Of a DNA stretch of 64,000 bases, positions 1 to 64,000 are shown piece after piece; position 1 is the stretch's first letter, and each line of letters begins with the position of its first letter. The position numbers were made by a program, and so were the translations under genes. The notes beneath the pieces are model-generated. The model did no database searches. It was not told the origin of the DNA and saw only the letters and a list, made by a program, of their open reading frames with translations. Source of the stretch: Halococcus qingdaonensis (GTDB lineage Archaea; Halobacteriota; Halobacteria; Halobacteriales; Halococcaceae); the NCBI RefSeq assembly GCF_024508235.1, contig NZ_CP101943.1, forward strand, positions 2,205,112-2,269,111, given 5' to 3'.

Positions 1-54
1 GCCGCCGGCGATCTGCACCGACCGCCCACAGCCGTCACACGGCTCGGTGGCCAT
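1..54 (-). CDS. Zn-ribbon-like small protein, 5' end only (DUF7561-like)
   Basis: Only the first 18 codons are inside the window; the gene runs off the left edge. The peptide begins MATEPCDGCGRSV and has a CDGC (CxxC) knuckle, as in small haloarchaeal zinc-ribbon proteins that I associate with DUF7561. The family name is from memory and rests on few residues. The gene is transcribed leftward and is preceded by repeat-rich DNA. Confidence 0.55.
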   Translation of the reverse strand, partial: MATEPCDGCGRSVQIAGG

Positions 55-389
55 GATTGCGATCGGGTGCGAGCGCGGATAGCACTTTCTCAACGATGAT
101 GGTTTGAGGAGACCGGATTCGATGATCTGATCGGTTATCGTGACCGCCCGCACAGCACGACTGCTGACGACAATGAGAGACCGCACCCGTCCCGGACAGC
201 CCACATACCTCCCCAACCGATTCGCTCGCTGCGTTCGCTTCGCTCACTTTGCTCGCTCATCCCTCGCGCGAGTCGCGCACCTTCGGTGCGCTCCCGCGCG
301 CCACCGCAACCGATGTTAAATCGAGGTGTTTCTGGATCGGTCGCTACCGTCGAGCGTGAACTTATGGCCCGTCCGCTCCTCGCGCCCAC
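55..389. other. Intergenic, repeat-bearing region
   Basis: No convincing gene lies in these 335 bp. The stretch holds one copy of a 63-bp dispersed repeat (200-262) and a hairpin with 7-bp arms GCGCACC/GGTGCGC and loop TTC (275-291). It also carries the probable promoter of the following gene: CTTATGG at about 360-366, 26 bp before the ATG at 390, which suits a leaderless transcript. Confidence 0.6.
200..262 (-). repeat. 63-bp dispersed repeat, copy 1
   Basis: Read on the minus strand, this segment matches 56172-56234 on the plus strand at 55 of 63 positions. The right half, including CGAGCGAATCGGTTGGGGAG, is nearly invariant; the left half (GGATGAGCGAG plus GAGCGAA-type units) varies more. 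No coding frame explains the conservation. Confidence 0.75.
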
Positions 390-1316
390 ATGCGCGTTCT
401 GGTCACCGGTGCGACGGGTTTCGTCGGCAGTCGGCTCGTGCCCGCACTCCTCGCGGCGGATCACGAGGTGGTCGTGCTCACCCGCGATGCCGACGGCTAC
501 GACGGGCCGGCCGAGGACGTCCGCGAGGGCGACATCCTCGATGCGGGGAGCTTCGAGGGCGCTCTCGACGGGATCGAAGCGGCCTACTACCTCATCCACT
601 CGATGGGTTCGGGCACCGACTTCGCCGCGCGCGATCGGAAGGCAGCGCACAACTTCCAGCGCGCGGCGAGCGGGGCCGGCGTCTCCCGGGTGATCTATCT
701 CGGCGGGCTCGGCGAGACGCGCGAGCGGCTCTCGAAACACCTCCAGTCGCGCCGCGAGGTCGAGGCGATCCTCGAGAAGGGGTCGTTCGATCTCACGACG
801 CTCCGGGCGGCGATCATCATCGGCGACGGCTCGTCGAGTTTCGCGATGGTCGAACAGCTCGTCCACCGCCTGCCCGTGATGGTCACGCCGACCTGGGTCC
901 GTACCGAGTGCCAGCCGATCGCCATCGCCGACGTCGTGAGCTACCTCGTCGGCGTTCTCGACATCCCCGAGACGGCTGACGACACCTACGAGATCGGCGG
1001 CCCGGAGGTGCTCAGCTACCAGCAGCTGCTCCGGCGCACGGCCACGGTCGCGGGACGATCGCTCCACATCGTCCCGGTGCCGGTGCTCTCGCCGCAGCTC
1101 TCGGCCTACTGGGTCGATCTCGTCACCAGCGTCCCGAAATCGGTCGCTCACCCGCTGATTTTGGGGCTGAAAAACCGCGTCGTCGTCACCGACACACGTA
1201 TCGAGGAGCTGCTGCCGATCGAGCGCACGGAGTTCGAGACGGCCGTCGAGCGGGCGCTCGGCGTCGCAGCCGAGCCCGCGCCCGAACGCCCCGCCGAACG
1301 CGCGCGGGCGGACTGA
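390..1316 (+). CDS. NAD(P)-binding atypical SDR / NmrA-like protein
   Basis: This 308-residue protein opens with a Rossmann nucleotide-binding motif, GATGFVG at residues 7-13. It then follows the pattern of atypical short-chain dehydrogenases (NmrA/YbjT/NDUFA9-like), which bind NAD(P) but often lack the classical Tyr-Lys catalytic pair. The substrate is unknown. The ATG is 26 bp downstream of a TATA-like CTTATGG, so it is probably leaderless. The stop codon overlaps the start of the next gene by one base (TGATG), so the two genes are probably co-transcribed. The C-terminal tail is rich in Ala, Pro and Glu and probably disordered. Confidence 0.85.
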   Translation: MRVLVTGATGFVGSRLVPALLAADHEVVVLTRDADGYDGPAEDVREGDILDAGSFEGALDGIEAAYYLIHSMGSGTDFAARDRKAAHNFQRAASGAGVSRVIYLGGLGETRERLSKHLQSRREVEAILEKGSFDLTTLRAAIIIGDGSSSFAMVEQLVHRLPVMVTPTWVRTECQPIAIADVVSYLVGVLDIPETADDTYEIGGPEVLSYQQLLRRTATVAGRSLHIVPVPVLSPQLSAYWVDLVTSVPKSVAHPLILGLKNRVVVTDTRIEELLPIERTEFETAVERALGVAAEPAPERPAERARAD

Positions 1317-2041
1317 TGAGCGGCCCCGAGTTCGGCGAGACGTGGACCTACGAGAGTATCGTCGGCGCGCTCCCCGGCATCGAGGTCTCGACGACGCTCG
1401 CGCTCACGATCCAGCTCGGCGTCTTCGAGGTGGGCGTGATCGTGCTCGCCTGGTACTACGACCTCTGGAACGTCGCGCTCGCGGGGAGCGCCGCCGTCTT
1501 CGTCGCCGGCATCGGCTCGATCGAGATGGTCCGCGTCGCCCGGCGTATCCGCAGCGTCGAGATGCCGGGAGCCTATCGCCGACTGCTGTTCGGCTCGAAC
1601 ATGGAGGTCGTGTTGGCGGTACTGGCTTTCTGCGCGATGCTCACCTATCTGTTCGTGCCGAATCCCGCGAGCGGCCGCGCGCCGTTTCTCGATCGGCTTC
1701 TCGGGCCGAACCCACCGGTCCTGGTCGTCTACTTCCTGCTCATGGTGCTCTGGGACGTCTGCTATCGCATCGGTACGGGCTGGTGGGCGACGGTGACGGC
1801 CGTCTGGCGCTCCTACCGGTACGTCTTCGACGACGAGACCGCACGAACGTTACTGCGGGCCGACGTCGAGACGATCGCGTTCGGCCTCGTCCAGCTCCTG
1901 CTCGTGCCGTTCGTGCTCGACTACCCCGTCCTCCGTGCCGTGTTGCTCGCACACGTCTCGGCGGTGATCGTTGTGACGAGCGTCTCGCTGTGGTTGTTGT
2001 GGCGAAGCGGGGAGGGCGATGCGGGCGCTACTGCGATTTGA
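1316..2041 (+). CDS. Multi-pass membrane protein, unknown function
   Basis: A 241-residue hydrophobic protein with about six predicted membrane segments (roughly residues 28-48, 55-75, 98-118, 135-160, 185-205 and 210-232). I see no catalytic motif and do not recognise the family. It is translationally coupled to the preceding NAD-binding protein. Its last 14 bp overlap, tail to tail, the end of a small acidic gene on the other strand. Confidence 0.8.
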   Translation: MSGPEFGETWTYESIVGALPGIEVSTTLALTIQLGVFEVGVIVLAWYYDLWNVALAGSAAVFVAGIGSIEMVRVARRIRSVEMPGAYRRLLFGSNMEVVLAVLAFCAMLTYLFVPNPASGRAPFLDRLLGPNPPVLVVYFLLMVLWDVCYRIGTGWWATVTAVWRSYRYVFDDETARTLLRADVETIAFGLVQLLLVPFVLDYPVLRAVLLAHVSAVIVVTSVSLWLLWRSGEGDAGATAI

Positions 2042-2204
2042 TCTCGCGAAACTGTGCGAGGAGGTCCTCGGTATCGGCATCCGCGACGTCGTACTCGACG
2101 GTTCCCTCGTAGTCGCTGCGCTCGTCGTCGCTACTCGCATCGACCGCGCTGGCTTTCTCCTCGCGGCGCTGGTGTTCGGCCGCGTCATAGGTACCCATTG
2201 ACAT
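2028..2204 (-). CDS. Small acidic protein (DUF5786-like)
   Basis: A 58-residue open frame reads MSMGTYDAAEHQRREE at the start and ends FREIKSQ. The pattern (MSMGxYD, Glu/Asp-rich middle, C-terminal LLxQFxEIKS) matches a small conserved haloarchaeal family I know as DUF5786. The function is unknown. The gene converges on the membrane protein at 1316-2041 and overlaps it by 14 bp. A second Met at codon 3 is an alternative start. Confidence 0.75.
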   Translation of the reverse strand: MSMGTYDAAEHQRREEKASAVDASSDDERSDYEGTVEYDVADADTEDLLAQFREIKSQ

Positions 2205-2325
2205 AGTGATACACTGTGTCGTTGTTCACTCACAACCATGAATGTATCGGTGGTGAGGATCCCGACAGATCGGCACCGACCGCCACGATCGACACGGGTA
2301 AACGCCCGGCCCACCTCGAACTGTC

Positions 2326-3324
2326 GTGGCCGGACCGCTCCGTTTCCGTCGTTCCCACGACCAGTGGGATCGCGCACGTCTCCGTCGTGACCTCTACGAA
2401 CCGCTCAACGCGTCGATCGGTGCGCAGCTCACCACCCCCTGGTTCAAACCGCCGCATGGTTACACCGGTCGCCGACTCGAAATGGACAACGGCGACCGCG
2501 CGCTCTTCGTCTGGGACGACGACGCCTTCTGGCTCGGCAACACCCAGACCCCGGAAGCGCTCTGGCGCACCGAGAAGTACGATTTCACGGAAGTTCCCTA
2601 CCCGGTTTCGCGCTGGGCACAGCGCGAACTGCTCGCCGAACTGGAGCTGCAGGACCCGTGGCTCGCCCGGTACGAACACCTCTCGTGGTTCTTCCTCCCG
2701 GTGTTCTTCTCGAAGGACGGCCGCGAAAGCACGCGCACCTTCTTCGCCGATCACGCCGCGGGCTTTCCCGACGCCGACCGCGACGCGGCGCTCGGCTTCT
2801 ACGAACGGTTCCTCTCGACGGGTGTGCTCGACGACTACCGCTACACGATGGCCGCGAAACTCGGCACCAGCGAACGCCTCGATCGAACCCGCATGAGCGC
2901 GACGATGGCCGAGTTCAACGCCGCGAAACTGCTCACCGACGCCGGTTACGCCGTCCGTCCGGAGATCGAACTGGACTCGGGCTACGCGCTCGACTTCCGG
3001 GCGACGAGAGATGGCGAGAGCACGCTCGTCGAAGTCACGCGACCGAGCCGCCCGACCGGCCGTGCCGCCGACACGCCGGCGGCGGCCGCCCGCGAGACGG
3101 CGCTCTCGAAAACCGACGGCCAGCTCGCCGCCCATCCCGAGACGGTGCTGTTCGTCGACTGTAGCTCCTTTCGCGACGACGAATGGGCCGCCCTCACGGG
3201 CGAACGGTCGGGCGTCGGCTACCGTCCGGCGGTCGTCTTCCGCGCACGGCCGGACGGCTCCATCGCGGGCTATTGCGATGGAGAAGAGCCGCTCGATCTC
3301 GCTGCGGCCGGCATCGATCCGTAA
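2326..3324 (+). CDS. DUF5784-like protein, possible nuclease fold
   Basis: A 332-residue protein with a GTG start. A TATA-like GGGTAAAC about 26 bp upstream suggests a leaderless message. The sequence resembles a haloarchaeal family I know as DUF5784. Around residues 217-240 the pattern is ALDFR (D223), then 12 residues, then LVEVTRP (E236). That is reminiscent of the acidic residues in PD-(D/E)xK nuclease-like folds, but the usual Lys is replaced by Thr, so activity is uncertain. No signal peptide or membrane segment is visible. Confidence 0.75.
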   Translation: MAGPLRFRRSHDQWDRARLRRDLYEPLNASIGAQLTTPWFKPPHGYTGRRLEMDNGDRALFVWDDDAFWLGNTQTPEALWRTEKYDFTEVPYPVSRWAQRELLAELELQDPWLARYEHLSWFFLPVFFSKDGRESTRTFFADHAAGFPDADRDAALGFYERFLSTGVLDDYRYTMAAKLGTSERLDRTRMSATMAEFNAAKLLTDAGYAVRPEIELDSGYALDFRATRDGESTLVEVTRPSRPTGRAADTPAAAARETALSKTDGQLAAHPETVLFVDCSSFRDDEWAALTGERSGVGYRPAVVFRARPDGSIAGYCDGEEPLDLAAAGIDP

Positions 3325-3343
3325 CGACGCGCAACCGCACGCC

Positions 3344-3631
3344 TCACAGCGAGACCGGCTCGTGGCCCTCGACGCCGAGCGCCGTCGGGTCGCGATCGGA
3401 GTAGTTCTTGCGACCGATCGCCCCCTCGCCGACCGCGCTGTAGGTGGTGAGCCGCGCTTCCTCGGCGGACTCGAAGGTCATCGGCTCCACCCGGGAGAGC
3501 GCGTCGCCGAAGGTCTCGGAGCCGCTCGGCAACGAGATTTCGAGGTCGCCGTAGGCCGTGATGAGTTCGTCCGTCGTGACCGGGTAGCTGTGCGCATCGA
3601 GCCGCTCGTCGACGTCCGTCATGAACTGCAT
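3344..3631 (-). CDS. Small DUF5789-like protein
   Basis: A 95-residue acidic protein whose pattern (TTDELITAYGDLEISLPSG, then a GRKNYSDRDP segment) matches a haloarchaeal family I know as DUF5789, related in layout to DUF2795 proteins. The function is unknown. The start at 3631 (MQF) is chosen because TTTATGAA on the minus strand at 3661-3654 lies about 26 bp upstream, which fits leaderless transcription. The in-frame Met at 3622 is an alternative. The gene converges on the DUF5784-like gene. Confidence 0.75.
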   Translation of the reverse strand: MQFMTDVDERLDAHSYPVTTDELITAYGDLEISLPSGSETFGDALSRVEPMTFESAEEARLTTYSAVGEGAIGRKNYSDRDPTALGVEGHEPVSL

Positions 3632-3653
3632 GATAGAACAGGATAGTCGAACC

Positions 3654-3661
3654 TTCATAAA
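3654..3661 (-). promoter_or_regulatory. TATA box for the small gene at 3344-3631
   Basis: TTTATGAA on the minus strand is centred about 26 bp from the ATG at 3631 and decides between two possible starts. A separate CTTATT at about 3726 serves the divergent PHP gene. Confidence 0.5.
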
Positions 3662-3753
3662 CGTTGTCTGGAGATTCTCCCCGAGACCTAGTAGGTCATC
3701 TAGGAGTGGGGTCGCCCAGAACGGACTTATTCGCGGCCCGTCTCCATCGGCCA

Positions 3754-4566
3754 ATGCCGGTTGCCGACCTCCACGTCCACACGACGAACTCGGACGGCCG
3801 GATGGCGCTCGCCGACGTCCCCGATGCGGCCCGGACGGCCGACGTCGGCGTGGTCGCCATCACCGACCACGAACGCCTCCATCCGGAGCTGGAAACGCCG
3901 ATCGACGACCTCGATGGCACGACGGCGATCCACGGCATCGAACTCCGCGTCGAGACCGAGAGCGGCCAGGTCGACCTGCTGGGCTACGGCGTGACCCCGA
4001 CCGCGGAGCTCCGCACCGAGCTCGATCGGCTCCAGAACGATCGCATCGAGCGCGGCCGGGCGATCATCGACCGCGTCGAGGAGCGCCTCGACTGCGATCT
4101 CGCGCTCGAACCGACCGAGGGGATCGGTCGCCCACACATCGCCCGTGCCATCGCCCGCAGCGACGCCGACTACGACTACGAGGGCGCGTTCGCGGAGGTC
4201 ATCGGCAACGACTGCCCCTGTTTCGTCGCGCGCGATCTCCCGACGTTCGAGCGCGGTGCGGCGCTGCTCGCCGACGCCTGTGGTGTGGTCTCACTCGCGC
4301 ACCCGCTTCGCTACGGCGATCCAGCGGCCGCACTCGCGCTCGCGGCGTCCGATCACGTCGACGCCGTCGAGCGCTACTACGACTACGACCGACCGGTCGA
4401 CATCGCGCCCGTCACGCGCGCGATCGAACGGCACGGACTGCTCGAAACCGGCGGCAGCGACGCCCACGACGACGTTCTGGGCCGGGCCGGACTCGATAGA
4501 GACGAGTACGACGCGTTCCGCGAACGGCTGGCCGCGTCGCTCCCCGAGGATGTGCCGCGACCGTGA
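3754..4566 (+). CDS. PHP-domain metal-dependent phosphoesterase
   Basis: A 270-residue protein of the PHP (polymerase and histidinol phosphatase) superfamily. The first metal-binding motif DLHVHTTNSDG is at residues 5-15 (H7, H9), VVAITDHE supplies the second, a conserved SLAHPLR follows, and GGSDAHDD gives the late Asp/His pair. Family members hydrolyse phosphoesters such as 3',5'-nucleotides; the substrate here is not known. The ATG at 3754 is about 27 bp from a TATA-like CTTATT, so it is likely leaderless. Confidence 0.88.
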   Translation: MPVADLHVHTTNSDGRMALADVPDAARTADVGVVAITDHERLHPELETPIDDLDGTTAIHGIELRVETESGQVDLLGYGVTPTAELRTELDRLQNDRIERGRAIIDRVEERLDCDLALEPTEGIGRPHIARAIARSDADYDYEGAFAEVIGNDCPCFVARDLPTFERGAALLADACGVVSLAHPLRYGDPAAALALAASDHVDAVERYYDYDRPVDIAPVTRAIERHGLLETGGSDAHDDVLGRAGLDRDEYDAFRERLAASLPEDVPRP

Positions 4567-4644
4567 GCCGGCTATCGCAAGCAAAGGACGGCGCGCGGTC
4601 GGGATAGCGGAGGGTTCAATGCCCGTCGCCACCAACCCCGGCTG

Positions 4645-4812
4645 ATGCAGTGTCACTACTGCGACCGCGAGGCAGACGTCGCCGTCGAGAAGGACGCCCT
4701 GAAGGTCGGCCTCTGCCGCGAACACCTCCGCGAACGCCTGAGCGAACTCGCCGACGACGACGCCCTCGCCGGCTTGCAGGACGAGCTCGACATCGACCGC
4801 TCGGACCGCTGA
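4645..4812 (+). CDS. Small zinc-finger protein (DUF6757-like)
   Basis: A 55-residue open frame begins MQCHYCDREADVAV and contains CHYC and a later C-x-x-H (LCREH), a plausible C2-CH zinc knuckle. The remainder is acidic and helical. It resembles a haloarchaeal family I know as DUF6757. No function is known. The stop lies 3 bp from the stop of the convergent lipoprotein gene. Confidence 0.75.
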   Translation: MQCHYCDREADVAVEKDALKVGLCREHLRERLSELADDDALAGLQDELDIDRSDR

Positions 4813-4815
4813 TTT

Positions 4816-5445
4816 TCACGATGATCCCGGTTTTCGCACCGCGAACAGCATCGCGTGAGCCACGTCGATGTCCTGTGGATCGGTGATGCCGTCGTCGAGC
4901 CGCCCGCGCGCCCGGAACGCGTAGATACCGGGGCCGACGTCGCCGAGGCGGAGCGGGCCGTCACCGGGCGATTCGTCGGGACTCTCCCCACCGATCCCGA
5001 CCGTCCAGGTGTACGACTCGCCCGAACGGAGCGCGACCGGGTTGGCCTCGTCGGCGCTCGACCCGTTCGTGGGTGCGACGAGCCGCCAGCCCTCGTCGGT
5101 GAGCCGAGTCACGAGACCGCCCGAGATCACGTAGAAGGCCGCCCCGGAGCCGACGCGCTCGATCGTGAACTCGACGAGATCGGGCGGCGGATGCGCCTCG
5201 CGTTTCGAGGTAGTGTAGTTGATCGCCTTCGGCCCGTCGTCGTCTTCCCGATAGCAGATCGTGCGTTTCACCGCATCGAAGTCGAAGTTCTGGAACTTCG
5301 GGCAGTCGTACTGGCCGAGCGGTTTGGTGGGTGGAACGGGTTTCGGCGGCTCCTCCTCGTCGAGACCGAGCGTCGAGCGCACGCCGCCGAGACAGCCGGT
5401 CGTCGTGACCGCCGCGAGCGTGACGAGTGCGTCCCGACGTCGCAT
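4816..5445 (-). CDS. Tat-exported lipoprotein, unknown function
   Basis: A 209-residue protein. The N-terminus MRRRDALVTLAAVTTTGCLGG has a twin-arginine motif, a short hydrophobic stretch and a lipobox-like TTGC, so it is probably Tat-exported and lipid-anchored at Cys18. The mature part is a beta-rich domain (FTIERVGSGAAFYVISGG, SGESYTWTVGIGG) with several Cys. No enzymatic motif is seen. The start at 5445 is the first Met compatible with the signal peptide. The gene is convergent with the small zinc-finger gene. Confidence 0.75.
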   Translation of the reverse strand: MRRRDALVTLAAVTTTGCLGGVRSTLGLDEEEPPKPVPPTKPLGQYDCPKFQNFDFDAVKRTICYREDDDGPKAINYTTSKREAHPPPDLVEFTIERVGSGAAFYVISGGLVTRLTDEGWRLVAPTNGSSADEANPVALRSGESYTWTVGIGGESPDESPGDGPLRLGDVGPGIYAFRARGRLDDGITDPQDIDVAHAMLFAVRKPGSS

Positions 5446-5504
5446 ACCTGCCCTCTGGCAACCGGCTGCATAACCTCTCGGCCGGGCATACGCGGGTGCA
5501 TATA

Positions 5505-5580
5505 CGAGAGGAAGAAGCGAGAGGGAGGAAAGGCGAGAGGAGGAGACGAAAGGAGGTAAATAGAGACGAGAAGAGGAGAG
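5505..5580 (+). other. Polypurine tract
   Basis: About 75 nt upstream of the cupin gene are almost entirely A and G on the plus strand, with only a few C or T interruptions. The composition is unlike the rest of the window. No function can be assigned. Confidence 0.6.
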
Positions 5581-5629
5581 TGGCGGATCGGGACAGCGAC
5601 TATCAGTGCCGGCCACCACGACCCGCTCG

Positions 5630-6118
5630 ATGCCCATCAACGAATCCGACGTCGACTGGAACGCGATCGGCCCCGACGACACCGGGTTCCGTCGGAAACA
5701 GCTCGGAGCAGCCGCCGGCGGCGACGATATCGGTTGTAGCCTCTACGAACTGCCGGCCGGTGAGCGAGCGTGGCCCTACCACTACCACACCAGAAACGAG
5801 GAGGCGCTGTACGTGCTCTCGGGAACCGCCACGCTGCGCCTCGACGACGAGGAAGAGGATCTCAGGCCAGGTACGTACGTCGCCCTCCCCACCGGTGCGG
5901 AGCACGCCCATCGCGTCGTCAACGACGGCGACGAGCCCGTGCGATATCTCGTGATCTCGACGATGGACGAACCGGACGTCGTCGGCTATCCCGATGCGGA
6001 CGCGCTCGGGGTCTACGTCGGCACGCCACCCGGTGGCGACGAGGACGAGCGCGTACTCTCGGGGTTCTTCCACGAGGACGACGATATCGACTTCTGGGAC
6101 GAGGTCGCCGACGACTGA
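5630..6118 (+). CDS. Cupin-domain protein
   Basis: A 162-residue single-domain cupin. Motif 1 is PYHYHTRNEEALYVLSG (H51, H53 and a Glu at 57/58) and motif 2 includes PTGAEHAHRV, giving a likely metal site. The C-terminal 50 residues are acidic and contain FFHEDDDIDFWDE. Cupins of this size are often isomerases, dioxygenases or sensors; the substrate is not evident. The Met at 5630 is preferred over the Met eight codons upstream because it matches the usual family start. Confidence 0.82.
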   Translation: MPINESDVDWNAIGPDDTGFRRKQLGAAAGGDDIGCSLYELPAGERAWPYHYHTRNEEALYVLSGTATLRLDDEEEDLRPGTYVALPTGAEHAHRVVNDGDEPVRYLVISTMDEPDVVGYPDADALGVYVGTPPGGDEDERVLSGFFHEDDDIDFWDEVADD

Positions 6119-6173
6119 CCTTGCACTCGACGGCAGAAACGATAGCCCGTCACACGTCCTCTCTGTATCCGCG

Positions 6174-6413
6174 ATGATGGACACCAACGACATCGACCCG
6201 GGAACGGACGTCTACGACGTCAACGGCGAGGAGGTCGGCACCGTCGCCGACGTCGAGAACGACACGGCGTACGTCGATCTCGACCCTGGACTTACCGACG
6301 AGGTGAAGGCGAATCTCGGCTTCGGCGACACCGACGACGACACCTATGCGCTGCGCGACGAGATGGTCGACACCGTCGACGACGACGGCGTCCATCTCCG
6401 AGGCACACACTGA
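6174..6413 (+). CDS. Small acidic PRC-barrel-like protein
   Basis: A 79-residue, very acidic protein (start MMDTNDIDPG). The pattern VYDVNGEEVGTVADVENDTAYVD resembles the first strands of PRC-barrel-type proteins that bind RNA or photosynthetic/ribosomal partners. The fold assignment is tentative and the function unknown. It lies between the cupin and DCC genes on the same strand. Confidence 0.7.
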   Translation: MMDTNDIDPGTDVYDVNGEEVGTVADVENDTAYVDLDPGLTDEVKANLGFGDTDDDTYALRDEMVDTVDDDGVHLRGTH

Positions 6414-6460
6414 ACCGACGAACCGACGGTATTTTTCGCTCGCCGGCATCAAGGAGCAGT

Positions 6461-6829
6461 ATGCCCGAACAGCCGCGACTCGTCTACGACGACGACTGTG
6501 GGTTCTGCACGTGGTGTGCCGACTGGGCCATCAGGAACGGTGATTTCGAGCCAGTCGGGTTTTCCGAACTCACGCCCGACGAGCAGCACCGCCTGCCCGA
6601 CGAGTACGAGGACTGCGTCCATCTCATCGCCGACGAGACGGTCTACTCCTGCGGGAAGGCCACCGAAGAAGTCCTGCTGCGCATGGGGAAGCTCCCGACC
6701 GAACCGTTCACGTTCCTGAACGGGTTCGCCGACTACGAGCGACTCCGCGAGGACGTCTACCGGTTCGTCGCCGATCACCGCGACCAGTTGGGGAAGGTCG
6801 TGAGCGCCGACGCGCCGATACGGCGCTAA
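6461..6829 (+). CDS. DCC-family thiol-disulfide oxidoreductase-like protein (DUF393)
   Basis: A 122-residue protein starting MPEQPRLVYDDDCGFCTWC. The DDCGFC motif (C13, C16) is the hallmark of the DCC/DUF393 family, proposed thiol-disulfide oxidoreductases with a thioredoxin-like fold. A third Cys follows at position 19. The typical C-terminal YxxFVADHR segment is present. The physiological partner is unknown. Confidence 0.85.
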   Translation: MPEQPRLVYDDDCGFCTWCADWAIRNGDFEPVGFSELTPDEQHRLPDEYEDCVHLIADETVYSCGKATEEVLLRMGKLPTEPFTFLNGFADYERLREDVYRFVADHRDQLGKVVSADAPIRR

Positions 6830-6860
6830 CCGGGGCTGGTCCGGAACGAACGATTTTCCG

Positions 6861-7817
6861 TCAGAGTGAGCGCTCGGGATCGCCGTGGTGGAGCATGTCG
6901 CTCGCGATGCGCTCGAACAGGTCGGCGTCGATCTCGCGCACGACCCGTGTTCGGGGCTCGCCGTCCGTGATACCATGGACGTCGACGAGACTGTAACCGC
7001 GTGTCATCCCCTCGCGTTCGTCGACGTCCACGTACAATTCCTCGGCGTCGGTGACGAGTTCGGGGTGGAGCATACAGGCGGCGGTGAGCAGGTCGGGCTG
7101 GGTCGCGACCGCTTCACCGGTTCGCTCGCGATTCATCTCGCGCGCTCGTTTCGAGATCTCGGCGAAGAAGTCGGCGTAGGGCGTGTCGCCGTCGTCGAGA
7201 TGCGCGAGGGTGTCGGCGTCGAACGTGCCGTCGCGAACGCAGAGCCCCCAGTCGACGAGCGTGACGTCGCACTCGCGCAGGACGACCTTCGCCGCGTCTG
7301 GATCGACCCAGAAGTTGAACTCGGCGGCGGGCGTGTCGTTGCCGAACGTCCCGACCGCCCCGCCCATCACCCAGATCTCGTCGGCGAGCTCGTCGAGATC
7401 GGGTTCACGCCGGAGCGCGAGCGCGACGTTGGTGAGCGGGCCGATACAGACGAGCGTCACCTCGCCCGGCGACTCGCGGAGGGTCTCGACGATCGTATCG
7501 ACGGCGTAGCCGTCGGCCGAAGGGATCTCCGTATCGGCGATGAGATCGCCACCAAGACCGGCCTCGCCGTGGACGTGGGTCGCGTGCTCGATCTCCTTGA
7601 CGAGCGGCGTACGAGCGCCTTCGTAAACCGGGACGTCGTCGGTAGCATCCGCGAGTTCCAGGGTGTGTTTCGCGTTCTCGACTTCGTGTTCGAACGGGAC
7701 GTTGCCAGCGACGATCGTCAGCGCTTCGAGGTCGATCGACTCGGCCAACGCTGCGAGCAGGACGGCCTGCGTGTCGTCGCCGGCAGTGTCAGTATCAAGC
7801 AGGACGCGTCGGGTCAT
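6861..7817 (-). CDS. Inosine-uridine-preferring nucleoside hydrolase family
   Basis: A 318-residue protein with the N-terminal Ca2+-binding cluster DTDTAGDD (D8, D10, D14, D15), the VCIGPLTNVALAL segment, and EFNFWVDPDAA, which supplies the ribose-binding Asn and Asp. These are the signature blocks of IU-nucleoside hydrolases, which cleave N-glycosidic bonds of ribonucleosides for base salvage. The true start is MTRRVLL at 7817. A TATA-like element (CGTTAAG on the minus strand, about 7841-7847) supports leaderless transcription. Confidence 0.88.
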   Translation of the reverse strand: MTRRVLLDTDTAGDDTQAVLLAALAESIDLEALTIVAGNVPFEHEVENAKHTLELADATDDVPVYEGARTPLVKEIEHATHVHGEAGLGGDLIADTEIPSADGYAVDTIVETLRESPGEVTLVCIGPLTNVALALRREPDLDELADEIWVMGGAVGTFGNDTPAAEFNFWVDPDAAKVVLRECDVTLVDWGLCVRDGTFDADTLAHLDDGDTPYADFFAEISKRAREMNRERTGEAVATQPDLLTAACMLHPELVTDAEELYVDVDEREGMTRGYSLVDVHGITDGEPRTRVVREIDADLFERIASDMLHHGDPERSL

Positions 7818-7854
7818 GGACCGCAAATGGATGGGTGGCCCTTAACGGTTGACC

Positions 7855-9018
7855 CTACTCGAAGGCCGAGAACCCGGTGAGATCCTGGCCGAGGATCAGC
7901 GCGTGGATGTCGTGGGTGCCCTCGTAGGTGTAGACGGTCTCCATGTTGGCGAGATGGCGCATCGGCGAGTAGTCGGTGGTGATCCCGTTGCCGCCGAGCA
8001 TCTCGCGGGCCACGCGGGCCTGGTCGCGCGCCATGCTGACGTTGTTGTACTTCGCCATCGAGACCTGCTGTGGCCTGAGGTCGCCACGTTCCTTGAGATC
8101 GGCCAGCCGATGGGAGAGCAGCTGTGCGGTCGTGATCTCGGTGGCCATCTCGGCGAGTTTTCCCTGCTGGAGCTGGAAGCTCGCGATCGGCTTGTCGAAC
8201 TGCTCGCGGTCGGTCGCGTAGTCGCGGGCCGTCTCGAAACAATCCCGCGCCGCACCGACCGCGCCCCAGGTGATGCCGTATCTGGCCTGTGTGAGACACG
8301 AGAGGGGGCCTTTCATCCCCTCGACACCCGGTAGCACCGCCGATTCAGGTACTCGGACGTTCGACAGCCCGATCTCACCGGTGACAGAGGCGCGCATCGA
8401 GAGCTTCTCGTCGATCTCGTTCGTGCTCACGCCCTCTTTGTCCGTCTCGACCAGAAAGCCCCGCACGGGCGACCCCTCGGCCGACGTGTCGCGCGCCCAG
8501 ACGACGGCGACGTCGGCGATCGGCGAGTTCGTGATCCAGGTCTTCGAGCCCGAGAGGACGTACTCGCCATCGTCCTTTTCCGCGCGGGTTTCCATCCCCG
8601 CGGGGTTCGAGCCGTGTTCGGGTTCGGTCAGCCCGAAACAGCCGACCGTCTCGCCGCTCGCGAGATCGGGCAGCCACCGTTCCTTCTGTTCCTCTGAGCC
8701 GAAGGCGTGGATGGGGTACATCACCAGCGCGCCCTGAACGCTTGCCATCGAGCGAATGCCCGAGTCGCCCGCTTCGAGTTCCTGCATCAGGAGTCCGTAG
8801 GCGGTCTCGGAGACTCCGGGGAGGCCGTATCCGTCCAGATTCGGCGCGTAGAACCCCAGTTCGCCCATCTCGGTGATGAGCTCCTCGGGGAAGGTGCCGT
8901 TCTCGAAGTGCGACCCGATATCGGGAGCGACCGTCTCGTCGACGAACTCCCGGCCCGTGTCGCGGATCATCCGCTCTTCCTGGTCGAGATCGGCTTCCAG
9001 CCCCACGTAGTCGAGCAT
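7855..9018 (-). CDS. Acyl-CoA dehydrogenase, glutaryl-CoA dehydrogenase-like
   Basis: A 387-residue flavoprotein with the three acyl-CoA dehydrogenase regions. GCFGLTEPEHGSNP contacts FAD and substrate, REQFDKPIASFQLQQGKLAEM lies in the C-terminal helical domain, and MLGGNGI is followed by TYEGTHDIHALILG, where the Glu of YEGTHD (about residue 366) is the catalytic base. The YEGTHDIHALILG ending and QLQQ helix are typical of glutaryl-CoA dehydrogenases. The reaction is FAD-dependent alpha,beta-dehydrogenation (possibly with decarboxylation) of an acyl-CoA. Start at 9018 (MLDYVGLEADL). Confidence 0.88.
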   Translation of the reverse strand: MLDYVGLEADLDQEERMIRDTGREFVDETVAPDIGSHFENGTFPEELITEMGELGFYAPNLDGYGLPGVSETAYGLLMQELEAGDSGIRSMASVQGALVMYPIHAFGSEEQKERWLPDLASGETVGCFGLTEPEHGSNPAGMETRAEKDDGEYVLSGSKTWITNSPIADVAVVWARDTSAEGSPVRGFLVETDKEGVSTNEIDEKLSMRASVTGEIGLSNVRVPESAVLPGVEGMKGPLSCLTQARYGITWGAVGAARDCFETARDYATDREQFDKPIASFQLQQGKLAEMATEITTAQLLSHRLADLKERGDLRPQQVSMAKYNNVSMARDQARVAREMLGGNGITTDYSPMRHLANMETVYTYEGTHDIHALILGQDLTGFSAFE

Positions 9019-9103
9019 GGGAGACCTACACGGCAGACCCTGATAAATTCCCCCGTATCCGACGCGCAACCGTTTTGCCCGCCTCCGTGCTCCGACGAAA
9101 CGA

Positions 9104-9715
9104 ATGGCGCTCTATCCGACCGAGCAGTGGCTGGCGGCGTACAAGGATCGGCTCGACGACAGCGAGGCGCTCGACGAGGCGGGTGCCGGCTGGGGCGTCG
9201 ATTTCAACGGTGACATCTACTTCGTCATCACCGACATCCCTGTCTCGGAGACGACGCTCGGCGACCTCCCCGACGAAGCGATGGCGGGCCTCCCGGACGA
9301 GTTGCGCGACCAGCTCGCAGACATCCCGCTCGATGCGGCGAACGAGCTGATCGACGAGGAGGTCAGGGCCGAACTCCCGGAGAAGAGCCGCGATCTCCTG
9401 CGACAGCTCGACGAGCACATCGTCGACGGCACCGTCTACGCGTTCATCGGGCTGAAGGACGGCGGCTGCGAGAAGGTCGCGGTCGTCGAGGATCCCGCCG
9501 AGCGCGACGTCGGATTCAGGCTGCGCGGCACGCACGAAACCTGGTCGGCGCTCGTCGACGGCGATCGCGAGCCGATCCCGGCGACGATGAGCGGCGATCT
9601 GGAGGTCGAAGGCGACATGGGGAAAATCCTCCAGTACTCCGACGCGACGGCGCTGCTCGGTGAGATCGCGGCGGAGGTCGAGACGACCCATCTGTTCGAG
9701 CGCGCCGATCAGTAA
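9104..9715 (+). CDS. SCP2-like sterol-carrier-domain protein
   Basis: A 203-residue acidic protein. The layout (N-terminal WLAAYKDRLDDSEAL, central IYAFIGLKDGGCEKV-type strands, and a C-terminal GDLEVEGDMGKILQYSDATALLGEIA helix) matches the SCP2 sterol-transfer-like fold found in haloarchaeal proteins beside lipid genes. The role is probably binding an acyl-CoA or hydrophobic ligand; this is inferred. It is divergent from the acyl-CoA dehydrogenase gene, consistent with fatty-acid metabolism. Confidence 0.7.
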   Translation: MALYPTEQWLAAYKDRLDDSEALDEAGAGWGVDFNGDIYFVITDIPVSETTLGDLPDEAMAGLPDELRDQLADIPLDAANELIDEEVRAELPEKSRDLLRQLDEHIVDGTVYAFIGLKDGGCEKVAVVEDPAERDVGFRLRGTHETWSALVDGDREPIPATMSGDLEVEGDMGKILQYSDATALLGEIAAEVETTHLFERADQ

Positions 9716-9722
9716 CGATCCG

Positions 9723-10400
9723 TTACGCGACGCGACTCTCGGGTCGGTCGACCCCGCGAACGTAGTCGGTGAAGTTCTCGAACAGCGACTTCGCCTCGCA
9801 GGCCGCCGCGTAGTTCGCCTCGGTGATGCCGTCGAGAACGCGCTCGATGCGTTCGTCGGGGAGTTCCTTGCCCAGCGTGACGGTCCGTGCGGTCTCCATG
9901 TCGTACTCGGGGTGGAACTGCACGCCGAAGGCGTTCCCGGCGCGGAAGCCGTGGACCCCGTAGTCGTTCTCGGCGGTCCGCTCTGCGCCGGGCGGGAGCT
10001 CGGTCACGGCATCGGAGTGGGTCGTGAAGGCCGTCACTGTGTCGTCGAACAGCAGCCCGTCGCCCTCGACCTCGCGATAGCCGATCTCGTACTCGCCCAT
10101 GTCCTCGACCGTTCCGCCGAGCGCCTCGGCGAGCACCTGGTGGCCGAAACAGACGCCGAGAAGTGGCAGTTCGCGGTCGGTGGCCTCCTCGACCCACTCG
10201 ACCAACGCGTCAATCCACGGCTCGTCCCAGTAGACCGACGCGCGCGAACCGGTGACGACCGCGGCGTCGAAGGCGAACGTTTCGGGGAGCTCCTCGCGGA
10301 CGGCGAACTCGACGAGATCGGCGTCGAGTTCCCGGCGGAAGTTCCGGAGGGTGGAGGGCTCCTGTGAGGCGTTGAGAAGCGCGATCCGGGGCCGCTGCAT
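9723..10400 (-). CDS. Class I glutamine amidotransferase domain protein
   Basis: A 225-residue stand-alone GATase domain. The nucleophile elbow GVCFGHQ carries C84 and QFHPEYD supplies H163 and E165, completing the triad. Such proteins hydrolyse glutamine to deliver ammonia or act as gamma-glutamyl hydrolases. No synthetase partner is adjacent, though a GshA-like ligase lies upstream on the same strand, so action on gamma-glutamyl compounds is conceivable. The gene is convergent with the SCP2-like gene. Confidence 0.83.
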   Translation of the reverse strand: MQRPRIALLNASQEPSTLRNFRRELDADLVEFAVREELPETFAFDAAVVTGSRASVYWDEPWIDALVEWVEEATDRELPLLGVCFGHQVLAEALGGTVEDMGEYEIGYREVEGDGLLFDDTVTAFTTHSDAVTELPPGAERTAENDYGVHGFRAGNAFGVQFHPEYDMETARTVTLGKELPDERIERVLDGITEANYAAACEAKSLFENFTDYVRGVDRPESRVA

Positions 10401-10502
10401 TCTGTAAAAGCCATTGGGACTCTCGACTATTGTACGTTGTGATTCGATGGCTTCGACCGCTGCAACGGACCGAGAGCGGGCGACGCGGACGGGTCGCGAT
10501 CG

Positions 10503-11660
10503 TTACAGGAGATCCCGGAACTCACCGTGAACCGTTCCGGTCGCGATGGCCCCCGAGACACCCCTCGCGTCCGAGAAGGGGTGTTGGCATGCACTCACCC
10601 CATCCAGGAGCGTCCGCACGTCCTCCTCGAGTCGGTCAGCGTATTCGAGCCGGAGCCGCCTCGCGTCCGGCTTCGAGATGCGCGTGCGACTGCCGATCTC
10701 CGCCGCGATCGGGCGGTAGTTCCGCGGATCGATCGACAGCCGTTCGAGATACGACCACACCGCCCGCGAGGCGAGCCCGTCCTCCATCGCCGCCGCGGTG
10801 AGCCGCGCGAGCTCCTCGAACGGCGGCACGCGGATACGGTGCGGGCCGACTCCCGGCTCCCCGATCTCGACCGTCTTCGTCCTAGTTTGGGCCACGAGCC
10901 GCGCGACATCGCCGGTCAGTGTGGCGATCTGCGAGGGCAGCGCCGTGTCGGGCGTCCGCCACTCGACGGTCGGGAAGTCCCGTCGCACCCGGATCGGCGA
11001 CGCGATGACGTCGTCGGACCCGAAGTGGGTCGCGAACTCACGGGCCGTGACGCCGCGATCGAGCGCGATCGCACGGAACGACTCGTAGGCGGCGTCGAGA
11101 TGCTCGTCCCACGCGCCGGCGTCGCTCGTGTACTCCCAGAGATCGCGAAACCGGACGAACTCCGGGCCACACAGCGTCCGATAGGCGTGCGGGCGCGAGG
11201 CCGACAGGCCGCCCTCGCCGACGTAGTACGGCGACGAGCTCACGAGCGCGAGCGCGGGATCGAGCGCCGTGAGGAGGTTCACCTGGCGCGCGACGTTGCC
11301 GGCATCGAAGTGGATATGCGTTCCAGCACACTGCGTCGCGGGCGTCAGTCCGTCGCCGTAGATCCGTTCGAGGAGTCGCCCGCGATCGCTCACGATCGGC
11401 GAGGTACCCTCGGCGAGCGGCGTTCCGAGTGGGACGAGGCGTAACCCCGCCGTGTCGGCCGCGGCGAGCACCGTCCGGAGCGTCGACTGCAGCGTCTCGC
11501 GGAGTTCGCGCTCGCTCGCGACCGGCGGCGTCTTGACCTCGATCATCGCGGCGACGAACTCGGGTTCGACGCACTCGTGTGCCGTGACCAGTTCGCGCCC
11601 GTCATGGAGCGCGCCCGTTTCGTCGACTACCCAGTATTCGCATTCTACGCCGACTTTCAT
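10503..11660 (-). CDS. gshA: Glutamate-cysteine ligase (GCS2 family)
   Basis: A 385-residue protein of the GCS2/YbdK carboxylate-amine ligase family: VGVECEYWVVDETG at the N-terminus, GTHIHFDAG in the middle, and TVEWRTPDTALPSQ near residue 230. Haloarchaea use gamma-glutamylcysteine rather than glutathione as a major thiol, and enzymes of this group make it from Glu and Cys with ATP. The assignment therefore follows family knowledge; specificity is not proven by sequence. The AT-rich upstream region has a TATA-like CTATAAAC on the minus strand near 11720-11727, implying a short leader. Confidence 0.82.
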   Translation of the reverse strand: MKVGVECEYWVVDETGALHDGRELVTAHECVEPEFVAAMIEVKTPPVASERELRETLQSTLRTVLAAADTAGLRLVPLGTPLAEGTSPIVSDRGRLLERIYGDGLTPATQCAGTHIHFDAGNVARQVNLLTALDPALALVSSSPYYVGEGGLSASRPHAYRTLCGPEFVRFRDLWEYTSDAGAWDEHLDAAYESFRAIALDRGVTAREFATHFGSDDVIASPIRVRRDFPTVEWRTPDTALPSQIATLTGDVARLVAQTRTKTVEIGEPGVGPHRIRVPPFEELARLTAAAMEDGLASRAVWSYLERLSIDPRNYRPIAAEIGSRTRISKPDARRLRLEYADRLEEDVRTLLDGVSACQHPFSDARGVSGAIATGTVHGEFRDLL

Positions 11661-11764
11661 GATAACTCACCCCCACCCCCGCACGGCAGGGCAGTACACT
11701 CCCCGACGATACGGACGCGTTTATAGTTGTCTATATTATGAAAATATTCTTATACGTTTGGGGG

Positions 11765-13162
11765 CTACTCGGAGAGCTGCGAGAGCCACTCCTCGGCACG
11801 GCTCTCGGGGATCTCGGCGGCGTCGGCCACCGTCCCGGCGTCGGCGGCCGCCAGATCGGCGGTCGTCTCGATCCCCGCCTCGCGCAGTCGGTCGGCGTAG
11901 GTCGCCCCGATGCCCGAGACGCTCTCGATGTCGTCGGCGCTCTCGGAGCCGCCGGTCGTTTCGTCGGTGTCGTCGTGGGTACTGGTCGGCTCCTGCGTGT
12001 CGACCGCCTCGTCGGCCGCGTCGCTCGCGTCCTGAATCTCGATTTCTTCGGCGTCGTCGAGCTGCGACCGCTCCTCGTACCACTCGCAGACCGCGGGCCA
12101 GACGTTCTCGTGGGAGCTCCCCGAGACCGAGAGGCCGATGTGGCCCGTCGAATATTCGATGACCTCGGTGTCCTCGCTCCCGATGACCTCGTTGAACGGG
12201 ATGCTCGTCTCCGAGGGGATCAAGTGGTCGTACTCGCCCGTGATCTGGAGCACGGGCATGTCGATGTTCTCGATGTCTACGTGCTGATCACCCAGGGAGA
12301 GCTCGTTGTTGTAGAGCTTGTTCTCCTGGTAGATGTCCGTGACGAACTGGGCGAACGTGTCGCCGGCGACGTCGATCCCCTCCGAGAGCCAGCGCTCCAT
12401 GCGCCCGAAGTTCTCGATGAAGTCGTCGTTTTCGAGGTTGTCGTAGAGGCGGACGTACTTCGAGACGTAGTTGGAGACGGGATCCATCAGCGCGAAACCC
12501 ACGTCGAGCATCTCCGCGGGCGCGTTGCCGTAGGCGTCTTTGAGTTCGTCGGGATCGAAGTACTGGTCGTCGCCCCAGAGTTCGAGCACACCGCCCGTGT
12601 CGTCGAAGCAGAGCCCCGCAGCCATCAGCCCGAGATTTCGGACTTTCTCGGGGTTGAGCGCGGCGTACATCGCCGACATCGTTCCACCCATGCAGTAGCC
12701 CAGAACGTTGATCGCGTCCTGGCCCGACTGCTCGCGCACCTCGTCGACACAGTTGTCGATGTACCGGGTCACGTAGTCCTCAAGCGTGAGATGTTGGTCG
12801 AGCCGCGAGGGCTCGTTCCAGTCGATCATGTAGACGTCGAAGCCCGCCTCCAGCAGCCGCCGGATCACCGACCGGTCGGGCTGGAGATCGAGGATGAACG
12901 GCTTGTTGATCAGCGCGTAGATGACCAGGATCGGTACGTCGTGCTGTTCGTCCGTCCGCGGCTCGTAGTGCAGCAGTTCGAGCTTGTTCTCCGTATAGAC
13001 GACCTCGCTGTCGGTCTGGCCGACCTCGACGGAGGCCATCTGAGCGAGCTGTTCGGGGGCGATCTCGGTCTTCTCGATCGCGTCGGCGGCGGCTTCGAAG
13101 CTCTGGCGCTGGGCGTCGAGGCTCAGCGAGAACGGATCGAAGGCCGAGGGGCGCTCACTCAT
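11765..13162 (-). CDS. phaC: Class III polyhydroxyalkanoate synthase subunit PhaC
   Basis: A 465-residue PHA synthase catalytic subunit that polymerises (R)-3-hydroxyacyl-CoA. The lipase-box variant GYCMGG places the nucleophile at C157. D312 (GEYDHLIP) and H341 (STGHIG) complete the triad. After residue about 365 there is an acidic Thr/Asp-rich linker. The last ~55 residues ([18 protein letters not shown] and onward) look like a helix-hairpin-helix domain, an extension seen in haloarchaeal PhaC and absent from bacterial class III enzymes. The start abuts the stop of phaE with no gap. It is last in a phaR-phaP-phaE-phaC series. Confidence 0.95.
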
Positions 13163-13714
13163 CTACTCCTCCAGGAGCCGGTCGAGTTTCTGCGAGACCT
13201 CGTGCTGGCGGCGTTCGAGTTCGATCAGCCGCTCGGCCACCTCGTCGACGTCGTCGCGGGTGGCGAAGCCAAGGCTCTCGAGGGTGTCCTGACTCATCTC
13301 GTCGACTTCCTGCTGGAGCTCCAGCATGTCGCCGACCAGTTCACCCGTGCCGGCGGCGAAGGCCGTCGTGCCCATCACCTCCGAGAACGCCTCGTTGGCG
13401 CTCTGGAGCCAGATGTCGCGGAACTCGCTCACCGCGACGTCCTCGCCCTCGGCGGCGTCGGCGATGCGCGAGTTCATCCGCTCGGCGGCCTCCAGCCAGA
13501 CCTCGTAGGCACGGCCGTAGCCCGCCATCCCATCCTCGACGGTGTCGGGATCGGGTGTGGAATCCTCGAACGCGCCCATCCACGACTCCATGAACGCGGC
13601 CTGGGCCTCCATGTTCTGCTCGAACGACTCGGCGACCGCGTCGTTCATGTCGTTCATCATCGTCGTCCAGCGCTCCTGAACCTCTTCGGGATCGGTGTCG
13701 CTCATACTGCTCAT
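13163..13714 (-). CDS. phaE: Class III PHA synthase subunit PhaE
   Basis: A 183-residue acidic, helical protein lying directly before phaC. Its make-up (FEQNMEAQAAFMESWMGAF, AYEVWLEAAERMNSR, and a C-terminal coiled coil DEVAERLIELERRQHEVSQKLDRLLEE) matches haloarchaeal PhaE, the non-catalytic partner needed for synthase activity. Haloarchaeal PhaE is shorter than the bacterial class III partner. The first Met (13714) or the Met three codons on (13705) may be used. Confidence 0.92.
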   Translation of the reverse strand: MSSMSDTDPEEVQERWTTMMNDMNDAVAESFEQNMEAQAAFMESWMGAFEDSTPDPDTVEDGMAGYGRAYEVWLEAAERMNSRIADAAEGEDVAVSEFRDIWLQSANEAFSEVMGTTAFAAGTGELVGDMLELQQEVDEMSQDTLESLGFATRDDVDEVAERLIELERRQHEVSQKLDRLLEE

Positions 13715-13745
13715 TGGTGTGGTTGTCTGAAAAATCTATGTCCGC

Positions 13746-14414
13746 TCAGGCCGAGACCTGCGTCTCGAACTGCTCGGCCTGCGCTTCGAGCTGTTCCTGG
13801 AACTGCTCGACCTGTGACTGGAGTTGCTCCTGAAACTCCGAGGCCTGCTCCAGCTGGCGGTCGGACTGCGCCTCGAACTGCTCCTGGATGTCGGCCATGC
13901 GCTCGACCTGCTCGTCGAGCTGGCTGCCGAAGCGCTCGGCGAACTCCTCGTTGCGCGTCGCGGCCTGCTCGACCAGCTCGACTGTCCCCTCCTGGAGCTG
14001 TTCGTGTGCCGCGAACAGTTCGTCGACTCCCTCGTCAATCGCCGCGATCGACTCCTCGGTGAGTTCGTCGTGGCCGTCGAGGGCCTCCTCAACGGACGCT
14101 TCGAGCTGGTCGAAGCTCTCGGCGTGGAGCTCCTTCAGCCGGTCGAACCCCTCGTCGGCGTTCTCGCGGAACGCACGGACGTTCGTGCCGGCGGGCGTGG
14201 CGGTCTCCATCGCCTCGAAGTAGCTCTCGGCGGTGGTTTCGGCGGCTTCGACGGCCTGGCGCTGGAGCGTCTCCTGGCTCTCGATGCTCGAAAGCAGCAT
14301 CTCGCTGGCGTTTCGCTGGAGATCGAACCCTTGCTCGACGGCGTGCTGGCTCTGCTCTAGAACTGTGCGCTGCATCGCGAACGTCGCTTCGATCGGTGTG
14401 GTGTACTGGTTCAT
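13746..14414 (-). CDS. phaP: PHA granule phasin PhaP
   Basis: A 222-residue, almost entirely helical protein that is rich in Gln, Glu and Ala and lacks Cys. It has a long C-terminal coiled coil of QFQEQLEAQAEQF-type repeats from about residue 150. This composition and its place between phaR and phaE identify it as the haloarchaeal phasin that coats PHA granules. Its ATG overlaps the phaR stop (ATGA), showing translational coupling. Confidence 0.9.
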   Translation of the reverse strand: MNQYTTPIEATFAMQRTVLEQSQHAVEQGFDLQRNASEMLLSSIESQETLQRQAVEAAETTAESYFEAMETATPAGTNVRAFRENADEGFDRLKELHAESFDQLEASVEEALDGHDELTEESIAAIDEGVDELFAAHEQLQEGTVELVEQAATRNEEFAERFGSQLDEQVERMADIQEQFEAQSDRQLEQASEFQEQLQSQVEQFQEQLEAQAEQFETQVSA

Positions 14415-14719
14415 GAGTCCTCCCTGTTTCGCTTGACCGGGACGACGACCGTCTGGACGATGTCCCCCTCCTCGATGTCGAGCGCCTCGCGCTCGGCGTC
14501 GGGGATCGAGATGCGCCCGCCGCTCTGGACGCGCGTCTTGAACGTCGCCGTCCCCATGCTCGTGGCGGCGATCTCCGACAGACTACTCGGCCCCGATCCG
14601 CCGGCGTTCATCAGCTGTTTGGCGAACTCCGTCTGCTGCTCGACGGCCTGCTCGCTTGCCTCTTGGAACTGCTGTGCCCACAACGCCGGCGGCCACATCG
14701 CGTCGTCTTCGTCGGTCAT
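14411..14719 (-). CDS. phaR: AbrB-type PHA regulator PhaR
   Basis: A 102-residue protein. The N-terminal half (WPPALWAQQFQEASEQAVEQQTEFAKQL) is a phasin-like amphipathic helix. The C-terminal ~48 residues (TRVQSGGRISIPDAEREALDIEEGDIVQTVVV) form an AbrB/SpoVT swapped-hairpin DNA-binding domain. In Haloferax mediterranei the homologue binds both granules and its own promoter to repress the phaRP operon; the same dual role is inferred here. A TATA-like CTTATCC lies on the minus strand near 14750-14756. Confidence 0.9.
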   Translation of the reverse strand: MTDEDDAMWPPALWAQQFQEASEQAVEQQTEFAKQLMNAGGSGPSSLSEIAATSMGTATFKTRVQSGGRISIPDAEREALDIEEGDIVQTVVVPVKRNREDS

Positions 14720-14904
14720 CGCTCGCTCTCACGTACACCCTCTGAATGGATAAGCATTGCGCTGATTACCATTGAAGACCATCAAGTGGCAAAGAGAGGT
14801 TCAAGAGTCGGCGGACGAAATCCATCTTCACGAGCGATTCGGTCGAAATCCGCCGATCCGACGCCCGAACCGCACAAAAAACACCTGCATGGGAGTCGGA
14901 ATCG

Positions 14905-14912
14905 CTTATGTA
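14905..14912 (+). promoter_or_regulatory. TATA box of the phaJ-type gene
   Basis: CTTATGTA is centred about 31 bp before the ATG at 14940. The 220-bp space between phaR and this gene carries both divergent promoters and is where PhaR would act. Confidence 0.4.
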
Positions 14913-14939
14913 CGTCGATCCCGTAGCCCGGACAGTCCC

Positions 14940-15515
14940 ATGAGTTCAGAATCGAGCCCCTCCACGCTGACCGATGCGTGGGTTCGCAACTCCACGTACT
15001 TCCTCGACAGCGTTCTCGCGGCCAACCGCGCCACGCTCGCCGCCTTCGGCGTCGATACCGACCGGGAGGTCGACGCGGGCGAGGAGCGACCGGAATGGAC
15101 CGTCGAACTCACCGAGGAGCGCCGTGACGCGCTCGCGGTCGGCGACAAGGTCGCGTTCTCGAAACGGCTCACCGACGACGACGTGCGCGCGTTCGCCGCG
15201 GCCAGCGGCGACACGAACCCGCTCCACCTCGACGAGGAGTACGCCGAAAGCACGATGTTCGGCGAACGCATCGCCCACGGCACGCTCGTTTCGGGCCTCA
15301 TTAGCGCCGCGCTCGCACGCCTGCCCGGGCTCGTCATCTATCTCTCTCAGGACGAGGAGTTCCACAACCCGGTCGCGATCGGCGATCGCGTGACTGCCGA
15401 GTGCGAGATCGTCGAGGACCTCGGCGAGAGCCGCTACCGACTCCGCACGACGGTGACGAGCGGCGACGAGACGGCCATCGACGGCGAGGCGGTCGTCATG
15501 CTCGACGAGCCCTGA
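14940..15515 (+). CDS. phaJ: (R)-specific enoyl-CoA hydratase, MaoC family (PhaJ-type)
   Basis: A 191-residue hot-dog-fold hydratase. ASGDTNPLHLDEEYAES (D91, H96) is the hydratase-2 motif, followed by IAHGTLVSGLISAAL. It should convert crotonyl/enoyl-CoA to (R)-3-hydroxyacyl-CoA, the PhaC substrate, linking beta-oxidation to polymer. The first ~50 residues (TDAWVRNSTYFLDSVLAANR) look phasin-like and may hold the enzyme at the granule; this is inference. It is divergent from phaR. Start at 14940 rather than an upstream in-frame Met, because the upstream part is not protein-like. Confidence 0.9.
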   Translation: MSSESSPSTLTDAWVRNSTYFLDSVLAANRATLAAFGVDTDREVDAGEERPEWTVELTEERRDALAVGDKVAFSKRLTDDDVRAFAAASGDTNPLHLDEEYAESTMFGERIAHGTLVSGLISAALARLPGLVIYLSQDEEFHNPVAIGDRVTAECEIVEDLGESRYRLRTTVTSGDETAIDGEAVVMLDEP

Positions 15516-16356
15516 GGAAATCGCCGACGACGCGATCGAACTTCTCGGATCGTTCCCGCGGCGGCCAGTGGCCACACCGCTCGAACGGGACGAACTCGCC
15601 GTCCGGGATCCGGTCGGCGGCCCGCTCGGACCACGCGATCGGGAAGATCGGATCTTCGCGGCCGTGAATCAACAGCGTCGGCACGTCCAGTTCGTCGAGG
15701 CGATCGAGATAACACGTTCGTAGGCCACAGGCACGGAACTCGTCGCGTTGCCACGCCGCGAGCGCGCTGGCTGCCGATGGCTCGACCGCCCGCTCGACGT
15801 CGGCGACGAACTCCGGCGAGGGACTGACCGTCACCCCGGCGAGGCTGCCCGCGATCAGCCCCGGAGTGGCCAGTCCAGCGCCCAGCCAGCCGTCGATCCC
15901 CGGCGTGTTGAGCAGCGCCGCCCCGCCGGGTCGCCACGCCGCGTCGCGGCCCAGCCCATAGCTATCGGCGAGGACGAGCCGCTCGACCCGTTCCTGGTGA
16001 TCGAGTGCGTGCCCGAGCGCGACCGCTCCACCCATCGAGATCCCGACGAGGCTCGCGCGCTCGATATCGAGCGCGTCGAACAGCCCGGCGAGCACGGCGC
16101 GATAGGACTCCATCGTGTACTCGCTGGCCTCGTCGCTCTCGCCGTGACCCGGGAAATCGGGCGCGATCACGCGGTGGTCCTCGGCGAGTGCCGGGAGCGT
16201 GTGTTTCCACGAGACGCTCGCCGCGTCGAGGCCGATGCCGTGGAGCAAGATCACACACTCCCCCTCGCCGGCCGCGAGATATCGAATTCCGATTGATTCG
16301 TCACCGACGTCGATCCCGATTCGCTTCGACTCCACGCCGACCAGCCCCTCGTTCAT
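15496..16356 (-). CDS. Alpha/beta hydrolase
   Basis: A 286-residue alpha/beta-hydrolase with oxyanion segment LLHGIGLD, nucleophile elbow GISMGG (S107), acid D235 (HGREDPIFP) and H263 (CGHWPPRE). The substrate is unknown. Its 3' end overlaps that of the phaJ-type gene by 20 bp in convergent orientation, so a role in PHA turnover is possible, but nothing in the sequence proves it. Start at 16356 (MNEGLVGV). Confidence 0.85.
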   Translation of the reverse strand: MNEGLVGVESKRIGIDVGDESIGIRYLAAGEGECVILLHGIGLDAASVSWKHTLPALAEDHRVIAPDFPGHGESDEASEYTMESYRAVLAGLFDALDIERASLVGISMGGAVALGHALDHQERVERLVLADSYGLGRDAAWRPGGAALLNTPGIDGWLGAGLATPGLIAGSLAGVTVSPSPEFVADVERAVEPSAASALAAWQRDEFRACGLRTCYLDRLDELDVPTLLIHGREDPIFPIAWSERAADRIPDGEFVPFERCGHWPPRERSEKFDRVVGDFLRARRA

Positions 16357-16530
16357 ACCCACCTCTCGGGCGAGCGAAGGTATGAGCGTTCGCACCAATC
16401 ACGATATACCCCCACATGATACACTATCGGGTCACGCCGCGGAGGAACGGGATCATTTTGAAAAGGGTTGCACCGATTGCTCTCACTGCTTTTCGATCGA
16501 ACTATACAGACGGTAGCTTCAGATATACTG

Positions 16531-16863
16531 ATGAATCCCTACGTACTACTCGCCGCAGCGATCGTCTCCGAGGTCGTCGGAACGACCGCTCTGCAATACG
16601 CCGACGGGTTCTCGAACCTCCTCCCGACCGGCGTGCTGATCGCCGGCTATCTGACGTCGTTCTACCTCCTCAGTCTGATCCTGGATCAGCTGCCCATCGG
16701 ACCGGTGTACGCGACCTGGTCGGCGGTCGCGATCGTCCTCATCACGGTCATCGGAACGGTGTTCCTCGACCAACGGATCGATCCGGCTGGGGCGATCGGG
16801 ATCGCACTCATCATCGGCGGCGTCTATCTGCTCAACGTCGTTTCCGACGTCTCTGTACACTGA
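16531..16863 (+). CDS. SMR-family small multidrug transporter
   Basis: A 110-residue protein with four membrane helices. AAAIVSEVVGTTALQYADGF carries E14, the proton/drug-binding Glu of EmrE-type transporters. PIGPVYATWSAVAIV and GAIGIALIIGGVYLLNV are the other SMR blocks. The usual Lys of the first block is Gln. It is likely a homodimeric cation/drug or guanidinium-type exporter; the substrate is unknown. TATA-like ACTATACAG about 27 bp upstream supports a leaderless start at 16531. Confidence 0.88.
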   Translation: MNPYVLLAAAIVSEVVGTTALQYADGFSNLLPTGVLIAGYLTSFYLLSLILDQLPIGPVYATWSAVAIVLITVIGTVFLDQRIDPAGAIGIALIIGGVYLLNVVSDVSVH

Positions 16864-16941
16864 GAAGGTCGTTTCGGCGTCCAGCACGGTTTCCATGTTG
16901 GTACGGGGAGACCGAGGTGACTGCCCCACAATCCGTGACGA

Positions 16942-17439
16942 TCACTTCTCGACGTCGAGCAGCGCGACCCGCTCGCGGACCAGGGGTTCGATCCCTGCGT
17001 CCGTGGCCGCGAGTTCCCGCTCGCCGATCTCGAAGAACTCGCGGACGCGCGCGGCGTCGAAATCGCTGAGAGTGTCCTCGGCGTCGAGCAGTGGTTCGAT
17101 CTCGTCCGCTGCCGCATGCTCGTCGCCACCCTCCTCGGCCGCGACGAGCACGACGACCGGCTGGTCGCCCTCACCCACCCCGAGTTCGAGTGCTTGCTGT
17201 ATCTGACGGCGACCGGCGGCGTAGAGGAGGATCTCGACCGCGCGCTCGCGTGCGATCGCCTCGCCGCGCTCGCGCGCTCGATCAGCGAGTGCGAGTGCGC
17301 GTTCGAGATGGGTTCGTGAAACGATATAGCGCGCGTCGAACGCCTGTACCGTACAGTCGTGTTCGTCACCGATCGCGCCGAGCCGGGCGACGAATTCGTC
17401 GACGTCCTCGATCGTCACCCGCCCTTCGACGAGTTTCAT
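16942..17439 (-). CDS. cgi121: KEOPS complex subunit Cgi121
   Basis: A 165-residue protein matching archaeal Cgi121: RYIVSRTHLERALALADRA, EILLYAAGRRQIQQALELG and the VVVLVAAEEG strand. Cgi121 binds Bud32 and recruits the tRNA 3' end in the KEOPS complex that makes t6A37 in tRNA. It follows hel308 by 25 bp on the same strand, an arrangement consistent with one operon. Confidence 0.88.
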   Translation of the reverse strand: MKLVEGRVTIEDVDEFVARLGAIGDEHDCTVQAFDARYIVSRTHLERALALADRARERGEAIARERAVEILLYAAGRRQIQQALELGVGEGDQPVVVLVAAEEGGDEHAAADEIEPLLDAEDTLSDFDAARVREFFEIGERELAATDAGIEPLVRERVALLDVEK

Positions 17440-17464
17440 CAGATTCGCCTCCGTGGACCGACCA

Positions 17465-19696
17465 TCAGAACTCACCGAGGCTCGACTGATCGTTCTCGTC
17501 CGACTCGTCGCCGACGACCGCGACCGACCCTGCCAGTTCGACGCCGTCCATCGAGGGGTCGCTCCGCCCGACGTTCTCCAGGACGTTCTCGGCGGTCTTC
17601 GTCCGTCCACGCAGTGCTCCCAACACCACCGATTTCTCGGCGTTTCTGAGATCGGCGCGATCCTCGATCCCGGTTTCGAACAGCCGACGGGCGCGCTTGC
17701 GACCGACGCCGCGCACGCCCGCGAGATCAATGAGTTCCGTGCGGATACCGTGGGCGACGCGCGTTCTGGCCTCCCTGACGGCGGGTGCCCACTCCAGGCC
17801 GAGTTCGCCCGCGAGGCGTTCGGCGGCCGACAGCAGCCACTCGGCGGTGTCGACCTTCCCACGCAGATCGCCTGGACCAATGCCGTAACGATCGGTGATC
17901 GTATTCTCGTCGAGTTCGCTCGCCCAGTCGTCGAGCATGCTGGCGGTCTTGAGCGCCGAGAGCCAGTCGTCCCAGCGCTCCTCGAACTCGCTCGGCACGC
18001 TGCCCAAGAATTCGGTCTCGTGCTCGTGGGCGATCATGGTGTACTCCTCGCGATCGCCCGAGCGCAAGTAGAGCTCGTACATGTCGGGCGTGCGGCTCAC
18101 GAGGTGGAAGAGTCCGAGGGCGGTCGGGCGCTCGTCGGCGCTCTGGAGACCGTCGACGATCTCGGCGGCGCTCATCGGGTCGAGATAGAGCCGCGAGACG
18201 GTGTGGCCGAGCGAGGTCGCGGTCAGATCGTCGCCGTCGCGTTCGAGGAAGTCGTTGGCGACGAGATAGTCGAGCATCGAGTCCGTGACCCGTTCGAGAC
18301 GGCCGCCTTCGTCGGTCTGGGTCGCGTAGAGCGTCCGATCGAGAAATTCGAGCAGCCCCGAGCGCGACCCCGCAAATCCGGAGGCGACGGTCGCGAGCAG
18401 GTGGGTGCGGAGCGCGGGCTCGGCGGCGAGTTTCGAGCGGACGGGTTCCGGTTCGGTCCAGATATACCTATCGAAGAGTTCGTCGAGTTCGTCGTGGCTC
18501 TTCGCGAGCAGCAACGACTCGCCGTAGGGGTCGAGGCCGGGCCGCCCTGCGCGGCCACACATCTGGTGGACTTCGAGAACGGAGAGCGGTTCCATCCCGC
18601 CGGCCTCGCCCGAGTAGCGCCGCCAGTCGCGGACGACGACGCGGCGACTCGGCGTGTTGACGCCCGCAGCGAGCGTCGGCGTCGCCGACACCACCTTCAG
18701 CAGGCGATCGCGAAAGGCCTCCTCGACGAGTTCGCGATGGTCAGAGGCGAGACCAGCATGATGGAAAGCTGCACCCTCCTCCACTGCGTTCGCCAGATCG
18801 GCGCTCGTCTCGGTGTCGCTCACGTCGCGGATCTCGGCGGCGATGTCGGCGAGACGGTCGCGCTCGTCGGCCGTGAGTTCCCCCTCGACCGTACTCGTAA
18901 GCCGGCGGGCTTCGGCCTCGGCGTTGCGCCGTGAGTTGACGAACACGAGCGTCGATCCCTCGTCGGCGAGCGTGTCGCGCACGATGGCGGCAGTCGGCTT
19001 CTCGCCGTCCCTGACCCCGAGTTCGTGCTGTTCGCCGTCTTCCAGGTGGATCGCCTGGCCGAAGTGGACGCCCTTCTTGAGATCGATCGGTCGCCACGTC
19101 GAGTCGACGAGTTCGGCGTCGAGCCAGTCGGCGAGGATCTCGGGGTTGCCGATTGTCGCCGAGAGCGCGACGGTCTGCAGGCCGGGATTTCGCTGGCGGA
19201 GTTTCGCGAGCGTGACCTCCAGTGTGGGACCGCGATGGCCGTCGTCGACGAGATGGACCTCGTCGGCGACCACACAGGAAAGCTGGTCGATCCAGGGTGC
19301 GTCGTTGCGGACGAGCGAGTCGACCTTCTCGCTGGTCGCGACGATGATGTCACACGTCGCGAGCCACTCGCCGTCCGAATCGTAGTTGCCGGTGGAGACA
19401 CCGACGGTGAGCCCGTACTGCTCGAAGGTCTCGAACTCGGCGCGTTTCTCGCCGGCGAGCGCGCGCAGCGGGACGATGTAGAGCGCTTTGCCGCCGCGGG
19501 TGACGCTCGCGGTCATGGCGAGTTCGGCGATCAGGGTCTTTCCCGACGCCGTGGGGACGCTCGCGACCAGACTCTCGCCCTCGGTAACGCCCGCTTCGAC
19601 GGCCTCCGCCTGGGGCGGGTAGAGTTCCTCGATCCCCTCCCCACCCAGATGCTCGGGCAGCCACTCCGGGACCGCCGACAGCTCCGAGACGTGCAT
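17465..19696 (-). CDS. hel308: Hel308 superfamily 2 DNA helicase
   Basis: A 743-residue Ski2-like DNA helicase. Walker A VPTASGKT is at about residues 47-54, motif II DEVH at 145-148, motif [11 protein letters not shown], and motif [12 protein letters not shown]. The C-terminal winged-helix/ratchet region ends in a helix-hairpin-helix ([18 protein letters not shown]). Hel308 unwinds lagging strands at stalled forks in archaeal replication repair. The start at 19696 ([10 protein letters not shown]) matches the family. Length and motif order are normal. Confidence 0.95.
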
Positions 19697-19777
19697 TACC
19701 CCTTTCTGTGTGCCGCTCACCGTTTAAACCGTCGGAGTAGCCGTCAGCCATATGGTCGCGCCGGGGGAAGCGAGCGC

Positions 19778-20020
19778 ATGCGAGTCGAATTCGATCGCGA
19801 GACCTGTATCGGTATGTTCCAGTGCGTCGCCGAGTGGGAGGGGTTCGAGCGCGACGAGGACGCCGGCAAGGCGATCCTGGTCGATGGCGAGGAAGAAGAG
19901 CCCGCGAAATTCGTCCGCGAAGTGCCCGAGGACGCCGAGTTGGACGCGAAGTTCGCCGCCCGCGTCTGTCCCGTCGACGCCATCACCATCCACGAGGACG
20001 GCGAACAGATCGTCCCCTGA
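19778..20020 (+). CDS. Small ferredoxin (single Fe-S cluster)
   Basis: An 80-residue acidic protein with C10, C16 (CIGMFQC) and C64 in ARVCPVDAI. This Cys-x5-Cys...Cys-Pro layout is that of small single-cluster ferredoxins where the second ligand is missing, suggesting a [3Fe-4S] centre or a non-Cys ligand. It is likely an electron carrier for a P450 or similar oxidoreductase, none of which is adjacent. The stop abuts the stop of the convergent lipoprotein gene. Confidence 0.85.
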   Translation: MRVEFDRETCIGMFQCVAEWEGFERDEDAGKAILVDGEEEEPAKFVREVPEDAELDAKFAARVCPVDAITIHEDGEQIVP

Positions 20021-20524
20021 TCAGGCGAGCGAGCCGAGCACGGCGATCTCGTACGAACCGACGTCGCTCGGTTTTTCGAGCACGATGACGTCGAAGCTCC
20101 AGGTCGCGCCGGCCGCGAGATCGTGCGTGCTGTCGAGATATCGCCCGAGCTGCTCGCCGTCGTCGTTGTAGACGCGCGTGCGGACCTCGACCAGTTCGAC
20201 GCGCTGCTGGCCGGTGTTCTCGACGGTGCCCTGGATCACGACGCCGCGGTAGTCGTCCTTGACGTCGAGTTCGTGGCTTCGGAGGACGAGCACGTCGAGC
20301 GGGACGGCGTAGTCGCTGCCGACACGCTCGGCGCGCGCCGCGGCGGCAGATGCCGCGCTGGCGTTCGATTCGTTGGCCGCAGGCGGATCGACCGTTCGGC
20401 CGGCTTCGTAGTCGGCGGTGTCGGGCCGATCGGTACAGCCGGCGAGAGCGGCGGGAACGCCCGTGCCGACGAGCGCGAGAAAGCGGCGGCGGGTCGAGCG
20501 TGTGCGGTCGCCGGGATCACTCAT
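20021..20524 (-). CDS. Tat lipoprotein with FxLYD-like domain
   Basis: A 167-residue protein. The N-terminus has STRRRFLALVGTGVPAALAGC: a Tat twin-arginine motif, a hydrophobic core and lipobox LAGC. The mature domain (VIQGTVENTGQQRVELVEVRTRVYNDDGE) is the FxLYD-type beta-sandwich common in haloarchaeal surface lipoproteins. Function unknown. Its ATG overlaps the stop of the upstream membrane protein by 4 bp (ATGA), so the two form an operon. Confidence 0.85.
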   Translation of the reverse strand: MSDPGDRTRSTRRRFLALVGTGVPAALAGCTDRPDTADYEAGRTVDPPAANESNASAASAAAARAERVGSDYAVPLDVLVLRSHELDVKDDYRGVVIQGTVENTGQQRVELVEVRTRVYNDDGEQLGRYLDSTHDLAAGATWSFDVIVLEKPSDVGSYEIAVLGSLA

Positions 20525-21540
20525 CGGTCGTCCTCCATTTCGAGATCGAGCGAGCGCTGCGAATCGCGGAGGACGAACGGGCCGATGGCGAGCGTTCGCT
20601 GGGCGATCGTCCCGAGACGGACGATGTACGCGACGAGCACGAAAAACGGGGCCGACGCGACCGCGGCGGCCGCGCTGACGACGAAGACGACGTTCTCGAT
20701 GCCGAGCGTCGAGCCGATGACCGAGTTCGGGTTCAAATAGAGCAATCCCGCGATCGAGACTGCGAGGGCCGGCACGCCGGTGTACAGGATATCACGCGAG
20801 AGGTCGACCAGCTCCCGTCGGAAGTAGAGCGTCTTGAAGTGTTCGCGCGCCGGGCCGAACAGGAAGAGCACGTCGAGTAGCTCCTCGAAGGCCTCGTGTT
20901 CGGTCTCGTCGAGCGAGTCGGCGTAGGCCGACCGGACCCGCCGCGTCGCGTAGATGTTCCAGGAGTAATCGTAGTTCAAAACGGTGCCGATGACGTCGAA
21001 ATCGCCGAAATCGGCGTCGGAGAGTCGATCACCGATCGTGGCCGCGTGCTCGCCCATGCGTTCGGTGAGATCGGTCACGCTCTCGCGCACGGCATCGTCC
21101 TCGTTGTCGGCGACCGCCGCTTCGAGCGACGACGCGCGATCCTCGCTCAATTGCATGAACGTCCGCATGAACGAGGCGGGGTCGGCCGGTGCGACCGAGC
21201 CGGTGAACGATTCGATGTCCTGACGGAAATCGACCGCGCCGGCCATCCGGTCGCGTTGCTCGCCGAGCGGGCCGAGTTCGCGCGAGAGGACGAGCTGGTT
21301 GAGCGTGACGACGAGCGTGATGCCAGTGACCAGCGACATGACGAACGACTGGAACAGCCGTTCGACGTGCGTTCCCTGCCGGATCAGCGTGCGCAACGGG
21401 ATCGTGTTGACCGCGCCGACGGCGACGAGCACGACGAACAGCCCGCCGGTCAGCAGCGCGGCGACGACGGCGCGGTTGGCGGTGAGCAACAGCCACGAGC
21501 GCAGCCGGCCATCGTCGTCATCCGGGCCGGAATCACTCAT
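20521..21540 (-). CDS. Integral membrane protein, unknown function
   Basis: A 339-residue protein with two N-terminal membrane helices (about 20-42 and 62-82). A soluble acidic middle (about 90-240) follows, then two C-terminal helices (about 250-300). The topology resembles uncharacterised haloarchaeal membrane proteins; I recognise no motif. Start at 21540 (MSDSGPDDDD). It is translationally coupled to the FxLYD lipoprotein, suggesting the two act together at the membrane. Confidence 0.78.
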   Translation of the reverse strand: MSDSGPDDDDGRLRSWLLLTANRAVVAALLTGGLFVVLVAVGAVNTIPLRTLIRQGTHVERLFQSFVMSLVTGITLVVTLNQLVLSRELGPLGEQRDRMAGAVDFRQDIESFTGSVAPADPASFMRTFMQLSEDRASSLEAAVADNEDDAVRESVTDLTERMGEHAATIGDRLSDADFGDFDVIGTVLNYDYSWNIYATRRVRSAYADSLDETEHEAFEELLDVLFLFGPAREHFKTLYFRRELVDLSRDILYTGVPALAVSIAGLLYLNPNSVIGSTLGIENVVFVVSAAAAVASAPFFVLVAYIVRLGTIAQRTLAIGPFVLRDSQRSLDLEMEDDR

Positions 21541-21625
21541 ATCCACGGGAGTTCCGTGGCCGACAAAAGCTCTCGGGCTGCATATGAGCCGGCAGGCTCT
21601 TTCCGGTCGCCGCCGCAACGAACCC

Positions 21626-21949
21626 ATGAGCGCCCGCACCGTCCGGTCGTACTACCACTCGATCGACGAGAAGCGCTACGACGACCTCGAGGAACTCATC
21701 GCGCCCGACTTCGTCCACGAGCGCCCGGACCGCACGTTCGAGGGCCGGAAGACGTTCGTCGCGTTCATGCGCGACGAGCGCCCGCGGACCGAGACGAGCC
21801 ACGAACTCGACAGGCTCTACGACGACGGCGACGAGATCGCCGTCCGCGGCCGCCTGCTCGACGAGAACGGCGATCGCCTGTTCGGGTTCGTCGACGTCCA
21901 CACGATCGACGACGGGGCGATCGCGCGCATCGAGACCTACACCGACTGA
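21626..21949 (+). CDS. SnoaL/NTF2-like protein
   Basis: A 107-residue protein with the NTF2-like cone fold pattern: VRSYYHSIDEKRYDDLEELIAPDFVHERP, FVAFMRDERP and GFVDVHTIDDGAIARIETYTD. Related proteins are small isomerases, hydratases or ligand-binding domains. No specific role is visible. The stop adjoins the stop of the convergent serS gene. Confidence 0.82.
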   Translation: MSARTVRSYYHSIDEKRYDDLEELIAPDFVHERPDRTFEGRKTFVAFMRDERPRTETSHELDRLYDDGDEIAVRGRLLDENGDRLFGFVDVHTIDDGAIARIETYTD

Positions 21950-23329
21950 CTATTCCTTGCGGCCCGCTCCGACCGCGCTCTCGCCGACCGGCTCGTGGCC
22001 CTCGATGCGCTCCTGGCCGCCCATGTACGGTCGGAGCGGTTCGGGAACCTCGACCGTGCCGTCCGGGTTCTGGTAGTATTCGAGAATGGCGACCATCACG
22101 CGCCCGATGGCGGTGCCCGAGGCGTTCAGGGTGTGAAGGTAGTCGGCCGACTCGTGGCGCTCGGGGCGATATCTGAGCCCGGCCCGGCGGGCCTGGAACG
22201 CCTCGAAGTTCGAGGCCGAGGAGACTTCGAGCCAGCGACCGCCCTCCTCGGGACCCTCTTCCATGTCGTCGCCGGGAGCCCAGACTTCGAGGTCGTAGGT
22301 CCGCGCCGAGCCGAAGGTGAGATCGCCGGTGCAGAGATCGAGCACGCGGTAGGGGAGGTCGAGCCGGCGGAGCGTCTCCTCGGCCTCGGCGAGCAGCCCC
22401 TCCAGGCGCTCGTCGCTCTCCTCGGGCCGGACGAAGTTCACGAGTTCGACCTTGTTGAACTGGTGGACCCGGACGATCCCACGAGTTTCGGTGCCGTGTT
22501 CGCCCGCCTCGCGCCGGAAATTGGGGGTATAGGCCTGGTGTTTGATCGGGAGATCGTCGTCGAGCAGGATCTCCTCGCGATACATGTTCGTCACCGGGAC
22601 TTCGGCGGTGGGACAGAGCCAGAGATCGTCGTCGCCGTAGGCCTCGTGTTCGCTCCCGCCGACCCGGTAGGCGTCGTCGGCGAACTTCGGGAGCTGGCTC
22701 GTCCCGGTCATCGACTTGCTGTTGACCGGCACGGGCGGGAAGACGTCGACGTACTCCTGCTCGCGGTGCAGATCGAGCATGAACTGGATGAGTGCGTGTT
22801 CGAGCCGCGCGCCGTCGCCCTTGAGGAAGTAGAAGCCCGCACCCGTGGTCTTCGCGCCGCGCTCGAAGTCGAGGATCTCCATCTCCTCGCCCAGATCGTA
22901 GTGGGGCGTCACCTCGTCGGGCAGTTCGCGCAGGTCGTCGAACCCCTCACGGCGGACCTCGACGTTGTCCGATTCGTCCGCGCCCTCGGGCACGCCCTCC
23001 TGGGGGACGTTCGGGATTTCGAGCAGGGCTTCGTTCAGTCGGGTTTCGAGATCGTCGGCGCGCTCCTCGATCTCGGCGATGTCGTCCTTGAGATCCTGCG
23101 AGCGCGCGATGGCCTCCTCAGCCTCCTCGTCCTCGCCGGCCTGTTTGAGTTCGCCGATACGGTTCGAGACCTCGTTGCGTTCGTGGCGGAGTTCGTCGCC
23201 CCGGTTCTTCGCTTCGCGCCAGCGGTCGTCGATGTCGAGCACGTGATCGAGGTCGACGTCGGCCCCGCGGGCGTCGAGGGCCGCGCGCACCTCGTCGGTG
23301 TGCTCGCGGAGATACTGTCTGTCGAGCAT
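21950..23329 (-). CDS. serS: Seryl-tRNA synthetase
   Basis: A 459-residue class II synthetase. The N-terminal coiled-coil tRNA-binding arm spans about residues 25-110. Motif 2 (TPNFRREAGEHGTETRGIVRVHQFNKVE) and motif 3 (NASGTAIGRVMVAILE) are intact. It charges tRNA-Ser with serine. This is the common (bacterial/eukaryal-like) SerRS, not the rare methanogen type. The ATG is at 23329 (MLDRQYLREHTDEVR). Confidence 0.96.
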   Translation of the reverse strand: MLDRQYLREHTDEVRAALDARGADVDLDHVLDIDDRWREAKNRGDELRHERNEVSNRIGELKQAGEDEEAEEAIARSQDLKDDIAEIEERADDLETRLNEALLEIPNVPQEGVPEGADESDNVEVRREGFDDLRELPDEVTPHYDLGEEMEILDFERGAKTTGAGFYFLKGDGARLEHALIQFMLDLHREQEYVDVFPPVPVNSKSMTGTSQLPKFADDAYRVGGSEHEAYGDDDLWLCPTAEVPVTNMYREEILLDDDLPIKHQAYTPNFRREAGEHGTETRGIVRVHQFNKVELVNFVRPEESDERLEGLLAEAEETLRRLDLPYRVLDLCTGDLTFGSARTYDLEVWAPGDDMEEGPEEGGRWLEVSSASNFEAFQARRAGLRYRPERHESADYLHTLNASGTAIGRVMVAILEYYQNPDGTVEVPEPLRPYMGGQERIEGHEPVGESAVGAGRKE

Positions 23330-23409
23330 TTCCCGGCGATTGCGCGCCGTGTGACAAAATCCTATTGTTCGACGGGAGGTTTTTCACGGCGCTCGGCGTT
23401 CCGAGAGAC

Positions 23410-24312
23410 ATGGCAATCGGGGACGTGTTCACCGTCGATGGCTGTTCGGAACTCCACTACGTCGATACCGGGATGTACGACACCGCGGAGTACGGCGCGG
23501 TCTACATCCTCGATGCCGACCGCCCCGCGCTGATCGACACCGGCATCGGCACCAGGTATGAAAACATCCTCGACGCGCTCGACGAGGTTGGCATCGCCCG
23601 TGAGGAACTGGCCTATATCCTCCCGACCCACGCCCACCTCGATCACGCTGGCGGGACGGGCTATCTCGCCGAGGCCTGTCCGAACGCCACCGTGCTGACC
23701 CACGAGATCGGCGTTCCTCACCTGATCGATCCCGAGCGCCTCGTCGCGGGAACCAAGGCCGCCGTCGAGAGCCAGTGGGAGTATTACGCCGATCCGAAAC
23801 CCGTGCCCGAAGGTCGCATCGAGGGGCTCTCGGACGGCGACGAGATCGACTGCGGGAACCATACGCTCGCCGTCCACCACGCGCCGGGCCACGCTCCCCA
23901 CCAGGTGATGTTCCACGACCGCGAAAACGACGCCCTGTTCACCGGCGACGCGGCCGGCATCTGGATACCAAGCATCGAGACGATCCGTCAGACCTCGCCG
24001 CCCTCGAACTTCGATCTGGAGGCCTGTCTCGCCGACATCGAAACGATCCGCGAGATCGATCCCGATGTCCTGTGTTTCGGCCATTTCGGTCCCCGGGAGT
24101 ACGACGGTGCGCTGATGGACGAGTACGAACGGATTCTGGAGGAGTGGGTCGCGGACATCGAGAGCGCACGTGCCGAGTTGGATGACGACGAAGCGGTCAT
24201 CGAGCGGTTCGTCGAGCGCAGCGACATGGCCGAGGCGTGGTCCGAACGGAAGGCCAGCGCCGAGGAACGGTTGAACGTCCGCGGCGTGCTCGCGTATCTC
24301 GACCAGCGATAG
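23410..24312 (+). CDS. MBL-fold metallo-hydrolase
   Basis: A 300-residue metallo-beta-lactamase-fold protein. The metal motif THAHLDH gives H74, H76, D78 and H79. Further ligands are in HAPGHAPHQ and LFTGDAAG, and a late FGHFGP. The C-terminal ~70 residues are helical. It is likely a thioester or glyoxalase-II-like hydrolase; the substrate is unknown. Start at 23410 (MAIGDVFTVDG). Confidence 0.85.
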   Translation: MAIGDVFTVDGCSELHYVDTGMYDTAEYGAVYILDADRPALIDTGIGTRYENILDALDEVGIAREELAYILPTHAHLDHAGGTGYLAEACPNATVLTHEIGVPHLIDPERLVAGTKAAVESQWEYYADPKPVPEGRIEGLSDGDEIDCGNHTLAVHHAPGHAPHQVMFHDRENDALFTGDAAGIWIPSIETIRQTSPPSNFDLEACLADIETIREIDPDVLCFGHFGPREYDGALMDEYERILEEWVADIESARAELDDDEAVIERFVERSDMAEAWSERKASAEERLNVRGVLAYLDQR

Positions 24313-24456
24313 ATCCGGTAGCTGGTGGGACTCGGAAGCGGTGACGAACGTCTCGACGACACTTATCGCGCGAACGAACGCTCCGATCCTGTGTCGGTCA
24401 CGTTACCGACTATGGTAGAAGTATTGCACTGCTAGCCAATGTTCCACCCCACAAGA

Positions 24457-24465
24457 TATATTTAT
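24457..24465 (+). promoter_or_regulatory. TATA box of the iron-ADH gene
   Basis: TATATTTAT is centred about 28 bp before the ATG at 24490, fitting leaderless transcription and supporting that start over the Met at 24439. Confidence 0.55.
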
Positions 24466-24489
24466 TCGAAAATCCTGTGCCGAGGTGGA

Positions 24490-25716
24490 ATGAGTGGCGA
24501 GCTGTACGAGCCAGAGACGGTCTGGGAGTTCGAGATGGGCGACCGGGTGAAGTTCGGCGTCGGAGCCAGCAGCGAACTCCCATCGGCGATCCACGAGCAC
24601 GGCGCGTCGTCGGCGTTGTTCGTCACCGACCAGGGGGTTGCTGACGCGGGCATCGTCGACCACCTCCGCGGCGTGCTCGACGACCACGACATCGAGACGG
24701 CGGTCCATGCGGCCGTCGAACCCGAGCCGTCGGTGGCGGTCTACGACGAGGCGATACGGGCCGCCGAAACGTTCGATGCGGAGCTCGTCGTCGGCGTCGG
24801 CGGCGGGAGTTCGATGGATGTCGCCAAGACTGCGAGCGCTCTACTCGGCGACGACGGATCGGTGCTCGACTACGCCGCCCCGCCGATCGGCGAGGGGCGC
24901 TCGGTGCCCGCCACGGGTCGTCCGTGTCTCTGCATTCCGACGACGTCCGGGACCGGCTCCGAGACTTCGCCCGTCGCCGTGGTCTCGGTCGCAGCGGAGA
25001 ACCGAAAGATCGGGCTCTCCGACCGCCGGCTGCGCCCGGCAATGGCGCTCGTCGATCCGACGCTCGTCACGTCGCTACCGCCGGCCCCGACCGCCTTTTC
25101 GGGCATGGACGCGCTCGGCCATGCCATCGAATCGTACTCGGCGGTACGGTACGACGCGAAGCCACGACCTTCGACCCCCGAGGAGCGCCCCGACTACAAC
25201 GGGCGGTCACTCCTCACCGACCAGCTGGCGCGGAAGGCGATCGAGCTCGTGGGCGATAACCTCCGGCGGGCGGTCGACAACGGGAACGACCTCGACGCGC
25301 GCCGGAACATGGCGCTCGCGAGCCTGCTTGCGGGGATGGCGTTCACGAACGCCGGAACGACCGCCGCCCACGCGCTCGCGATGGCCACCGGCGCGGTCGT
25401 CGACATCCCACACGGCGTCGCGGTGGCGATATTCCTGCCGGAGGTGATGCGGTACAACGCCCAGAGCGCGCCCGAGCGGTTCGACGAGATCGTCGCTCTC
25501 CTCGGAGCGGACGACACCACGGCGACGGCGAGCGAGGCCGTCGAGGAGCTGCGCCACGACGTGGGTGTCGCCGACGGTCTCGGCGAATTCGGCGTGACCG
25601 AGGACCGGGTCGGCGAGCTGGCCGACAGGACGATCGGCATGGACCGGCTGCTCTCGCGGAACGCCCGGCGCATGACCCGTGACGATGCCGAGCGGATCCT
25701 CCGGCGGGCGCTCTGA
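24490..25716 (+). CDS. Iron-containing alcohol dehydrogenase (candidate sulfoacetaldehyde reductase)
   Basis: A 408-residue group III (iron-type) ADH. GGGSSMDVAK (from about residue 104) binds NAD(P). PTTSGTGSE and GMDALGHAIES (D207, H211) with AAHALAMATG and VDIPHGVA supply the metal site. The general reaction is NAD(P)-dependent reduction of an aldehyde or oxidation of an alcohol. It stands 234 bp upstream of xsc on the same strand and has its own leaderless promoter. Fe-type ADHs (SarD/TauF type) reduce sulfoacetaldehyde to isethionate in sulfonate-degrading bacteria, so that role is proposed from context; other aldehydes remain possible. Confidence 0.85.
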   Translation: MSGELYEPETVWEFEMGDRVKFGVGASSELPSAIHEHGASSALFVTDQGVADAGIVDHLRGVLDDHDIETAVHAAVEPEPSVAVYDEAIRAAETFDAELVVGVGGGSSMDVAKTASALLGDDGSVLDYAAPPIGEGRSVPATGRPCLCIPTTSGTGSETSPVAVVSVAAENRKIGLSDRRLRPAMALVDPTLVTSLPPAPTAFSGMDALGHAIESYSAVRYDAKPRPSTPEERPDYNGRSLLTDQLARKAIELVGDNLRRAVDNGNDLDARRNMALASLLAGMAFTNAGTTAAHALAMATGAVVDIPHGVAVAIFLPEVMRYNAQSAPERFDEIVALLGADDTTATASEAVEELRHDVGVADGLGEFGVTEDRVGELADRTIGMDRLLSRNARRMTRDDAERILRRAL

Positions 25717-25866
25717 GCGCTTCGGCCCGACGGAGAGGACGATGAACAGTACTCTCACCGGTCGTCGGTCAGCAGTCGTCACGACCGTCGAAGAACGTTG
25801 GCAGTGCCGACAGACTTCAGAACAACACTCGCCATTATCGACGTTATTTTATCCAATCTATCTCAT

Positions 25867-25876
25867 TTTGTTGTAG
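25867..25876 (+). promoter_or_regulatory. Candidate regulator site TTTGTTGTAG upstream of xsc
   Basis: This 10-mer, about 35 bp upstream of the xsc TATA box, occurs again at 30798-30807 in the promoter of the APC permease, where a near-copy precedes it in tandem. The shared placement upstream of TATA boxes suggests a common regulator binding site; it is unproven. Confidence 0.35.
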
Positions 25877-25907
25877 TTTCTTCCCAGAGTTTGAGCTGAG
25901 ACGGAAG

Positions 25908-25914
25908 TTATAAG
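25908..25914 (+). promoter_or_regulatory. TATA box of xsc
   Basis: TTATAAG is a good haloarchaeal TATA box. It is only about 16 bp from the ATG at 25927 but 40 bp from that at 25951, so the transcript should begin near 25937 and translation at 25951. Confidence 0.5.
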
Positions 25915-25950
25915 TCATTCCGTGGTATGGATGCAAGTGGGTCGAACGGA

Positions 25951-27738
25951 ATGTCACGACAGCAAGCACCACCACCGACCGAGGACGCACCGCTCCACGA
26001 GGGTGAGACGATGTCGCCGAGCGAGGCGCTGCTCGAACAGTTCGTCGCCGAGGACGCCGACGTGATGTTCGGGATCGTCGGCTCGGCGTTCATGGACTTC
26101 CTCGACATCATGCCGCAGGCGGGCATCCGCTACCTGCCCGTCCGCCACGAACAGAACGCCGCCCACATGGCCGACGGCTACGCCGAAGCGCTCTGTGGCC
26201 GCGAACCGGGCATCTGCGTCGCCCAGAACGGTCCCGGCGTCACCAACATGGTCACCGGGATCAAGGCCGCCCAGCTCAACCACTCGCCGGTGATCATGCT
26301 CTCGCCGGCCGCCACCACCGGTTCGATAGGAACTGATGGGTTCCAGGAGGCCGACACCATGTCGATCTTCGACGAGTGTGTCGACTGGCAGGGCCGTCTC
26401 GAAGACAACAGCCGCGTCGCCGAGTACGTGCGGACGGCCTACCGCGAGTCACTGACCGAGATGGGGCCCACTCAGATCGACTTCGCCCGCGATCAGCTCT
26501 ACGGCGAGATCGAGACCGACGTGCTCCAGCCCAACCAGTACCGTCAGGAAAGCATCGGTGCGGCCGACGACTCGAAGGTGAGCGAGGCCGCGACCATGCT
26601 CTCGGAGGCCGACAACCCGGCGATCATCGCCGGCCTCGGGACGATCTACTCCGACGCGATCGACGAGGTCGCCGACCTCGCCGAGGAGTTGAACGCGCCG
26701 GTGGCGAACTCCTACCTCCACAACGACAGCTTCCCGATCAGCCATCCCCTCGCTGTGGGCGCGCTCGGCTACGGCGGCTCGAAGGCCGCGATGGAGACGC
26801 TCTCGGAGGCCGACTGCGTGCTCGCCGTCGGCAGCCGCCTCAGCGGCTTCGGTCTCCTCCCCCAGTACGGGATGGACTGGTTCCCCGAGGACGCCGACGT
26901 CATCCAGATCGACGCCGACGCCTCCCAGATCGGCCGCACCACGCGCGTCGAGTTGGGTCTAGTCGGCGACGCCGCCGAAACCGTCCGCGGTCTCGCCGGC
27001 GATCTCGACGCCTCTGCCGGTGCGGACGACTCGCGCGTCGACGAGATCAAACAGGCCTACGCCGACTGGAAGGACGAGCTCGAAGAGATGTCCCAGTCGG
27101 ATCAGATGCCGATCCACCCGCGGCGCGCGCTCTGGGACGTCGCACAGGCGCTGCCCGAGAACACGATGGTCTCGACCGACATCGGCAACACCTGCTCGAT
27201 GGCCAACGCCTACCTGGAGTTCGACAATCCGGGTAACTTCCTCGCCGCCGGGACGTACGGCAACTGCGGGTTCGCCTACCCCGCGGCCATCGGCGCGAAG
27301 GTCGCCCGACCCGACGACCCCGCAGTGGCGCTCGTCGGCGACGGCGCGTGGGGCATGCAGTCGATGAACGAGATCATGACCGCCGTCCGCGAGGACATTC
27401 CGGCCGTCGCGGTCGTGTTCAACAACATGGAGTGGGGTGCCGAAAAGCAGAACCAGTACTGGTTCTACAACGACCGCTTCGTCGGCACCGACCTGCCCGA
27501 GAACCCCGATTTCGCCGAGATCGCCCGCGACATGGGCGCACACGGTACGCGGGTCAAAGATCCGGACAACGTCCAGTCGGCGATGACCGACGCGCTCCAG
27601 TCGGGCGAGCCCGCCGTCGTCGAGATCATGACCGACGGCACCGAGCTACTCGAACCGTTCCGCCGCGACGCGCTCGACGATCCCGAGCGCGTCCTGGAGA
27701 AGTACCGCCAGCCCGGCGACGCCAACTACGAGGGCTGA
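25951..27738 (+). CDS. xsc: Sulfoacetaldehyde acetyltransferase (Xsc)
   Basis: A 595-residue thiamine-diphosphate enzyme (an upstream Met at 25927 would add eight residues). N-terminal [19 protein letters not shown], the TPP-activating Glu in [12 protein letters not shown] (E67), QNGPGVTN and [12 protein letters not shown] follow the Xsc pattern rather than acetolactate synthase. The cofactor motif runs from GDGAWGM (D464) to NN (491-492), followed by [19 protein letters not shown] and a C-terminal EPFRRDA, all Xsc hallmarks. Xsc cleaves sulfoacetaldehyde with phosphate to sulfite and acetyl phosphate. The pta gene 41 bp downstream handles the acetyl phosphate. This is the diagnostic gene of the sulfonate locus. 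Confidence 0.93.
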
Positions 27739-27779
27739 GCCGGCGGCGGTCACCGACCGTCACCGCATTCGAACCATCG

Positions 27780-28844
27780 ATGAGCCTTCTTTCACGACTT
27801 CGCGAACAAGCACGGACGGCGAGCCCACGCATCGTTCTCCCCGAAGCTCACGACAGCCGCGTGCGCGAAGCGGCCATCAGGGCCGCACACGACGGTATCG
27901 CCGAGCCAGTGCTGTTGGGTACCGACGAGGGATCACGAGCACTGTGTGCCGAACACGATCTGCCGCGGGGCGCACTCACCGTTCTCGATCGGTCCGACGA
28001 GCGGATCGAGGAGAATGCCGCCGCGTACGCCGCGCTGCGCGACGTACCCGTGTCGGCCGCAAAGCGCGTGCTCGACGACGAGTTGGTGCTCGGGGCGTGG
28101 CTCGCGCGCACCGGCGAGGCCGAGGGGCTAGTCGCAGGTGCGACCCATCCGACCGCCGAGGTGGTCGCGACGGCCAACGGGATCGTCGGCCTGGATCCGC
28201 TGGTCGACACCGCATCGAGCTACTTCCTGATGGCGTTCGACGACCCGGCCATCGGCGAGAACGGTGCGCTGCTCTACGCCGACTGCGGGGTGAACATCGA
28301 CCCGGACGACGAGCAGCTGGCGGACATCGCGCTCGCAACCGCCGCGACCGCCGAGGAGCTCCTCGGCTGGGAGCCACGGGTCGCCATGCTCTCGTTCTCG
28401 ACGAAGGGGAGCGCGAGCCACGAGACCGTCGACGAGATCCGACGGGCGACCGAACTGGCCCGCGAGCGGATGGGCGGACTCTGCATCGACGGCGAGTTGC
28501 AGAGCGACGCGGCGCTCGTCCCGAGCATCGCCGAACGCAAGAACGGGGATGCAGGTATCGTTAACGGCGACGCGAACGTGCTCGTCTTCCCGGATCTGAA
28601 CGCGGGCAACATCGCCTACAAACTCACCGAGCGGCTCGCGGGCGCGACGGCGCTCGGCCCGGTGTTGCAGGGCTACGCGCGACCGCTGAGCGATCTCTCG
28701 CGCGGCGCGAGCGCCGACGACGTCTACGACATCGTTACGATCACGGCCGCCCGCGCCGCGGTGAGCGAGGGGTTCGCCGACGGGACGATCCTCGAACGCG
28801 GGCAGTTGGCTCGACGCGAACAGGAGCCGCCACACCCTGAGTGA
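27780..28844 (+). CDS. pta: Phosphate acetyltransferase (Pta)
   Basis: A 354-residue PTA_PTB-domain enzyme without the extra N-terminal domains of E. coli Pta. Conserved blocks include [63 protein letters not shown] and [30 protein letters not shown]. It converts acetyl phosphate and CoA to acetyl-CoA and phosphate. It begins 41 bp after xsc on the same strand, so the pair probably forms one transcript. Haloarchaea generally make acetate by ADP-forming acetyl-CoA synthetase, so Pta here is best explained by Xsc. Confidence 0.93.
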
Positions 28845-29333
28845 TTGGCGGATCGCCGTATCGATCATCGGGCGACCGTTTTTGCTAACGATCTCCATTT
28901 CACGGGAGTCCGTTCGACCGCACCGACAGCGGGATCGCTGTTCACGGTGATGGCGAGCGTTCGTGGCGTCCGAACGGAGATCTCGGCTGCTGGCAGTATC
29001 GATCCGGACAGATCGCGTCACGCTGCGCTCACTGGCTCTCGGACGTCATCGGTCCCGAAACGTCACCGATGATGGCGTTCGTCGAGTGTGTAGGGATGCG
29101 ACAGCTCTGTATTATGATCGCCGACGTCGCTTCGGTTCTGCTCTCGATCACTCCTAGCTATCGGGCCAGCGCGTCGTGACGACGGCGAGCGAAACAGGAG
29201 TGCCGTGTTTCTGACGAATGGGTGCTGTTTTGGAGCCCTCCCCAAGAAAATCGTCATCAATCGAAAGTGGGTGCTGACGGCCGCCGGTCGGAAGCGAGGG
29301 GCTGTCGGCAGCGCGGTCGAGAAGGGGTGTGTA
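28845..29333. other. Intergenic region, no gene seen
   Basis: These 489 bp lie between pta and the stop of the convergent permease gene. Short open frames exist but have no start signal, no haloarchaeal amino-acid bias and no recognisable product. The local composition is less GC-rich than the flanking genes. It may hold both terminators or a decayed gene. Confidence 0.5.
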
Positions 29334-30746
29334 CTACTGCTGTTCCGACACCGGCTGTCGGGTCTCCTCCATCGTGGTTTCGGTCGTCGTCCGCCGTGAG
29401 AGCGCGAACAGCACCGCGCCGAGGACGATCCAGGCGACGACGATCGCCCACTCGCGCGGCCAGAGCAGCGCCGAGGGCGCGCCGGGCATGTAGAGCCCGA
29501 TGAAAAACAGCGTCACGATCATCCCGGCGATGCCGAAGGTGTAGCCACCGGGGAGCTTGAACGGCCGCTCCATCTCGGGTTCGTTGTAGCGCAGCGCGAC
29601 GAACGACAGCGCGACGGTGAACCAGGCGAGCACGATCCCGAGCGAGCCGGCGTTGATGATCGAGCTGACGAAGTTGCCGCCGAACCACGGCGCGGCCATC
29701 GAGAGCGCGCCGATGAGGACGATCGCGCGCGAGGGCGTGTTGTACTCGGGATGGACCGTGGCGAGCGATTCGGGCAGGAGCCCCGAGTCGGCCATCGCGA
29801 AGACGATGCGGCTCGCGCCGATGACGAACGCGCTCCAGCTGGTGAGCAGCGCGCCGATGCCGACGATCGTCATCAGCTTGCCCGCCACGGTGCTGCCGAA
29901 GATCGCGCTCATCGCCGTCGCGGCCGGCACGAGGCTGTCGCCGAGCGCGCCCGCGGCGACGGCCCCGCCGGCCGCCCAGATGCTGACGATGTAGAACAGG
30001 CCGACCGTCGCGACGACCGCGAGCACCACCAGCGCGAGCGAGCGCGAGGACATATCGGCCTCCTCGGCGGCCTGTGGCACGACGTCGAAGCCGACGAACA
30101 GCATCGGCACCTGGATGGCGACGGTCGTGATTCCGAGCACCGGCGCGCCACCGAAGGCCGCGTTCGAGATCGATGGTCCGACGGTGAGCGAGCCCGTCAC
30201 GAGCGCGATGCCCGAGATGGCGATGATCGTCGCGAGAACGAGCTGTACCTGCGCGGTGATCTCGACGCCGCGGTAGTTCAGATACGTGATCGCGAGAATG
30301 CCGAGGAATCCGACTGCGACCCACGAGCCGTAGACGGTCTGGCCCGCGAACGTCCAGAGTGCCAGCACGTCGAAGCCGGGAATCAGATAGGAGAACCCGA
30401 TGCCGAGAGCGATCGACTGGAAGCCGACGACACCCATGTAGCCGAGCAACAGCGACCAGCTACAGACGAAGGAGACCGCCGGCCCGAACGCGCGGTGGGT
30501 GTAGACGTGCTCGCCGCCCGCGAACGGCATCGCCGAGACGAGTTCGCCGTAGATGAGCGCGACGAGGAGCACGAGCACCCCACCGATGGCGAAGGCAGCC
30601 ATCGCCCCGTACGGTCCCGCTTCGTCGATCCAATAGCCCATCTGGATGATCCAGCCCCAGCCGACGATCGCGCCGAAGCCGATGGCGAACAGCTGCCATC
30701 GTGAGAGGACCCGTTCCAGCGATCCATCCGTGGTATCACCAGTCAT
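29334..30746 (-). CDS. APC-superfamily permease (candidate taurine/amine importer)
   Basis: A 470-residue permease with about 12 membrane helices. The first is unwound at GFGAIVGWGWIIQMGYW, the typical APC substrate-binding start, followed by PFAGGEHVYTHRAFGP and an EEADM segment in the loop after helix 6. The family moves amino acids, ethanolamine and related amines with H+ or Na+. Its place between pta and the alanine-dehydrogenase-like gene suggests import of taurine or a related amine; this is inference. The start at 30746 fits a TATA-like CATTAAAG on the minus strand about 28 bp upstream. Confidence 0.85.
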   Translation of the reverse strand: MTGDTTDGSLERVLSRWQLFAIGFGAIVGWGWIIQMGYWIDEAGPYGAMAAFAIGGVLVLLVALIYGELVSAMPFAGGEHVYTHRAFGPAVSFVCSWSLLLGYMGVVGFQSIALGIGFSYLIPGFDVLALWTFAGQTVYGSWVAVGFLGILAITYLNYRGVEITAQVQLVLATIIAISGIALVTGSLTVGPSISNAAFGGAPVLGITTVAIQVPMLFVGFDVVPQAAEEADMSSRSLALVVLAVVATVGLFYIVSIWAAGGAVAAGALGDSLVPAATAMSAIFGSTVAGKLMTIVGIGALLTSWSAFVIGASRIVFAMADSGLLPESLATVHPEYNTPSRAIVLIGALSMAAPWFGGNFVSSIINAGSLGIVLAWFTVALSFVALRYNEPEMERPFKLPGGYTFGIAGMIVTLFFIGLYMPGAPSALLWPREWAIVVAWIVLGAVLFALSRRTTTETTMEETRQPVSEQQ

Positions 30747-31090
30747 GCTACCGCAATACATTCGCGAATACTTTAATGTTATGTATATTTGTTGGAGTTT
30801 GTTGTAGCTATAGCCAGTATTCTTGCTGTATTCGTCAGAATTTAACCGCCGATCGGGACGCCGTCGTCGGGTTTTGTTGCCGAACCCTCATGAACGACCG
30901 GCCTGCAAGCACGTCGGCCGACGAGCAGCGTCGTCCGGACCGTTCCGGATCGGTGCGGTGGACGATCGTTCCAATTATCGATTCGAAATCGACATCATTG
31001 AGCGATACACTCCCCCTATGTAATATTTTATTCAGTATATCGGCAGTGTTACGGTAGAAAAGTTTAAGATACTCGCGCATAGTTGTCGAT
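30747..31090. promoter_or_regulatory. Divergent regulatory region, permease / alanine-dehydrogenase-like gene
   Basis: This 344-bp AT-richer space carries no gene. It holds the permease TATA (minus strand, 30771-30778), tandem 10-mers TTTGTTGGAG (30788-30797) and TTTGTTGTAG (30798-30807), and the TATA box TTTAAG (31063-31068), 25 bp before the plus-strand ATG at 31091. The second 10-mer is repeated exactly upstream of xsc. Confidence 0.5.
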
Positions 31091-32104
31091 ATGCGCATGA
31101 GCACACTCGCATCCGAGGAGGACGTAACCGAGCGGGGAACGCTGATGATCGACCGCGACGAGCTCGACGACTGCGTCGAGATGGCGGGCGTCATCGACGC
31201 GATCGAGGACGCTTTCGTCGCCTACGAGGACGGCGACGCGGTGATGCCGCCGAAGACCTACGTCGACCTCCCCGAGGAGAACGGCGACTTCCGGGCGATG
31301 CCGGCGTACGTCGACGGTGCGGCCGGCCTCAAGTGGGTCAACGTCCATCCGGACAACCCCACGAAACACGACCTGCCGACGGTGATGGGCGTCGTCATCT
31401 ACTCCGACCCGGAGACGGCCTACCCGCTGGCGATCATGGACGGAACGAAGCTCACTCGCTACCGCACCGGCGCGGTCGGCGGCGTCGCCAGCCGCCATCT
31501 CGCCCCACCCGACACGCGCACGATGGGTCTGGTCGGCGCGGGCGAACAAGCACGCGCACAGTTGGAAGCGATCTCGAGCATCGTCGATCTCGATCGGGTC
31601 GTCGTCACCGATCTGGACGAAACGGCGGTCACCGACCTCTGTAAGAAAGAGGCCGATCGCGCCGACGAGGTCGTCAGCGGCAGTCCGGAGGAGGTCGCGA
31701 GCTGTGACGTAATCTCGACCACCACGCCCTCGACAGAACCGATCCTGAAGCGCGAGTGGCTCGACGAGGGGACACACATCAACGCGATGGGAGCCGACGC
31801 GGAGGGCAAGCAGGAGCTCGACCCGCGGATCATCGAGGACGCAGCCGTCGTCGTCGACGACTGGGAACAGTGCTCTCACAGCGGCGAGATCAACGTCGCC
31901 GTCGCCGAGGGCCGTCTCGCCAGAAAGGACGTCCACGCCGATCTGAGCGAGGTCGTCAGCGGAACGCGCGACGCGCCGACCGACGAACTCACTGTCTTCG
32001 ATTCGACGGGACTAGCGATCCAGGACATCGCGGCCGCGGGCCTGATCTACGAGAGCGCCGAGGAGCAGGGTGCCGGCTACACGTTCGATCTCGTGGGCAC
32101 GTAA
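31091..32104 (+). CDS. Ornithine cyclodeaminase/mu-crystallin family, probable alanine dehydrogenase
   Basis: A 337-residue NAD-dependent enzyme. Substrate-binding features include LKWVNVHPDNP (K81) and DGTKLTRYRTGAVGG. The Rossmann motif GLVGAGEQARAQLEAI begins near residue 147, and GADAEGKQELD follows. Archaeal members of this family (Archaeoglobus type) are alanine dehydrogenases. Beside a class III aminotransferase and Xsc, alanine dehydrogenase would oxidise the alanine formed, returning pyruvate and releasing ammonia. Ornithine cyclodeaminase remains an alternative. It is leaderless, with TTTAAG 25 bp upstream. Confidence 0.85.
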   Translation: MRMSTLASEEDVTERGTLMIDRDELDDCVEMAGVIDAIEDAFVAYEDGDAVMPPKTYVDLPEENGDFRAMPAYVDGAAGLKWVNVHPDNPTKHDLPTVMGVVIYSDPETAYPLAIMDGTKLTRYRTGAVGGVASRHLAPPDTRTMGLVGAGEQARAQLEAISSIVDLDRVVVTDLDETAVTDLCKKEADRADEVVSGSPEEVASCDVISTTTPSTEPILKREWLDEGTHINAMGADAEGKQELDPRIIEDAAVVVDDWEQCSHSGEINVAVAEGRLARKDVHADLSEVVSGTRDAPTDELTVFDSTGLAIQDIAAAGLIYESAEEQGAGYTFDLVGT

Positions 32105-32217
32105 CGACCCCACCAGCCTCTCGTCGCCCGGTTCCCGACCGTTTCTTCAGTCGTCGTTCTACACGTAATAGGGAGGATTAAGTGCGCGTGTCGAGTATCT
32201 TCCAACCGCATTCAACT

Positions 32218-32712
32218 ATGGACGAACGTGACATCAAGATCCTCTCGGCGATTGCGAACCTCGGCACCGGCAGTCCCGACCGGCTCCACGAGGAGACGGG
32301 CATCCCGAAGTCGACGATCTACTACCGACTGAACAACCTCCGCGAGGAGGGTGTCATCAAGAACGACCTCTACGATATCGACTACGAGAAGGTCGGGCTC
32401 GGCGTCACCATCATCGCCGAGGTCATCGCCGAGTACGACGAGGGCTACCACGAGCGCGTCGGCGAGAAGCTCTCGAACATCGAGGGCGCGGATCAGGTCT
32501 ACTTCACGATGGGCGAGACCGACTTCGTCGTCATCGCCCGCCTCGGTAACCAGGGGATGGTCGAGGATCTCATCAGCCAGTTCGAGGGGATCGACGAGGT
32601 GATCCGCACTCGATCGATGTTCACTATCTCCACCATCAAAAACGAGCCGCGACTGCTCAAGAACTTCGAGTTCGATACGCTCGAATCGATCGCCGACGCC
32701 GAGGACGAGTAG
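32218..32712 (+). CDS. Lrp/AsnC-family transcriptional regulator
   Basis: A 164-residue regulator. Residues 1-50 form a winged helix (MDERDIKILSAIANLG, SPDRLHEETGIPKSTIYYRLNNL). Residues about 62-140 form the RAM ligand-binding domain (TIIAEVIAEYDEGYHERV, YFTMGETDFVVIARL). Lrp-type proteins sense amino acids. Set between the alanine-dehydrogenase-like gene and the aminotransferase gene, whose stop lies 2 bp away in convergent orientation, it is the obvious candidate regulator of the sulfonate locus. A TATA-like GATTAAG lies near 32177. Confidence 0.88.
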   Translation: MDERDIKILSAIANLGTGSPDRLHEETGIPKSTIYYRLNNLREEGVIKNDLYDIDYEKVGLGVTIIAEVIAEYDEGYHERVGEKLSNIEGADQVYFTMGETDFVVIARLGNQGMVEDLISQFEGIDEVIRTRSMFTISTIKNEPRLLKNFEFDTLESIADAEDE

Positions 32713-32714
32713 CG

Positions 32715-34040
32715 CTACTCGAACACCTCCTCGATCGAGTCCTCGAGCGCCGCGACGCCCGTCTCGATGTCGTCCTCGTCGACACAGAACGGTGGCGAGA
32801 GCATGATCTGGATCAGCGGCCGGCCACCGCCAACGAGCACACCCTTCTCGCGCGTGCGGGTGAGGACATCTGCGACGGGGTTGTAACCGTCCTCGACGCG
32901 CGGATCGAACACTGGTTCACCGGTTTCGGGATCGGCGAACTCGACCGCCCAGTGGAAGCCGCGCCCGCGGACGTCACAGACGATGTCGTGATCTTCGAGA
33001 TCCCTGACCCGCTCTTCGAGCGCTGGCGAGAGTTCCTGGACGTTGTCGATCAGGTGATCGTCGTACTCCTCCAGGGCAGCGCTGCCGGCGGCACACGCGA
33101 CCGGGTTGCCGGCGAACGTCTGGCCGATGTCCATCGCGTCCTCGCGGAGCGCCGTGCCGAGTTCCGAGCGCATCAGCACGCCAGCGAGCGGCGCGTAGGC
33201 GCTCGTCACGCCCTTGGCGAACGTGATCATGTCCGGTTCCAGATCCTCGGTCTGGCTGCCGAACCACTCGCCGCAGCGGCCGAAGCCGGTGATGACCTCG
33301 TCGGCGATCAGCAGGATGTCGTACTCGTCACAGAGCTCGCGCACGCCCTCGAAGTAGCCCGGTGGCGCGGTGAACGCCCCGCTCGACCCACCGACGATCT
33401 CGGTGACCAGCGCCGCGATCGAGTCCGGTCCCTGGTTGCGGATGACGTATTCGAGGTGGTCGAGCGATCGCTCGGTGAGCTCCTCGGGCGAGTCGGCGTC
33501 GAAGGCGGCGTCGGCACCCCCAAAGGGTGGGAGGAACTTCACGTTGCCCGTGGTCGCGGCGTGCGATTCGACCGGCAGCCGGATCGCGGGATCGCCCGTG
33601 ATGCCCGCGGTCGCGTACGTACCGCCGTGGTAGGAGCGCCAGCGGGTCAACACCGTCGAGGAATCCTGGAACTCGCGGGCGATCTGGATCGCCGCCTCGT
33701 TCGCCTCGCTGCCCGAAATCGAGAAGAACACGTCCGTGAGCGGCTGTGGCGCGACCTCGGTCAGCGTGTCGGCGAGCTGACTGCGCGCGTCGTTGTCCTT
33801 CGCCGAGGAGACGTACTGCACTCGATCGAGCTGCTCGGCCATCGCGTCGGTGATGGCGTCGTTGCTGTGGCCCGCGTTCACGCAGTACAGCTGGGAGGTG
33901 AAGTCCAGGTACTCCTCGTCATCGTCGGTGCGCACGTACGCACCGTCACCCTCGGTGATCGTCATCGGTTCCTCGTCCATGTGCCCGAAGTGAGCGAGCA
34001 CGCCGCGTTCTCCCGTCCTGATCTGTTCGCGTTGCGCCAT
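32715..34040 (-). CDS. Class III aminotransferase, candidate taurine:pyruvate aminotransferase
   Basis: A 440-residue fold-type I PLP enzyme. SGSEANEAAIQIAR binds phosphate, D247 (LLIADEVITGFGR) pairs with the pyridine nitrogen, and K276 (MITFAKGVTSAYAPLAG) is the Schiff-base lysine. The segment around K276 matches omega-amino-acid:pyruvate enzymes including taurine:pyruvate aminotransferase (Tpa). Taurine transamination yields sulfoacetaldehyde, the Xsc substrate. beta-Alanine or GABA transamination cannot be excluded by sequence. The start at 34040 is fixed by TATAAA on the minus strand about 28 bp upstream. Confidence 0.85.
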   Translation of the reverse strand: MAQREQIRTGERGVLAHFGHMDEEPMTITEGDGAYVRTDDDEEYLDFTSQLYCVNAGHSNDAITDAMAEQLDRVQYVSSAKDNDARSQLADTLTEVAPQPLTDVFFSISGSEANEAAIQIAREFQDSSTVLTRWRSYHGGTYATAGITGDPAIRLPVESHAATTGNVKFLPPFGGADAAFDADSPEELTERSLDHLEYVIRNQGPDSIAALVTEIVGGSSGAFTAPPGYFEGVRELCDEYDILLIADEVITGFGRCGEWFGSQTEDLEPDMITFAKGVTSAYAPLAGVLMRSELGTALREDAMDIGQTFAGNPVACAAGSAALEEYDDHLIDNVQELSPALEERVRDLEDHDIVCDVRGRGFHWAVEFADPETGEPVFDPRVEDGYNPVADVLTRTREKGVLVGGGRPLIQIMLSPPFCVDEDDIETGVAALEDSIEEVFE

Positions 34041-34064
34041 ACCCACACGTTCGACCGCGAACCA

Positions 34065-34070
34065 TTTATA
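34065..34070 (-). promoter_or_regulatory. TATA box of the aminotransferase gene
   Basis: TATAAA on the minus strand is centred about 27 bp from the ATG at 34040, supporting that start instead of longer in-frame alternatives. Confidence 0.55.
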
Positions 34071-34126
34071 GATACTGGTTAATTTGTAGTCTGAAGTAGC
34101 TATTCGTAAAAGAGTGGGTGAAATAG

Positions 34127-34139
34127 CCAATAGTATTGG
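34127..34139. promoter_or_regulatory. Perfect palindrome upstream of the aminotransferase gene
   Basis: CCAATA-G-TATTGG has 6-bp arms about a single base and lies some 60 bp upstream of the TATA box. It could be an operator for the neighbouring Lrp-like regulator; this is unproven. Confidence 0.3.
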
Positions 34140-34296
34140 GTATAGATGTATAGAAAAGCAATCTCTGTGAAGAGGGGGGACTGATTTTGCCGAGGATATC
34201 TCAATCAATTTCGCGCTCAAAGCTGTATTCTGCTACTAGTTCAACTGTATAATCAGTAACTTTCATTAACTTCCTGCATATACGGTGGGTGTGGAC

Positions 34297-34536
34297 ATGA
34301 AACAGACACCACGACAATCGAGCAACGAGACGACCGACGCAACGAACTACGACCGCGACAGCGAAGCGATCGAGCCGCTCGTGCCAGTCATGCCGCCCGA
34401 CAAGGGCGATCCGGGGCGCGAACGGCAGCGGGACGGCACGGACGGAAGCATGATGCTCGATCGCTCGCAGCTGGGCCACACTACCGAGTACACGTGGGAC
34501 ATCGAGATGGTCGAACCGGGTGTGCCGCGACTGTGA
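34297..34536 (+). CDS. Small hypothetical protein
   Basis: A 79-residue, charged protein beginning MKQTPRQSSNETTDATNYD and ending WDIEMVEPGVPRL. The low hydrophobicity suits a disordered haloarchaeal protein. I do not recognise a family. TATA-like elements (CATTAAC at about 34264 and GCATATAC at about 34277) precede the ATG. Coding status is moderately supported by amino-acid bias only. Confidence 0.45.
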   Translation: MKQTPRQSSNETTDATNYDRDSEAIEPLVPVMPPDKGDPGRERQRDGTDGSMMLDRSQLGHTTEYTWDIEMVEPGVPRL

Positions 34537-34700
34537 GAGGACGGCCGGGGTAAGATCGGCCCTTCCCCTTCCTCGCTGTCCGTCCTCCCAGAGAGAACAT
34601 GACTGACAGTCGATTGGGTCATCGAATAGCATTTACGCAGGATTCGATCGCCACGTTCCACGAGCGGCGAAATCTATAACCATCCCGGCAAACAACGGGC

Positions 34701-35126
34701 GTGACAATGATCGTCGCCGCAGTGGGTGAATCCGATCGGAGTGAACAGGTCGTCGCCGAGGCGGACGCGCTCGCGGACGCCTTCGACGAGGAGACCCACG
34801 TCGTCCACGTTCTTAGCCCGATGGAGGCACGGAAGATCGAACAGGACGCCACCGAGAGCAGTACGATGGAGTTCGACGACGAACCCGACGACGGCGAGGA
34901 GGCCGCACGGGAGATCGCCGCGGCGGCGACGGTCGGTAGCGACGCGACGCCCGTCGGGCTCGTCGGCAAGGCCAGCGAGCAGATCATCGGATACGCGGAC
35001 GAGCACGACGCCCGCTACATCGTCGTGGGCAAGCGCAAACGCTCGCCGACAGGCAAGGCGGTCTTCGGCAGCGTGACGCAGTCGGTACTGCTGAACGCCG
35101 ACCAACCCGTGTTGAGCGTCATGTGA
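34701..35126 (+). CDS. Universal stress protein (UspA) family
   Basis: A 141-residue USP. IVAAVGESDRSEQVVAEADALA forms the first strand and helix. VGLVGKASEQIIGYADEHDARYIVVGKRKRS ends in the G-x2-G-x9-G(S/T)-type phosphate loop (GKAVFGSVTQSVLL), so it may bind ATP. USPs respond to energy and membrane stress. TATA-like CTATAACC about 25 bp upstream favours a leaderless GTG at 34701; the ATG at 34707 is the alternative. Confidence 0.88.
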   Translation: MTMIVAAVGESDRSEQVVAEADALADAFDEETHVVHVLSPMEARKIEQDATESSTMEFDDEPDDGEEAAREIAAAATVGSDATPVGLVGKASEQIIGYADEHDARYIVVGKRKRSPTGKAVFGSVTQSVLLNADQPVLSVM

Positions 35127-35174
35127 ATTCTCGGGAACCGTGTCGCAGATAGTGTAATTTCGTTTCCAAATCCA

Positions 35175-37145
35175 ATGGCCGATGTTTATTACCGAGCCAG
35201 CCGGTGGGAGGGTATGGACTGGCAGGAAGCCGAGGCGGAGTTCGAAAGCGAGGTGCTCGGCGAGCGAACGCTGTCGCGGATGTTCGAGCGCAGCGCCACG
35301 CGCCACGACGAACACGTCGCCCAGCAGTACAAGGGCGGCGTCTACGACCGCTCGCTGGCCGGTCCGATCGTGTCGCAGGCACCCGACGGCGAGTTCGCAA
35401 ACCTGAGCTACCGGCAGATGCACCGGATCGTCAAGCGGCTCGCGGCGGGCTTTCGCAGCCTCGGCATCGAGGCCGGCGACAGGGTGGGACTGTTCGCGAA
35501 CACGCGCATGGAGTGGGCCCAGACCGATTTCGCCGTGCTCGCCGCCGGCGGGATCGTGACGACCGTCTACACGAGTTCTTCGCCCGATCAGGTCGAATAT
35601 CTCCTCGACGACCCCGGAGCCACCGGAGTGGTCGTTGAAAACCAGGAGCTGCTCGAACGCGTGCTCGCCGTCGAGGACGAACTCGATCTCGACTTCGTCG
35701 TCTCGATGGACAGTATCGAGGGGTACGGCGACCGCGAGGACGTGCTCACGCTCGCACAGGTCCACGAACGCGGCGTCGGCTCGTTCGAGCAGAGCGACTA
35801 CGAGGGCTGGCTCGACGCGCGCGATCCCGACGATCTCGCCAGCCTCGTCTACACCTCCGGAACGACCGGCCAGCCGAAGGGCGTCAGGCTCACTCACCGC
35901 AACTTCAAGGCGAACGTCGATCAGGTCTACCGCCGGTTCGGGCCGCGCGAGGACAAGGGCGATCTCCCGACGATCGATCCGGACGTGAGTACGCTCTCCT
36001 TTCTCCCGCTCGCGCACGTCTTCGAGCGGCTGGCGGGTCACTTCCTGATGTTCGCCGCGGGCGCGAGCGTCGCCTACGCCGAGAGCCCCGACACGCTCCA
36101 AGAGGACTTCCCGCTCGTCACCCCCTCGACGGGGACGAGCGTCCCCCGGGTGTACGAGAAGCTGTACGACTCGATTCGCGACCAGGCCAGCGAATCCCCG
36201 CTGCGCGAGCGAATCTTCGAGTGGGCCGTCGATATCGGCCGAGAGTATCAAGAGCGTAAGTCGCCCGGGCTCTCGCTGCGCGCGAAACGCGCGCTCGCCG
36301 ATCGGCTAGTCTTCGAGCAGGTCCGTGAGGGCGTCGGCGGCAACATCGAGTTCTTCATCAGCGGCGGCGGCAGCCTCTCGCCCGAACTGGGTCGACTGTT
36401 CGACGGGATGGGGCTGCCGATCCTGGAGGGGTATGGCCTCACCGAGACCGCACCCGTCGTGGCGGTCAACCCGCCCGAAGCACCCGAGATCGGCACCATC
36501 GGCCCGCCCGTCGTCGACGAAGAGATCAAAGTGGATGCAAGCGTGGTGCCCGACGACCTCGACGCCGACGGCGAGGTCGGCGAACTGCTCGTGCGCGGGC
36601 CGAACGTGACTGATGGGTACTGGGAGAACACCGAGGCGACCGAGGACAGTTTCGACGGGGAGTGGTTCCGCACCGGCGATGTCGTGGAGCGCCGCCCCGA
36701 TGGCTACATCGCCTTCCGCGAGCGCTCGAAGCAGCTGCTGGTGCTCTCGACGGGGAAAAACGTCGCGCCCGGGCCGATCGAGGACGCCTTCGCCCAGCGC
36801 CAACTCGTCGAGCAGTGTATGGTGCTCGGCGACGGCGAGAAGTTCGTGAGCGGGCTCGTCGTCCCAAACGAGGAACGGGTGCGAAAATGGGCCGAAGAAG
36901 AGGGCATCGACCTGCCCGACGGTTCGAGCGCACTCTGTCAGAACGAACACGTCCAGGCACGCATCGGCGAGGTGGTCGAAACGGTCAACGAGAACTTCGA
37001 GTCCCACGAGCGTATCAAGAAGTTCGCGCTCGTGCCCGAGGAGTTCACCGAGGACAACGATCTCCTGACACCGACGATGAAGAAGAAACGACGCAACATC
37101 GAGGAGCGCTACGACGAGGCGATCGACGCGCTGTATGCCGACTGA
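35175..37145 (+). CDS. Long-chain fatty-acid-CoA ligase (AMP-forming)
   Basis: A 656-residue acyl-adenylate-forming enzyme. The phosphate loop YTSGTTGQPKGV is at about residues 226-237, EGYGLTETAP follows, then WFRTGDVVERRPDGYI (GD motif) and an A10-type Lys-rich end (TPTMKKKRRNIEERY). Size and blocks fit long-chain (FadD15/ACSL-like) ligases. It activates fatty acids to acyl-CoA for beta-oxidation or lipid turnover, consistent with the acyl-CoA dehydrogenase and thiolase genes elsewhere in the window. Start at 35175; a Met at codon 14 is possible. Confidence 0.92.
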   Translation: MADVYYRASRWEGMDWQEAEAEFESEVLGERTLSRMFERSATRHDEHVAQQYKGGVYDRSLAGPIVSQAPDGEFANLSYRQMHRIVKRLAAGFRSLGIEAGDRVGLFANTRMEWAQTDFAVLAAGGIVTTVYTSSSPDQVEYLLDDPGATGVVVENQELLERVLAVEDELDLDFVVSMDSIEGYGDREDVLTLAQVHERGVGSFEQSDYEGWLDARDPDDLASLVYTSGTTGQPKGVRLTHRNFKANVDQVYRRFGPREDKGDLPTIDPDVSTLSFLPLAHVFERLAGHFLMFAAGASVAYAESPDTLQEDFPLVTPSTGTSVPRVYEKLYDSIRDQASESPLRERIFEWAVDIGREYQERKSPGLSLRAKRALADRLVFEQVREGVGGNIEFFISGGGSLSPELGRLFDGMGLPILEGYGLTETAPVVAVNPPEAPEIGTIGPPVVDEEIKVDASVVPDDLDADGEVGELLVRGPNVTDGYWENTEATEDSFDGEWFRTGDVVERRPDGYIAFRERSKQLLVLSTGKNVAPGPIEDAFAQRQLVEQCMVLGDGEKFVSGLVVPNEERVRKWAEEEGIDLPDGSSALCQNEHVQARIGEVVETVNENFESHERIKKFALVPEEFTEDNDLLTPTMKKKRRNIEERYDEAIDALYAD

Positions 37146-37183
37146 GACCGCAACGCCACGCATCGCTCCGCGAAGTGAACGCG

Positions 37184-37190
37184 CTTATAT
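37184..37190 (+). promoter_or_regulatory. TATA box of the antiporter gene
   Basis: CTTATAT should initiate near 37213, leaving a leader of about 17 nt that contains GGAGGG (37218-37223), a Shine-Dalgarno match 6 nt before the GTG at 37230. This is one of the few leadered starts here. Confidence 0.5.
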
Positions 37191-37229
37191 GGTCTGGTTT
37201 CTTACCGGTTCGCATATGGAGGGTCAGGA

Positions 37230-39107
37230 GTGGCAACTGGCGGGGCAGAGCTGATAGCGCTCGTTGCGGGCATCATGGCGCTCGGGGTCGCCTCGCAGAT
37301 GCTCGGCGATCGCTTTCGCGTACCGAGCATCATCTTCCTGTTGACGACGGGGCTGGTGCTCGGTCCGTTGTCGGGGCTGGTGCTCCCATCGCGGATCATC
37401 AGCGCCGACACGTTCGGCGGCGCGCTCCCGGCCATCGTCGGGCTCGCGGTCGCGATCATCGTCTTCGAGGGGGCCTTCCACCTCCGCATCGAGGACCTCA
37501 GACAGACCTCCTCGGCGACGATACGACTCACCACGCTCGGGGCGGCCATCTCGCTGCTCGGGACGGCCATCGTCGTCCACTACGCGCTCACCGCCCCGTG
37601 GGATATCTCCCTTCTCGTCGGCGCGCTGCTGGTCGCGACCGGGCCGACGGTCATCGCGCCGATCCTCGACGTCGTCCCGGTGCGCGATCGCGTGGCGACC
37701 ACCCTCGAAACCGAGGGGATCGTCAACGACGTGACGGCAGCGATCCTCGCGGTCGTCGTCTTCGAGGTCGTCTTCGAGGCCTCAGAAGGGATCGCGGCCA
37801 TCCTCGTCGTCTTCGCGATCAAGCTCGGCGTCGGCATCGGCGTCGGCACGGCCGTCGCTGGCGTGCTCTGGTATCTCATCCGCTACGTCGATCTCTCGCC
37901 GGGCAACGCACCCCGCAACGCTCGCCTGCTCGTGCTCGCCGGTGCACTGGTGGCCTACGGGCTGGCGAACGTCTGGACCTCGGAGGCGGGGATCGCCGCG
38001 GTCGCCACCGCCGGCCTCATCGTCGGCAATCTCGACATCCCCTACGAGGACAAGATCACCGATTTCAAGGGCGATATCACGCTCATGGTGCTCTCGTTCG
38101 TGTTCATCGCACTCGCCGCGCTGCTCAACTTCGACGATCTCCCCTTCGGGCTGGGCGGGCTGGCGGTCGTGGTCGTCGTGATGGTCGTGCTCCGACCGCT
38201 CGTCGTCTTTCTCTCGACATCGGGCGGTCGGTTCACCCGCGAGGAACGGCTGTTCATGAGCGCCATCGGCCCCCGGGGCATCATTCCCGCCTCCGTGGCG
38301 ACGCTGTTCGCGGTGCGCCTCCAGGCCGAGGGGATGAGCGCGGCCGCCGAAACGCTCGTCGGCACCGTCTTCCTGGTCATTTTCGCCACCGTACTGGTCG
38401 AGGGCGGTTTGGCCAGATACATTGCCGAGTATCTCGACGTGCTTCCCATGCGCGCCATCATCGTCGGCGGGGGGAAGGTCGGGCGGGATCTCGCCACACG
38501 CCTCGAAGCCCGCGGCGAGAACGTCGTCATCGTCGAACACGACGAGGAGAACGTCGAGACCGCCCGGTCGGAGGGGTTCTCGGTCCACATCGGCGACGGT
38601 GCCCACCGCGACGTCCTGCAGTCGGCGGGCGCGGAGAACGCCTCGACGATCGTCGCGACCACCGGCGACGACGACTCGAACCTGCTGGTCGCCCAGCTCG
38701 CGGCCACGGCGTTCGACACCGAGCAGGTGATCGCCCGCGTCAACCAGCCGGAAAACGACGACGCCTTCGCCGAACTCGACGTCGAAACGATCTCCGCACC
38801 GATCGCCACCTCGTGGGCCATCGACAACCGCATCGAACGGCCCGCGCTCTGGAACTGGATGACCGAACTCGGTCGCTCGGGCGACGTCCAGGAGTTCGAA
38901 GTCACCGCCGCCGACGTCGCCGGCGAAACGATCGCCGAGCTCGCGAGCGCCATCCCCGAGGGCTGTCTCATCGCACTCGTCAGCCGCGACGGCGAAAACA
39001 TGGTCCCCGACGGCGATTTCGAACTCCAGCAGGGCGACCGCATCACGCTCGTCGGCCTCAACGAACCCGTCCAGAACGCTCTCGAACGGTTCCACCCCTC
39101 GGACTAA
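37230..39107 (+). CDS. Na+(K+)/H+ antiporter with RCK (TrkA-N/TrkA-C) domains
   Basis: A 625-residue CPA-superfamily antiporter. Residues 1-400 hold about 12 membrane helices, including GATGPTVIAPI-like ion-site residues (LVATGPTVIAPILD) and GPRGIIPASVATLFA. From M407 (MRAIIVGGGKVGRDLATRL) a TrkA-N Rossmann domain binds NAD(H) or nucleotide. From about 540 a TrkA-C ligand domain follows. NhaP-type exchange of cytoplasmic Na+ or K+ for H+, gated by a bound nucleotide, is the likely job in a halophile. The start is a GTG placed by a Shine-Dalgarno sequence; the nearby ATG at 37216 is out of frame. Confidence 0.9.
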   Translation: MATGGAELIALVAGIMALGVASQMLGDRFRVPSIIFLLTTGLVLGPLSGLVLPSRIISADTFGGALPAIVGLAVAIIVFEGAFHLRIEDLRQTSSATIRLTTLGAAISLLGTAIVVHYALTAPWDISLLVGALLVATGPTVIAPILDVVPVRDRVATTLETEGIVNDVTAAILAVVVFEVVFEASEGIAAILVVFAIKLGVGIGVGTAVAGVLWYLIRYVDLSPGNAPRNARLLVLAGALVAYGLANVWTSEAGIAAVATAGLIVGNLDIPYEDKITDFKGDITLMVLSFVFIALAALLNFDDLPFGLGGLAVVVVVMVVLRPLVVFLSTSGGRFTREERLFMSAIGPRGIIPASVATLFAVRLQAEGMSAAAETLVGTVFLVIFATVLVEGGLARYIAEYLDVLPMRAIIVGGGKVGRDLATRLEARGENVVIVEHDEENVETARSEGFSVHIGDGAHRDVLQSAGAENASTIVATTGDDDSNLLVAQLAATAFDTEQVIARVNQPENDDAFAELDVETISAPIATSWAIDNRIERPALWNWMTELGRSGDVQEFEVTAADVAGETIAELASAIPEGCLIALVSRDGENMVPDGDFELQQGDRITLVGLNEPVQNALERFHPSD

Positions 39108-39563
39108 CCACGACCAACGACCTTTTGCTACGCTCAGTCGCTCCCGTTGGTCGCTTCTTCACTCGCAAAATGTCGATCAAAAGCCTTCGTCACCCCCTCG
39201 CGGTGCTCGGGGGTTCCGCGGCCCGCTCGCTCACTACGTTCGCTCGCGGTACGATCGGTGCGCCCTCCGCAACCGCACAGCACCACAGAAGCCCTCGCGC
39301 TCCCTGCGTTCCCGTGAGTCACAGGCGAACGGGTGCTCGGAGCGCGCGAAGCGTGCTCCGGCGGTCGCGCTCGCCCTTCATCCACCAGGCCCGCCACCGC
39401 ACCGCAGCCGCCATGGCCGTCACACCTGCGCAGCCGCGAGCAGCCGCAACCACGAACCGCACGTGCGCCGGGGTTCGTCCCCGCGCCGACCCCAGGCTTT
39501 TGAGCCACCGCGCCGTCGCTCGCCTGTGAACCGATCGCAGGACGCTATCGGCGGTGATGGCTC
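39108..39563. other. Repeat-bearing intergenic region
   Basis: No gene is supported in these 456 bp; open frames here are Arg/Ala/Ser-rich artefacts of GC content. The stretch contains a TTTTGC/GCAAAA-bounded repeat (39117-39186). It also has an imperfect hairpin with 9-bp arms beginning CGGAGCGCG and ending CGTGCTCCG near 39338-39360. Confidence 0.55.
39117..39186 (+). repeat. TTTTGC/GCAAAA-bounded dispersed repeat, copy 1
   Basis: It begins ACGACCTTTTGCTACGCT and carries the inverted partner GCAAAA at 39165-39170, then TGTCGATCAAAAG. The framework matches 40049-40119, while the middle differs. It lies immediately downstream of the antiporter stop. Confidence 0.6.
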
Positions 39564-39989
39564 GTGAGCGAGGCCAGGGATCCCTTCGAGATCGCGGTAC
39601 TGCCGGTTGCGAGCCCCGAAGACGCACGCACAACCTGTGCCGGCGCAGCGGCGCACCTCCGTCGAACGGGCGGCCGAGCGGTCGTCGTCCACGTCATCGA
39701 AGGCACACCGCCGACGGACGACGGCCATCCGGAACACGCCGATGAGACGTTCGCGGCCGCCCGCGAGGCGTTCGATGCCGCCGATATCGACGTCGAGACG
39801 CGTCTAGAATACGGCGAGGAGATCCCCGAAACCGTGTTCGCCGTCGCCGACGAGAGCGACGCGAGCGCCATCGCGTTCACCCCGCGCGCCGGCGGCCGCT
39901 GGCTCAAGCTCCTCTCGGGCGATCTGACGAACGCGCTCGTCACCGAGAGCGATCGTCCGGTCGTGGTGCTCCCCGACAGACACGAATAA
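39564..39989 (+). CDS. Universal stress protein-like (divergent UspA domain)
   Basis: A 141-residue protein with a GTG start at 39564, preceded by a GGTGAT Shine-Dalgarno-like match. [22 protein letters not shown] and [16 protein letters not shown] form the first half. The C-terminus ([40 protein letters not shown]) follows the USP layout, but the phosphate-binding glycine loop is degenerate, so it probably does not bind ATP. Confidence 0.82.
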
Positions 39990-40013
39990 CGCTGAAAAAG
40001 CTGTCGCGACCCG

Positions 40014-40044
40014 TCAGCGCGAAAATTCGATGGCTGCGCCCTGC
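40014..40044 (+). repeat. 31-bp duplicate of the thiolase gene end, upstream copy
   Basis: 29 of 31 bases match 40134-40164, the last codons and stop of the thiolase gene. The copy here is separated by 89 bp that include a TTTTGC/GCAAAA repeat and lies outside the open frame, so it is a fossil or duplicated gene end. Confidence 0.8.
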
Positions 40045-40048
40045 CGCG

Positions 40049-40119
40049 ACGACCTTTTGCTGCGCTTGATCGTTCGCCAGCGCTCGCTCCCTCGCTTGCA
40101 AAATCTCGGCCAAAAATCC
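40049..40119 (+). repeat. TTTTGC/GCAAAA-bounded dispersed repeat, copy 2
   Basis: It begins ACGACCTTTTGCTGCGCT, with GCAAAA at 40098-40103 followed by TCTCGGCCAAAAA. It lies between the two direct copies of the thiolase gene end, as an inserted element would. Confidence 0.6.
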
Positions 40120-40133
40120 GCCGTCGGCCCCGC

Positions 40134-41270
40134 TCAGCGCGAGAATTCGATGGCCGCGCCCTGCCCGAAGCCGACACACTCGGTGGCAAGTCCGCGGTCG
40201 ACATCGCGCTTGTGCATCTCGTGGATCAGCGTCACCGGCAGACGCGCGCCGCTCGCACCGAGCGGATGGCCGATGGCGATCGCACCGCCGTTGACGTTGA
40301 ATATCTCGTCGTCGATACCGAGCTCACGCTGGCAGTAGAGCGTCTGTGAGGCGAACGCCTCGTTCAACTCCACGAGCCCGTAGTCGTCGATCTCCCGCCC
40401 CGTGCGTTCGAGCAGCCCCTCGGTGGCGGGTATCGGGCCGACACCCATGACCTCCGGCTCGACGCCCGCGACGTTGTTGCTCCCGACTTCCGCGAGCACG
40501 TCGAGACCGTGATCCTCGGCGAACTCGCGGCTCGTGATGAGGGTGGCCGAAGCGCCGTCCGAGACCTGTGAGGCGTTGCCCGGGGTGACGGTCCCGTCGG
40601 ATTTGAACACCGTCGGGAGCTCCGCGAGCTTCTCGGCGGTCGTGCCCGGCCGGAGCCCCTCGTCGGTGTCGATCGTCTCCTCGCCGTTGTCGATCGGGAC
40701 GATCTCGTCGTCGAACCGGCCCTCCTCGGTGGCCTCGACGGCGCGCTGCTGCGAGCGAGCGGCGTACTCGTCCTGTTCCTCGCGACTGACGTCGTAGCGC
40801 TCGGCGACCTCCTCGGCGGTCATCCCCATCTGGAGCTCGGCGACGTTGTGCTCCTCGTTGAGGCGTGGATGGGCGTTCTGCGTGTTCTGTCCCATCTTCA
40901 CCCGGCTCATACTCTCGACGCCGCCGGCGATGATCGCGTCGCGCTGGCCGGCACGGATCGCGTCGGAGGCCGAGATGATCGACTGTGCCGAGGAGGCACA
41001 CCAGCGGTTGATCGTGGTCGCCGGGACCGATTCACCGAGATCCGACAGCAGCGAGATCACGCGCGCGACGTTGTTGCCCTGCTCGCCGCGCTGCTGGGCA
41101 CAGCCCCACATCAGATCGTCGATGTCGTCGCCCCCGAGACCTGTTTCGGCGAGGATCTCGTTGATCAGCGGGATCGAAAGGTCCTCGCTGCGGACGTCGG
41201 CGAAGACGCCGTCTTCCTTTCCCTGCGGGCTTCGGTATGCTGCCGCGACGACCGGTGTGCTATCGACCAT
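40134..41270 (-). CDS. Acetyl-CoA C-acyltransferase (thiolase)
   Basis: A 378-residue thiolase. The acyl-accepting C91 is in [20 protein letters not shown] precedes, H335 is in [12 protein letters not shown], and the second Cys C365 is in [10 protein letters not shown]. It performs thiolytic cleavage of 3-ketoacyl-CoA in beta-oxidation or the reverse condensation. A condensing role feeding PHA synthesis is possible but unproven, since the pha locus is 25 kb away. The final codons are duplicated downstream at 40014-40044. Confidence 0.93.
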
Positions 41271-41388
41271 GCGCGTCGTCGGATCCGTGTCGTGTTAAAC
41301 CCACGCAAACTCCGAGATCTTTCATTGAGGTTTTCTGACCGGTGCGGTTCGACGGTCTTATTCGTCCGGATGGCCTACAGAGGCGGGA

Positions 41389-42741
41389 ATGAGCAGCCCG
41401 GAACTGGACGTCGTCGAATTTCTGCTCACGACACACGTCTACAACGATGATCGTGAGCGTGACGCCGACGACCTGCCGCCACGCTACCGCCGCGCGTTCT
41501 GGTCGGACGAGGGGATCGAGCGCCCGCTGGCCGCGACCGAGGCGACCGCCGAGACCGCCACGGAGGTGGCCGACCCGTGGAGCGCCATCTCGGGGCTGAT
41601 GTTCACCGATCGCGACGAGTTCTCGGGATCGCTGTCGCTGACCGAACGCGCGATGGCCGAGGAATGGTACGCTGAACGCGCCGACGCCGACCGAATCGAG
41701 GCGAACCCGACGCTCGCGGCCGCCCTCGACGAGGCCGACTACGAGCGCGCCCGCGAGGCCAACCGCCCCGTTCGTGCCGACCGCGTCTGGATCGACAGCC
41801 TCCTGGAGGAGTACTTCGACAACGAGGAGGACGAGGAGATGCTCGATCTCGTCGACGTCCGCGCGCCCGAGGAGGTCGAAATGACGCTCAACGATCTCGT
41901 GCTGACCAGCGATCAGAAAGGCGAGATCGAGAAGATCATGAAGGCCATCGAGCACCGCGAGTATCTCGCCACCATCGGCCTGCGCGAGATCGGCAAGCTC
42001 CTCTACGTCGGCCCGCCCGGGACGGGCAAGACGACCACGGCACGAGCGCTCGCCCACGAACTCGATCTCCCCTTCGTCGAGGTCAAACTCTCGATGGTCA
42101 CGAGCCAGTATCTCGGCGAGACGGCGAAGAACGTCGAGAAGACCTTCGAGGTCGCCAAACGGCTCTCGCCGTGTATCCTCTTCATCGACGAGTTCGATTT
42201 CGTCGCCAAGACCAGAAATTCGGACGAGCACGTCGCGCTGAAGCGTGCGGTGAACACGCTGCTCAAGAGCATCGACGAGATCAGCCTGATCAACGACGAA
42301 GTGCTCCTGATCGGCGCGACCAACCATCCCGACCAGCTCGACGCGGCCGCCTGGCGGCGTTTCGACGAGATCGTCAACTTCCCGAAGCCCGACTCGCTGA
42401 TGCGCGCGGACATCCTCCGGATCGTCACCCGGGAGATGGAGATCGAGGAGTTCGATCCCGAGGCGCTGGCCGCCGACACCGAAGGGCTGACCGGCAGCGA
42501 CCTCAGACTCGTGCTCCGCGAGGCCGTCCTGGATGCACTGACCGAGGAGCGCACCACGCTGACACAGGCCGACCTCGAGGCCGCAGTGCGCGACTTCGAG
42601 GAGCGCGACAGCCTGAAGGACCTCGACATGATCGAGGGTGACCACGACGCCCTGGTGGCCGGCGGCGACATCAGCGCCGATGGCGGATCCGACGAGCACG
42701 ATCACGACCACGGTGCCGACGGTCACGCTCACGACCACTGA
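41389..42741 (+). CDS. AAA+ ATPase with His-rich tail
   Basis: A 450-residue single-AAA protein. Residues 1-165 are an acidic N-domain of unknown fold. Walker A GPPGTGKT is at 208-215, Walker B ILFIDEFD has D267-E268, GATNHPDQLD holds sensor 1, and AAWRRFDE the arginine finger. The AAA core resembles Cdc48/PAN/FtsH-type unfoldases. The tail DEHDHDHGADGHAHDH is a likely metal-binding segment. The substrate is unknown. The stop is 2 bp before the next gene, a zinc hydrolase, suggesting an operon. Confidence 0.88.
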   Translation: MSSPELDVVEFLLTTHVYNDDRERDADDLPPRYRRAFWSDEGIERPLAATEATAETATEVADPWSAISGLMFTDRDEFSGSLSLTERAMAEEWYAERADADRIEANPTLAAALDEADYERAREANRPVRADRVWIDSLLEEYFDNEEDEEMLDLVDVRAPEEVEMTLNDLVLTSDQKGEIEKIMKAIEHREYLATIGLREIGKLLYVGPPGTGKTTTARALAHELDLPFVEVKLSMVTSQYLGETAKNVEKTFEVAKRLSPCILFIDEFDFVAKTRNSDEHVALKRAVNTLLKSIDEISLINDEVLLIGATNHPDQLDAAAWRRFDEIVNFPKPDSLMRADILRIVTREMEIEEFDPEALAADTEGLTGSDLRLVLREAVLDALTEERTTLTQADLEAAVRDFEERDSLKDLDMIEGDHDALVAGGDISADGGSDEHDHDHGADGHAHDH

Positions 42742-42743
42742 TC

Positions 42744-43562
42744 GTGGAGGTCACGCTCCTGGGCACCGGCGACACGACCGGCACACCGACCGTCGGCTGT
42801 GACTGCGACACCTGCACCGCCGCCCGCGAGAACGGCGTCGGACGGAGCCGGTTCTCGGTCCACGTCCGCAACGAACGGACCGACGAGTCGCTGCTCGTCG
42901 ATGCGAGCCCCGACTTCCGACAGCAGTTCCTCGACAACGACGTGGCGCTTCCGGATGCGGCGCTCGTCACGCACATCCACTTCGACCATCTCGACGGACT
43001 CGGCAACGCCTTCCGACTCTTCTCCGACCTCCCGGTCCACGCGGCGAACGAGATCGACCCGAAGACCGGCGAGAGCGTCGCCGACACGGTACGGGGGAAG
43101 TACGACTACCTCGACGCGCTCTCGGTCCAGGGGCAGCGTCCGTTGGAGTCGTTTTCGACCTGTGGCTTCGACGTGACGTTCGTCCCGGTCTCGCATCCGC
43201 CGCTCGTGTGTTACGGCGTCGTCCTCGAAGACGACGACGCGAAGCTCGCGATCACTGGCGACACGAGCTACGGGATCAAGGACGAATCGCGCGCCCGGTT
43301 GGCCGACGCGGACCTCCTGCTCGCCGACGCCATCGCGCCGGCGGCGTTCTGCGAGCATCACCCGCTCGGCGGCGATCACCACGACGTCGACGGAACGCCG
43401 CGAACGTTCGGCACGAAACACATGACCCGTGAGGGGGCGCTCTCGCTGGCCGACGAACTCGATGCCACCGAGACACGGTTGGTCCACGTCTCGCATTTCT
43501 TCCCCGCCGACGAGGCGTTCGCGGAGCCGCTCGCGGTCGACGGCGAGCGCTACGTGCTGTAA
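42744..43562 (+). CDS. PhnP-like MBL-fold phosphodiesterase
   Basis: A 272-residue MBL hydrolase with a GTG start. An N-terminal zinc loop GCDCDTC (C19, C21, C24) is the mark of PhnP-type enzymes, which hydrolyse cyclic phosphodiesters. The catalytic motif THIHFDH gives H77, H79, D81 and H82, with ITGDTSYGI and VHVSHFFP downstream. No phn genes are nearby, so the substrate is uncertain. It is coupled to the upstream AAA+ gene. Confidence 0.85.
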   Translation: MEVTLLGTGDTTGTPTVGCDCDTCTAARENGVGRSRFSVHVRNERTDESLLVDASPDFRQQFLDNDVALPDAALVTHIHFDHLDGLGNAFRLFSDLPVHAANEIDPKTGESVADTVRGKYDYLDALSVQGQRPLESFSTCGFDVTFVPVSHPPLVCYGVVLEDDDAKLAITGDTSYGIKDESRARLADADLLLADAIAPAAFCEHHPLGGDHHDVDGTPRTFGTKHMTREGALSLADELDATETRLVHVSHFFPADEAFAEPLAVDGERYVL

Positions 43563-43867
43563 ACCTGGTGATACTGATAGCCACGGACGAACGCCACGGC
43601 GGCCATCGCGGTGAGCAAGAGCCCGAGTAGCGGGTCGCGTACGCCGTAGGTGATCGCGAGAAGTACGGCGACGACACCGACCGCGAGCAGGACCGGCGCG
43701 ACGGCGGGTTCGCCGCGGCGCAGGACGACGAGCGCGCCGAGACCGACCACGCCACAGAAGACGACGAAGCCGGGACCGAGACCCAGCACAAGCCCAGCGC
43801 CGGCTCCGAGGACGCCGACGGCGGCCAGCGCCACGAAAGTGGTGCGAAAGCGATCGGTCCAGTCCAT
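43550..43867 (-). CDS. Small four-helix membrane protein
   Basis: A 105-residue hydrophobic protein with about four membrane helices (12-35, 38-52, 57-75, 78-95) and a C-terminal RGYQYHQVYST. No family is recognised. It overlaps the end of the PhnP-like gene by 13 bp, tail to tail, and lies downstream of the ABC exporter genes on the same strand. Confidence 0.65.
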   Translation of the reverse strand: MDWTDRFRTTFVALAAVGVLGAGAGLVLGLGPGFVVFCGVVGLGALVVLRRGEPAVAPVLLAVGVVAVLLAITYGVRDPLLGLLLTAMAAVAFVRGYQYHQVYST

Positions 43868-43913
43868 ATCCAGAACGAGAGCCGGAATGGGGTAGCCGTT
43901 TCGCGTTCGGTCG

Positions 43914-44795
43914 CTACTGTGCCGATGAACTCGACGCGCGATTGAGATAGCGTACCGCGATCGCGCCGAGAGCGATATCGAGCGCGATCAGGACGGCGAA
44001 CGAGGGGATCAGGGTGTTCCAGACGCCGCCGAACGCCGTCACGTCGATCACGGTCTGGACGTCGCGGCCGAGCATCAGCGCGCGGGCGGCGTCGACGCCG
44101 TAGGTGATGGGATTGAACGTGGCGACGGTCTGCACCCAGCTCGGGAGGATATCGACCGGGAGGAAGGCGCTGGAGACGAACAGCAGCGGGAACTGGAGCA
44201 GGTTCGCGCCGATGATGGTCGACTCCTGGTCGCGGGTGACGAGCGCGACGATGTTCGAGAAGGCGGTGAACCAGATCGCGAAGACGATGGCGACGAGGAC
44301 GATCCCGAGCGCGCCGACGATCCCGGTCTCGATGTAGGTGCCGACCGCCCCGCCCGTGTCGAACCAGAGCAGGACGTAGCCGAGCCCGAGGATGATGAAC
44401 GTCTGGACGACGATCCGGACGACCTCGGAGAGCGACTTGCCGAGGAACATCGCGGCGCGGTTGATCGGCGAGACGAGCACCTTCTCGAACATGCCGTTCT
44501 CCATGTCGTCGACGAGACCGATCCCGGAACCGGCGGCCGCGACGAGCGCCGACTGGACGATGATCGCGGGCGTGAGGTAGGTCACGTAGGAGATGTCCGG
44601 CCCGAGCGCCTGGCTGAGCGCGCCGCCGACGGCCCCGCCGAAGATCTCGGTGAACAGTACCAGAAAGATGACCGGCTGGACCAGCGAGCCGACGACGACG
44701 AACGGGTTGCGGGTCGTCTTGATCAACCAGCGCTTCAGGTTGATCCAGACGTCGGCGAGGAACCCGTTGCTGTTGCCCGCCTCGACGGTGCTCAT
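43914..44795 (-). CDS. ABC-2 type transporter permease
   Basis: A 293-residue permease with six membrane helices and the ABC-2 signature (MFEKVLVSPINRAAMFLGKSLSEVVR; LFVSSAFLPVDILPSWVQTVATFNPITYGVDAARAL). It pairs with the ATPase upstream; its ATG overlaps the ATPase stop (ATGA). The DrrB-like type exports drugs or lipids. Confidence 0.9.
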   Translation of the reverse strand: MSTVEAGNSNGFLADVWINLKRWLIKTTRNPFVVVGSLVQPVIFLVLFTEIFGGAVGGALSQALGPDISYVTYLTPAIIVQSALVAAAGSGIGLVDDMENGMFEKVLVSPINRAAMFLGKSLSEVVRIVVQTFIILGLGYVLLWFDTGGAVGTYIETGIVGALGIVLVAIVFAIWFTAFSNIVALVTRDQESTIIGANLLQFPLLFVSSAFLPVDILPSWVQTVATFNPITYGVDAARALMLGRDVQTVIDVTAFGGVWNTLIPSFAVLIALDIALGAIAVRYLNRASSSSAQ

Positions 44796-45799
44796 CGGGC
44801 AGCCTCCGGCGCGGCCGATTCCCGAGTTCCCTCAGCCGGTTCGTCGTTCTCCTCGGCCGGCTCGCCGGTGATGGCGAGGAACACGTCGTCGAGAGTGGGC
44901 GAGCGTACGTCGAAGCCCGTGACGGTGAAGTCGGCATCGCGCAGCGCGACCAGCAGATCGGTGCCGCGGCTCCGGGCGTGCTCGGAGGCAACGCTGATGC
45001 CGTCGTCGGTGGTCTCGACCGTTCCGTCGGCGAACAGCCCCGACTCGCGGGCGACCTCCTCGGCACGTGCCCGCCGCTCCTCGCTCGCGTCGTCGATCGT
45101 GATGTCGAGCACGTCGCCGCCGACCTCGGATTTCAGCGTATCGGGCGCGTCCGTGGCGACGATCTGCCCGTCCTGGATCACCGAGAGCCGGTCGCAGAGT
45201 TCGTCGGCCTCTTCCAGGTACTGCGTCGTGAGGAAAACAGTCGTCCCCTGCTCGTTGATCTCGCGGAAATACTCCCAGAGGCGGATCCTGGCTTTGGGGT
45301 CGAGCCCCGTGGTGGGTTCGTCGAGGAAGACCAGCGGGGGTTCGTGGACGAGCGCGGTCGCCACGTCGAGGCGCTTTTTCATCCCGCCGGAGAACTCCGT
45401 CGCCTCCTTGTCGGCGACGTCGGCGAGATCGACGAGATCGAGCAGTTCGTCGATTCGATCCGCGCGTTCGCCCCGGGGCACGCCGTAGGCCTCGCAGGCG
45501 AACTTGATGTTCTCGCGGGCGGTGAGTTCCTCGTCGACGCTGGTTTCCTGGGCCATGTAGCCGATCGTCTCGCGGACGGACTGTGCGTCCTCGATGACAT
45601 CGAACCCGTTGACCGTCACCGTGCCGGCGGTCGGATAGAGCAGTGTCGTGAAGGTCTTGATCGCGGTCGTCTTGCCCGCGCCGTTCGGCCCGAGGAAGCC
45701 GAAGAACTCGCCCTCAGGGATCGCGAGGTCGATGCCACGCACCGCCTCGGTTCCGTCCGAATAGGTGAGCTCGACACCCGTGGCTTCGATGGCATTCAT
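44792..45799 (-). CDS. ABC transporter ATP-binding protein (DrrA-like)
   Basis: A 335-residue ATPase. Walker A GPNGAGKT is at 37-44, signature EFSGGMKKRLDVA near residue 137, and Walker B PLVFLDEPTTGLD. The C-terminal ~110 residues form the DrrA-type extension. With the following permease it makes an exporter for a drug-like or lipid substrate. The ATG is 25 bp from a TATATA box shared with the divergent TetR gene, so it is leaderless and probably repressed by that TetR protein. Confidence 0.93.
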   Translation of the reverse strand: MNAIEATGVELTYSDGTEAVRGIDLAIPEGEFFGFLGPNGAGKTTAIKTFTTLLYPTAGTVTVNGFDVIEDAQSVRETIGYMAQETSVDEELTARENIKFACEAYGVPRGERADRIDELLDLVDLADVADKEATEFSGGMKKRLDVATALVHEPPLVFLDEPTTGLDPKARIRLWEYFREINEQGTTVFLTTQYLEEADELCDRLSVIQDGQIVATDAPDTLKSEVGGDVLDITIDDASEERRARAEEVARESGLFADGTVETTDDGISVASEHARSRGTDLLVALRDADFTVTGFDVRSPTLDDVFLAITGEPAEENDEPAEGTRESAAPEAAR

Positions 45800-45812
45800 T
45801 GTCTCTCAATGA
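45796..45812. promoter_or_regulatory. Second inverted repeat at the ABC start
   Basis: TCATTG-TCTCT-CAATGA has 6-bp arms and covers the first codon and likely transcription start of the ABC ATPase gene. It is a candidate second operator for the adjacent TetR protein. Confidence 0.35.
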
Positions 45813-45823
45813 GGATGCGAGCG

Positions 45824-45829
45824 TATATA
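45824..45829. promoter_or_regulatory. Shared TATATA box of divergent leaderless genes
   Basis: The self-complementary TATATA lies 25 bp from the ABC ATPase start (45799, minus) and 26 bp from the TetR start (45855, plus). No other TATA-like box is present in the 55-bp gap, so one TBP site probably serves both directions. Confidence 0.6.
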
Positions 45830-45832
45830 GCT

Positions 45833-45854
45833 GTTGAATGAGTATTCACTCAAC
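45833..45854. promoter_or_regulatory. Probable TetR operator
   Basis: An inverted repeat with arms GTTGAATGA and TCACTCAAC (8 of 9 paired) about GTAT ends at the base before the TetR ATG. TetR-family operators in haloarchaea often have TGAAT...ATTCA-type arms. Binding here would block RNA polymerase at the TetR start and crowd the shared TATA box. Confidence 0.6.
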
Positions 45855-46484
45855 ATGGAGTCGGAACCCTTCGGCGAGGATCCGAACGGGACCCGCGAGG
45901 CGATCATGCGCGCGACCTACCGCGCGCTGTGCGAGCACGGCTACGCGGCCCTGACGATCGCCGACATCGGCGCGGAGTTCGACAAGAGCGTCTCGCTCGT
46001 CTATCACCACTACGAGGGCAAGGACGACCTGCTGGTGGATTTTCTGGGCTACATGCTCGATCGGTTCAGAACCGAGGTCACCATCGAGAACAGCGAGGAT
46101 CCCCATGAACAGCTCCGCGCGGCGCTCGCGGGCGTCCGTACCGGCCCGCTCGCCGCCGACCGCCGCGAGTTCACGAGCGCCCTCACCGAACTGCGAGCAC
46201 AGGCCGCCCACGACCCGGCCTTTCGCGAGCAGATCGAAAAGACGGACGCGTTCTTCCACGAGCGCATCGCCGACATCGTGCGCACCGGGATCGAACAGGG
46301 CGTCTTCCGCGACGTCGATCCCGACCGTGTGGCGACGATGATGGTGACGGCAGTCAACGGCGCGATGCTCACCCATGTGACGACCGACGCGCCGGTGACG
46401 CCCGCGATCGACGAACTCGACGCGTATATCGACTCACGACTGGTCGTCAAAGATGGTGGTGGAGACGTCGAAAGCGATTCTTAG
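45855..46484 (+). CDS. TetR/AcrR-family transcriptional regulator
   Basis: A 209-residue repressor. Residues 14-60 hold the helix-turn-helix (REAIMRATYRALCEHGYAALTIADI, then FDKSVSLVYHHYEGKDDLL). The C-terminal ligand domain resembles the BetI/TetR_C group. It is divergent from the ABC exporter and is almost certainly its ligand-responsive repressor and an autorepressor. The ATG at 45855 is preferred over an upstream in-frame TTG because the latter would lie within the operator. Confidence 0.88.
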   Translation: MESEPFGEDPNGTREAIMRATYRALCEHGYAALTIADIGAEFDKSVSLVYHHYEGKDDLLVDFLGYMLDRFRTEVTIENSEDPHEQLRAALAGVRTGPLAADRREFTSALTELRAQAAHDPAFREQIEKTDAFFHERIADIVRTGIEQGVFRDVDPDRVATMMVTAVNGAMLTHVTTDAPVTPAIDELDAYIDSRLVVKDGGGDVESDS

Positions 46485-46488
46485 CCGG

Positions 46489-46502
46489 TGTACTGGCGGT
46501 AG
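46489..46502 (+). repeat. Imperfect 14-bp repeat, left flank of the low-GC insert
   Basis: GTGTACTGGCGGTA matches GTGTATTGGTGGTA at 47690-47703 in 12 of 14 bases. The two copies bracket the AT-rich segment. This could be an integration scar or chance. Confidence 0.25.
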
Positions 46503-46623
46503 CTAAAATTTTTGATAGCTATTTACGGTTGCTATCTAAGACATCAGACGCCCATCATCTCCTACATATTCACTTACACCGTGGTAGGCTATGGCTTATT
46601 ACATCCCGTGAAGACCATCATGT

Positions 46624-47541
46624 ATGGCCTCGGAGAAATCTCCAAGCGGTGAACTTCGTGAACTTATTTACATAGATAACGAAAGTGTGAACGGACATCT
46701 ATCCTCAATGGGTGTTGGATTAGAAACAGGAATTGACGAGTCGTCTGGTAGCGTCGAAGGCGGACGGGCACGTTTCTTCGGGAATATCAACGTTCCTGGG
46801 CTGCCTCTCGGATTAGGGGGTGAAGGGGAGAAGTACAATGAGGAAACGGAAGACATTCAAAAACAAATCGACATCACAGTCCCGTATCGACTGCAAACCT
46901 TGCGTGAGGTGATTGAGACATCTGAGTCGACCATCAAGAATCCAGACGAAGAAGGAGTTGGACCTGGTGATGTGGTTGAAGTTACAGGAACTGTAGAGCC
47001 AATGTCTCTATTCCGATTTGAACTCACTGAAGATGTGATAATACGCATAAACGAAGCCACAAATATAATGACAGATGCATTAGCTGAAATTCGCGGTGTA
47101 TCTCCCAATGAATTGGCGGAGGAGGATCAAGATGCTGAAGAAGATGATGGAAATGTAGTCGGTAATGAAGCATTCCTAGAAGCTTCAAAGAAACTCAACA
47201 ACAAGCGTGTACCGATAAGGATAGACACGGAGGGCGGAAACTCATTTGGCGCACTGCTAAACCGAAAGAGCATGACTGTTCCAGAAACACATGCTTTCTC
47301 GCGGCCACGAAAATATACAATATTTGCCCGTGTTGAACGGCGAATTGGTAATAATGAAAGTTGGGAGCCTACAGATACACTTCGATTGGGCAAACACTTT
47401 ACAAATATGACAGAGGAGTTGGAAGATTTTTCAGATGATCTAAAGTCTGCCGCAGCAGGTCATGGTGTCAAGATGGATGATAAACACGTGAATATGGATG
47501 GTCCTGGGAAGATTGTTCATCCTATCGCTGTGTATTGGTGA
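46624..47541 (+). CDS. Low-GC hypothetical protein, possibly DUF6414-like
   Basis: A 305-residue protein whose codons are far more AT-rich than its neighbours, with frequent A- or T-ending codons. It opens RELIYIDNESVNGHLSSMG, a pattern I loosely associate with DUF6414-type proteins of mobile or defence-linked regions. A beta-rich N-terminus, an acidic central stretch (about 180-190) and VPYRLQTLREVIE follow. No catalytic motif or membrane helix is seen. Base composition and a repeat-flanked setting suggest recent acquisition. A TATA-like CTTATTAC lies about 30 bp upstream. Confidence 0.7.
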   Translation: MASEKSPSGELRELIYIDNESVNGHLSSMGVGLETGIDESSGSVEGGRARFFGNINVPGLPLGLGGEGEKYNEETEDIQKQIDITVPYRLQTLREVIETSESTIKNPDEEGVGPGDVVEVTGTVEPMSLFRFELTEDVIIRINEATNIMTDALAEIRGVSPNELAEEDQDAEEDDGNVVGNEAFLEASKKLNNKRVPIRIDTEGGNSFGALLNRKSMTVPETHAFSRPRKYTIFARVERRIGNNESWEPTDTLRLGKHFTNMTEELEDFSDDLKSAAAGHGVKMDDKHVNMDGPGKIVHPIAVYW

Positions 47542-47682
47542 GCATAGCAGAACAACGCTTGCTACGCCAGTTTAGCACCAAGGAGATGACTGCTTGTGTG
47601 AATTTGAACTATAGCTTCGCCTGCACTTTCATATCAACTACCTTTTTTGTTCTGTCCTCCTGTGTAAGAAAGGTATGACCGA

Positions 47683-48231
47683 CTAAGTTGTGTATTGGTG
47701 GTACTCCATGCCGGGACTCTTCAGTTCGTTGTGCTTGCGTTCGAGGTACGAGTAGACCGAACCGTGGGGCGCGCCATCCAGAATCATCTCGACGGCGTTT
47801 CTGACGACCTCGATTTCCTCGGGCGTGCCGATCGCTCCCACAGTGCTGCCGTAGATGACGACCGACGCGCCCGAGAGCTCGGCCATCAGCTCGCGCGTCC
47901 GGCCGTTCTCGCCGATGAGGCGGCCCTTCTTGCGCGTGAGATCGGTCTCGTTGCGCGTGGCCGCCTCGATATCGATGAGTTCGAGCAGCATCATCTCGTC
48001 GTCGAGCAGTGTCAGCGCGTCTTCGGGAGCGAACCCACGGCCGATGGCCCGCACGATGTCGGGACCCTTCAGCCCCTGCACCGGGTCCTCGACCGATTCG
48101 ACGCCGACCGAACCGGTCTCGGAGTCGATGTCGAGACGAACGCCCGCACGGTCCTCGATGTCGCGCATCGTCGCGCCGCCCTCGCCGATGAGGACGCCGA
48201 TGCGGTCCTGCGGAATCGTCACGTGTCGCAT
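47683..48231 (-). CDS. KH-domain RNA-binding protein, archaeal Dim2/Pno1-like
   Basis: A 182-residue protein with two KH domains: the first around IGVLIGEGGATMRDIE, the second around KGRLIGENGRTRELM, each with a G-x-x-G loop. It matches archaeal Dim2/Pno1, which binds the 3' end of 16S rRNA and partners aIF2 and RIO kinases during small-subunit maturation. RIO1 and aIF1A genes lie just upstream on the same strand, a conserved archaeal grouping. Start at 48231. Confidence 0.9.
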   Translation of the reverse strand: MRHVTIPQDRIGVLIGEGGATMRDIEDRAGVRLDIDSETGSVGVESVEDPVQGLKGPDIVRAIGRGFAPEDALTLLDDEMMLLELIDIEAATRNETDLTRKKGRLIGENGRTRELMAELSGASVVIYGSTVGAIGTPEEIEVVRNAVEMILDGAPHGSVYSYLERKHNELKSPGMEYHQYTT

Positions 48232-48276
48232 AATCGTCCTACGAAACCCGGCGATTTCAACTCTTCGCACCCCGCG

Positions 48277-48765
48277 TCAGACGTCGCGGTAGTAGACGTA
48301 CTCGACGAGCGTCTGCGAGCCGATCTCGCGCTCGCGCTCACTGATGCGCTCGAAGCCGCGCGATTCGTAGAAGGAGACCCCGACGGCGTTCTCGGCGAGT
48401 ACCTCGACGCGCAGTCGACGGCTGCCGAGGTCCGAGAGGCGGTCGCGAACGGCGTCGAGCAGCGCCGTCCCGAGCCCGTCGTTCCAGCGGTCGGGATCGA
48501 CGTAGATGGCATAGAGCTGTGCTTCCTCGTTGGCGGTCGGCGCGGCGCTCGCATAGCCGGCGATCCCGTCCGCTTCGGCGACCAGATAGACGTTTTCGGA
48601 GGCGGTGATCGGGCCTTCGAGTTCGTCGGCCGCATACCAGTCGTCGAGGATGGTTTCGACGGCACCCTCGCTCAGGAACGCGTACGTTTCCCGCCAGCCG
48701 CGGCGTGCGACGCGCTGAATCCCGGGGATGTCGTCGACGGTCGCCGCTCGAACTGTCGGTGCCAT
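48277..48765 (-). CDS. GNAT-family N-acetyltransferase
   Basis: A 162-residue GNAT. Motif A is LYAIYVDPDRWNDGLGTALLDAV, with the acetyl-CoA-binding loop; motif B includes GVSFYESRGFERI. The acceptor is unknown. It lies between the Dim2-like and RIO1 genes on the same strand, spaced by 25-45 bp, so it may be co-transcribed with them. Protein or rRNA-processing-factor acetylation is a speculative role. Confidence 0.85.
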   Translation of the reverse strand: MAPTVRAATVDDIPGIQRVARRGWRETYAFLSEGAVETILDDWYAADELEGPITASENVYLVAEADGIAGYASAAPTANEEAQLYAIYVDPDRWNDGLGTALLDAVRDRLSDLGSRRLRVEVLAENAVGVSFYESRGFERISEREREIGSQTLVEYVYYRDV

Positions 48766-48790
48766 ACCGGACGAACGCCGCCCGTGGTAA

Positions 48791-49642
48791 TCAGTCTTCG
48801 CGCGCGGCCGTCACGTCCGCGAGCAGCGACTCGCCGTCAGTGTCGAGCCCCTGTCGGGCGAAGAAGCTCGCCACGTTCTCGCAGTCGCGTTCGAGGAACT
48901 CCCGACTGTTGGGATGGTGGACCGTCACTGCCTGCCCGAGATCGAGCACCCATAACTGCGAGTCGTGGACGAGAATGTTGTACTCCGAGAGATCGCCGTG
49001 GACCAGCCCTGCACCGTACAGTCGACGCATATATTCGACGATGACTTCGTAAGCGGTATCGGGGTTTTCGAGCTGCAGCTCAGAGAGGCGTCTGGCGCGC
49101 TCGCCGTCCGTGCCGAGGAACTCCATCACGAGGGCGTTGCGCTCGACGGCGATCGGCTCCGGAACGCGCAGTCCCGCCCGTTTGGCCCGCTTGAGGTTGG
49201 CGAACTCCTTTCGTGTCCACGCGAGCACGACCGCCTTTTTCTTGCCACCGATCTCATCGAAGCGCGGGTCGCCCTCCAGATACCGGCGCATCTGTGTGAA
49301 GTCACTCGCGTTGATGCGGTAGATCTTCACCGCGACGTCGCAGTCGCCGGCGCTTGCGAGGAAGACGTGCGCCTCCTTGCCCGTGGAGATCGGCCCGCCG
49401 AGTGCGTCGATGTGGCCGTCCTGGACGAGCTTGTAGAGCGCGCCGAGCGTCGCTTCGTCGAAGACGCCGCCCTCGACCTTGAACTGGTCGGCGTCCTTGA
49501 TGCGCTCGCGGAACTTCGCGAACTCGCGGTCCTGCGTGCGGGCGGTGCGGTCGGCCTCGGTGTCGGTGACGTCGAGGTTCTCCCATTCGTCGCCCGGCGC
49601 GTCGGTCGCCTCCTCGTCGAGCAGGCCATACTCGTCGCTCAC
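48791..49642 (-). CDS. rio1: RIO1-type serine protein kinase
   Basis: A 283-residue atypical kinase. STGKEAHVFLA contains the nucleotide-binding loop, VAVKIYRI the ATP Lys, GLVHGDLSEYNIL the catalytic Asp, and WVLDLGQAV the metal-binding Asp. RIO1 acts in late 40S/30S subunit maturation. A GTG at 49642 (VSDEYGLLDEE) is the likely start, because the longer frame has no matching N-terminus. It lies between aIF1A and GNAT genes. Confidence 0.92.
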   Translation of the reverse strand: MSDEYGLLDEEATDAPGDEWENLDVTDTEADRTARTQDREFAKFRERIKDADQFKVEGGVFDEATLGALYKLVQDGHIDALGGPISTGKEAHVFLASAGDCDVAVKIYRINASDFTQMRRYLEGDPRFDEIGGKKKAVVLAWTRKEFANLKRAKRAGLRVPEPIAVERNALVMEFLGTDGERARRLSELQLENPDTAYEVIVEYMRRLYGAGLVHGDLSEYNILVHDSQLWVLDLGQAVTVHHPNSREFLERDCENVASFFARQGLDTDGESLLADVTAARED

Positions 49643-49744
49643 GCGCGATCGGCCTCCACACGGCACGTAGCCGGCACGAGAGGAATGCGACGAGCGAGAA
49701 TCGAGGGTGTGCGATCGACACCGGACGGATGGAAACGAACCACG

Positions 49745-50032
49745 CTAGCCCTGGACGTGACCCTCCTCGCGCAATCGATCGGCGTCGGCTTTGTCGTAGC
49801 GCCACTCGACGTCGGCCTTCTCGTCCTGCCAGTCCCACGGCGAGACGAGCACGACGTCGTCCTCGCGAATCCAGACGCGCTTTTGCATCCGGCCCGGGAT
49901 CCGTGCGGTGCGGTCGGTGCCGTCCATACACCGGACCTCGATCCTGTTGGCTCCGAGCATGCCCGTGACGACGGCGAACAGTTCGTCCTCCTGGGGCATC
50001 CGGAGACCTGTTTGACTGCCACCGTCGCTCAT
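49745..50032 (-). CDS. eif1A: Translation initiation factor aIF1A
   Basis: A 95-residue S1-like OB-fold protein: [27 protein letters not shown], then [39 protein letters not shown]. Sequence and length match archaeal IF1A, which binds the ribosomal A site during initiation. It heads the aIF1A/RIO1/GNAT/Dim2-like series on the minus strand. Confidence 0.95.
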
Positions 50033-50075
50033 GGCCGCCCTTCGACAGCGAGCGGTTTAAGTCTTCCAGCAGGGG

Positions 50076-50612
50076 CTACGACTCCATGATGAGCCCGTAG
50101 AGCAGGCCGACGAGCCCACCATAGAGTACCCACGCGAAAAAGCCCGCGAGCTGGAGGTTCGGGATCGCTACCTGCTCGACGCCGATGACGAACGCGAGCC
50201 AGAGCGGGATGAACAGCACGTAGACGACCAGCCAGATGGCGGCCCCGTAGATGAGCCCGAGCGCGTTCGTCGTCACGGTGAGCGCCGAGCGCTGGAGCAG
50301 GGGCACCAGGATTTCCTTGAGAACCTCGTTGCGCCGCGAGAGGGAGATCACTCGGGTGACGAAGCCGTTGATCGATCGGGAGACGAGCCGGACGAACGAC
50401 AACGTGAACAGTGTGCTCAGAACGAACAGCACCGCCCAGCTGACGTTGTACTCCGGCCGAGCGACGAGCGCGCCGAACTGGAGAACCCCGCCCCGGCCGA
50501 GACCCGCCTGCAGGACGAGCCCGACGAGGATCGCGCCGACGAAACTCCCCGCGATCACCGCCAGTATTCCGTCGCCGCTCATGCGCGTTTGCGAGCCGGT
50601 GTCGGTCGCCAT
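50076..50612 (-). CDS. Membrane protein, unknown function
   Basis: A 178-residue protein with about four membrane helices (17-40, 57-75, 112-145, 152-172) and a basic loop VSRSINGFVTRVISLSRRNEVLKE. No family motif is recognised. A TATA-like TATAAAAA on the minus strand near 50668-50676 suggests a ~30-nt leader. Confidence 0.7.
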   Translation of the reverse strand: MATDTGSQTRMSGDGILAVIAGSFVGAILVGLVLQAGLGRGGVLQFGALVARPEYNVSWAVLFVLSTLFTLSFVRLVSRSINGFVTRVISLSRRNEVLKEILVPLLQRSALTVTTNALGLIYGAAIWLVVYVLFIPLWLAFVIGVEQVAIPNLQLAGFFAWVLYGGLVGLLYGLIMES

Positions 50613-50811
50613 GTCATAGTCTCACCATCGTCGATGAAAAGCGTTCCTCCGCAGGTGACGGGCGATTTTTATACCGTACGTCCATGGACCCTCGGACAGC
50701 ACCGTGTTCACGGAGCGCACTCGTCAGGGATCATAACTACGCAACCGTCGTGAACCGGTCTATGACATTCCCTACCAATGATTTAAGATGCTGCCACGGC
50801 ATGGAACCACG

Positions 50812-51879
50812 ATGCGCGCTGTCGTCTTCCAAGGACCCGAAGAACCGATGGAGATCGAGGAGATCGATCGTCCCGAACCCGATGCCGACGGGATCGTCGT
50901 CGAGACCGAGGCCTGCGGGGTCTGTCGGTCGGACTGGCACGCCTGGAAGGGCGACTGGGACTGGATCGGGCTGATGATGCGCCCCGGACTGGTCTTCGGC
51001 CACGAACCCGTCGGCACGGTCGTCGAGGTCGGCGATGACGTCGAGCGCATCCGGGAGGGCGATCGCGTCACCAACCCGTTCAACACGAGCGACGGCACCT
51101 GCGTCCACTGCCGAGCAGGGAGAGCGAACATCTGCGAGCGATCGGTGCCGATGGGCTTTCTCGATTTCCAGCAGGGGGCCTACGCCGAGGAGTACCCCGT
51201 CCGCGTCGCCGATCAGAACGCCATCAAGGTTCCCGACGGCCTCGATTCGGTCGACGTCGCCGGGCTGGGCTGTCGGTTCGCCACGGCGTTCCACGGGGTC
51301 GCCCACAAGGTCGACGTGGACCCCGGCGACTGGGTCGCGGTCCACGGCTGTGGCGGCGTCGGGCTCTCCGCGATCCACGTCGCCGACGCGCTCGGCGCGA
51401 ACGTCATCGGTATCGACCTCAATCGAGAGGCGCTCGACAAAGCCGAGGAGCTCGGCGCGGCCGAGGTCGTGAAGGCCGACGAGGTGAAGGACGTTCCACA
51501 GCAGGTCAAGGGGTTCACCGCGTCGAGTCGCGGCGTCGAGGTGAGCGTCGATGCGCTGGGTATCGCCGAGACCTGCCGGAACTCCGTCAACAGCCTGATG
51601 GCGGGCGGTCAACACCTCCAGATCGGGCTGACGACTTCGGAGGAGGGCGGCGAGGTCTCGCTGCCCGTGGACACGATGGTCCAGGACGAGCGCGAGTTCT
51701 ACGGCTCTTACGGGATGCCGCCCCACGAGTACGACGAGATGTTCCGGATGATCGACCACGGAACGATCGATCCTGGACGGATCGTCACCGAGACCATCCC
51801 GCTCGAAGAGGTGCCCGAGAAAGTCGCCGCCTTCGGCGACTACGACAACGTCGGCATCCCGGTCTGCAACGAATTCTGA
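50812..51879 (+). CDS. Zinc-dependent alcohol dehydrogenase (MDR family)
   Basis: A 355-residue medium-chain dehydrogenase. The catalytic zinc ligands are C38 (ACGVCRSDWH) and H64-E65 (FGHEPVGTV). A structural-zinc-like region CVHCRAGRANIC has only three Cys. The coenzyme fold starts at GCGGVGLSAIHVA. It oxidises or reduces an alcohol/aldehyde with NAD(P). The start at 50812 is leaderless, 27 bp from TTTAAG at 50782-50787; the upstream Met at 50788 overlaps that box and is rejected. Confidence 0.9.
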   Translation: MRAVVFQGPEEPMEIEEIDRPEPDADGIVVETEACGVCRSDWHAWKGDWDWIGLMMRPGLVFGHEPVGTVVEVGDDVERIREGDRVTNPFNTSDGTCVHCRAGRANICERSVPMGFLDFQQGAYAEEYPVRVADQNAIKVPDGLDSVDVAGLGCRFATAFHGVAHKVDVDPGDWVAVHGCGGVGLSAIHVADALGANVIGIDLNREALDKAEELGAAEVVKADEVKDVPQQVKGFTASSRGVEVSVDALGIAETCRNSVNSLMAGGQHLQIGLTTSEEGGEVSLPVDTMVQDEREFYGSYGMPPHEYDEMFRMIDHGTIDPGRIVTETIPLEEVPEKVAAFGDYDNVGIPVCNEF

Positions 51880-51948
51880 GCGATCCACGAAGGATCGGCG
51901 ACCGCCGCGAGTCATCGTGCTTAACTCGCCGACGACGGATGGGCCAGT

Positions 51949-52137
51949 ATGCTCGACAAACTGGGACTCGCCGGCATCGTCGGTGTTCTCTGCTGTCTCG
52001 GCGGGTTGGCCGTCATCGCGTACGTCGCGCCGGTCGTCGCCGGCGGGCTGGCGCTCGTCCTGATCGGTCTCGTGCTCGTCGTGCGTAGCCTCCTCTCCGG
52101 AATGCTCTCGGCCTTTGGAATGGACGGAATGATCTAG
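51949..52137 (+). CDS. Small two-helix membrane protein (DUF7470-like)
   Basis: A 62-residue protein, MLDKLGLAGIVGVLCCLGG onward, with two membrane helices and a C-terminal LLSGMLSAFGMDGM. The LDKLGxAGI start and GML.AFGM end match a small haloarchaeal family I recall as DUF7470. Function unknown. Confidence 0.75.
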   Translation: MLDKLGLAGIVGVLCCLGGLAVIAYVAPVVAGGLALVLIGLVLVVRSLLSGMLSAFGMDGMI

Positions 52138-52195
52138 TCGCTCTCGCCGCGGTCTTCTCGCGGGCGACGCCCGCTCGAACCGCCCGAGGCGTCCT

Positions 52196-52216
52196 CAGAA
52201 GTGCAACGCACTTCTG
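52196..52216. terminator. 21-nt perfect hairpin between convergent genes
   Basis: Arms CAGAAGTGC and GCACTTCTG (9 bp) enclose the loop AAC. It stands between the stop of the small membrane protein (52137) and that of the DUF460 gene (52236), so it may work as a two-way terminator. Its 9-3-9 geometry recurs at three sites near 56.1-56.5 kb. Confidence 0.5.
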
Positions 52217-52224
52217 ATGGGCTG

Positions 52225-52247
52225 CGAGAATCGCTTCACGATTCTCG
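52225..52247. terminator. Hairpin over the DUF460 gene end
   Basis: Arms CGAGAATCG and CGATTCTCG (9 bp) enclose CTTCA, and the stop codon of the DUF460 gene sits in the loop. It lies 8 bp beyond the hairpin at 52196-52216. Confidence 0.5.
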
Positions 52248-54224
52248 AACGCTCCGTACCTCGCTGTCGGCTCGATGTTCGCTGATGAGCTTGTCGACCA
52301 TCTCGCCGGTCTGGGATTTCCGGCGCTCGTCTGCACGGTCGCGCCAGCCGTCGATGGCGTCCTCGACCTCGTTTTCGCGCGCGACCGCGAGATCGTCGAG
52401 TTCCTCGATCGTCACCTCCTCGGCGGGTGCGGTCGGCACCTCGTTCTCGAACAGGATTTCGCGGGCGACCTCCGAGAGACCACCCGATTTGAGTACGAGG
52501 CGTGGCTCGCGCTCGACGAGGGTTTCGGCGGTCGAACGGCCCGCACCGCTCGCATCGCGCAGGTAGACGACGTCGCCGGGTGCGAGCTCCCAGCGCTCGT
52601 CGGCCGCCCGGAGCGCGCTCGTGGTGAACTTTTCTACTGGTTTGACGGGGACGAGCCCCTGTCTCTTCTCGGCGACGTCGGCGAAGTTCGAGTGGTCGAG
52701 CCGCCAGAGTTCTTTCAATCTATCGAGCTTCGCCTCGATCTCCTGCGTCTCCTCGCGCTGTGCGTCGAGTTTCCGCTCTAACTGTTCGTTTTCGCGCTCC
52801 AGTCTGTCGACCTCGCGGCGCTCCCTGGCCTCGCGGCGTTCCTCGCGCCGTGCGTCCGTGAGTTCGCGCTCGTACTCGGCGATTGTCTCGTCCTTTTCCT
52901 CGATCGTCGCTTCGAGGTCGTCGACGTGCGAATCGAGGCGCTCGACACGCGCTTCGAGGTCTTTGATGCGCTGTTCCTCGGCGGTGAGTTCGCGCGGCTC
53001 GTGGGTCTCCTCGCTCTCCTCGGCACCATCGTCGTCGGCGAGATCCTCCAGGACCCCTTCGACCGGCTCCTCGCCGGCGACCACGCGCGCGATGACGGTC
53101 CCGGTCTCGATCCGTGGCGGCACCTTCCCCGCGATGCGCTCGAAGGTGTCCTCGTAATCGTCGAACGCGTGGAAGGCGGCCGCCAGCGCGTCGCGCTCGT
53201 GGTCGTTGTCGTACCCCTCCTCGCGGGTGCGGTGTTGTTTCTCGTCGATGGGCAGATCGTGCTCGGGGATCCAGCCCGCCGCCGAGAAGCTCCGGCGAAT
53301 CTTCTCCACCGTGGAGGGCATCGGCTCGACGTCCGCGGCGATCACCACTGGCCGACCACGCTCGATGATCCACTCGGTGACGGCGGCCGTATCGGCGGTT
53401 CTGGTGCTCAGCACGTCCAACACCTGTCCGTCGAGTCCGACGATGGCGACGGCCGTGGTCGTCCCGGGGTCGATGCCGACGAGCACGTGATCGCGGCGCT
53501 TGGCGAGCGGGCGGAACTCGATCCCATCGCGCCTGACGCGCTCGATCTCCACCCTGGTGTCGCCCGAGCGGTTCCGCGAGACGGGGATGTCCGATGGGCG
53601 CGCCTCGACGGTGAAGACGGCATTCGCGTAGCCACCGTATTTCTCCGTTTCGTCCATCGTGTAGTCGAGTCCCGCCTCGTCGAGCGCGGTGGCGACATCG
53701 CGGGCGCGGCGCTTGACCGATCCGTGGATCCGGCGCGTGAAGCGGTCCTCCGACCAGCCACCGCTGCCCGTCGAACGCCCGCGTGCGACCTTCACCTCGG
53801 TCGTGTCGGTGAACGCCGAGACTTCGTAGCCTACGTTGGCGGCGGCGAGGCGGGCGGCGGCCTCGGCCTCCTTCATCGGCTTCTTGCCGTAGGGAACTCC
53901 ATGGCGGTTCGCCACCCGCGAGAGGGGTTCGGGCTGCTCGTCGCCGGTGACCTGGACCAGTTTGGTCTCGTCGGGTAGACTGCCCAGAAAGCGGACGAGG
54001 TGGTCCTTGTCGGTCGCGAGCTCGTAGACGTTGTCGGTGGCGAGGATGGCCGGCTCCTCGCGATCGACGAGCCGTTGGAGTTTGCGATGCGAGACGACAT
54101 CGCGGTCGAAGTTCTCGCCGTCGAACGCCACGACGGCGTAGGAGGGCGCGTCACCGCGGACGTCCCCGCTCTGGACGTCGACGCCGAACACCACCGCATC
54201 GAGCGCGCTGATGCGACTACTCAC
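52236..54224 (-). CDS. DUF460 protein, predicted RNase H-like nuclease with coiled coil
   Basis: A 662-residue archaeal DUF460 protein. The N-terminus SSRISALDAVVFGVDVQSGDVRGD carries the first acidic RNase H-like motif. A second domain (VLVGIDPGTTTAVAIVGLDG) is a YqgF/RuvC-like fold with D-x-G-x-T-T. A long charged coiled coil spans about residues 410-510. The C-terminus has a helical region. It is predicted to act on nucleic acid; the true substrate is unknown. A TATA box (GTTTTATG, minus strand, 54257-54250) sits about 29 bp before GTG 54224, favouring that start over the ATG at 54251. Confidence 0.85.
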   Translation of the reverse strand: MSSRISALDAVVFGVDVQSGDVRGDAPSYAVVAFDGENFDRDVVSHRKLQRLVDREEPAILATDNVYELATDKDHLVRFLGSLPDETKLVQVTGDEQPEPLSRVANRHGVPYGKKPMKEAEAAARLAAANVGYEVSAFTDTTEVKVARGRSTGSGGWSEDRFTRRIHGSVKRRARDVATALDEAGLDYTMDETEKYGGYANAVFTVEARPSDIPVSRNRSGDTRVEIERVRRDGIEFRPLAKRRDHVLVGIDPGTTTAVAIVGLDGQVLDVLSTRTADTAAVTEWIIERGRPVVIAADVEPMPSTVEKIRRSFSAAGWIPEHDLPIDEKQHRTREEGYDNDHERDALAAAFHAFDDYEDTFERIAGKVPPRIETGTVIARVVAGEEPVEGVLEDLADDDGAEESEETHEPRELTAEEQRIKDLEARVERLDSHVDDLEATIEEKDETIAEYERELTDARREERREARERREVDRLERENEQLERKLDAQREETQEIEAKLDRLKELWRLDHSNFADVAEKRQGLVPVKPVEKFTTSALRAADERWELAPGDVVYLRDASGAGRSTAETLVEREPRLVLKSGGLSEVAREILFENEVPTAPAEEVTIEELDDLAVARENEVEDAIDGWRDRADERRKSQTGEMVDKLISEHRADSEVRSVRES

Positions 54225-54368
54225 GCCGATCGATAGGGCGGCTGTCGGCATAAAACCACGGCGGAAGCGTGGATGTGAACGACCGCCGTGACGTAAACGA
54301 ATCCGCGGATCGGCTCAACGTTTTAGCCACAGCAGCGGCAATCGTCCGAAGATCGAGGAGCTATCGGG

Positions 54369-55046
54369 TCACAACAGCGAACGCACGGCGATCTCGTCAT
54401 CGTCATCGATCCGTCCGCGGAGCGCCGCGGGGTCGGTCTCGCCGTCGGCAGCGACGAGGTAGGTGCGGCCCGGTGCGTCGCCGTAGGTTTCGTGGAAATC
54501 GTAGACGAACCCGAGGACGAGCGTGTCGTCGGGGATTTCGTCGCTTGCGTCGAGGAAAGCGACCTGCTCACGGACGTTGTACTCGACGAGCCGGTCGACG
54601 ACGTCCTCGTCGTCCGTGACGCCGCTATCGAGCGCGTCTTCGACGATGGGCACGAGCGGTTCGACGCGCTTTCTGATGCCCGGTTCGTCGGGCAGAGCCC
54701 CATCGGTGGCAGCCCCGTAGGCGGCGGTGACGGCACCGCAGCCGGTGTGGCCGACGACGGCGATCGTGCGCGTATCGGTGTTGGCGACGGGATAGAGGAG
54801 GTTACCGTCGACTGTCGAGGGGTCCTCCGCGTCCCACGCGACGTTGCCGATGTTCGCGGGCGTGAACAGCCAACCCGGCCCCTCGACGCTCCACATGGCC
54901 TCCTGTGAGACCCGCGAGTCCGCACAGCACAGCGAGACCACGGGGGGCGATTGGCCGTCGAGCACGTCGTCGAAGTAGTCGTCCGAGAGTTGTTCGACGT
55001 GGTCGCGGTTGCGGGCCAGCAGTTCGGCGGCTGTCGCATTCGGCAT
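54369..55046 (-). CDS. Beta-class carbonic anhydrase
   Basis: A 225-residue beta-CA. Zinc ligands C41 (LCCADSRVS, with the D43-R45 dyad), H100 and C103 (GHTGCGAV) are all present. It interconverts CO2 and bicarbonate, supplying carboxylases and buffering. No carboxylase is adjacent. The gene has the RNase Z gene upstream on the same strand, 30 bp away. Confidence 0.92.
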   Translation of the reverse strand: MPNATAAELLARNRDHVEQLSDDYFDDVLDGQSPPVVSLCCADSRVSQEAMWSVEGPGWLFTPANIGNVAWDAEDPSTVDGNLLYPVANTDTRTIAVVGHTGCGAVTAAYGAATDGALPDEPGIRKRVEPLVPIVEDALDSGVTDDEDVVDRLVEYNVREQVAFLDASDEIPDDTLVLGFVYDFHETYGDAPGRTYLVAADGETDPAALRGRIDDDDEIAVRSLL

Positions 55047-55076
55047 GTCCGAGCCACGATGCTCGCCGGGAAAACA

Positions 55077-55994
55077 TTATCCGTCGGGATAGGGGATCTC
55101 GATGTCGTCGCCGTCGTCGGGAAGGAAGGCGTCGTCGAAGATCTCGCGCGCTTCGGCCGCGAGTCGGTCGCTCTCGCCGGCGTAGCGCGAGGAGACGTGC
55201 GTGAGCGCGAGGCGTTTTGCGCCGGCGCGAGTGGCGAGTTCGGCGGCCTGCCGCGCGGTCGAGTGGCCGGTTTTCCCGGCGCGTTCCGACCGGTCCTCGC
55301 CGAAGGTCGCTTCGTGGACTAGCAGATCGGCGTCGTCGGCGGCCTCGACGGTCGCAGCCGTGGGCCGGGTGTCGCCGGTGTAGACGATACGCCGTCCGGG
55401 ACGGGGCGGTCCCACGACTTGATCGGGTTCGATCACGGTACCGTCGTCGAGTTCGACCGCGTTCCCCTCGTGGAGCTCCGAGAACAGCGGGCCCGCCGGA
55501 ACGCCGAGCTCCTCGGCGCGTTCGCGATCGAATCGTCCCTTCCGATCGTCCTCGACGAGTGCGTAACCCACCGATCGAGTTCGATGGTCGGTCTCGAAGG
55601 CACGCACCTCGTACTCTTCGTCGCGGAGCGCGACGCCGCCCGGCTGTACCTCGTGGACTCGGATGGGGTAACCGGGGCGCGCGCCGGTGACGCCGACGAG
55701 GTTTTCGACCGCCGATTTGGTTCCGGGGGGCGTGTGGATGGCCAGCGCCTCCTCGCGATCGTTGAAATCGAAGGTCTGGCAGAGTCCCGGGAGTCCGAGC
55801 ACGTGATCGCCGTGGAGATGACTCAAGAAGACGTGCGAGACCGAGAAGCCGGTACCGAAGCGCATCATCTGGCGCTGGGTGCCCTCGCCGCAGTCGAAGA
55901 GGAGGCGCTCGCCCTCGCGGCGAACCATGAGGGCGCTCGTGTTGCGCCGGGTCGTCGGGACTGCGCCACCTGTCCCGAGAAACGTCATCTGCAT
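55077..55994 (-). CDS. rnz: Ribonuclease Z
   Basis: A 305-residue MBL nuclease: MQMTFLGTGGAVPT, SHLHGDHVLGLPG (H59, H61, D63, H64), the exosite-like region, RIVYTGDTRP, and LTHVSSRY near the end. It removes 3' trailers from pre-tRNA. The start at 55994 follows the family N-terminus; Met3 (55988) is also possible. Confidence 0.95.
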   Translation of the reverse strand: MQMTFLGTGGAVPTTRRNTSALMVRREGERLLFDCGEGTQRQMMRFGTGFSVSHVFLSHLHGDHVLGLPGLCQTFDFNDREEALAIHTPPGTKSAVENLVGVTGARPGYPIRVHEVQPGGVALRDEEYEVRAFETDHRTRSVGYALVEDDRKGRFDRERAEELGVPAGPLFSELHEGNAVELDDGTVIEPDQVVGPPRPGRRIVYTGDTRPTAATVEAADDADLLVHEATFGEDRSERAGKTGHSTARQAAELATRAGAKRLALTHVSSRYAGESDRLAAEAREIFDDAFLPDDGDDIEIPYPDG

Positions 55995-56148
55995 ACCTCG
56001 CCTCGCCGGTCCGCCGGGATAGCCGCTTCGGAACCCCCGCGGATGCGGTTGCGGAGTGGTCGGCGCGCGCTCGCGCTCGTGTGTGAACGAAGTGAGCACC
56101 GAACGCGAACACTGCGCGAGGTCTGCACGAGCACAGCGAGTGCAGGCT

Positions 56149-56169
56149 CGTCAGAGCTTGGCTCTGACG
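56149..56169. repeat. 21-nt hairpin, loop TTG
   Basis: Arms CGTCAGAGC and GCTCTGACG pair perfectly around TTG. It ends 2 bp before the 63-bp repeat. Confidence 0.6.
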
Positions 56170-56171
56170 GT

Positions 56172-56234
56172 GGATGAGCGAGTGACGTGAGCAGAGCGAA
56201 CGGAACGAGCGAATCGGTTGGGGAGGTACGTGGG
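56172..56234 (+). repeat. 63-bp dispersed repeat, copy 2
   Basis: It matches the reverse strand of 200-262 at 55 of 63 positions. All but one of the differences fall in the left half; the right half, through GGTTGGGGAGGTA and GTGGG, has one difference. Confidence 0.75.
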
Positions 56235-56393
56235 CGGTTGCGGTGCAGTAGTGGAAAACGACCGTCCGCGCGAACGGGGCAAGGTTCGACCGACGGGAGA
56301 ACCTCGAAAGCGAACGGCGAACGCAGTGAGCCGTGAGCAGTGAGCGCGGTTCACCGCGAGCGCCGCAGGCGCGAGCGGCTCTTTTTAGTCCAC

Positions 56394-56414
56394 CGGAAGA
56401 GCGGAGCTCTTCCG
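56394..56414. repeat. 21-nt hairpin, loop GGA
   Basis: Arms CGGAAGAGC and GCTCTTCCG pair perfectly around GGA. Confidence 0.6.
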
Positions 56415-56460
56415 AGTCTTCGTTCGCTTTCGGCTCACGAAGACAGGTTTTTGCGACCAG

Positions 56461-56481
56461 CGAGGGACCGAAGGTCCCTCG
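56461..56481. repeat. 21-nt hairpin, loop GAA
   Basis: Arms CGAGGGACC and GGTCCCTCG pair perfectly around GAA. Confidence 0.6.
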
Positions 56482-56574
56482 TGCCGTGCGAACGGGCACT
56501 TCGCGCCCGTGAGCAGAGAGTGGTCGGCGAACGAAATGAGTCGACCCGAGGAATAAAAAGTGAGGTGGGTTTTT

Positions 56575-56583
56575 GTTCTCCAG
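56575..56583 (+). repeat. Target-site duplication, left
   Basis: GTTCTCCAG directly precedes the insertion sequence and is repeated exactly at 57521-57529. A 9-bp duplication fits IS5-family elements of the IS903 type. Confidence 0.85.
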
Positions 56584-57520
56584 GGCTCTATTGAATCCGC
56601 AGAGGGCGGCGGGATTCACGGTTTGAGAGCCAATTCGAGGTTGTAGACCGCAGCGGTGAGCGTTATCTCACGGAACTGGCGGTACCATGACCGCGCTCGG
56701 ACGGCGGAGCCGTACGAGCGCTTGATCACCGAGTTCACGGTCTCACAGATCGAGCGCTGGTTGTAGAGTTCGTCTTCGATCCGCGCGTTGTGCGCGTGAT
56801 CGTACGATGCGAAGACACGGTGTTTGATCAGCGGACGCACGTCTTCAGCACGTAACTCTTCACGGAAGCTCATGTCATCGTAGCCCTTGTCGGCGGCGAG
56901 GCTGAGCAGGTCGCCCGCGTTCCGCAGGGCGACCTGCGGGCCAACGTTCGTTCCGTTGGGCCACTTCGCACTGCAGTGGACGTCGATAACCGCGCCCTGC
57001 GCGGTATCGACGAGAAACGTCGCTTGTACGGTCTGTATATCCCGATCACACCGCTTGAGATAGTGGGTCGATGCTTCTCTGCGGTCGAAGTAGGTGGCAT
57101 CGATGGCAGCGTGACCGGACTGATCGAGCAGCTCCGACGAGAGTCGGAGCAGCTCTCGCCAAACGGGCATCGGCGCTCGATCAAGGGACCTACACAGTGC
57201 GGATGGACCAATGAACTCGCCGCGCTCGAGGACGAGCGCGGCTCGTACGCGTTCCATCTCTTCGGCCCAATCGAGGACTTCGGTGAGTGTCGCGTCCATG
57301 TGTTCACGGAGAAAATGCAGGACAGCGTGCTTCCAGCCGGCAATTCCGTTGCCGGCGGGATGGCTGATCTGCATCAGCGCTGCATCAGTAAGTTTTCGTG
57401 CGATCGAGACGGCCTGTTTGACGAAGCGGAAGAGAATCTTCTGCACAAAGACTCCTCTTCCGCTTCATCTCAATCGTTCTGACGACTCACCCCGACGCCG
57501 TCGTCGGATTCAATAGAGCC
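56584..57520 (-). mobile_element. IS5-family insertion sequence (937 bp)
   Basis: The element is bounded by inverted repeats beginning GGCTCTATTGAATCCG, with 16 perfect bases and 10 of the next 14 also matched. It is flanked by the 9-bp direct repeat GTTCTCCAG and carries one transposase gene on the minus strand. The end sequence GGCT-T-TTGAA recalls IS903-type ends. Intact ends, intact frame and perfect target duplication point to a recent insertion. Confidence 0.93.
56616..57446 (-). CDS. IS5-family transposase
   Basis: A 276-residue DDE transposase with a GTG start inside the insertion sequence. D115 lies in AAIDATYFDRR, the second Asp in LAADKGYDD, and the Glu in RSICETVNSVIKRSYGSAVRARSWYRQFREI, the Y-(2)-R-(3)-E-(6)-K-like region of IS5 enzymes. 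The frame is complete. An ATG upstream at 57468 is out of frame with it. Confidence 0.9.
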   Translation of the reverse strand: MQKILFRFVKQAVSIARKLTDAALMQISHPAGNGIAGWKHAVLHFLREHMDATLTEVLDWAEEMERVRAALVLERGEFIGPSALCRSLDRAPMPVWRELLRLSSELLDQSGHAAIDATYFDRREASTHYLKRCDRDIQTVQATFLVDTAQGAVIDVHCSAKWPNGTNVGPQVALRNAGDLLSLAADKGYDDMSFREELRAEDVRPLIKHRVFASYDHAHNARIEDELYNQRSICETVNSVIKRSYGSAVRARSWYRQFREITLTAAVYNLELALKP

Positions 57521-57529
57521 GTTCTCCAG
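57521..57529 (+). repeat. Target-site duplication, right
   Basis: This exact copy of GTTCTCCAG lies directly after the right inverted repeat and 15 bp before the ATG of the SHOCT gene. Confidence 0.85.
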
Positions 57530-57544
57530 TCGAAACATAGGGGT

Positions 57545-57967
57545 ATGAGTACCGTTCGCGAACGCGCCGCCGAGAACGCGACCGAGATCACGTCGTCGCT
57601 GATCGTCGGGCTCGGGCTGCTCGCACTGTTCACTGGCTGGTCGCCGATCCCGTTCTGGGTCATCTTCGCCGTCGGTTTCGCCGTCGTCGTGCCAACTGTT
57701 GCCAGACTCGCCGGCGAGGAGGAGCGATCGGACGAACGAAACGACCGAGATGGCCAGTGGAAGGGCAGCGAGCGTCGCCACGAGGAACCGTCGACAAAGG
57801 CCAATACGGAGGATGCACTCGAAACGTTGCGCGAGCGCTACGCGCGCGGTGATCTCACCGACGAGCAGTTCGAGCGCAAACTCGACGCGCTGCTCGAAAC
57901 CGACAGTCCGGAGAACGCCGCCGACTGGCGGCATCGTGAACGCGACCGACTCGAAGAGGAATCGTAG
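57545..57967 (+). CDS. SHOCT-domain membrane protein
   Basis: A 140-residue protein. Two membrane helices (about 16-34 and 36-55) are followed by a charged linker. A C-terminal SHOCT motif (ALETLRERYARGDLTDEQFERKLDALLE) is a short helix pair common at the ends of haloarchaeal membrane proteins. The insertion sequence ends 24 bp before its ATG, so its original upstream promoter region has been displaced by 937 bp. Expression may now depend on the element. Confidence 0.85.
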   Translation: MSTVRERAAENATEITSSLIVGLGLLALFTGWSPIPFWVIFAVGFAVVVPTVARLAGEEERSDERNDRDGQWKGSERRHEEPSTKANTEDALETLRERYARGDLTDEQFERKLDALLETDSPENAADWRHRERDRLEEES

Positions 57968-57968
57968 G

Positions 57969-58682
57969 CTATCCGGCGGCGATCTCGGCGAGCCAGCCCG
58001 CGCGCTGGGCGATGCGGCGAACGGTTCCGAGGCGCGATTCGCCCCGAATCGGGGTGTTGAGCGACTGGCGAACAAGCCAGCCGAGCGATTTCCCGTCGAG
58101 TCGCCACCAGCGCACGTCCGCCCGGCCGAGCAGATAGGATTTCTCGATGTAGTCGGGCAGCGACTCGACGTACGTGTGCTCGATGAGCAGTTCGGGCACG
58201 TACTGGATGGAGTAGTCTTGTGCGATGCGCTCGGCGAGTTCCGACTCCTCGTGGCCCCAGCCGAACGTCTCCTCGTCGAAGCCACCCACCGATTCGAGGA
58301 CTTCCTTTCGGATCGCCATGTTGCAACCCGGCAGCATGTCGGTGGGCTTGGTGTCGTCGCCCTGGTCGTACCAGGGAAGCTCGAGATCGGTGAATCGAGC
58401 GTCGTCGGGCTGTCGCACGCGCCCGGCGACGGCGGGGTAGGCGTCGAGCGCGACGCTCGCCGTCCGGAGATAGCCCGCGCAAGGGATCGAATCGTCGTCG
58501 AGGAAGACGAGTTTGTCGCCGCGTGCGCGCTCGATGCCGACGTTGCGCGCGTGGGCCGCCCCCTCGTCGCGGCGGACGAGCAGCTCGTAGTCGTCGAACG
58601 GATCGCGTGCGAGTCGCTCGACGGGGTCGATCGTCGCCCCCTCGGGCAGCGTCGTCGGGATGATGACGCTCACCTCGACCAT
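57969..58682 (-). CDS. Glycosyltransferase family 2
   Basis: A 237-residue GT-A fold enzyme: VSVIIPTTLP at the start, EGAAHARNVGIERARGDKLVFLDDDS with D62-D64 as the metal/nucleotide-sugar site, and GCNMAIRKEVLESVGGFDEETFGWGHEESELAERI as the acceptor/catalytic region. It has no membrane helix, so it works at the cytoplasmic face. The sugar is unknown. It abuts the convergent SHOCT gene and is divergent from the Egh-like glycosyltransferase. Confidence 0.88.
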   Translation of the reverse strand: MVEVSVIIPTTLPEGATIDPVERLARDPFDDYELLVRRDEGAAHARNVGIERARGDKLVFLDDDSIPCAGYLRTASVALDAYPAVAGRVRQPDDARFTDLELPWYDQGDDTKPTDMLPGCNMAIRKEVLESVGGFDEETFGWGHEESELAERIAQDYSIQYVPELLIEHTYVESLPDYIEKSYLLGRADVRWWRLDGKSLGWLVRQSLNTPIRGESRLGTVRRIAQRAGWLAEIAAG

Positions 58683-58804
58683 TACTGGCCGGTCGGGAAG
58701 CCGCGGGAAAGCCCTTCCGAGTCGCCCCGCCCGACGATGAGAGATACTGTCGCGGAGAGCACAGTCAGCAACACTTAATGTATCGGCTGGCGTTCATAGT
58801 GGCA

Positions 58805-59965
58805 ATGGCCGGACAGGTCGTCCCGGCGGTGCCGATGGTGCTTTCGGCTATCCTGTGGTTCGTCGTTCTCCTCTCGGTCTGTTCCGTGGCGTACTGGACG
58901 TATCTGATGATCATCGGGCGGCGCTACGAGTCGCCGCCGGTCGAACACGACCCGTCGGCGGTCCAGGTGCGACTGTTGACCGTCGACTCGGCACGCATCG
59001 TCCAGGAGAGCGTCGACGCGATCCCGGACTCGATCACCGATCGCCACGTTATCGCCGAGGAGCCGATGGAGATCGCCGGCGCGACCGTCCACGTCGTTCC
59101 CGATGCCTTCGAGTGCGAGGCGATCCGAAAGGGGCGCGCGCTCGAATGGGCGCGCCGCAACATCCCCTGCGAGCGCGAGTACGTGCTCTATCTCGACGAG
59201 GACAGCATCATGACCGACTTCACGGGGGTGCCCGACGCCGACGTCGTGCAGTATCGCGAGCGCCCGCGGCGCAGCGGCTCGTGGCTCACTTATCTCGCCG
59301 AGATCTTCCGTCTCGGATTCCAGGTCGAACAGCGCGCCTTCCCGTCGCTCTCCGTCCCGCTGTATGCGTGGGGCGGCGGCATCGCCATCAGAAACGGGCT
59401 CGAAGAGCACGTCACGTGGGAGACCTCGACGATGATCGAGGACACCACTTTCGTCTGGAACGCGGCCGCCGAGGGAAGCCTCGATTTCGCGCTCGCAACA
59501 CCCAAGTTCGACACACAGGCACCGCCGACGATCCGTGCGATGATCAGCCAGCGCAGTCGCTGGCTCGCCGGCTCCCAACAGGAGAGCGGGCTGCTCGCGC
59601 CGGGCTACCGCCTGCTCACCACCGTTCGAAATCTCGCGTGGGCGCTCTCGCCGGCGGTCCCCTTCCTCACTCTCGTTCCGCTGTTCGTTCCTGGCACCGT
59701 CGCGTTCGAGACGGCATTTCAGATCGTCTCAGTGGGTGTGTTCAGTTTCGTGCTCGTCTGGTCGGTGCTCGGCGTGCGCTACTACGACGAGTCGTGGCTC
59801 GTCGGGCTGGCGCTGTTCGTCCTCTCACCGATCGTCAGCCTGCTACACTCGCTCGGTGCGTTCATCGGGCTCGTCTCGCCGCCGACGGATTTCTCGGTGA
59901 CACGGAAGGTGAAACCGGAACTCGTCGAGCGTACGGAGGCCGAGCGCGAGGCCGAGGGCGACTGA
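58805..59965 (+). CDS. Membrane glycosyltransferase, GT2, egghead-like
   Basis: A 386-residue processive-type GT2. One N-terminal helix (about 12-35) is followed by the catalytic core with D131-x-D133 (LYLDEDS). SLPLYAWGG-like and TMIEDTTFVWNAA segments follow, then SQRSRW (the QxxRW motif), and four C-terminal helices. The layout resembles egghead/beta-mannosyltransferase-like and cellulose-synthase-like enzymes, so it may polymerise a hexose or mannose across the membrane. The ATG at 58805 is about 30 bp from CTTAATG; the Met at 58778 sits on that box. Confidence 0.87.
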   Translation: MAGQVVPAVPMVLSAILWFVVLLSVCSVAYWTYLMIIGRRYESPPVEHDPSAVQVRLLTVDSARIVQESVDAIPDSITDRHVIAEEPMEIAGATVHVVPDAFECEAIRKGRALEWARRNIPCEREYVLYLDEDSIMTDFTGVPDADVVQYRERPRRSGSWLTYLAEIFRLGFQVEQRAFPSLSVPLYAWGGGIAIRNGLEEHVTWETSTMIEDTTFVWNAAAEGSLDFALATPKFDTQAPPTIRAMISQRSRWLAGSQQESGLLAPGYRLLTTVRNLAWALSPAVPFLTLVPLFVPGTVAFETAFQIVSVGVFSFVLVWSVLGVRYYDESWLVGLALFVLSPIVSLLHSLGAFIGLVSPPTDFSVTRKVKPELVERTEAEREAEGD

Positions 59966-60027
59966 CGACCCGGCCATCGGCATAGCATAATGCTTAACAG
60001 AACCGCCGGCGACCGCCAAACCGATAG

Positions 60028-61296
60028 ATGGATCGTCGGACTTTCCTCCGGACGGCCGGGCTGGTCGGCATCGCCGGCGCGAGCGGCTGCTCGCTGCCGT
60101 TCGACTCCTCGCCGCTCCCGAACGGGAGCGACGGCAACGGCTCGGGCGAGACGCCAGAGCTAACGCCGACGCCCGAGCCGCCGGACACCCGTTCGGGAGC
60201 GGCGCTGACGGGTGTCTATGCCGGTGGCGACGGACTCGTGGCGAACCTCGACAGCTACAGCAGTTGGCTCGGCCAGAAACCGGCGGTCGCGCTCGTCTTC
60301 GTCGACGCGTTCGGACCGACCAGCGCGAAGCGCGGGTTCGTCGAGGGAGCGCTGACGAACGTCTGGAAGGCGGGCCACGTGCCGCTGATCTCGTGGCAGC
60401 CGTTCGAGCCCCAGAAAAACCAGACCAGCGAGACGATCGAGCGGGAGATCGCGAACGGCGAGTACGACGACCAGATCGACGAGTGGGCCAGCCTGCTCGA
60501 CAGTTGGGCGCACCCGCGCGGCGACAACACCCGCGGCCGGCGGTTCTACTTCCGGCCGGCCCACGAGATGAACGGCAACTGGTTCCCGTGGAGCGCGCTC
60601 GATGCGACCCGTGTCGAGGCGACTGCCGCCCCGGAAACGGACGACGGGGATGGCGAGGACCCGACGGCCGGCATCCCCGAGGACTACGTCGGGATGTGGC
60701 GGCAGCTCTACAAGCGGTTCTCCGAAACAAAACTCGACGAGTCGAACATCCAGTGGATCTGGTCGCCGAACGCCGACGAGATCGGCGGCATCCGCGCCGA
60801 GCGCTACTACCCCGGCGACGACTACGTCGACTGGGTGGGGCTCGACGGGTTCAACTTCGGCGGGAGCCAGCAGTATTCGACCGGGCAGTCGAACTGGCGC
60901 TCGCCCGCGGAGCTGTTCGATCCGATGTTGAACCGGATGCGCGAACTGACCGACAAGCCGGTGGCGCTCACGGAGTTCGCCTCCTCGTCGATCCCGAGTT
61001 CGGGCAACGGCCACGATCCCCAGCAGAAAGCCCAGTGGATCGACGACGCCTTCTCCTACGTCTCGGAGAACGACATCAAGATGACCTGCTGGTTCAACGT
61101 CGACAAGACGGGCCAGGACGAGACCGACTGGGCGGTGTTCGGCGGCTCGCGCGGCACCGATCAGGCCAGCGTCGGCGGCGAGCAGTATTCGTCCTACCAG
61201 AACTACAAGCAGGCGCTCTCGGCCGACAAATATCTCGCCGCGCTTCCGGACTACCCCCCACTGCTGACCGACGACGAGTTCGCCGGCAAGTTCTAA
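60028..61296 (+). CDS. Secreted GH26-like glycosidase (Tat lipoprotein)
   Basis: A 422-residue protein. MDRRTFLRTAGLVGIAGASGC has a Tat motif and lipobox. A Ser/Gly/Pro linker runs to about residue 55, then comes a (beta/alpha)8 GH26-type domain. The acid/base E180 is in PAHEMNGNWFPW and the nucleophile E316 in VALTEFASSS; DWVGLDGFNFG and WIWSPN are conserved. GH26 enzymes are endo-mannanases or related beta-glycanases. It ends 4 bp inside the convergent second GH26 gene. It is probably cell-surface bound and acts on a mannan-like glycan. Confidence 0.88.
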   Translation: MDRRTFLRTAGLVGIAGASGCSLPFDSSPLPNGSDGNGSGETPELTPTPEPPDTRSGAALTGVYAGGDGLVANLDSYSSWLGQKPAVALVFVDAFGPTSAKRGFVEGALTNVWKAGHVPLISWQPFEPQKNQTSETIEREIANGEYDDQIDEWASLLDSWAHPRGDNTRGRRFYFRPAHEMNGNWFPWSALDATRVEATAAPETDDGDGEDPTAGIPEDYVGMWRQLYKRFSETKLDESNIQWIWSPNADEIGGIRAERYYPGDDYVDWVGLDGFNFGGSQQYSTGQSNWRSPAELFDPMLNRMRELTDKPVALTEFASSSIPSSGNGHDPQQKAQWIDDAFSYVSENDIKMTCWFNVDKTGQDETDWAVFGGSRGTDQASVGGEQYSSYQNYKQALSADKYLAALPDYPPLLTDDEFAGKF

Positions 61297-62288
61297 ACGC
61301 CGCGGAAGGTCGCATCGTCGATCGGCGGGGCCGTGGGTTCGTGATCGGCAAGCGCCTCGCGATAGGCCGGATAGCACGCGTAGCCGTCGATGGTATCGGT
61401 GCCGTTTTTCCCATCGAATACTGCCCAATCGGTCTCCTTGTCCTCGTTGAACCAGCTGTACAGTTGCACGTACCCATCGAAGTAGTCGATCGCCGCGCGC
61501 AGCCAGTCGGCCTTCCGTGCCGGATCGTGACCGTCGGCCGTCAGCGACGAACAGCCGACCTCGGGCACGCAGAGTGGTTTATCGAAGCGACCGAGCCGTG
61601 TGAGCATGTCGTCGAACACCGCTGCCGGCGCGCGCCAGTCCGACCACTCCCGACTCTGCCCCCAGTTGAACCCATCCACTCCCACCCAGTCGACGTACTC
61701 CTCACCGGGATAACAGGCCTCGGCGGTATGCTCGCCGACGTCGGCGTGGTTAACACACCAGATCCACTGGCAGTGGTCGGCGTCGATCTCGCTGGCGAGC
61801 GCGTCGTGGACGTGTCGCCACATTTCGACGTAGTCGTCGGGCGTCGACTCGCCGACCGTCGGACTCCACGGATACCAGTCGCCGTTCATCTCGTGGGCGA
61901 GTCGGAGGTAGAGCCGACGATCGTCGGCGGTTCCCCATTTCCCGTCGGGGCCGGCCAGCCAGTCGGTCAGTCGGCCCGCCCAGTCGTCGAGATAGGCGTC
62001 GAAATCGCCGGCAGCGATCCGACGGGCGATGTCGGATTCGGTTTCGGCGGCGAGATACGGCTCCCAGGTGAGCAACGGCACGCGCCCGGCGTCCCAGATG
62101 CGAGGAAGGAGGCTCTCGAACAGGTGGTCGATCGCGTCGCGTCGCCACGGCGTGAACAGCGTCTGGACGGCGTGGCGCGTTCCGAGCCAGCGGTCCATCG
62201 CATCGACGACGGTCGTCCGCTCGGGATCGACGTAAACGCCCGACAGCGGAGATTTCACGGTCGGTCGCCTCGGCGGGACGGTCGGCAT
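61293..62288 (-). CDS. Cytoplasmic GH26-like glycosidase, paralogue
   Basis: A 331-residue GH26-type protein with no signal peptide. Acid/base E133 is in AHEMNGDWYPW and nucleophile E243 in CVPEVGCSS; WVGVDGFNWG and WIWCVNHADVG match the secreted paralogue. Its lack of a signal suggests action inside the cell, or export by another route. It is convergent with the Tat-exported paralogue, overlapping by 4 bp. Start at 62288; the frame is open to 62342 but the upstream residues look non-coding. Confidence 0.85.
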   Translation of the reverse strand: MPTVPPRRPTVKSPLSGVYVDPERTTVVDAMDRWLGTRHAVQTLFTPWRRDAIDHLFESLLPRIWDAGRVPLLTWEPYLAAETESDIARRIAAGDFDAYLDDWAGRLTDWLAGPDGKWGTADDRRLYLRLAHEMNGDWYPWSPTVGESTPDDYVEMWRHVHDALASEIDADHCQWIWCVNHADVGEHTAEACYPGEEYVDWVGVDGFNWGQSREWSDWRAPAAVFDDMLTRLGRFDKPLCVPEVGCSSLTADGHDPARKADWLRAAIDYFDGYVQLYSWFNEDKETDWAVFDGKNGTDTIDGYACYPAYREALADHEPTAPPIDDATFRGV

Positions 62289-62327
62289 CGGCCATGGGAC
62301 GGACGCTCGCCGGCCATATCGTCGTGT

Positions 62328-62337
62328 TTTTATTTGC
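62328..62337. promoter_or_regulatory. Shared TATA-rich box, GH26 / surface protein genes
   Basis: GTTTTTATTT (AAATAAAAAC on the minus strand) is the only strong TATA-like run between the divergent starts at 62288 and 62387, and may serve one or both genes. Both would then have short leaders. Confidence 0.4.
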
Positions 62338-62386
62338 GGCACGCATGAAGCTGCTGATTACACTCGGCCATCGCGTCGAGGAACAA

Positions 62387-63520
62387 ATGAACACAGCCTA
62401 TCGGAACAGCGTCCTCGTGGTCGTGCTACTCGCAGCGACGGCACTCGCGCCCGGTATCGCCGTCGGCATCGTCTCTCACCCGGTCGACGGTGACGTCTCC
62501 ACACAGCAGAACGCGACCGACGCGAGCGCGAACGCGTCGGTAACGCTGGCGAACCAGACGCGTACCGGACGGTCGGTGTTCATCGACCGGGCGACGCTCC
62601 CCGAGGGCGGGTTCGTCGTGCTGTCGGAGGCCGGCGAGAACGGCAGCATCGTCGGCGTGAGTCTGCCGCTTTCGGCCGGCACGCATGAAGGAAAGGTGAC
62701 GTTGCGCGGCGCTCCCGGGAACGACCTGAACCGGACGCGTCTCGGCACGAACACCACGCTCGTCGCCACACTCCACCGGGATTCGAACGACAACGGTCGC
62801 TTCGACGGGCTGCTCACGTCGGACGCCGACGAGCCGTACGGCAATGGCTCCGCGCCGGCGCGCGACCGCGCGACCGTCACGGTGGCCGACGGCGAGCGCC
62901 CGACGAACGCCTCCGTGACGCTGTCGAATCGGACGTCCGATGGAACGGCCGTCACCGTCGATCGGGCGACGCTCCCCGACGGCGGTTACGTCGCCGTTCA
63001 CGAGGGTGGCTACAACGGCTCGAACGCGACCGAGACGCTCGTCGGCGCGACCGGTTACCTCGACGCCGGCAGCTACGAGAACGTCACCGTGACGCTCGAT
63101 GGAGAGAACGACACTATCCCTGTCGACTCCGGGCACATCAGCGTGGTCGTCCACGAGGACACCGACGGCGACCGTGCGTTCCAGTACATGCCGTCGGACG
63201 GCGTCGAGGATCAGCCGGCGCGCGTGAACGGATCGCCGGTGGCCGATACGGCATCGCTCACCGTCGAGCGCCCATCGACGCCCACGCCGACCGCGACGGC
63301 AACCAGTTCGCCGACCGAGACGGAGCCGTCCACCACGGCGACGACGGAGCCCACAGCGACGGAGACACCAACGGCGACACCAGCGCAGGAGCCGGCCGAC
63401 GAGAGCACACCCTATGGCGGCGAGAGCAGCGGTCGTGAGGGGATCCTCGACAACCCGCTCTTCCCGGTCATCATCGGGGTGTTCGCGCTGTTCGCCGTGC
63501 TCACGGTCGTCACGCGATAG
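62387..63520 (+). CDS. Surface protein with two DUF7282-like domains
   Basis: A 377-residue exported protein. An N-terminal signal helix (about 8-27) is followed by two homologous beta domains. Each opens with NASVTLxNxTxxGxxVxxDRATLPxGG-type sequence (about residues 45-150 and 160-275), as in DUF7282 repeats. There are many N-x-S/T glycosylation sites, then a Thr/Pro-rich stalk (TPTPTATATSSP), and a C-terminal membrane helix. No PGF motif precedes that helix. A GAGGA Shine-Dalgarno 5 nt before the ATG decides the start. It is divergent from the cytoplasmic GH26 gene. Confidence 0.85.
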   Translation: MNTAYRNSVLVVVLLAATALAPGIAVGIVSHPVDGDVSTQQNATDASANASVTLANQTRTGRSVFIDRATLPEGGFVVLSEAGENGSIVGVSLPLSAGTHEGKVTLRGAPGNDLNRTRLGTNTTLVATLHRDSNDNGRFDGLLTSDADEPYGNGSAPARDRATVTVADGERPTNASVTLSNRTSDGTAVTVDRATLPDGGYVAVHEGGYNGSNATETLVGATGYLDAGSYENVTVTLDGENDTIPVDSGHISVVVHEDTDGDRAFQYMPSDGVEDQPARVNGSPVADTASLTVERPSTPTPTATATSSPTETEPSTTATTEPTATETPTATPAQEPADESTPYGGESSGREGILDNPLFPVIIGVFALFAVLTVVTR

Positions 63521-63565
63521 CGCCGGACCGACCGATTCATCTTTCTCGCGGGCGAACCGCCGGCA

Positions 63566-64000
63566 ATGGACGGGCCGCTGTGGACCGACGAACACGCACC
63601 GGCGCTCGCGGAACTCCCCCAGCCGGCCGTTCGCGAGTCGCTCGATCGGGCCGTCGCCGAGCCGCTGAACCTGATCCTGCACGGGCCGCCAGGAGCCGGC
63701 AAGACGGCCGCCGTGCGCGCGCTCGCCGACGAACTCCACACCGATCCCGACAACGACCTCGTCGAACTCAACGTCGCCGACTTCTTCGGGCGAACGAAAA
63801 AGGAGGTGAGCGAGGACCCGCGATTTTCGTCGTTCATCACTTCGAAACGCCGGCGTAACTCCTCGAAGGCCGATCTCATCAAACACGTCCTCTCGGAGTC
63901 GGCGAGCTACGCACCCGTCTCCGGCGAGTACAAGACGATCCTGCTCGACAACGCCGAGGCCATCCGCGAGGACTTCCAGCAGGCGCTCCGGCGGGTGATG
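63566..64000 (+). CDS. rfcC: Replication factor C small subunit, 5' part
   Basis: 145 codons are present before the right edge. MDGPLWTDEHAPALAELPQ leads to Walker A GPPGAGKT at 40-47, then LVELNVADFFGRTKKEV, and YKTILLDNAEAIREDFQQALRRVM with the Walker B Asp (LLDNAE instead of DE). This is the second RFC small subunit (RfcC type) of haloarchaea, part of the clamp loader that places PCNA on DNA. The gene continues beyond 64000. Confidence 0.92.
   Translation, partial: MDGPLWTDEHAPALAELPQPAVRESLDRAVAEPLNLILHGPPGAGKTAAVRALADELHTDPDNDLVELNVADFFGRTKKEVSEDPRFSSFITSKRRRNSSKADLIKHVLSESASYAPVSGEYKTILLDNAEAIREDFQQALRRVM

Follow-up and report, generated by a model that had tools for sequence, protein, structure and literature searches.

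A candidate chromosomal taurine-dissimilation island around sulfoacetaldehyde acetyltransferase in Halococcus qingdaonensis

We propose, with a probability of about 0.7, that seven genes clustered on the chromosome of the haloarchaeon Halococcus qingdaonensis form a taurine-dissimilation island, in which sulfoacetaldehyde acetyltransferase (Xsc) would release the carbon of taurine for central metabolism. Taurine contains sulfur and is widespread among marine animals, and its dissimilation, like that of other sulfonates, through Xsc is well known in bacteria and regarded as a bacterial trait. The initial annotation knew of no characterised haloarchaeal pathway, and our literature search for an Xsc-based one likewise found none. 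In the window (the whole 64,000-nt stretch that was analysed), the seven genes lie together between positions 24490 and 34040, as first reported, and all were found there mostly as described (Table 1).

Table 1. Genes of the cluster, with positions in the window
Product	Position	Strand	Length (aa)	Models or relatives
Iron-containing alcohol dehydrogenase (Fe-ADH)	24490..25716	+	408	PF00465/PF25137
Sulfoacetaldehyde acetyltransferase, TPP-dependent (Xsc)	25951..27738	+	595	TIGR03457, NF005713
Phosphate acetyltransferase (Pta)	27780..28844	+	354	PF01515
APC-superfamily amino-acid permease	29334..30761	-	475	PF13520
OCD-family alanine dehydrogenase	31145..32104	+	319	nearest solved 1omo/1vll
Lrp/AsnC-like transcriptional regulator	32218..32712	+	164	PF01037 with winged HTH
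Class III aminotransferase	32715..34040	-	441	PF00202

Organization of the cluster and its core enzymes

The codon bias of the listed genes is haloarchaeal (GC3 from 0.82 to 0.91) and the soluble proteins are acidic. Further in-frame ATG codons exist for Xsc (at 25927) and for the OCD-family protein (at 31091). The genes are not co-directional, as a single taurine operon would require: the permease and aminotransferase genes are on the opposite strand, so that the cluster consists of several transcription units, at least four. Pta starts 41 bp after Xsc and is probably cotranscribed with it; the Xsc-Pta order is conserved in four haloarchaeal genera (Halococcus, Halomarina and those of genomes G078 and G063). 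A common regulatory motif was looked for and rejected: TTTGTTGTAG is present exactly before Xsc and the permease gene, absent before the OCD and aminotransferase genes and inconsistent in other genera, and is at best a weak lead.

The assignment of Xsc is strongly supported at the family level, its catalysis being a prediction. The protein passes both curated models, with 701.4 bits against TIGR03457 (cut-off 676.4) and 735.5 bits against NF005713 (cut-off 620). In the tree, haloarchaeal and bacterial Xsc form one clade (support 100/100) apart from the acetolactate-synthase-like paralogues, and the haloarchaeal sequences by themselves form another (100/100). Among the 41 Xsc-specific columns, i.e. 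those that do not vary among bacterial Xsc and do not occur in other TPP enzymes, 30 are kept, 29 of them common to all eight haloarchaeal sequences. Few Halobacteriales carry Xsc (7 of 392 genomes), and a phylum-wide search of 393 genomes (E up to 1e-120) returned only G000 and G063, both Halobacteriales. That so few Halobacteriales have an Xsc above the curated cut-off, and that other genera also have the aminotransferase clade and the alanine dehydrogenase close to Xsc, indicates that the cluster is not a chance assembly.

The other two core enzymes are identified at the family level. Pta is above the cut-off of the subfamily model NF007233 (313.3 bits versus 310) and below that of the equivalog TIGR00651 (287.2 versus 311.2); its closest solved structures are phosphate acetyltransferases. 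The OCD-family protein, with 368.6 bits, falls under the cut-off (409.15) of TIGR02371, the model for archaeal OCD-type alanine dehydrogenases, yet the Archaeoglobus fulgidus alanine dehydrogenase 1omo/1vll is its nearest solved relative by more than 100 bits (310 versus 202 for the next one): we therefore describe it as alanine-dehydrogenase-like. Xsc, Pta and a pyruvate-recycling alanine dehydrogenase, as initially proposed, are all represented, as is a plausible taurine aminotransferase.

Linkage of the aminotransferase to Xsc

The aminotransferase, which we propose to be Tpa-like (taurine:pyruvate aminotransferase), is the protein whose substrate has to be deduced from context, since the haloarchaeal omega-aminotransferase family that includes it is broad, being present in 97 of 392 genomes. 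It scores 274 bits with PF00202, and its FAKG lysine motif aligns with 6jix, the taurine:2-oxoglutarate aminotransferase of Bifidobacterium, which is its best solved relative (218.8 bits) through a remote relation of low identity; the adjacent alanine dehydrogenase makes pyruvate the more likely acceptor here. It could not be classified as a bacterial-type Tpa: no NCBIfam taurine aminotransferase model matched, the best model being PRK06062 (372.6 bits versus 472).

The recurrent linkage of this aminotransferase with Xsc is the best evidence that taurine is the substrate. Many Xsc-less genomes have relatives of about 55-65% identity, in varied contexts; those at 67-98% identity are found 5-23 kb from Xsc in three genera, Halococcus, Halomarina and that of G078 (5.0 kb in the window, 8.3 kb in G053, 9.7 kb in Halomarina and 22.6 kb in G078). 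This Xsc-linked clade is monophyletic (SH-aLRT 99, in a tree with one distant reference only) and always near Xsc where the contigs permit measuring. It is present in 5 of the 7 genomes with Xsc and in 1 of the 385 others (Fisher p = 1.7e-9 by genome, 0.004 by genus). The exceptions are G063 and G105, which have Xsc and no Xsc-linked aminotransferase, and G116 (79% complete), in which the aminotransferase was found and Xsc was not detected. The alanine dehydrogenase accompanies the Xsc-linked aminotransferase in the same three genera, so that the survey of synteny in other Halobacteria suggested at the outset speaks for the taurine reading and for a single pathway.

Other neighbours are less constant. 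The Lrp-like gene, which also adjoins the aminotransferase gene in G053 and G078, probably encodes the regulator of the locus. The permease, which matches the ethanolamine-permease model below its cut-off, is a candidate taurine importer; a TRAP transporter adjoins the alanine dehydrogenase in Halomarina and G078. Fe-ADH directly precedes Xsc in the window, in G053 and in Halomarina, and adjoins or lies near it in G053 (82%), Halomarina (63%) and G105 (55%). It reached no NCBIfam equivalog; as a sulfoacetaldehyde reductase (SarD, NF050025) it was rejected, with 231.2 bits against a cut-off of 700. Since it is so far below this cut-off and many Xsc-less genomes hold relatives of about 50-55%, we treat it as optional. 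In H. morrhuae and H. thailandensis, i.e. two of the four Halococcus genomes with Xsc, it is missing from the genome altogether, the interval from the MBL gene to Xsc included. The idea that the seven genes are one functional unit is not supported, given this absence and the lack of a role for Fe-ADH in the conversion of taurine to acetyl-CoA. Fe-ADH might, tentatively, be an isethionate (2-hydroxyethanesulfonate) dehydrogenase providing an optional side entry to sulfoacetaldehyde.

Proposed route and competing readings

Taurine would be imported, probably via the APC permease, and the aminotransferase may convert taurine and pyruvate to sulfoacetaldehyde and alanine. The OCD-type enzyme would, as its family suggests, regenerate pyruvate from alanine with production of ammonium and NADH. 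Xsc, with thiamine diphosphate and phosphate, is predicted on strong family grounds to cleave sulfoacetaldehyde, yielding sulfite and acetyl phosphate; from the latter Pta, again judging by family, would make acetyl-CoA, which can enter the TCA cycle or biosynthesis. Genes elsewhere on the genome may supply the proteins that oxidise or export sulfite. The initial statement that every catalytic step is represented thus holds for carbon and nitrogen and fails for sulfite, whose disposal lies outside the cluster. No SoeABC sulfite dehydrogenase was found alongside the taurine genes. Sulfite-oxidase-family proteins (PF00174, four in G000) and TauE proteins are present, and since they occur in every Halobacteriales genome compared, they are not diagnostic. 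A candidate sulfite-oxidising molybdoenzyme is encoded near Xsc in sister loci (24% identical over ~455 residues to a molybdoenzyme beside xsc in Azospirillum); none of the four Halococcus Xsc genomes searched, that of the window included, has it.

The proximity of Fe-ADH, immediately 5' of Xsc in three of the loci, also fits an unlikely arrangement in which Xsc and Pta serve isethionate (via Fe-ADH) or sulfoacetate, and the neighbouring aminotransferase, OCD protein, regulator and permease degrade another omega-amino acid, e.g. beta-alanine, the two halves having no common intermediate. The sister loci with an acylating sulfoacetaldehyde dehydrogenase (SauS) and a CoA-transferase beside Xsc agree with it, as does the existence of the broad aminotransferase family without Xsc, including an aminotransferase-OCD pair in G034. 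Against it, H. morrhuae and H. thailandensis lack both Fe-ADH and SauS and retain Xsc, Pta and the aminotransferase: if the aminotransferase is set aside, Xsc has no obvious source of sulfoacetaldehyde there. The recurrence of the Xsc-linked clade in three genera points the same way.

We give little credence to the use of taurine mainly for nitrogen, with ammonium delivered by the aminotransferase and alanine dehydrogenase and the sulfonate carbon largely lost, e.g. excreted as isethionate after reduction by Fe-ADH. The Fe-ADH superfamily does include SarD, and bacteria using taurine for nitrogen only are known (PMC12625764); such a scheme would however make Xsc and Pta pointless, and the low SarD score and the patchy distribution of Fe-ADH in Halococcus also speak against it. 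It is very improbable that no sulfonate is involved and that 'Xsc' is a divergent TPP enzyme resembling acetolactate synthase or phosphoketolase, with some other aldehyde or a 2-oxo acid as its substrate: identity to the nearest bacterial Xsc found is ~47%, 11 of the 41 specific columns differ and the G078 and G063 homologues are slightly below the TIGR03457 cut-off, but the window protein passes both models within a fully supported clade, and SauS and Pta directly accompany Xsc in relatives.

Comparison with known systems and sister loci

Taurine dissimilation remains our preferred reading, and the reaction sequence would be that of the bacterial Tpa-Ald-Xsc-Pta route, with recognisable Xsc and Pta and with pyruvate transamination coupled to recycling by alanine dehydrogenase. 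The haloarchaeal version differs in being archaeal, in its alanine dehydrogenase of the OCD/mu-crystallin family, in an aminotransferase from a haloarchaeal omega-aminotransferase family and no recognised Tpa subfamily, and in its Lrp-like regulator, its APC permease and a cluster without a sulfite-handling gene. In Bilophila wadsworthia, whose taurine pathway comprises Tpa, Ald, SarD and IslAB, the pairing of Tpa with alanine dehydrogenase is documented (PMC8667426); both systems have a Fe-ADH-superfamily enzyme, in Halococcus tentatively placed at the sulfoacetaldehyde/isethionate step, but Bilophila relies on a glycyl radical enzyme that cleaves isethionate, whereas here Xsc is predicted to cleave sulfoacetaldehyde and the cluster has no IslA.

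Sister loci, one of them (Halomarina) on a megaplasmid, add SauS (above cut-off) beside Xsc, a CaiB-type (class III) CoA-transferase and TRAP and Tct transporters. In bacteria, SauS works with SauT or SauCD to feed sulfoacetate into Xsc (PMC12625764); SauS is common to both, the bacterial CoA ligase contrasting with the CoA-transferase of the haloarchaeal loci. The genome of the window lacks this module, with no SauS found at E up to 1e-60. Thi4 was rejected as an additional island gene for thiamine supply, a second copy existing only in G078. SauS points, independently, to sulfoacetaldehyde as the hub metabolite, and these additions, with the molybdoenzyme, make Xsc appear the hub of a modular C2-sulfonate island. 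We lean slightly towards a general form of this view: Xsc-Pta (or Xsc near AckA) would be joined by interchangeable entries for taurine (aminotransferase, alanine dehydrogenase, APC/TRAP transporter), isethionate (Fe-ADH) and sulfoacetate (CaiB-type CoA-transferase, SauS, Tct transporter), some lineages having a new sulfite molybdoenzyme in addition, across several genera.

Halococcus is a culturable genus of sea salt and salted fish, both taurine-rich habitats, and the prediction is open to direct testing in the type strains H. morrhuae DSM 1307 and H. thailandensis JCM 13552. If it is right, Halococcus could use taurine for carbon, energy and nitrogen, with release of sulfite, by means of archaeal parts in which unrelated or distant proteins take the place of the alanine dehydrogenase, regulator and permease of bacteria. 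If the modular island is real as well, such archaea would have been overlooked as degraders of sulfonates in brines and salted fish.

Xsc in the Halobacteriales

The Xsc protein of the cluster passed both the equivalog model TIGR03457 (701.4 versus a cut-off of 676.4 bits) and NF005713 (735.5 versus 620 bits). In the tree, the eight haloarchaeal Xsc sequences formed a single clade (support 100/100), which grouped at 100/100 with seven bacterial Xsc; the acetolactate-synthase-like paralogues of H. qingdaonensis fell outside. Out of 41 Xsc-specific columns (invariant in bacterial Xsc, absent from other TPP enzymes), the H. qingdaonensis protein keeps 30, and 29 are shared by all eight haloarchaeal sequences. 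Its best named relatives are from H. morrhuae (99%) and H. thailandensis (98%); among bacterial Xsc of the plasmid collection, the closest shares about 47% identity. The gene is rare: it was found (E <=1e-150) in 7 of 392 Halobacteriales genomes and, in a 393-genome sample of the phylum, only in H. qingdaonensis and G063, both Halobacteriales.

Xsc requires thiamine diphosphate. Four genomes carry a gene for a Thi4-type thiazole synthase close to Xsc (L049:10178-11197, L050:7937-8962, L053:13854-14783 and L055:3876-4826); it is the sole copy detected in three of them.

Gene order and transcription units

The seven gene names of the initial annotation agreed with family scans at superfamily level, and the coordinates were confirmed. 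Codon-position GC and acidic composition match those of genuine haloarchaeal genes. The genome is a single contig of 2.70 Mb.

Genes of the cluster, with the evidence for each name
Gene	Coordinates	Strand	Evidence
Fe-ADH	24490-25716	+	superfamily-level family scan
Xsc	25951-27738	+	family scan + curated models
Pta	27780-28844	+	superfamily-level family scan
APC permease	29334-30761	-	superfamily-level family scan
OCD-type alanine dehydrogenase	31145-32104	+	family scan + solved relative
Lrp-like protein	32218-32712	+	superfamily-level family scan
Class III aminotransferase	32715-34040	-	family scan + solved relative

The proposal that the seven genes form one unit was not supported: the strand changes split them into at least four transcription units, with (Fe-ADH-)Xsc-Pta as one and the permease, OCD-Lrp and the aminotransferase as the others, and Fe-ADH is missing in both H. 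morrhuae and H. thailandensis. In these two species the Xsc contig breaks off within the permease gene and the next one starts shortly before OCD-Lrp-aminotransferase, which is consistent with the same gene order. Another Halococcus (G053) keeps Fe-ADH-Xsc-Pta, with an aminotransferase-Lrp-OCD group 8.3 kb away. The permease is a candidate taurine importer and the Lrp-like protein a putative local regulator.

Halococcus species show good conservation of the Xsc and permease/OCD promoters; comparison of promoter motifs established no operator shared by the units. An exact 10-mer, TTTGTTGTAG, occurs before Xsc (25867-25876) and before the permease gene (30798-30807); with at most one mismatch it has six matches in the window versus 0.29 expected. 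Elsewhere in the window, two adjacent genes of opposite orientation (60028-61296 and 61293-62342) gave weak glycosyl hydrolase 26 matches, and G+C falls to 0.59 at 44001-48000 versus about 0.63-0.67 in the remainder.

Aminotransferase and alanine dehydrogenase

The best solved relative of the aminotransferase is taurine:2-oxoglutarate aminotransferase 6jix (218.8 bits; next 202.4). The haloarchaeal family is present in 97 of 392 genomes, mostly at 55-65% identity and in variable gene contexts. The Xsc-near aminotransferases group as a single clade (SH-aLRT 99), which 5 of the 7 Xsc genomes carry versus 1 of 385 others (Fisher p = 1.7e-9 by genome, a value inflated by shared ancestry, and 0.004 by genus on a strict count). 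Eleven positions set this clade apart from its relatives, among them H312N, which homology places in the active-site loop GN/HP. Taurine is the probable substrate on the strength of the Xsc linkage and the solved relative.

The OCD protein gave 310 bits against A. fulgidus alanine dehydrogenase (1omo/1vll; next 202) and did not reach the TIGR02371 cut-off. That it adjoins the aminotransferase is in keeping with a scheme in which pyruvate accepts the amino group and alanine is recycled. Taurine transamination with recycling by alanine dehydrogenase, the arrangement proposed here, has been demonstrated in Bilophila (PMC8667426). In a Halococcus without Xsc (G034), a related aminotransferase adjoins an OCD-like gene in an unrelated context (L092:5892-8214); the pairing is therefore wider than taurine.

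Sister loci, sulfite and the proposed pathway

A Halomarina megaplasmid carries, in this order, aminotransferase (79% identical), alanine dehydrogenase (78%), TRAP transporter, IclR-like regulator, SauS, Fe-ADH, Xsc (83%), Pta, class III CoA-transferase, TctABC, FeS-NrfD protein and molybdopterin oxidoreductase. In G078 a stretch of about 35 kb contains Lrp, aminotransferase (68%), alanine dehydrogenase (72%), TRAP and a haloarchaeal malate synthase, together with SauS, Xsc, Pta and a molybdoenzyme; G063 has SauS-like, Xsc, Pta and CoA-transferase-like genes. The SauS model was clearly exceeded in Halomarina and G078 (677 versus 600 bits), which independently supports sulfoacetaldehyde as the central metabolite. 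In G105, Xsc adjoins Fe-ADH and an acetate kinase gene (L050:12227-13414; TIGR00016, 429 bits versus a cut-off of 293), and no Pta was seen in the stretch compared; this is possibly a variant yielding ATP at substrate level.

SauS-like aldehyde dehydrogenase, CaiB-type CoA-transferase and Tct transporter genes are also clustered in three genomes where Xsc was not detected (L095:5976-10470, L096:4227-12041 and L097:6797-12593, from G085, G116 and G254 respectively). The L096 protein is over the SauS cut-off, and the G085 reading frame contains one TAA. Either sulfoacetate is handled differently there or the substrate is another.

For sulfite, a fused FeS-NrfD protein and a molybdoenzyme of about 1000 aa (L075:31486-36516, L054:11797-16677 and L098:7598-10735) are a candidate new sulfite dehydrogenase; the pair is close to Xsc in Halomarina and G078, and in G063 elsewhere on the same contig. 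The molybdoenzyme is only 24% identical to that beside xsc in Azospirillum, and a genome search did not find this sister-locus enzyme in H. qingdaonensis. The latter has four PF00174 proteins, a family present in all genomes compared. At 1081424-1087524 of its contig (L085), two of the four, a cytochrome-b561-fused protein and a Mo-co-dimer sulfite-oxidase-family protein, flank a SLAC1-type anion channel gene; these are candidates for sulfite oxidation and efflux.

In the proposed pathway, taurine and pyruvate would give sulfoacetaldehyde and alanine, the alanine being returned to pyruvate with release of ammonium and NADH; sulfoacetaldehyde and phosphate would then yield sulfite and acetyl phosphate, and the latter acetyl-CoA. 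Genes resembling by eye polyhydroxyalkanoate synthase subunits (PhaC/PhaE), with an associated protein, lie at 11765-14414 and could be a sink for acetyl-CoA.

The cluster genes may already carry names from automatic annotation. In searches of the open literature, no description was found of a haloarchaeal taurine, Xsc, sulfoacetaldehyde or organosulfonate pathway. The chemistry itself is known; what is new is its archaeal assembly, in which the alanine dehydrogenase is of the OCD type, the aminotransferase belongs to a haloarchaeal clade and the entries appear modular.
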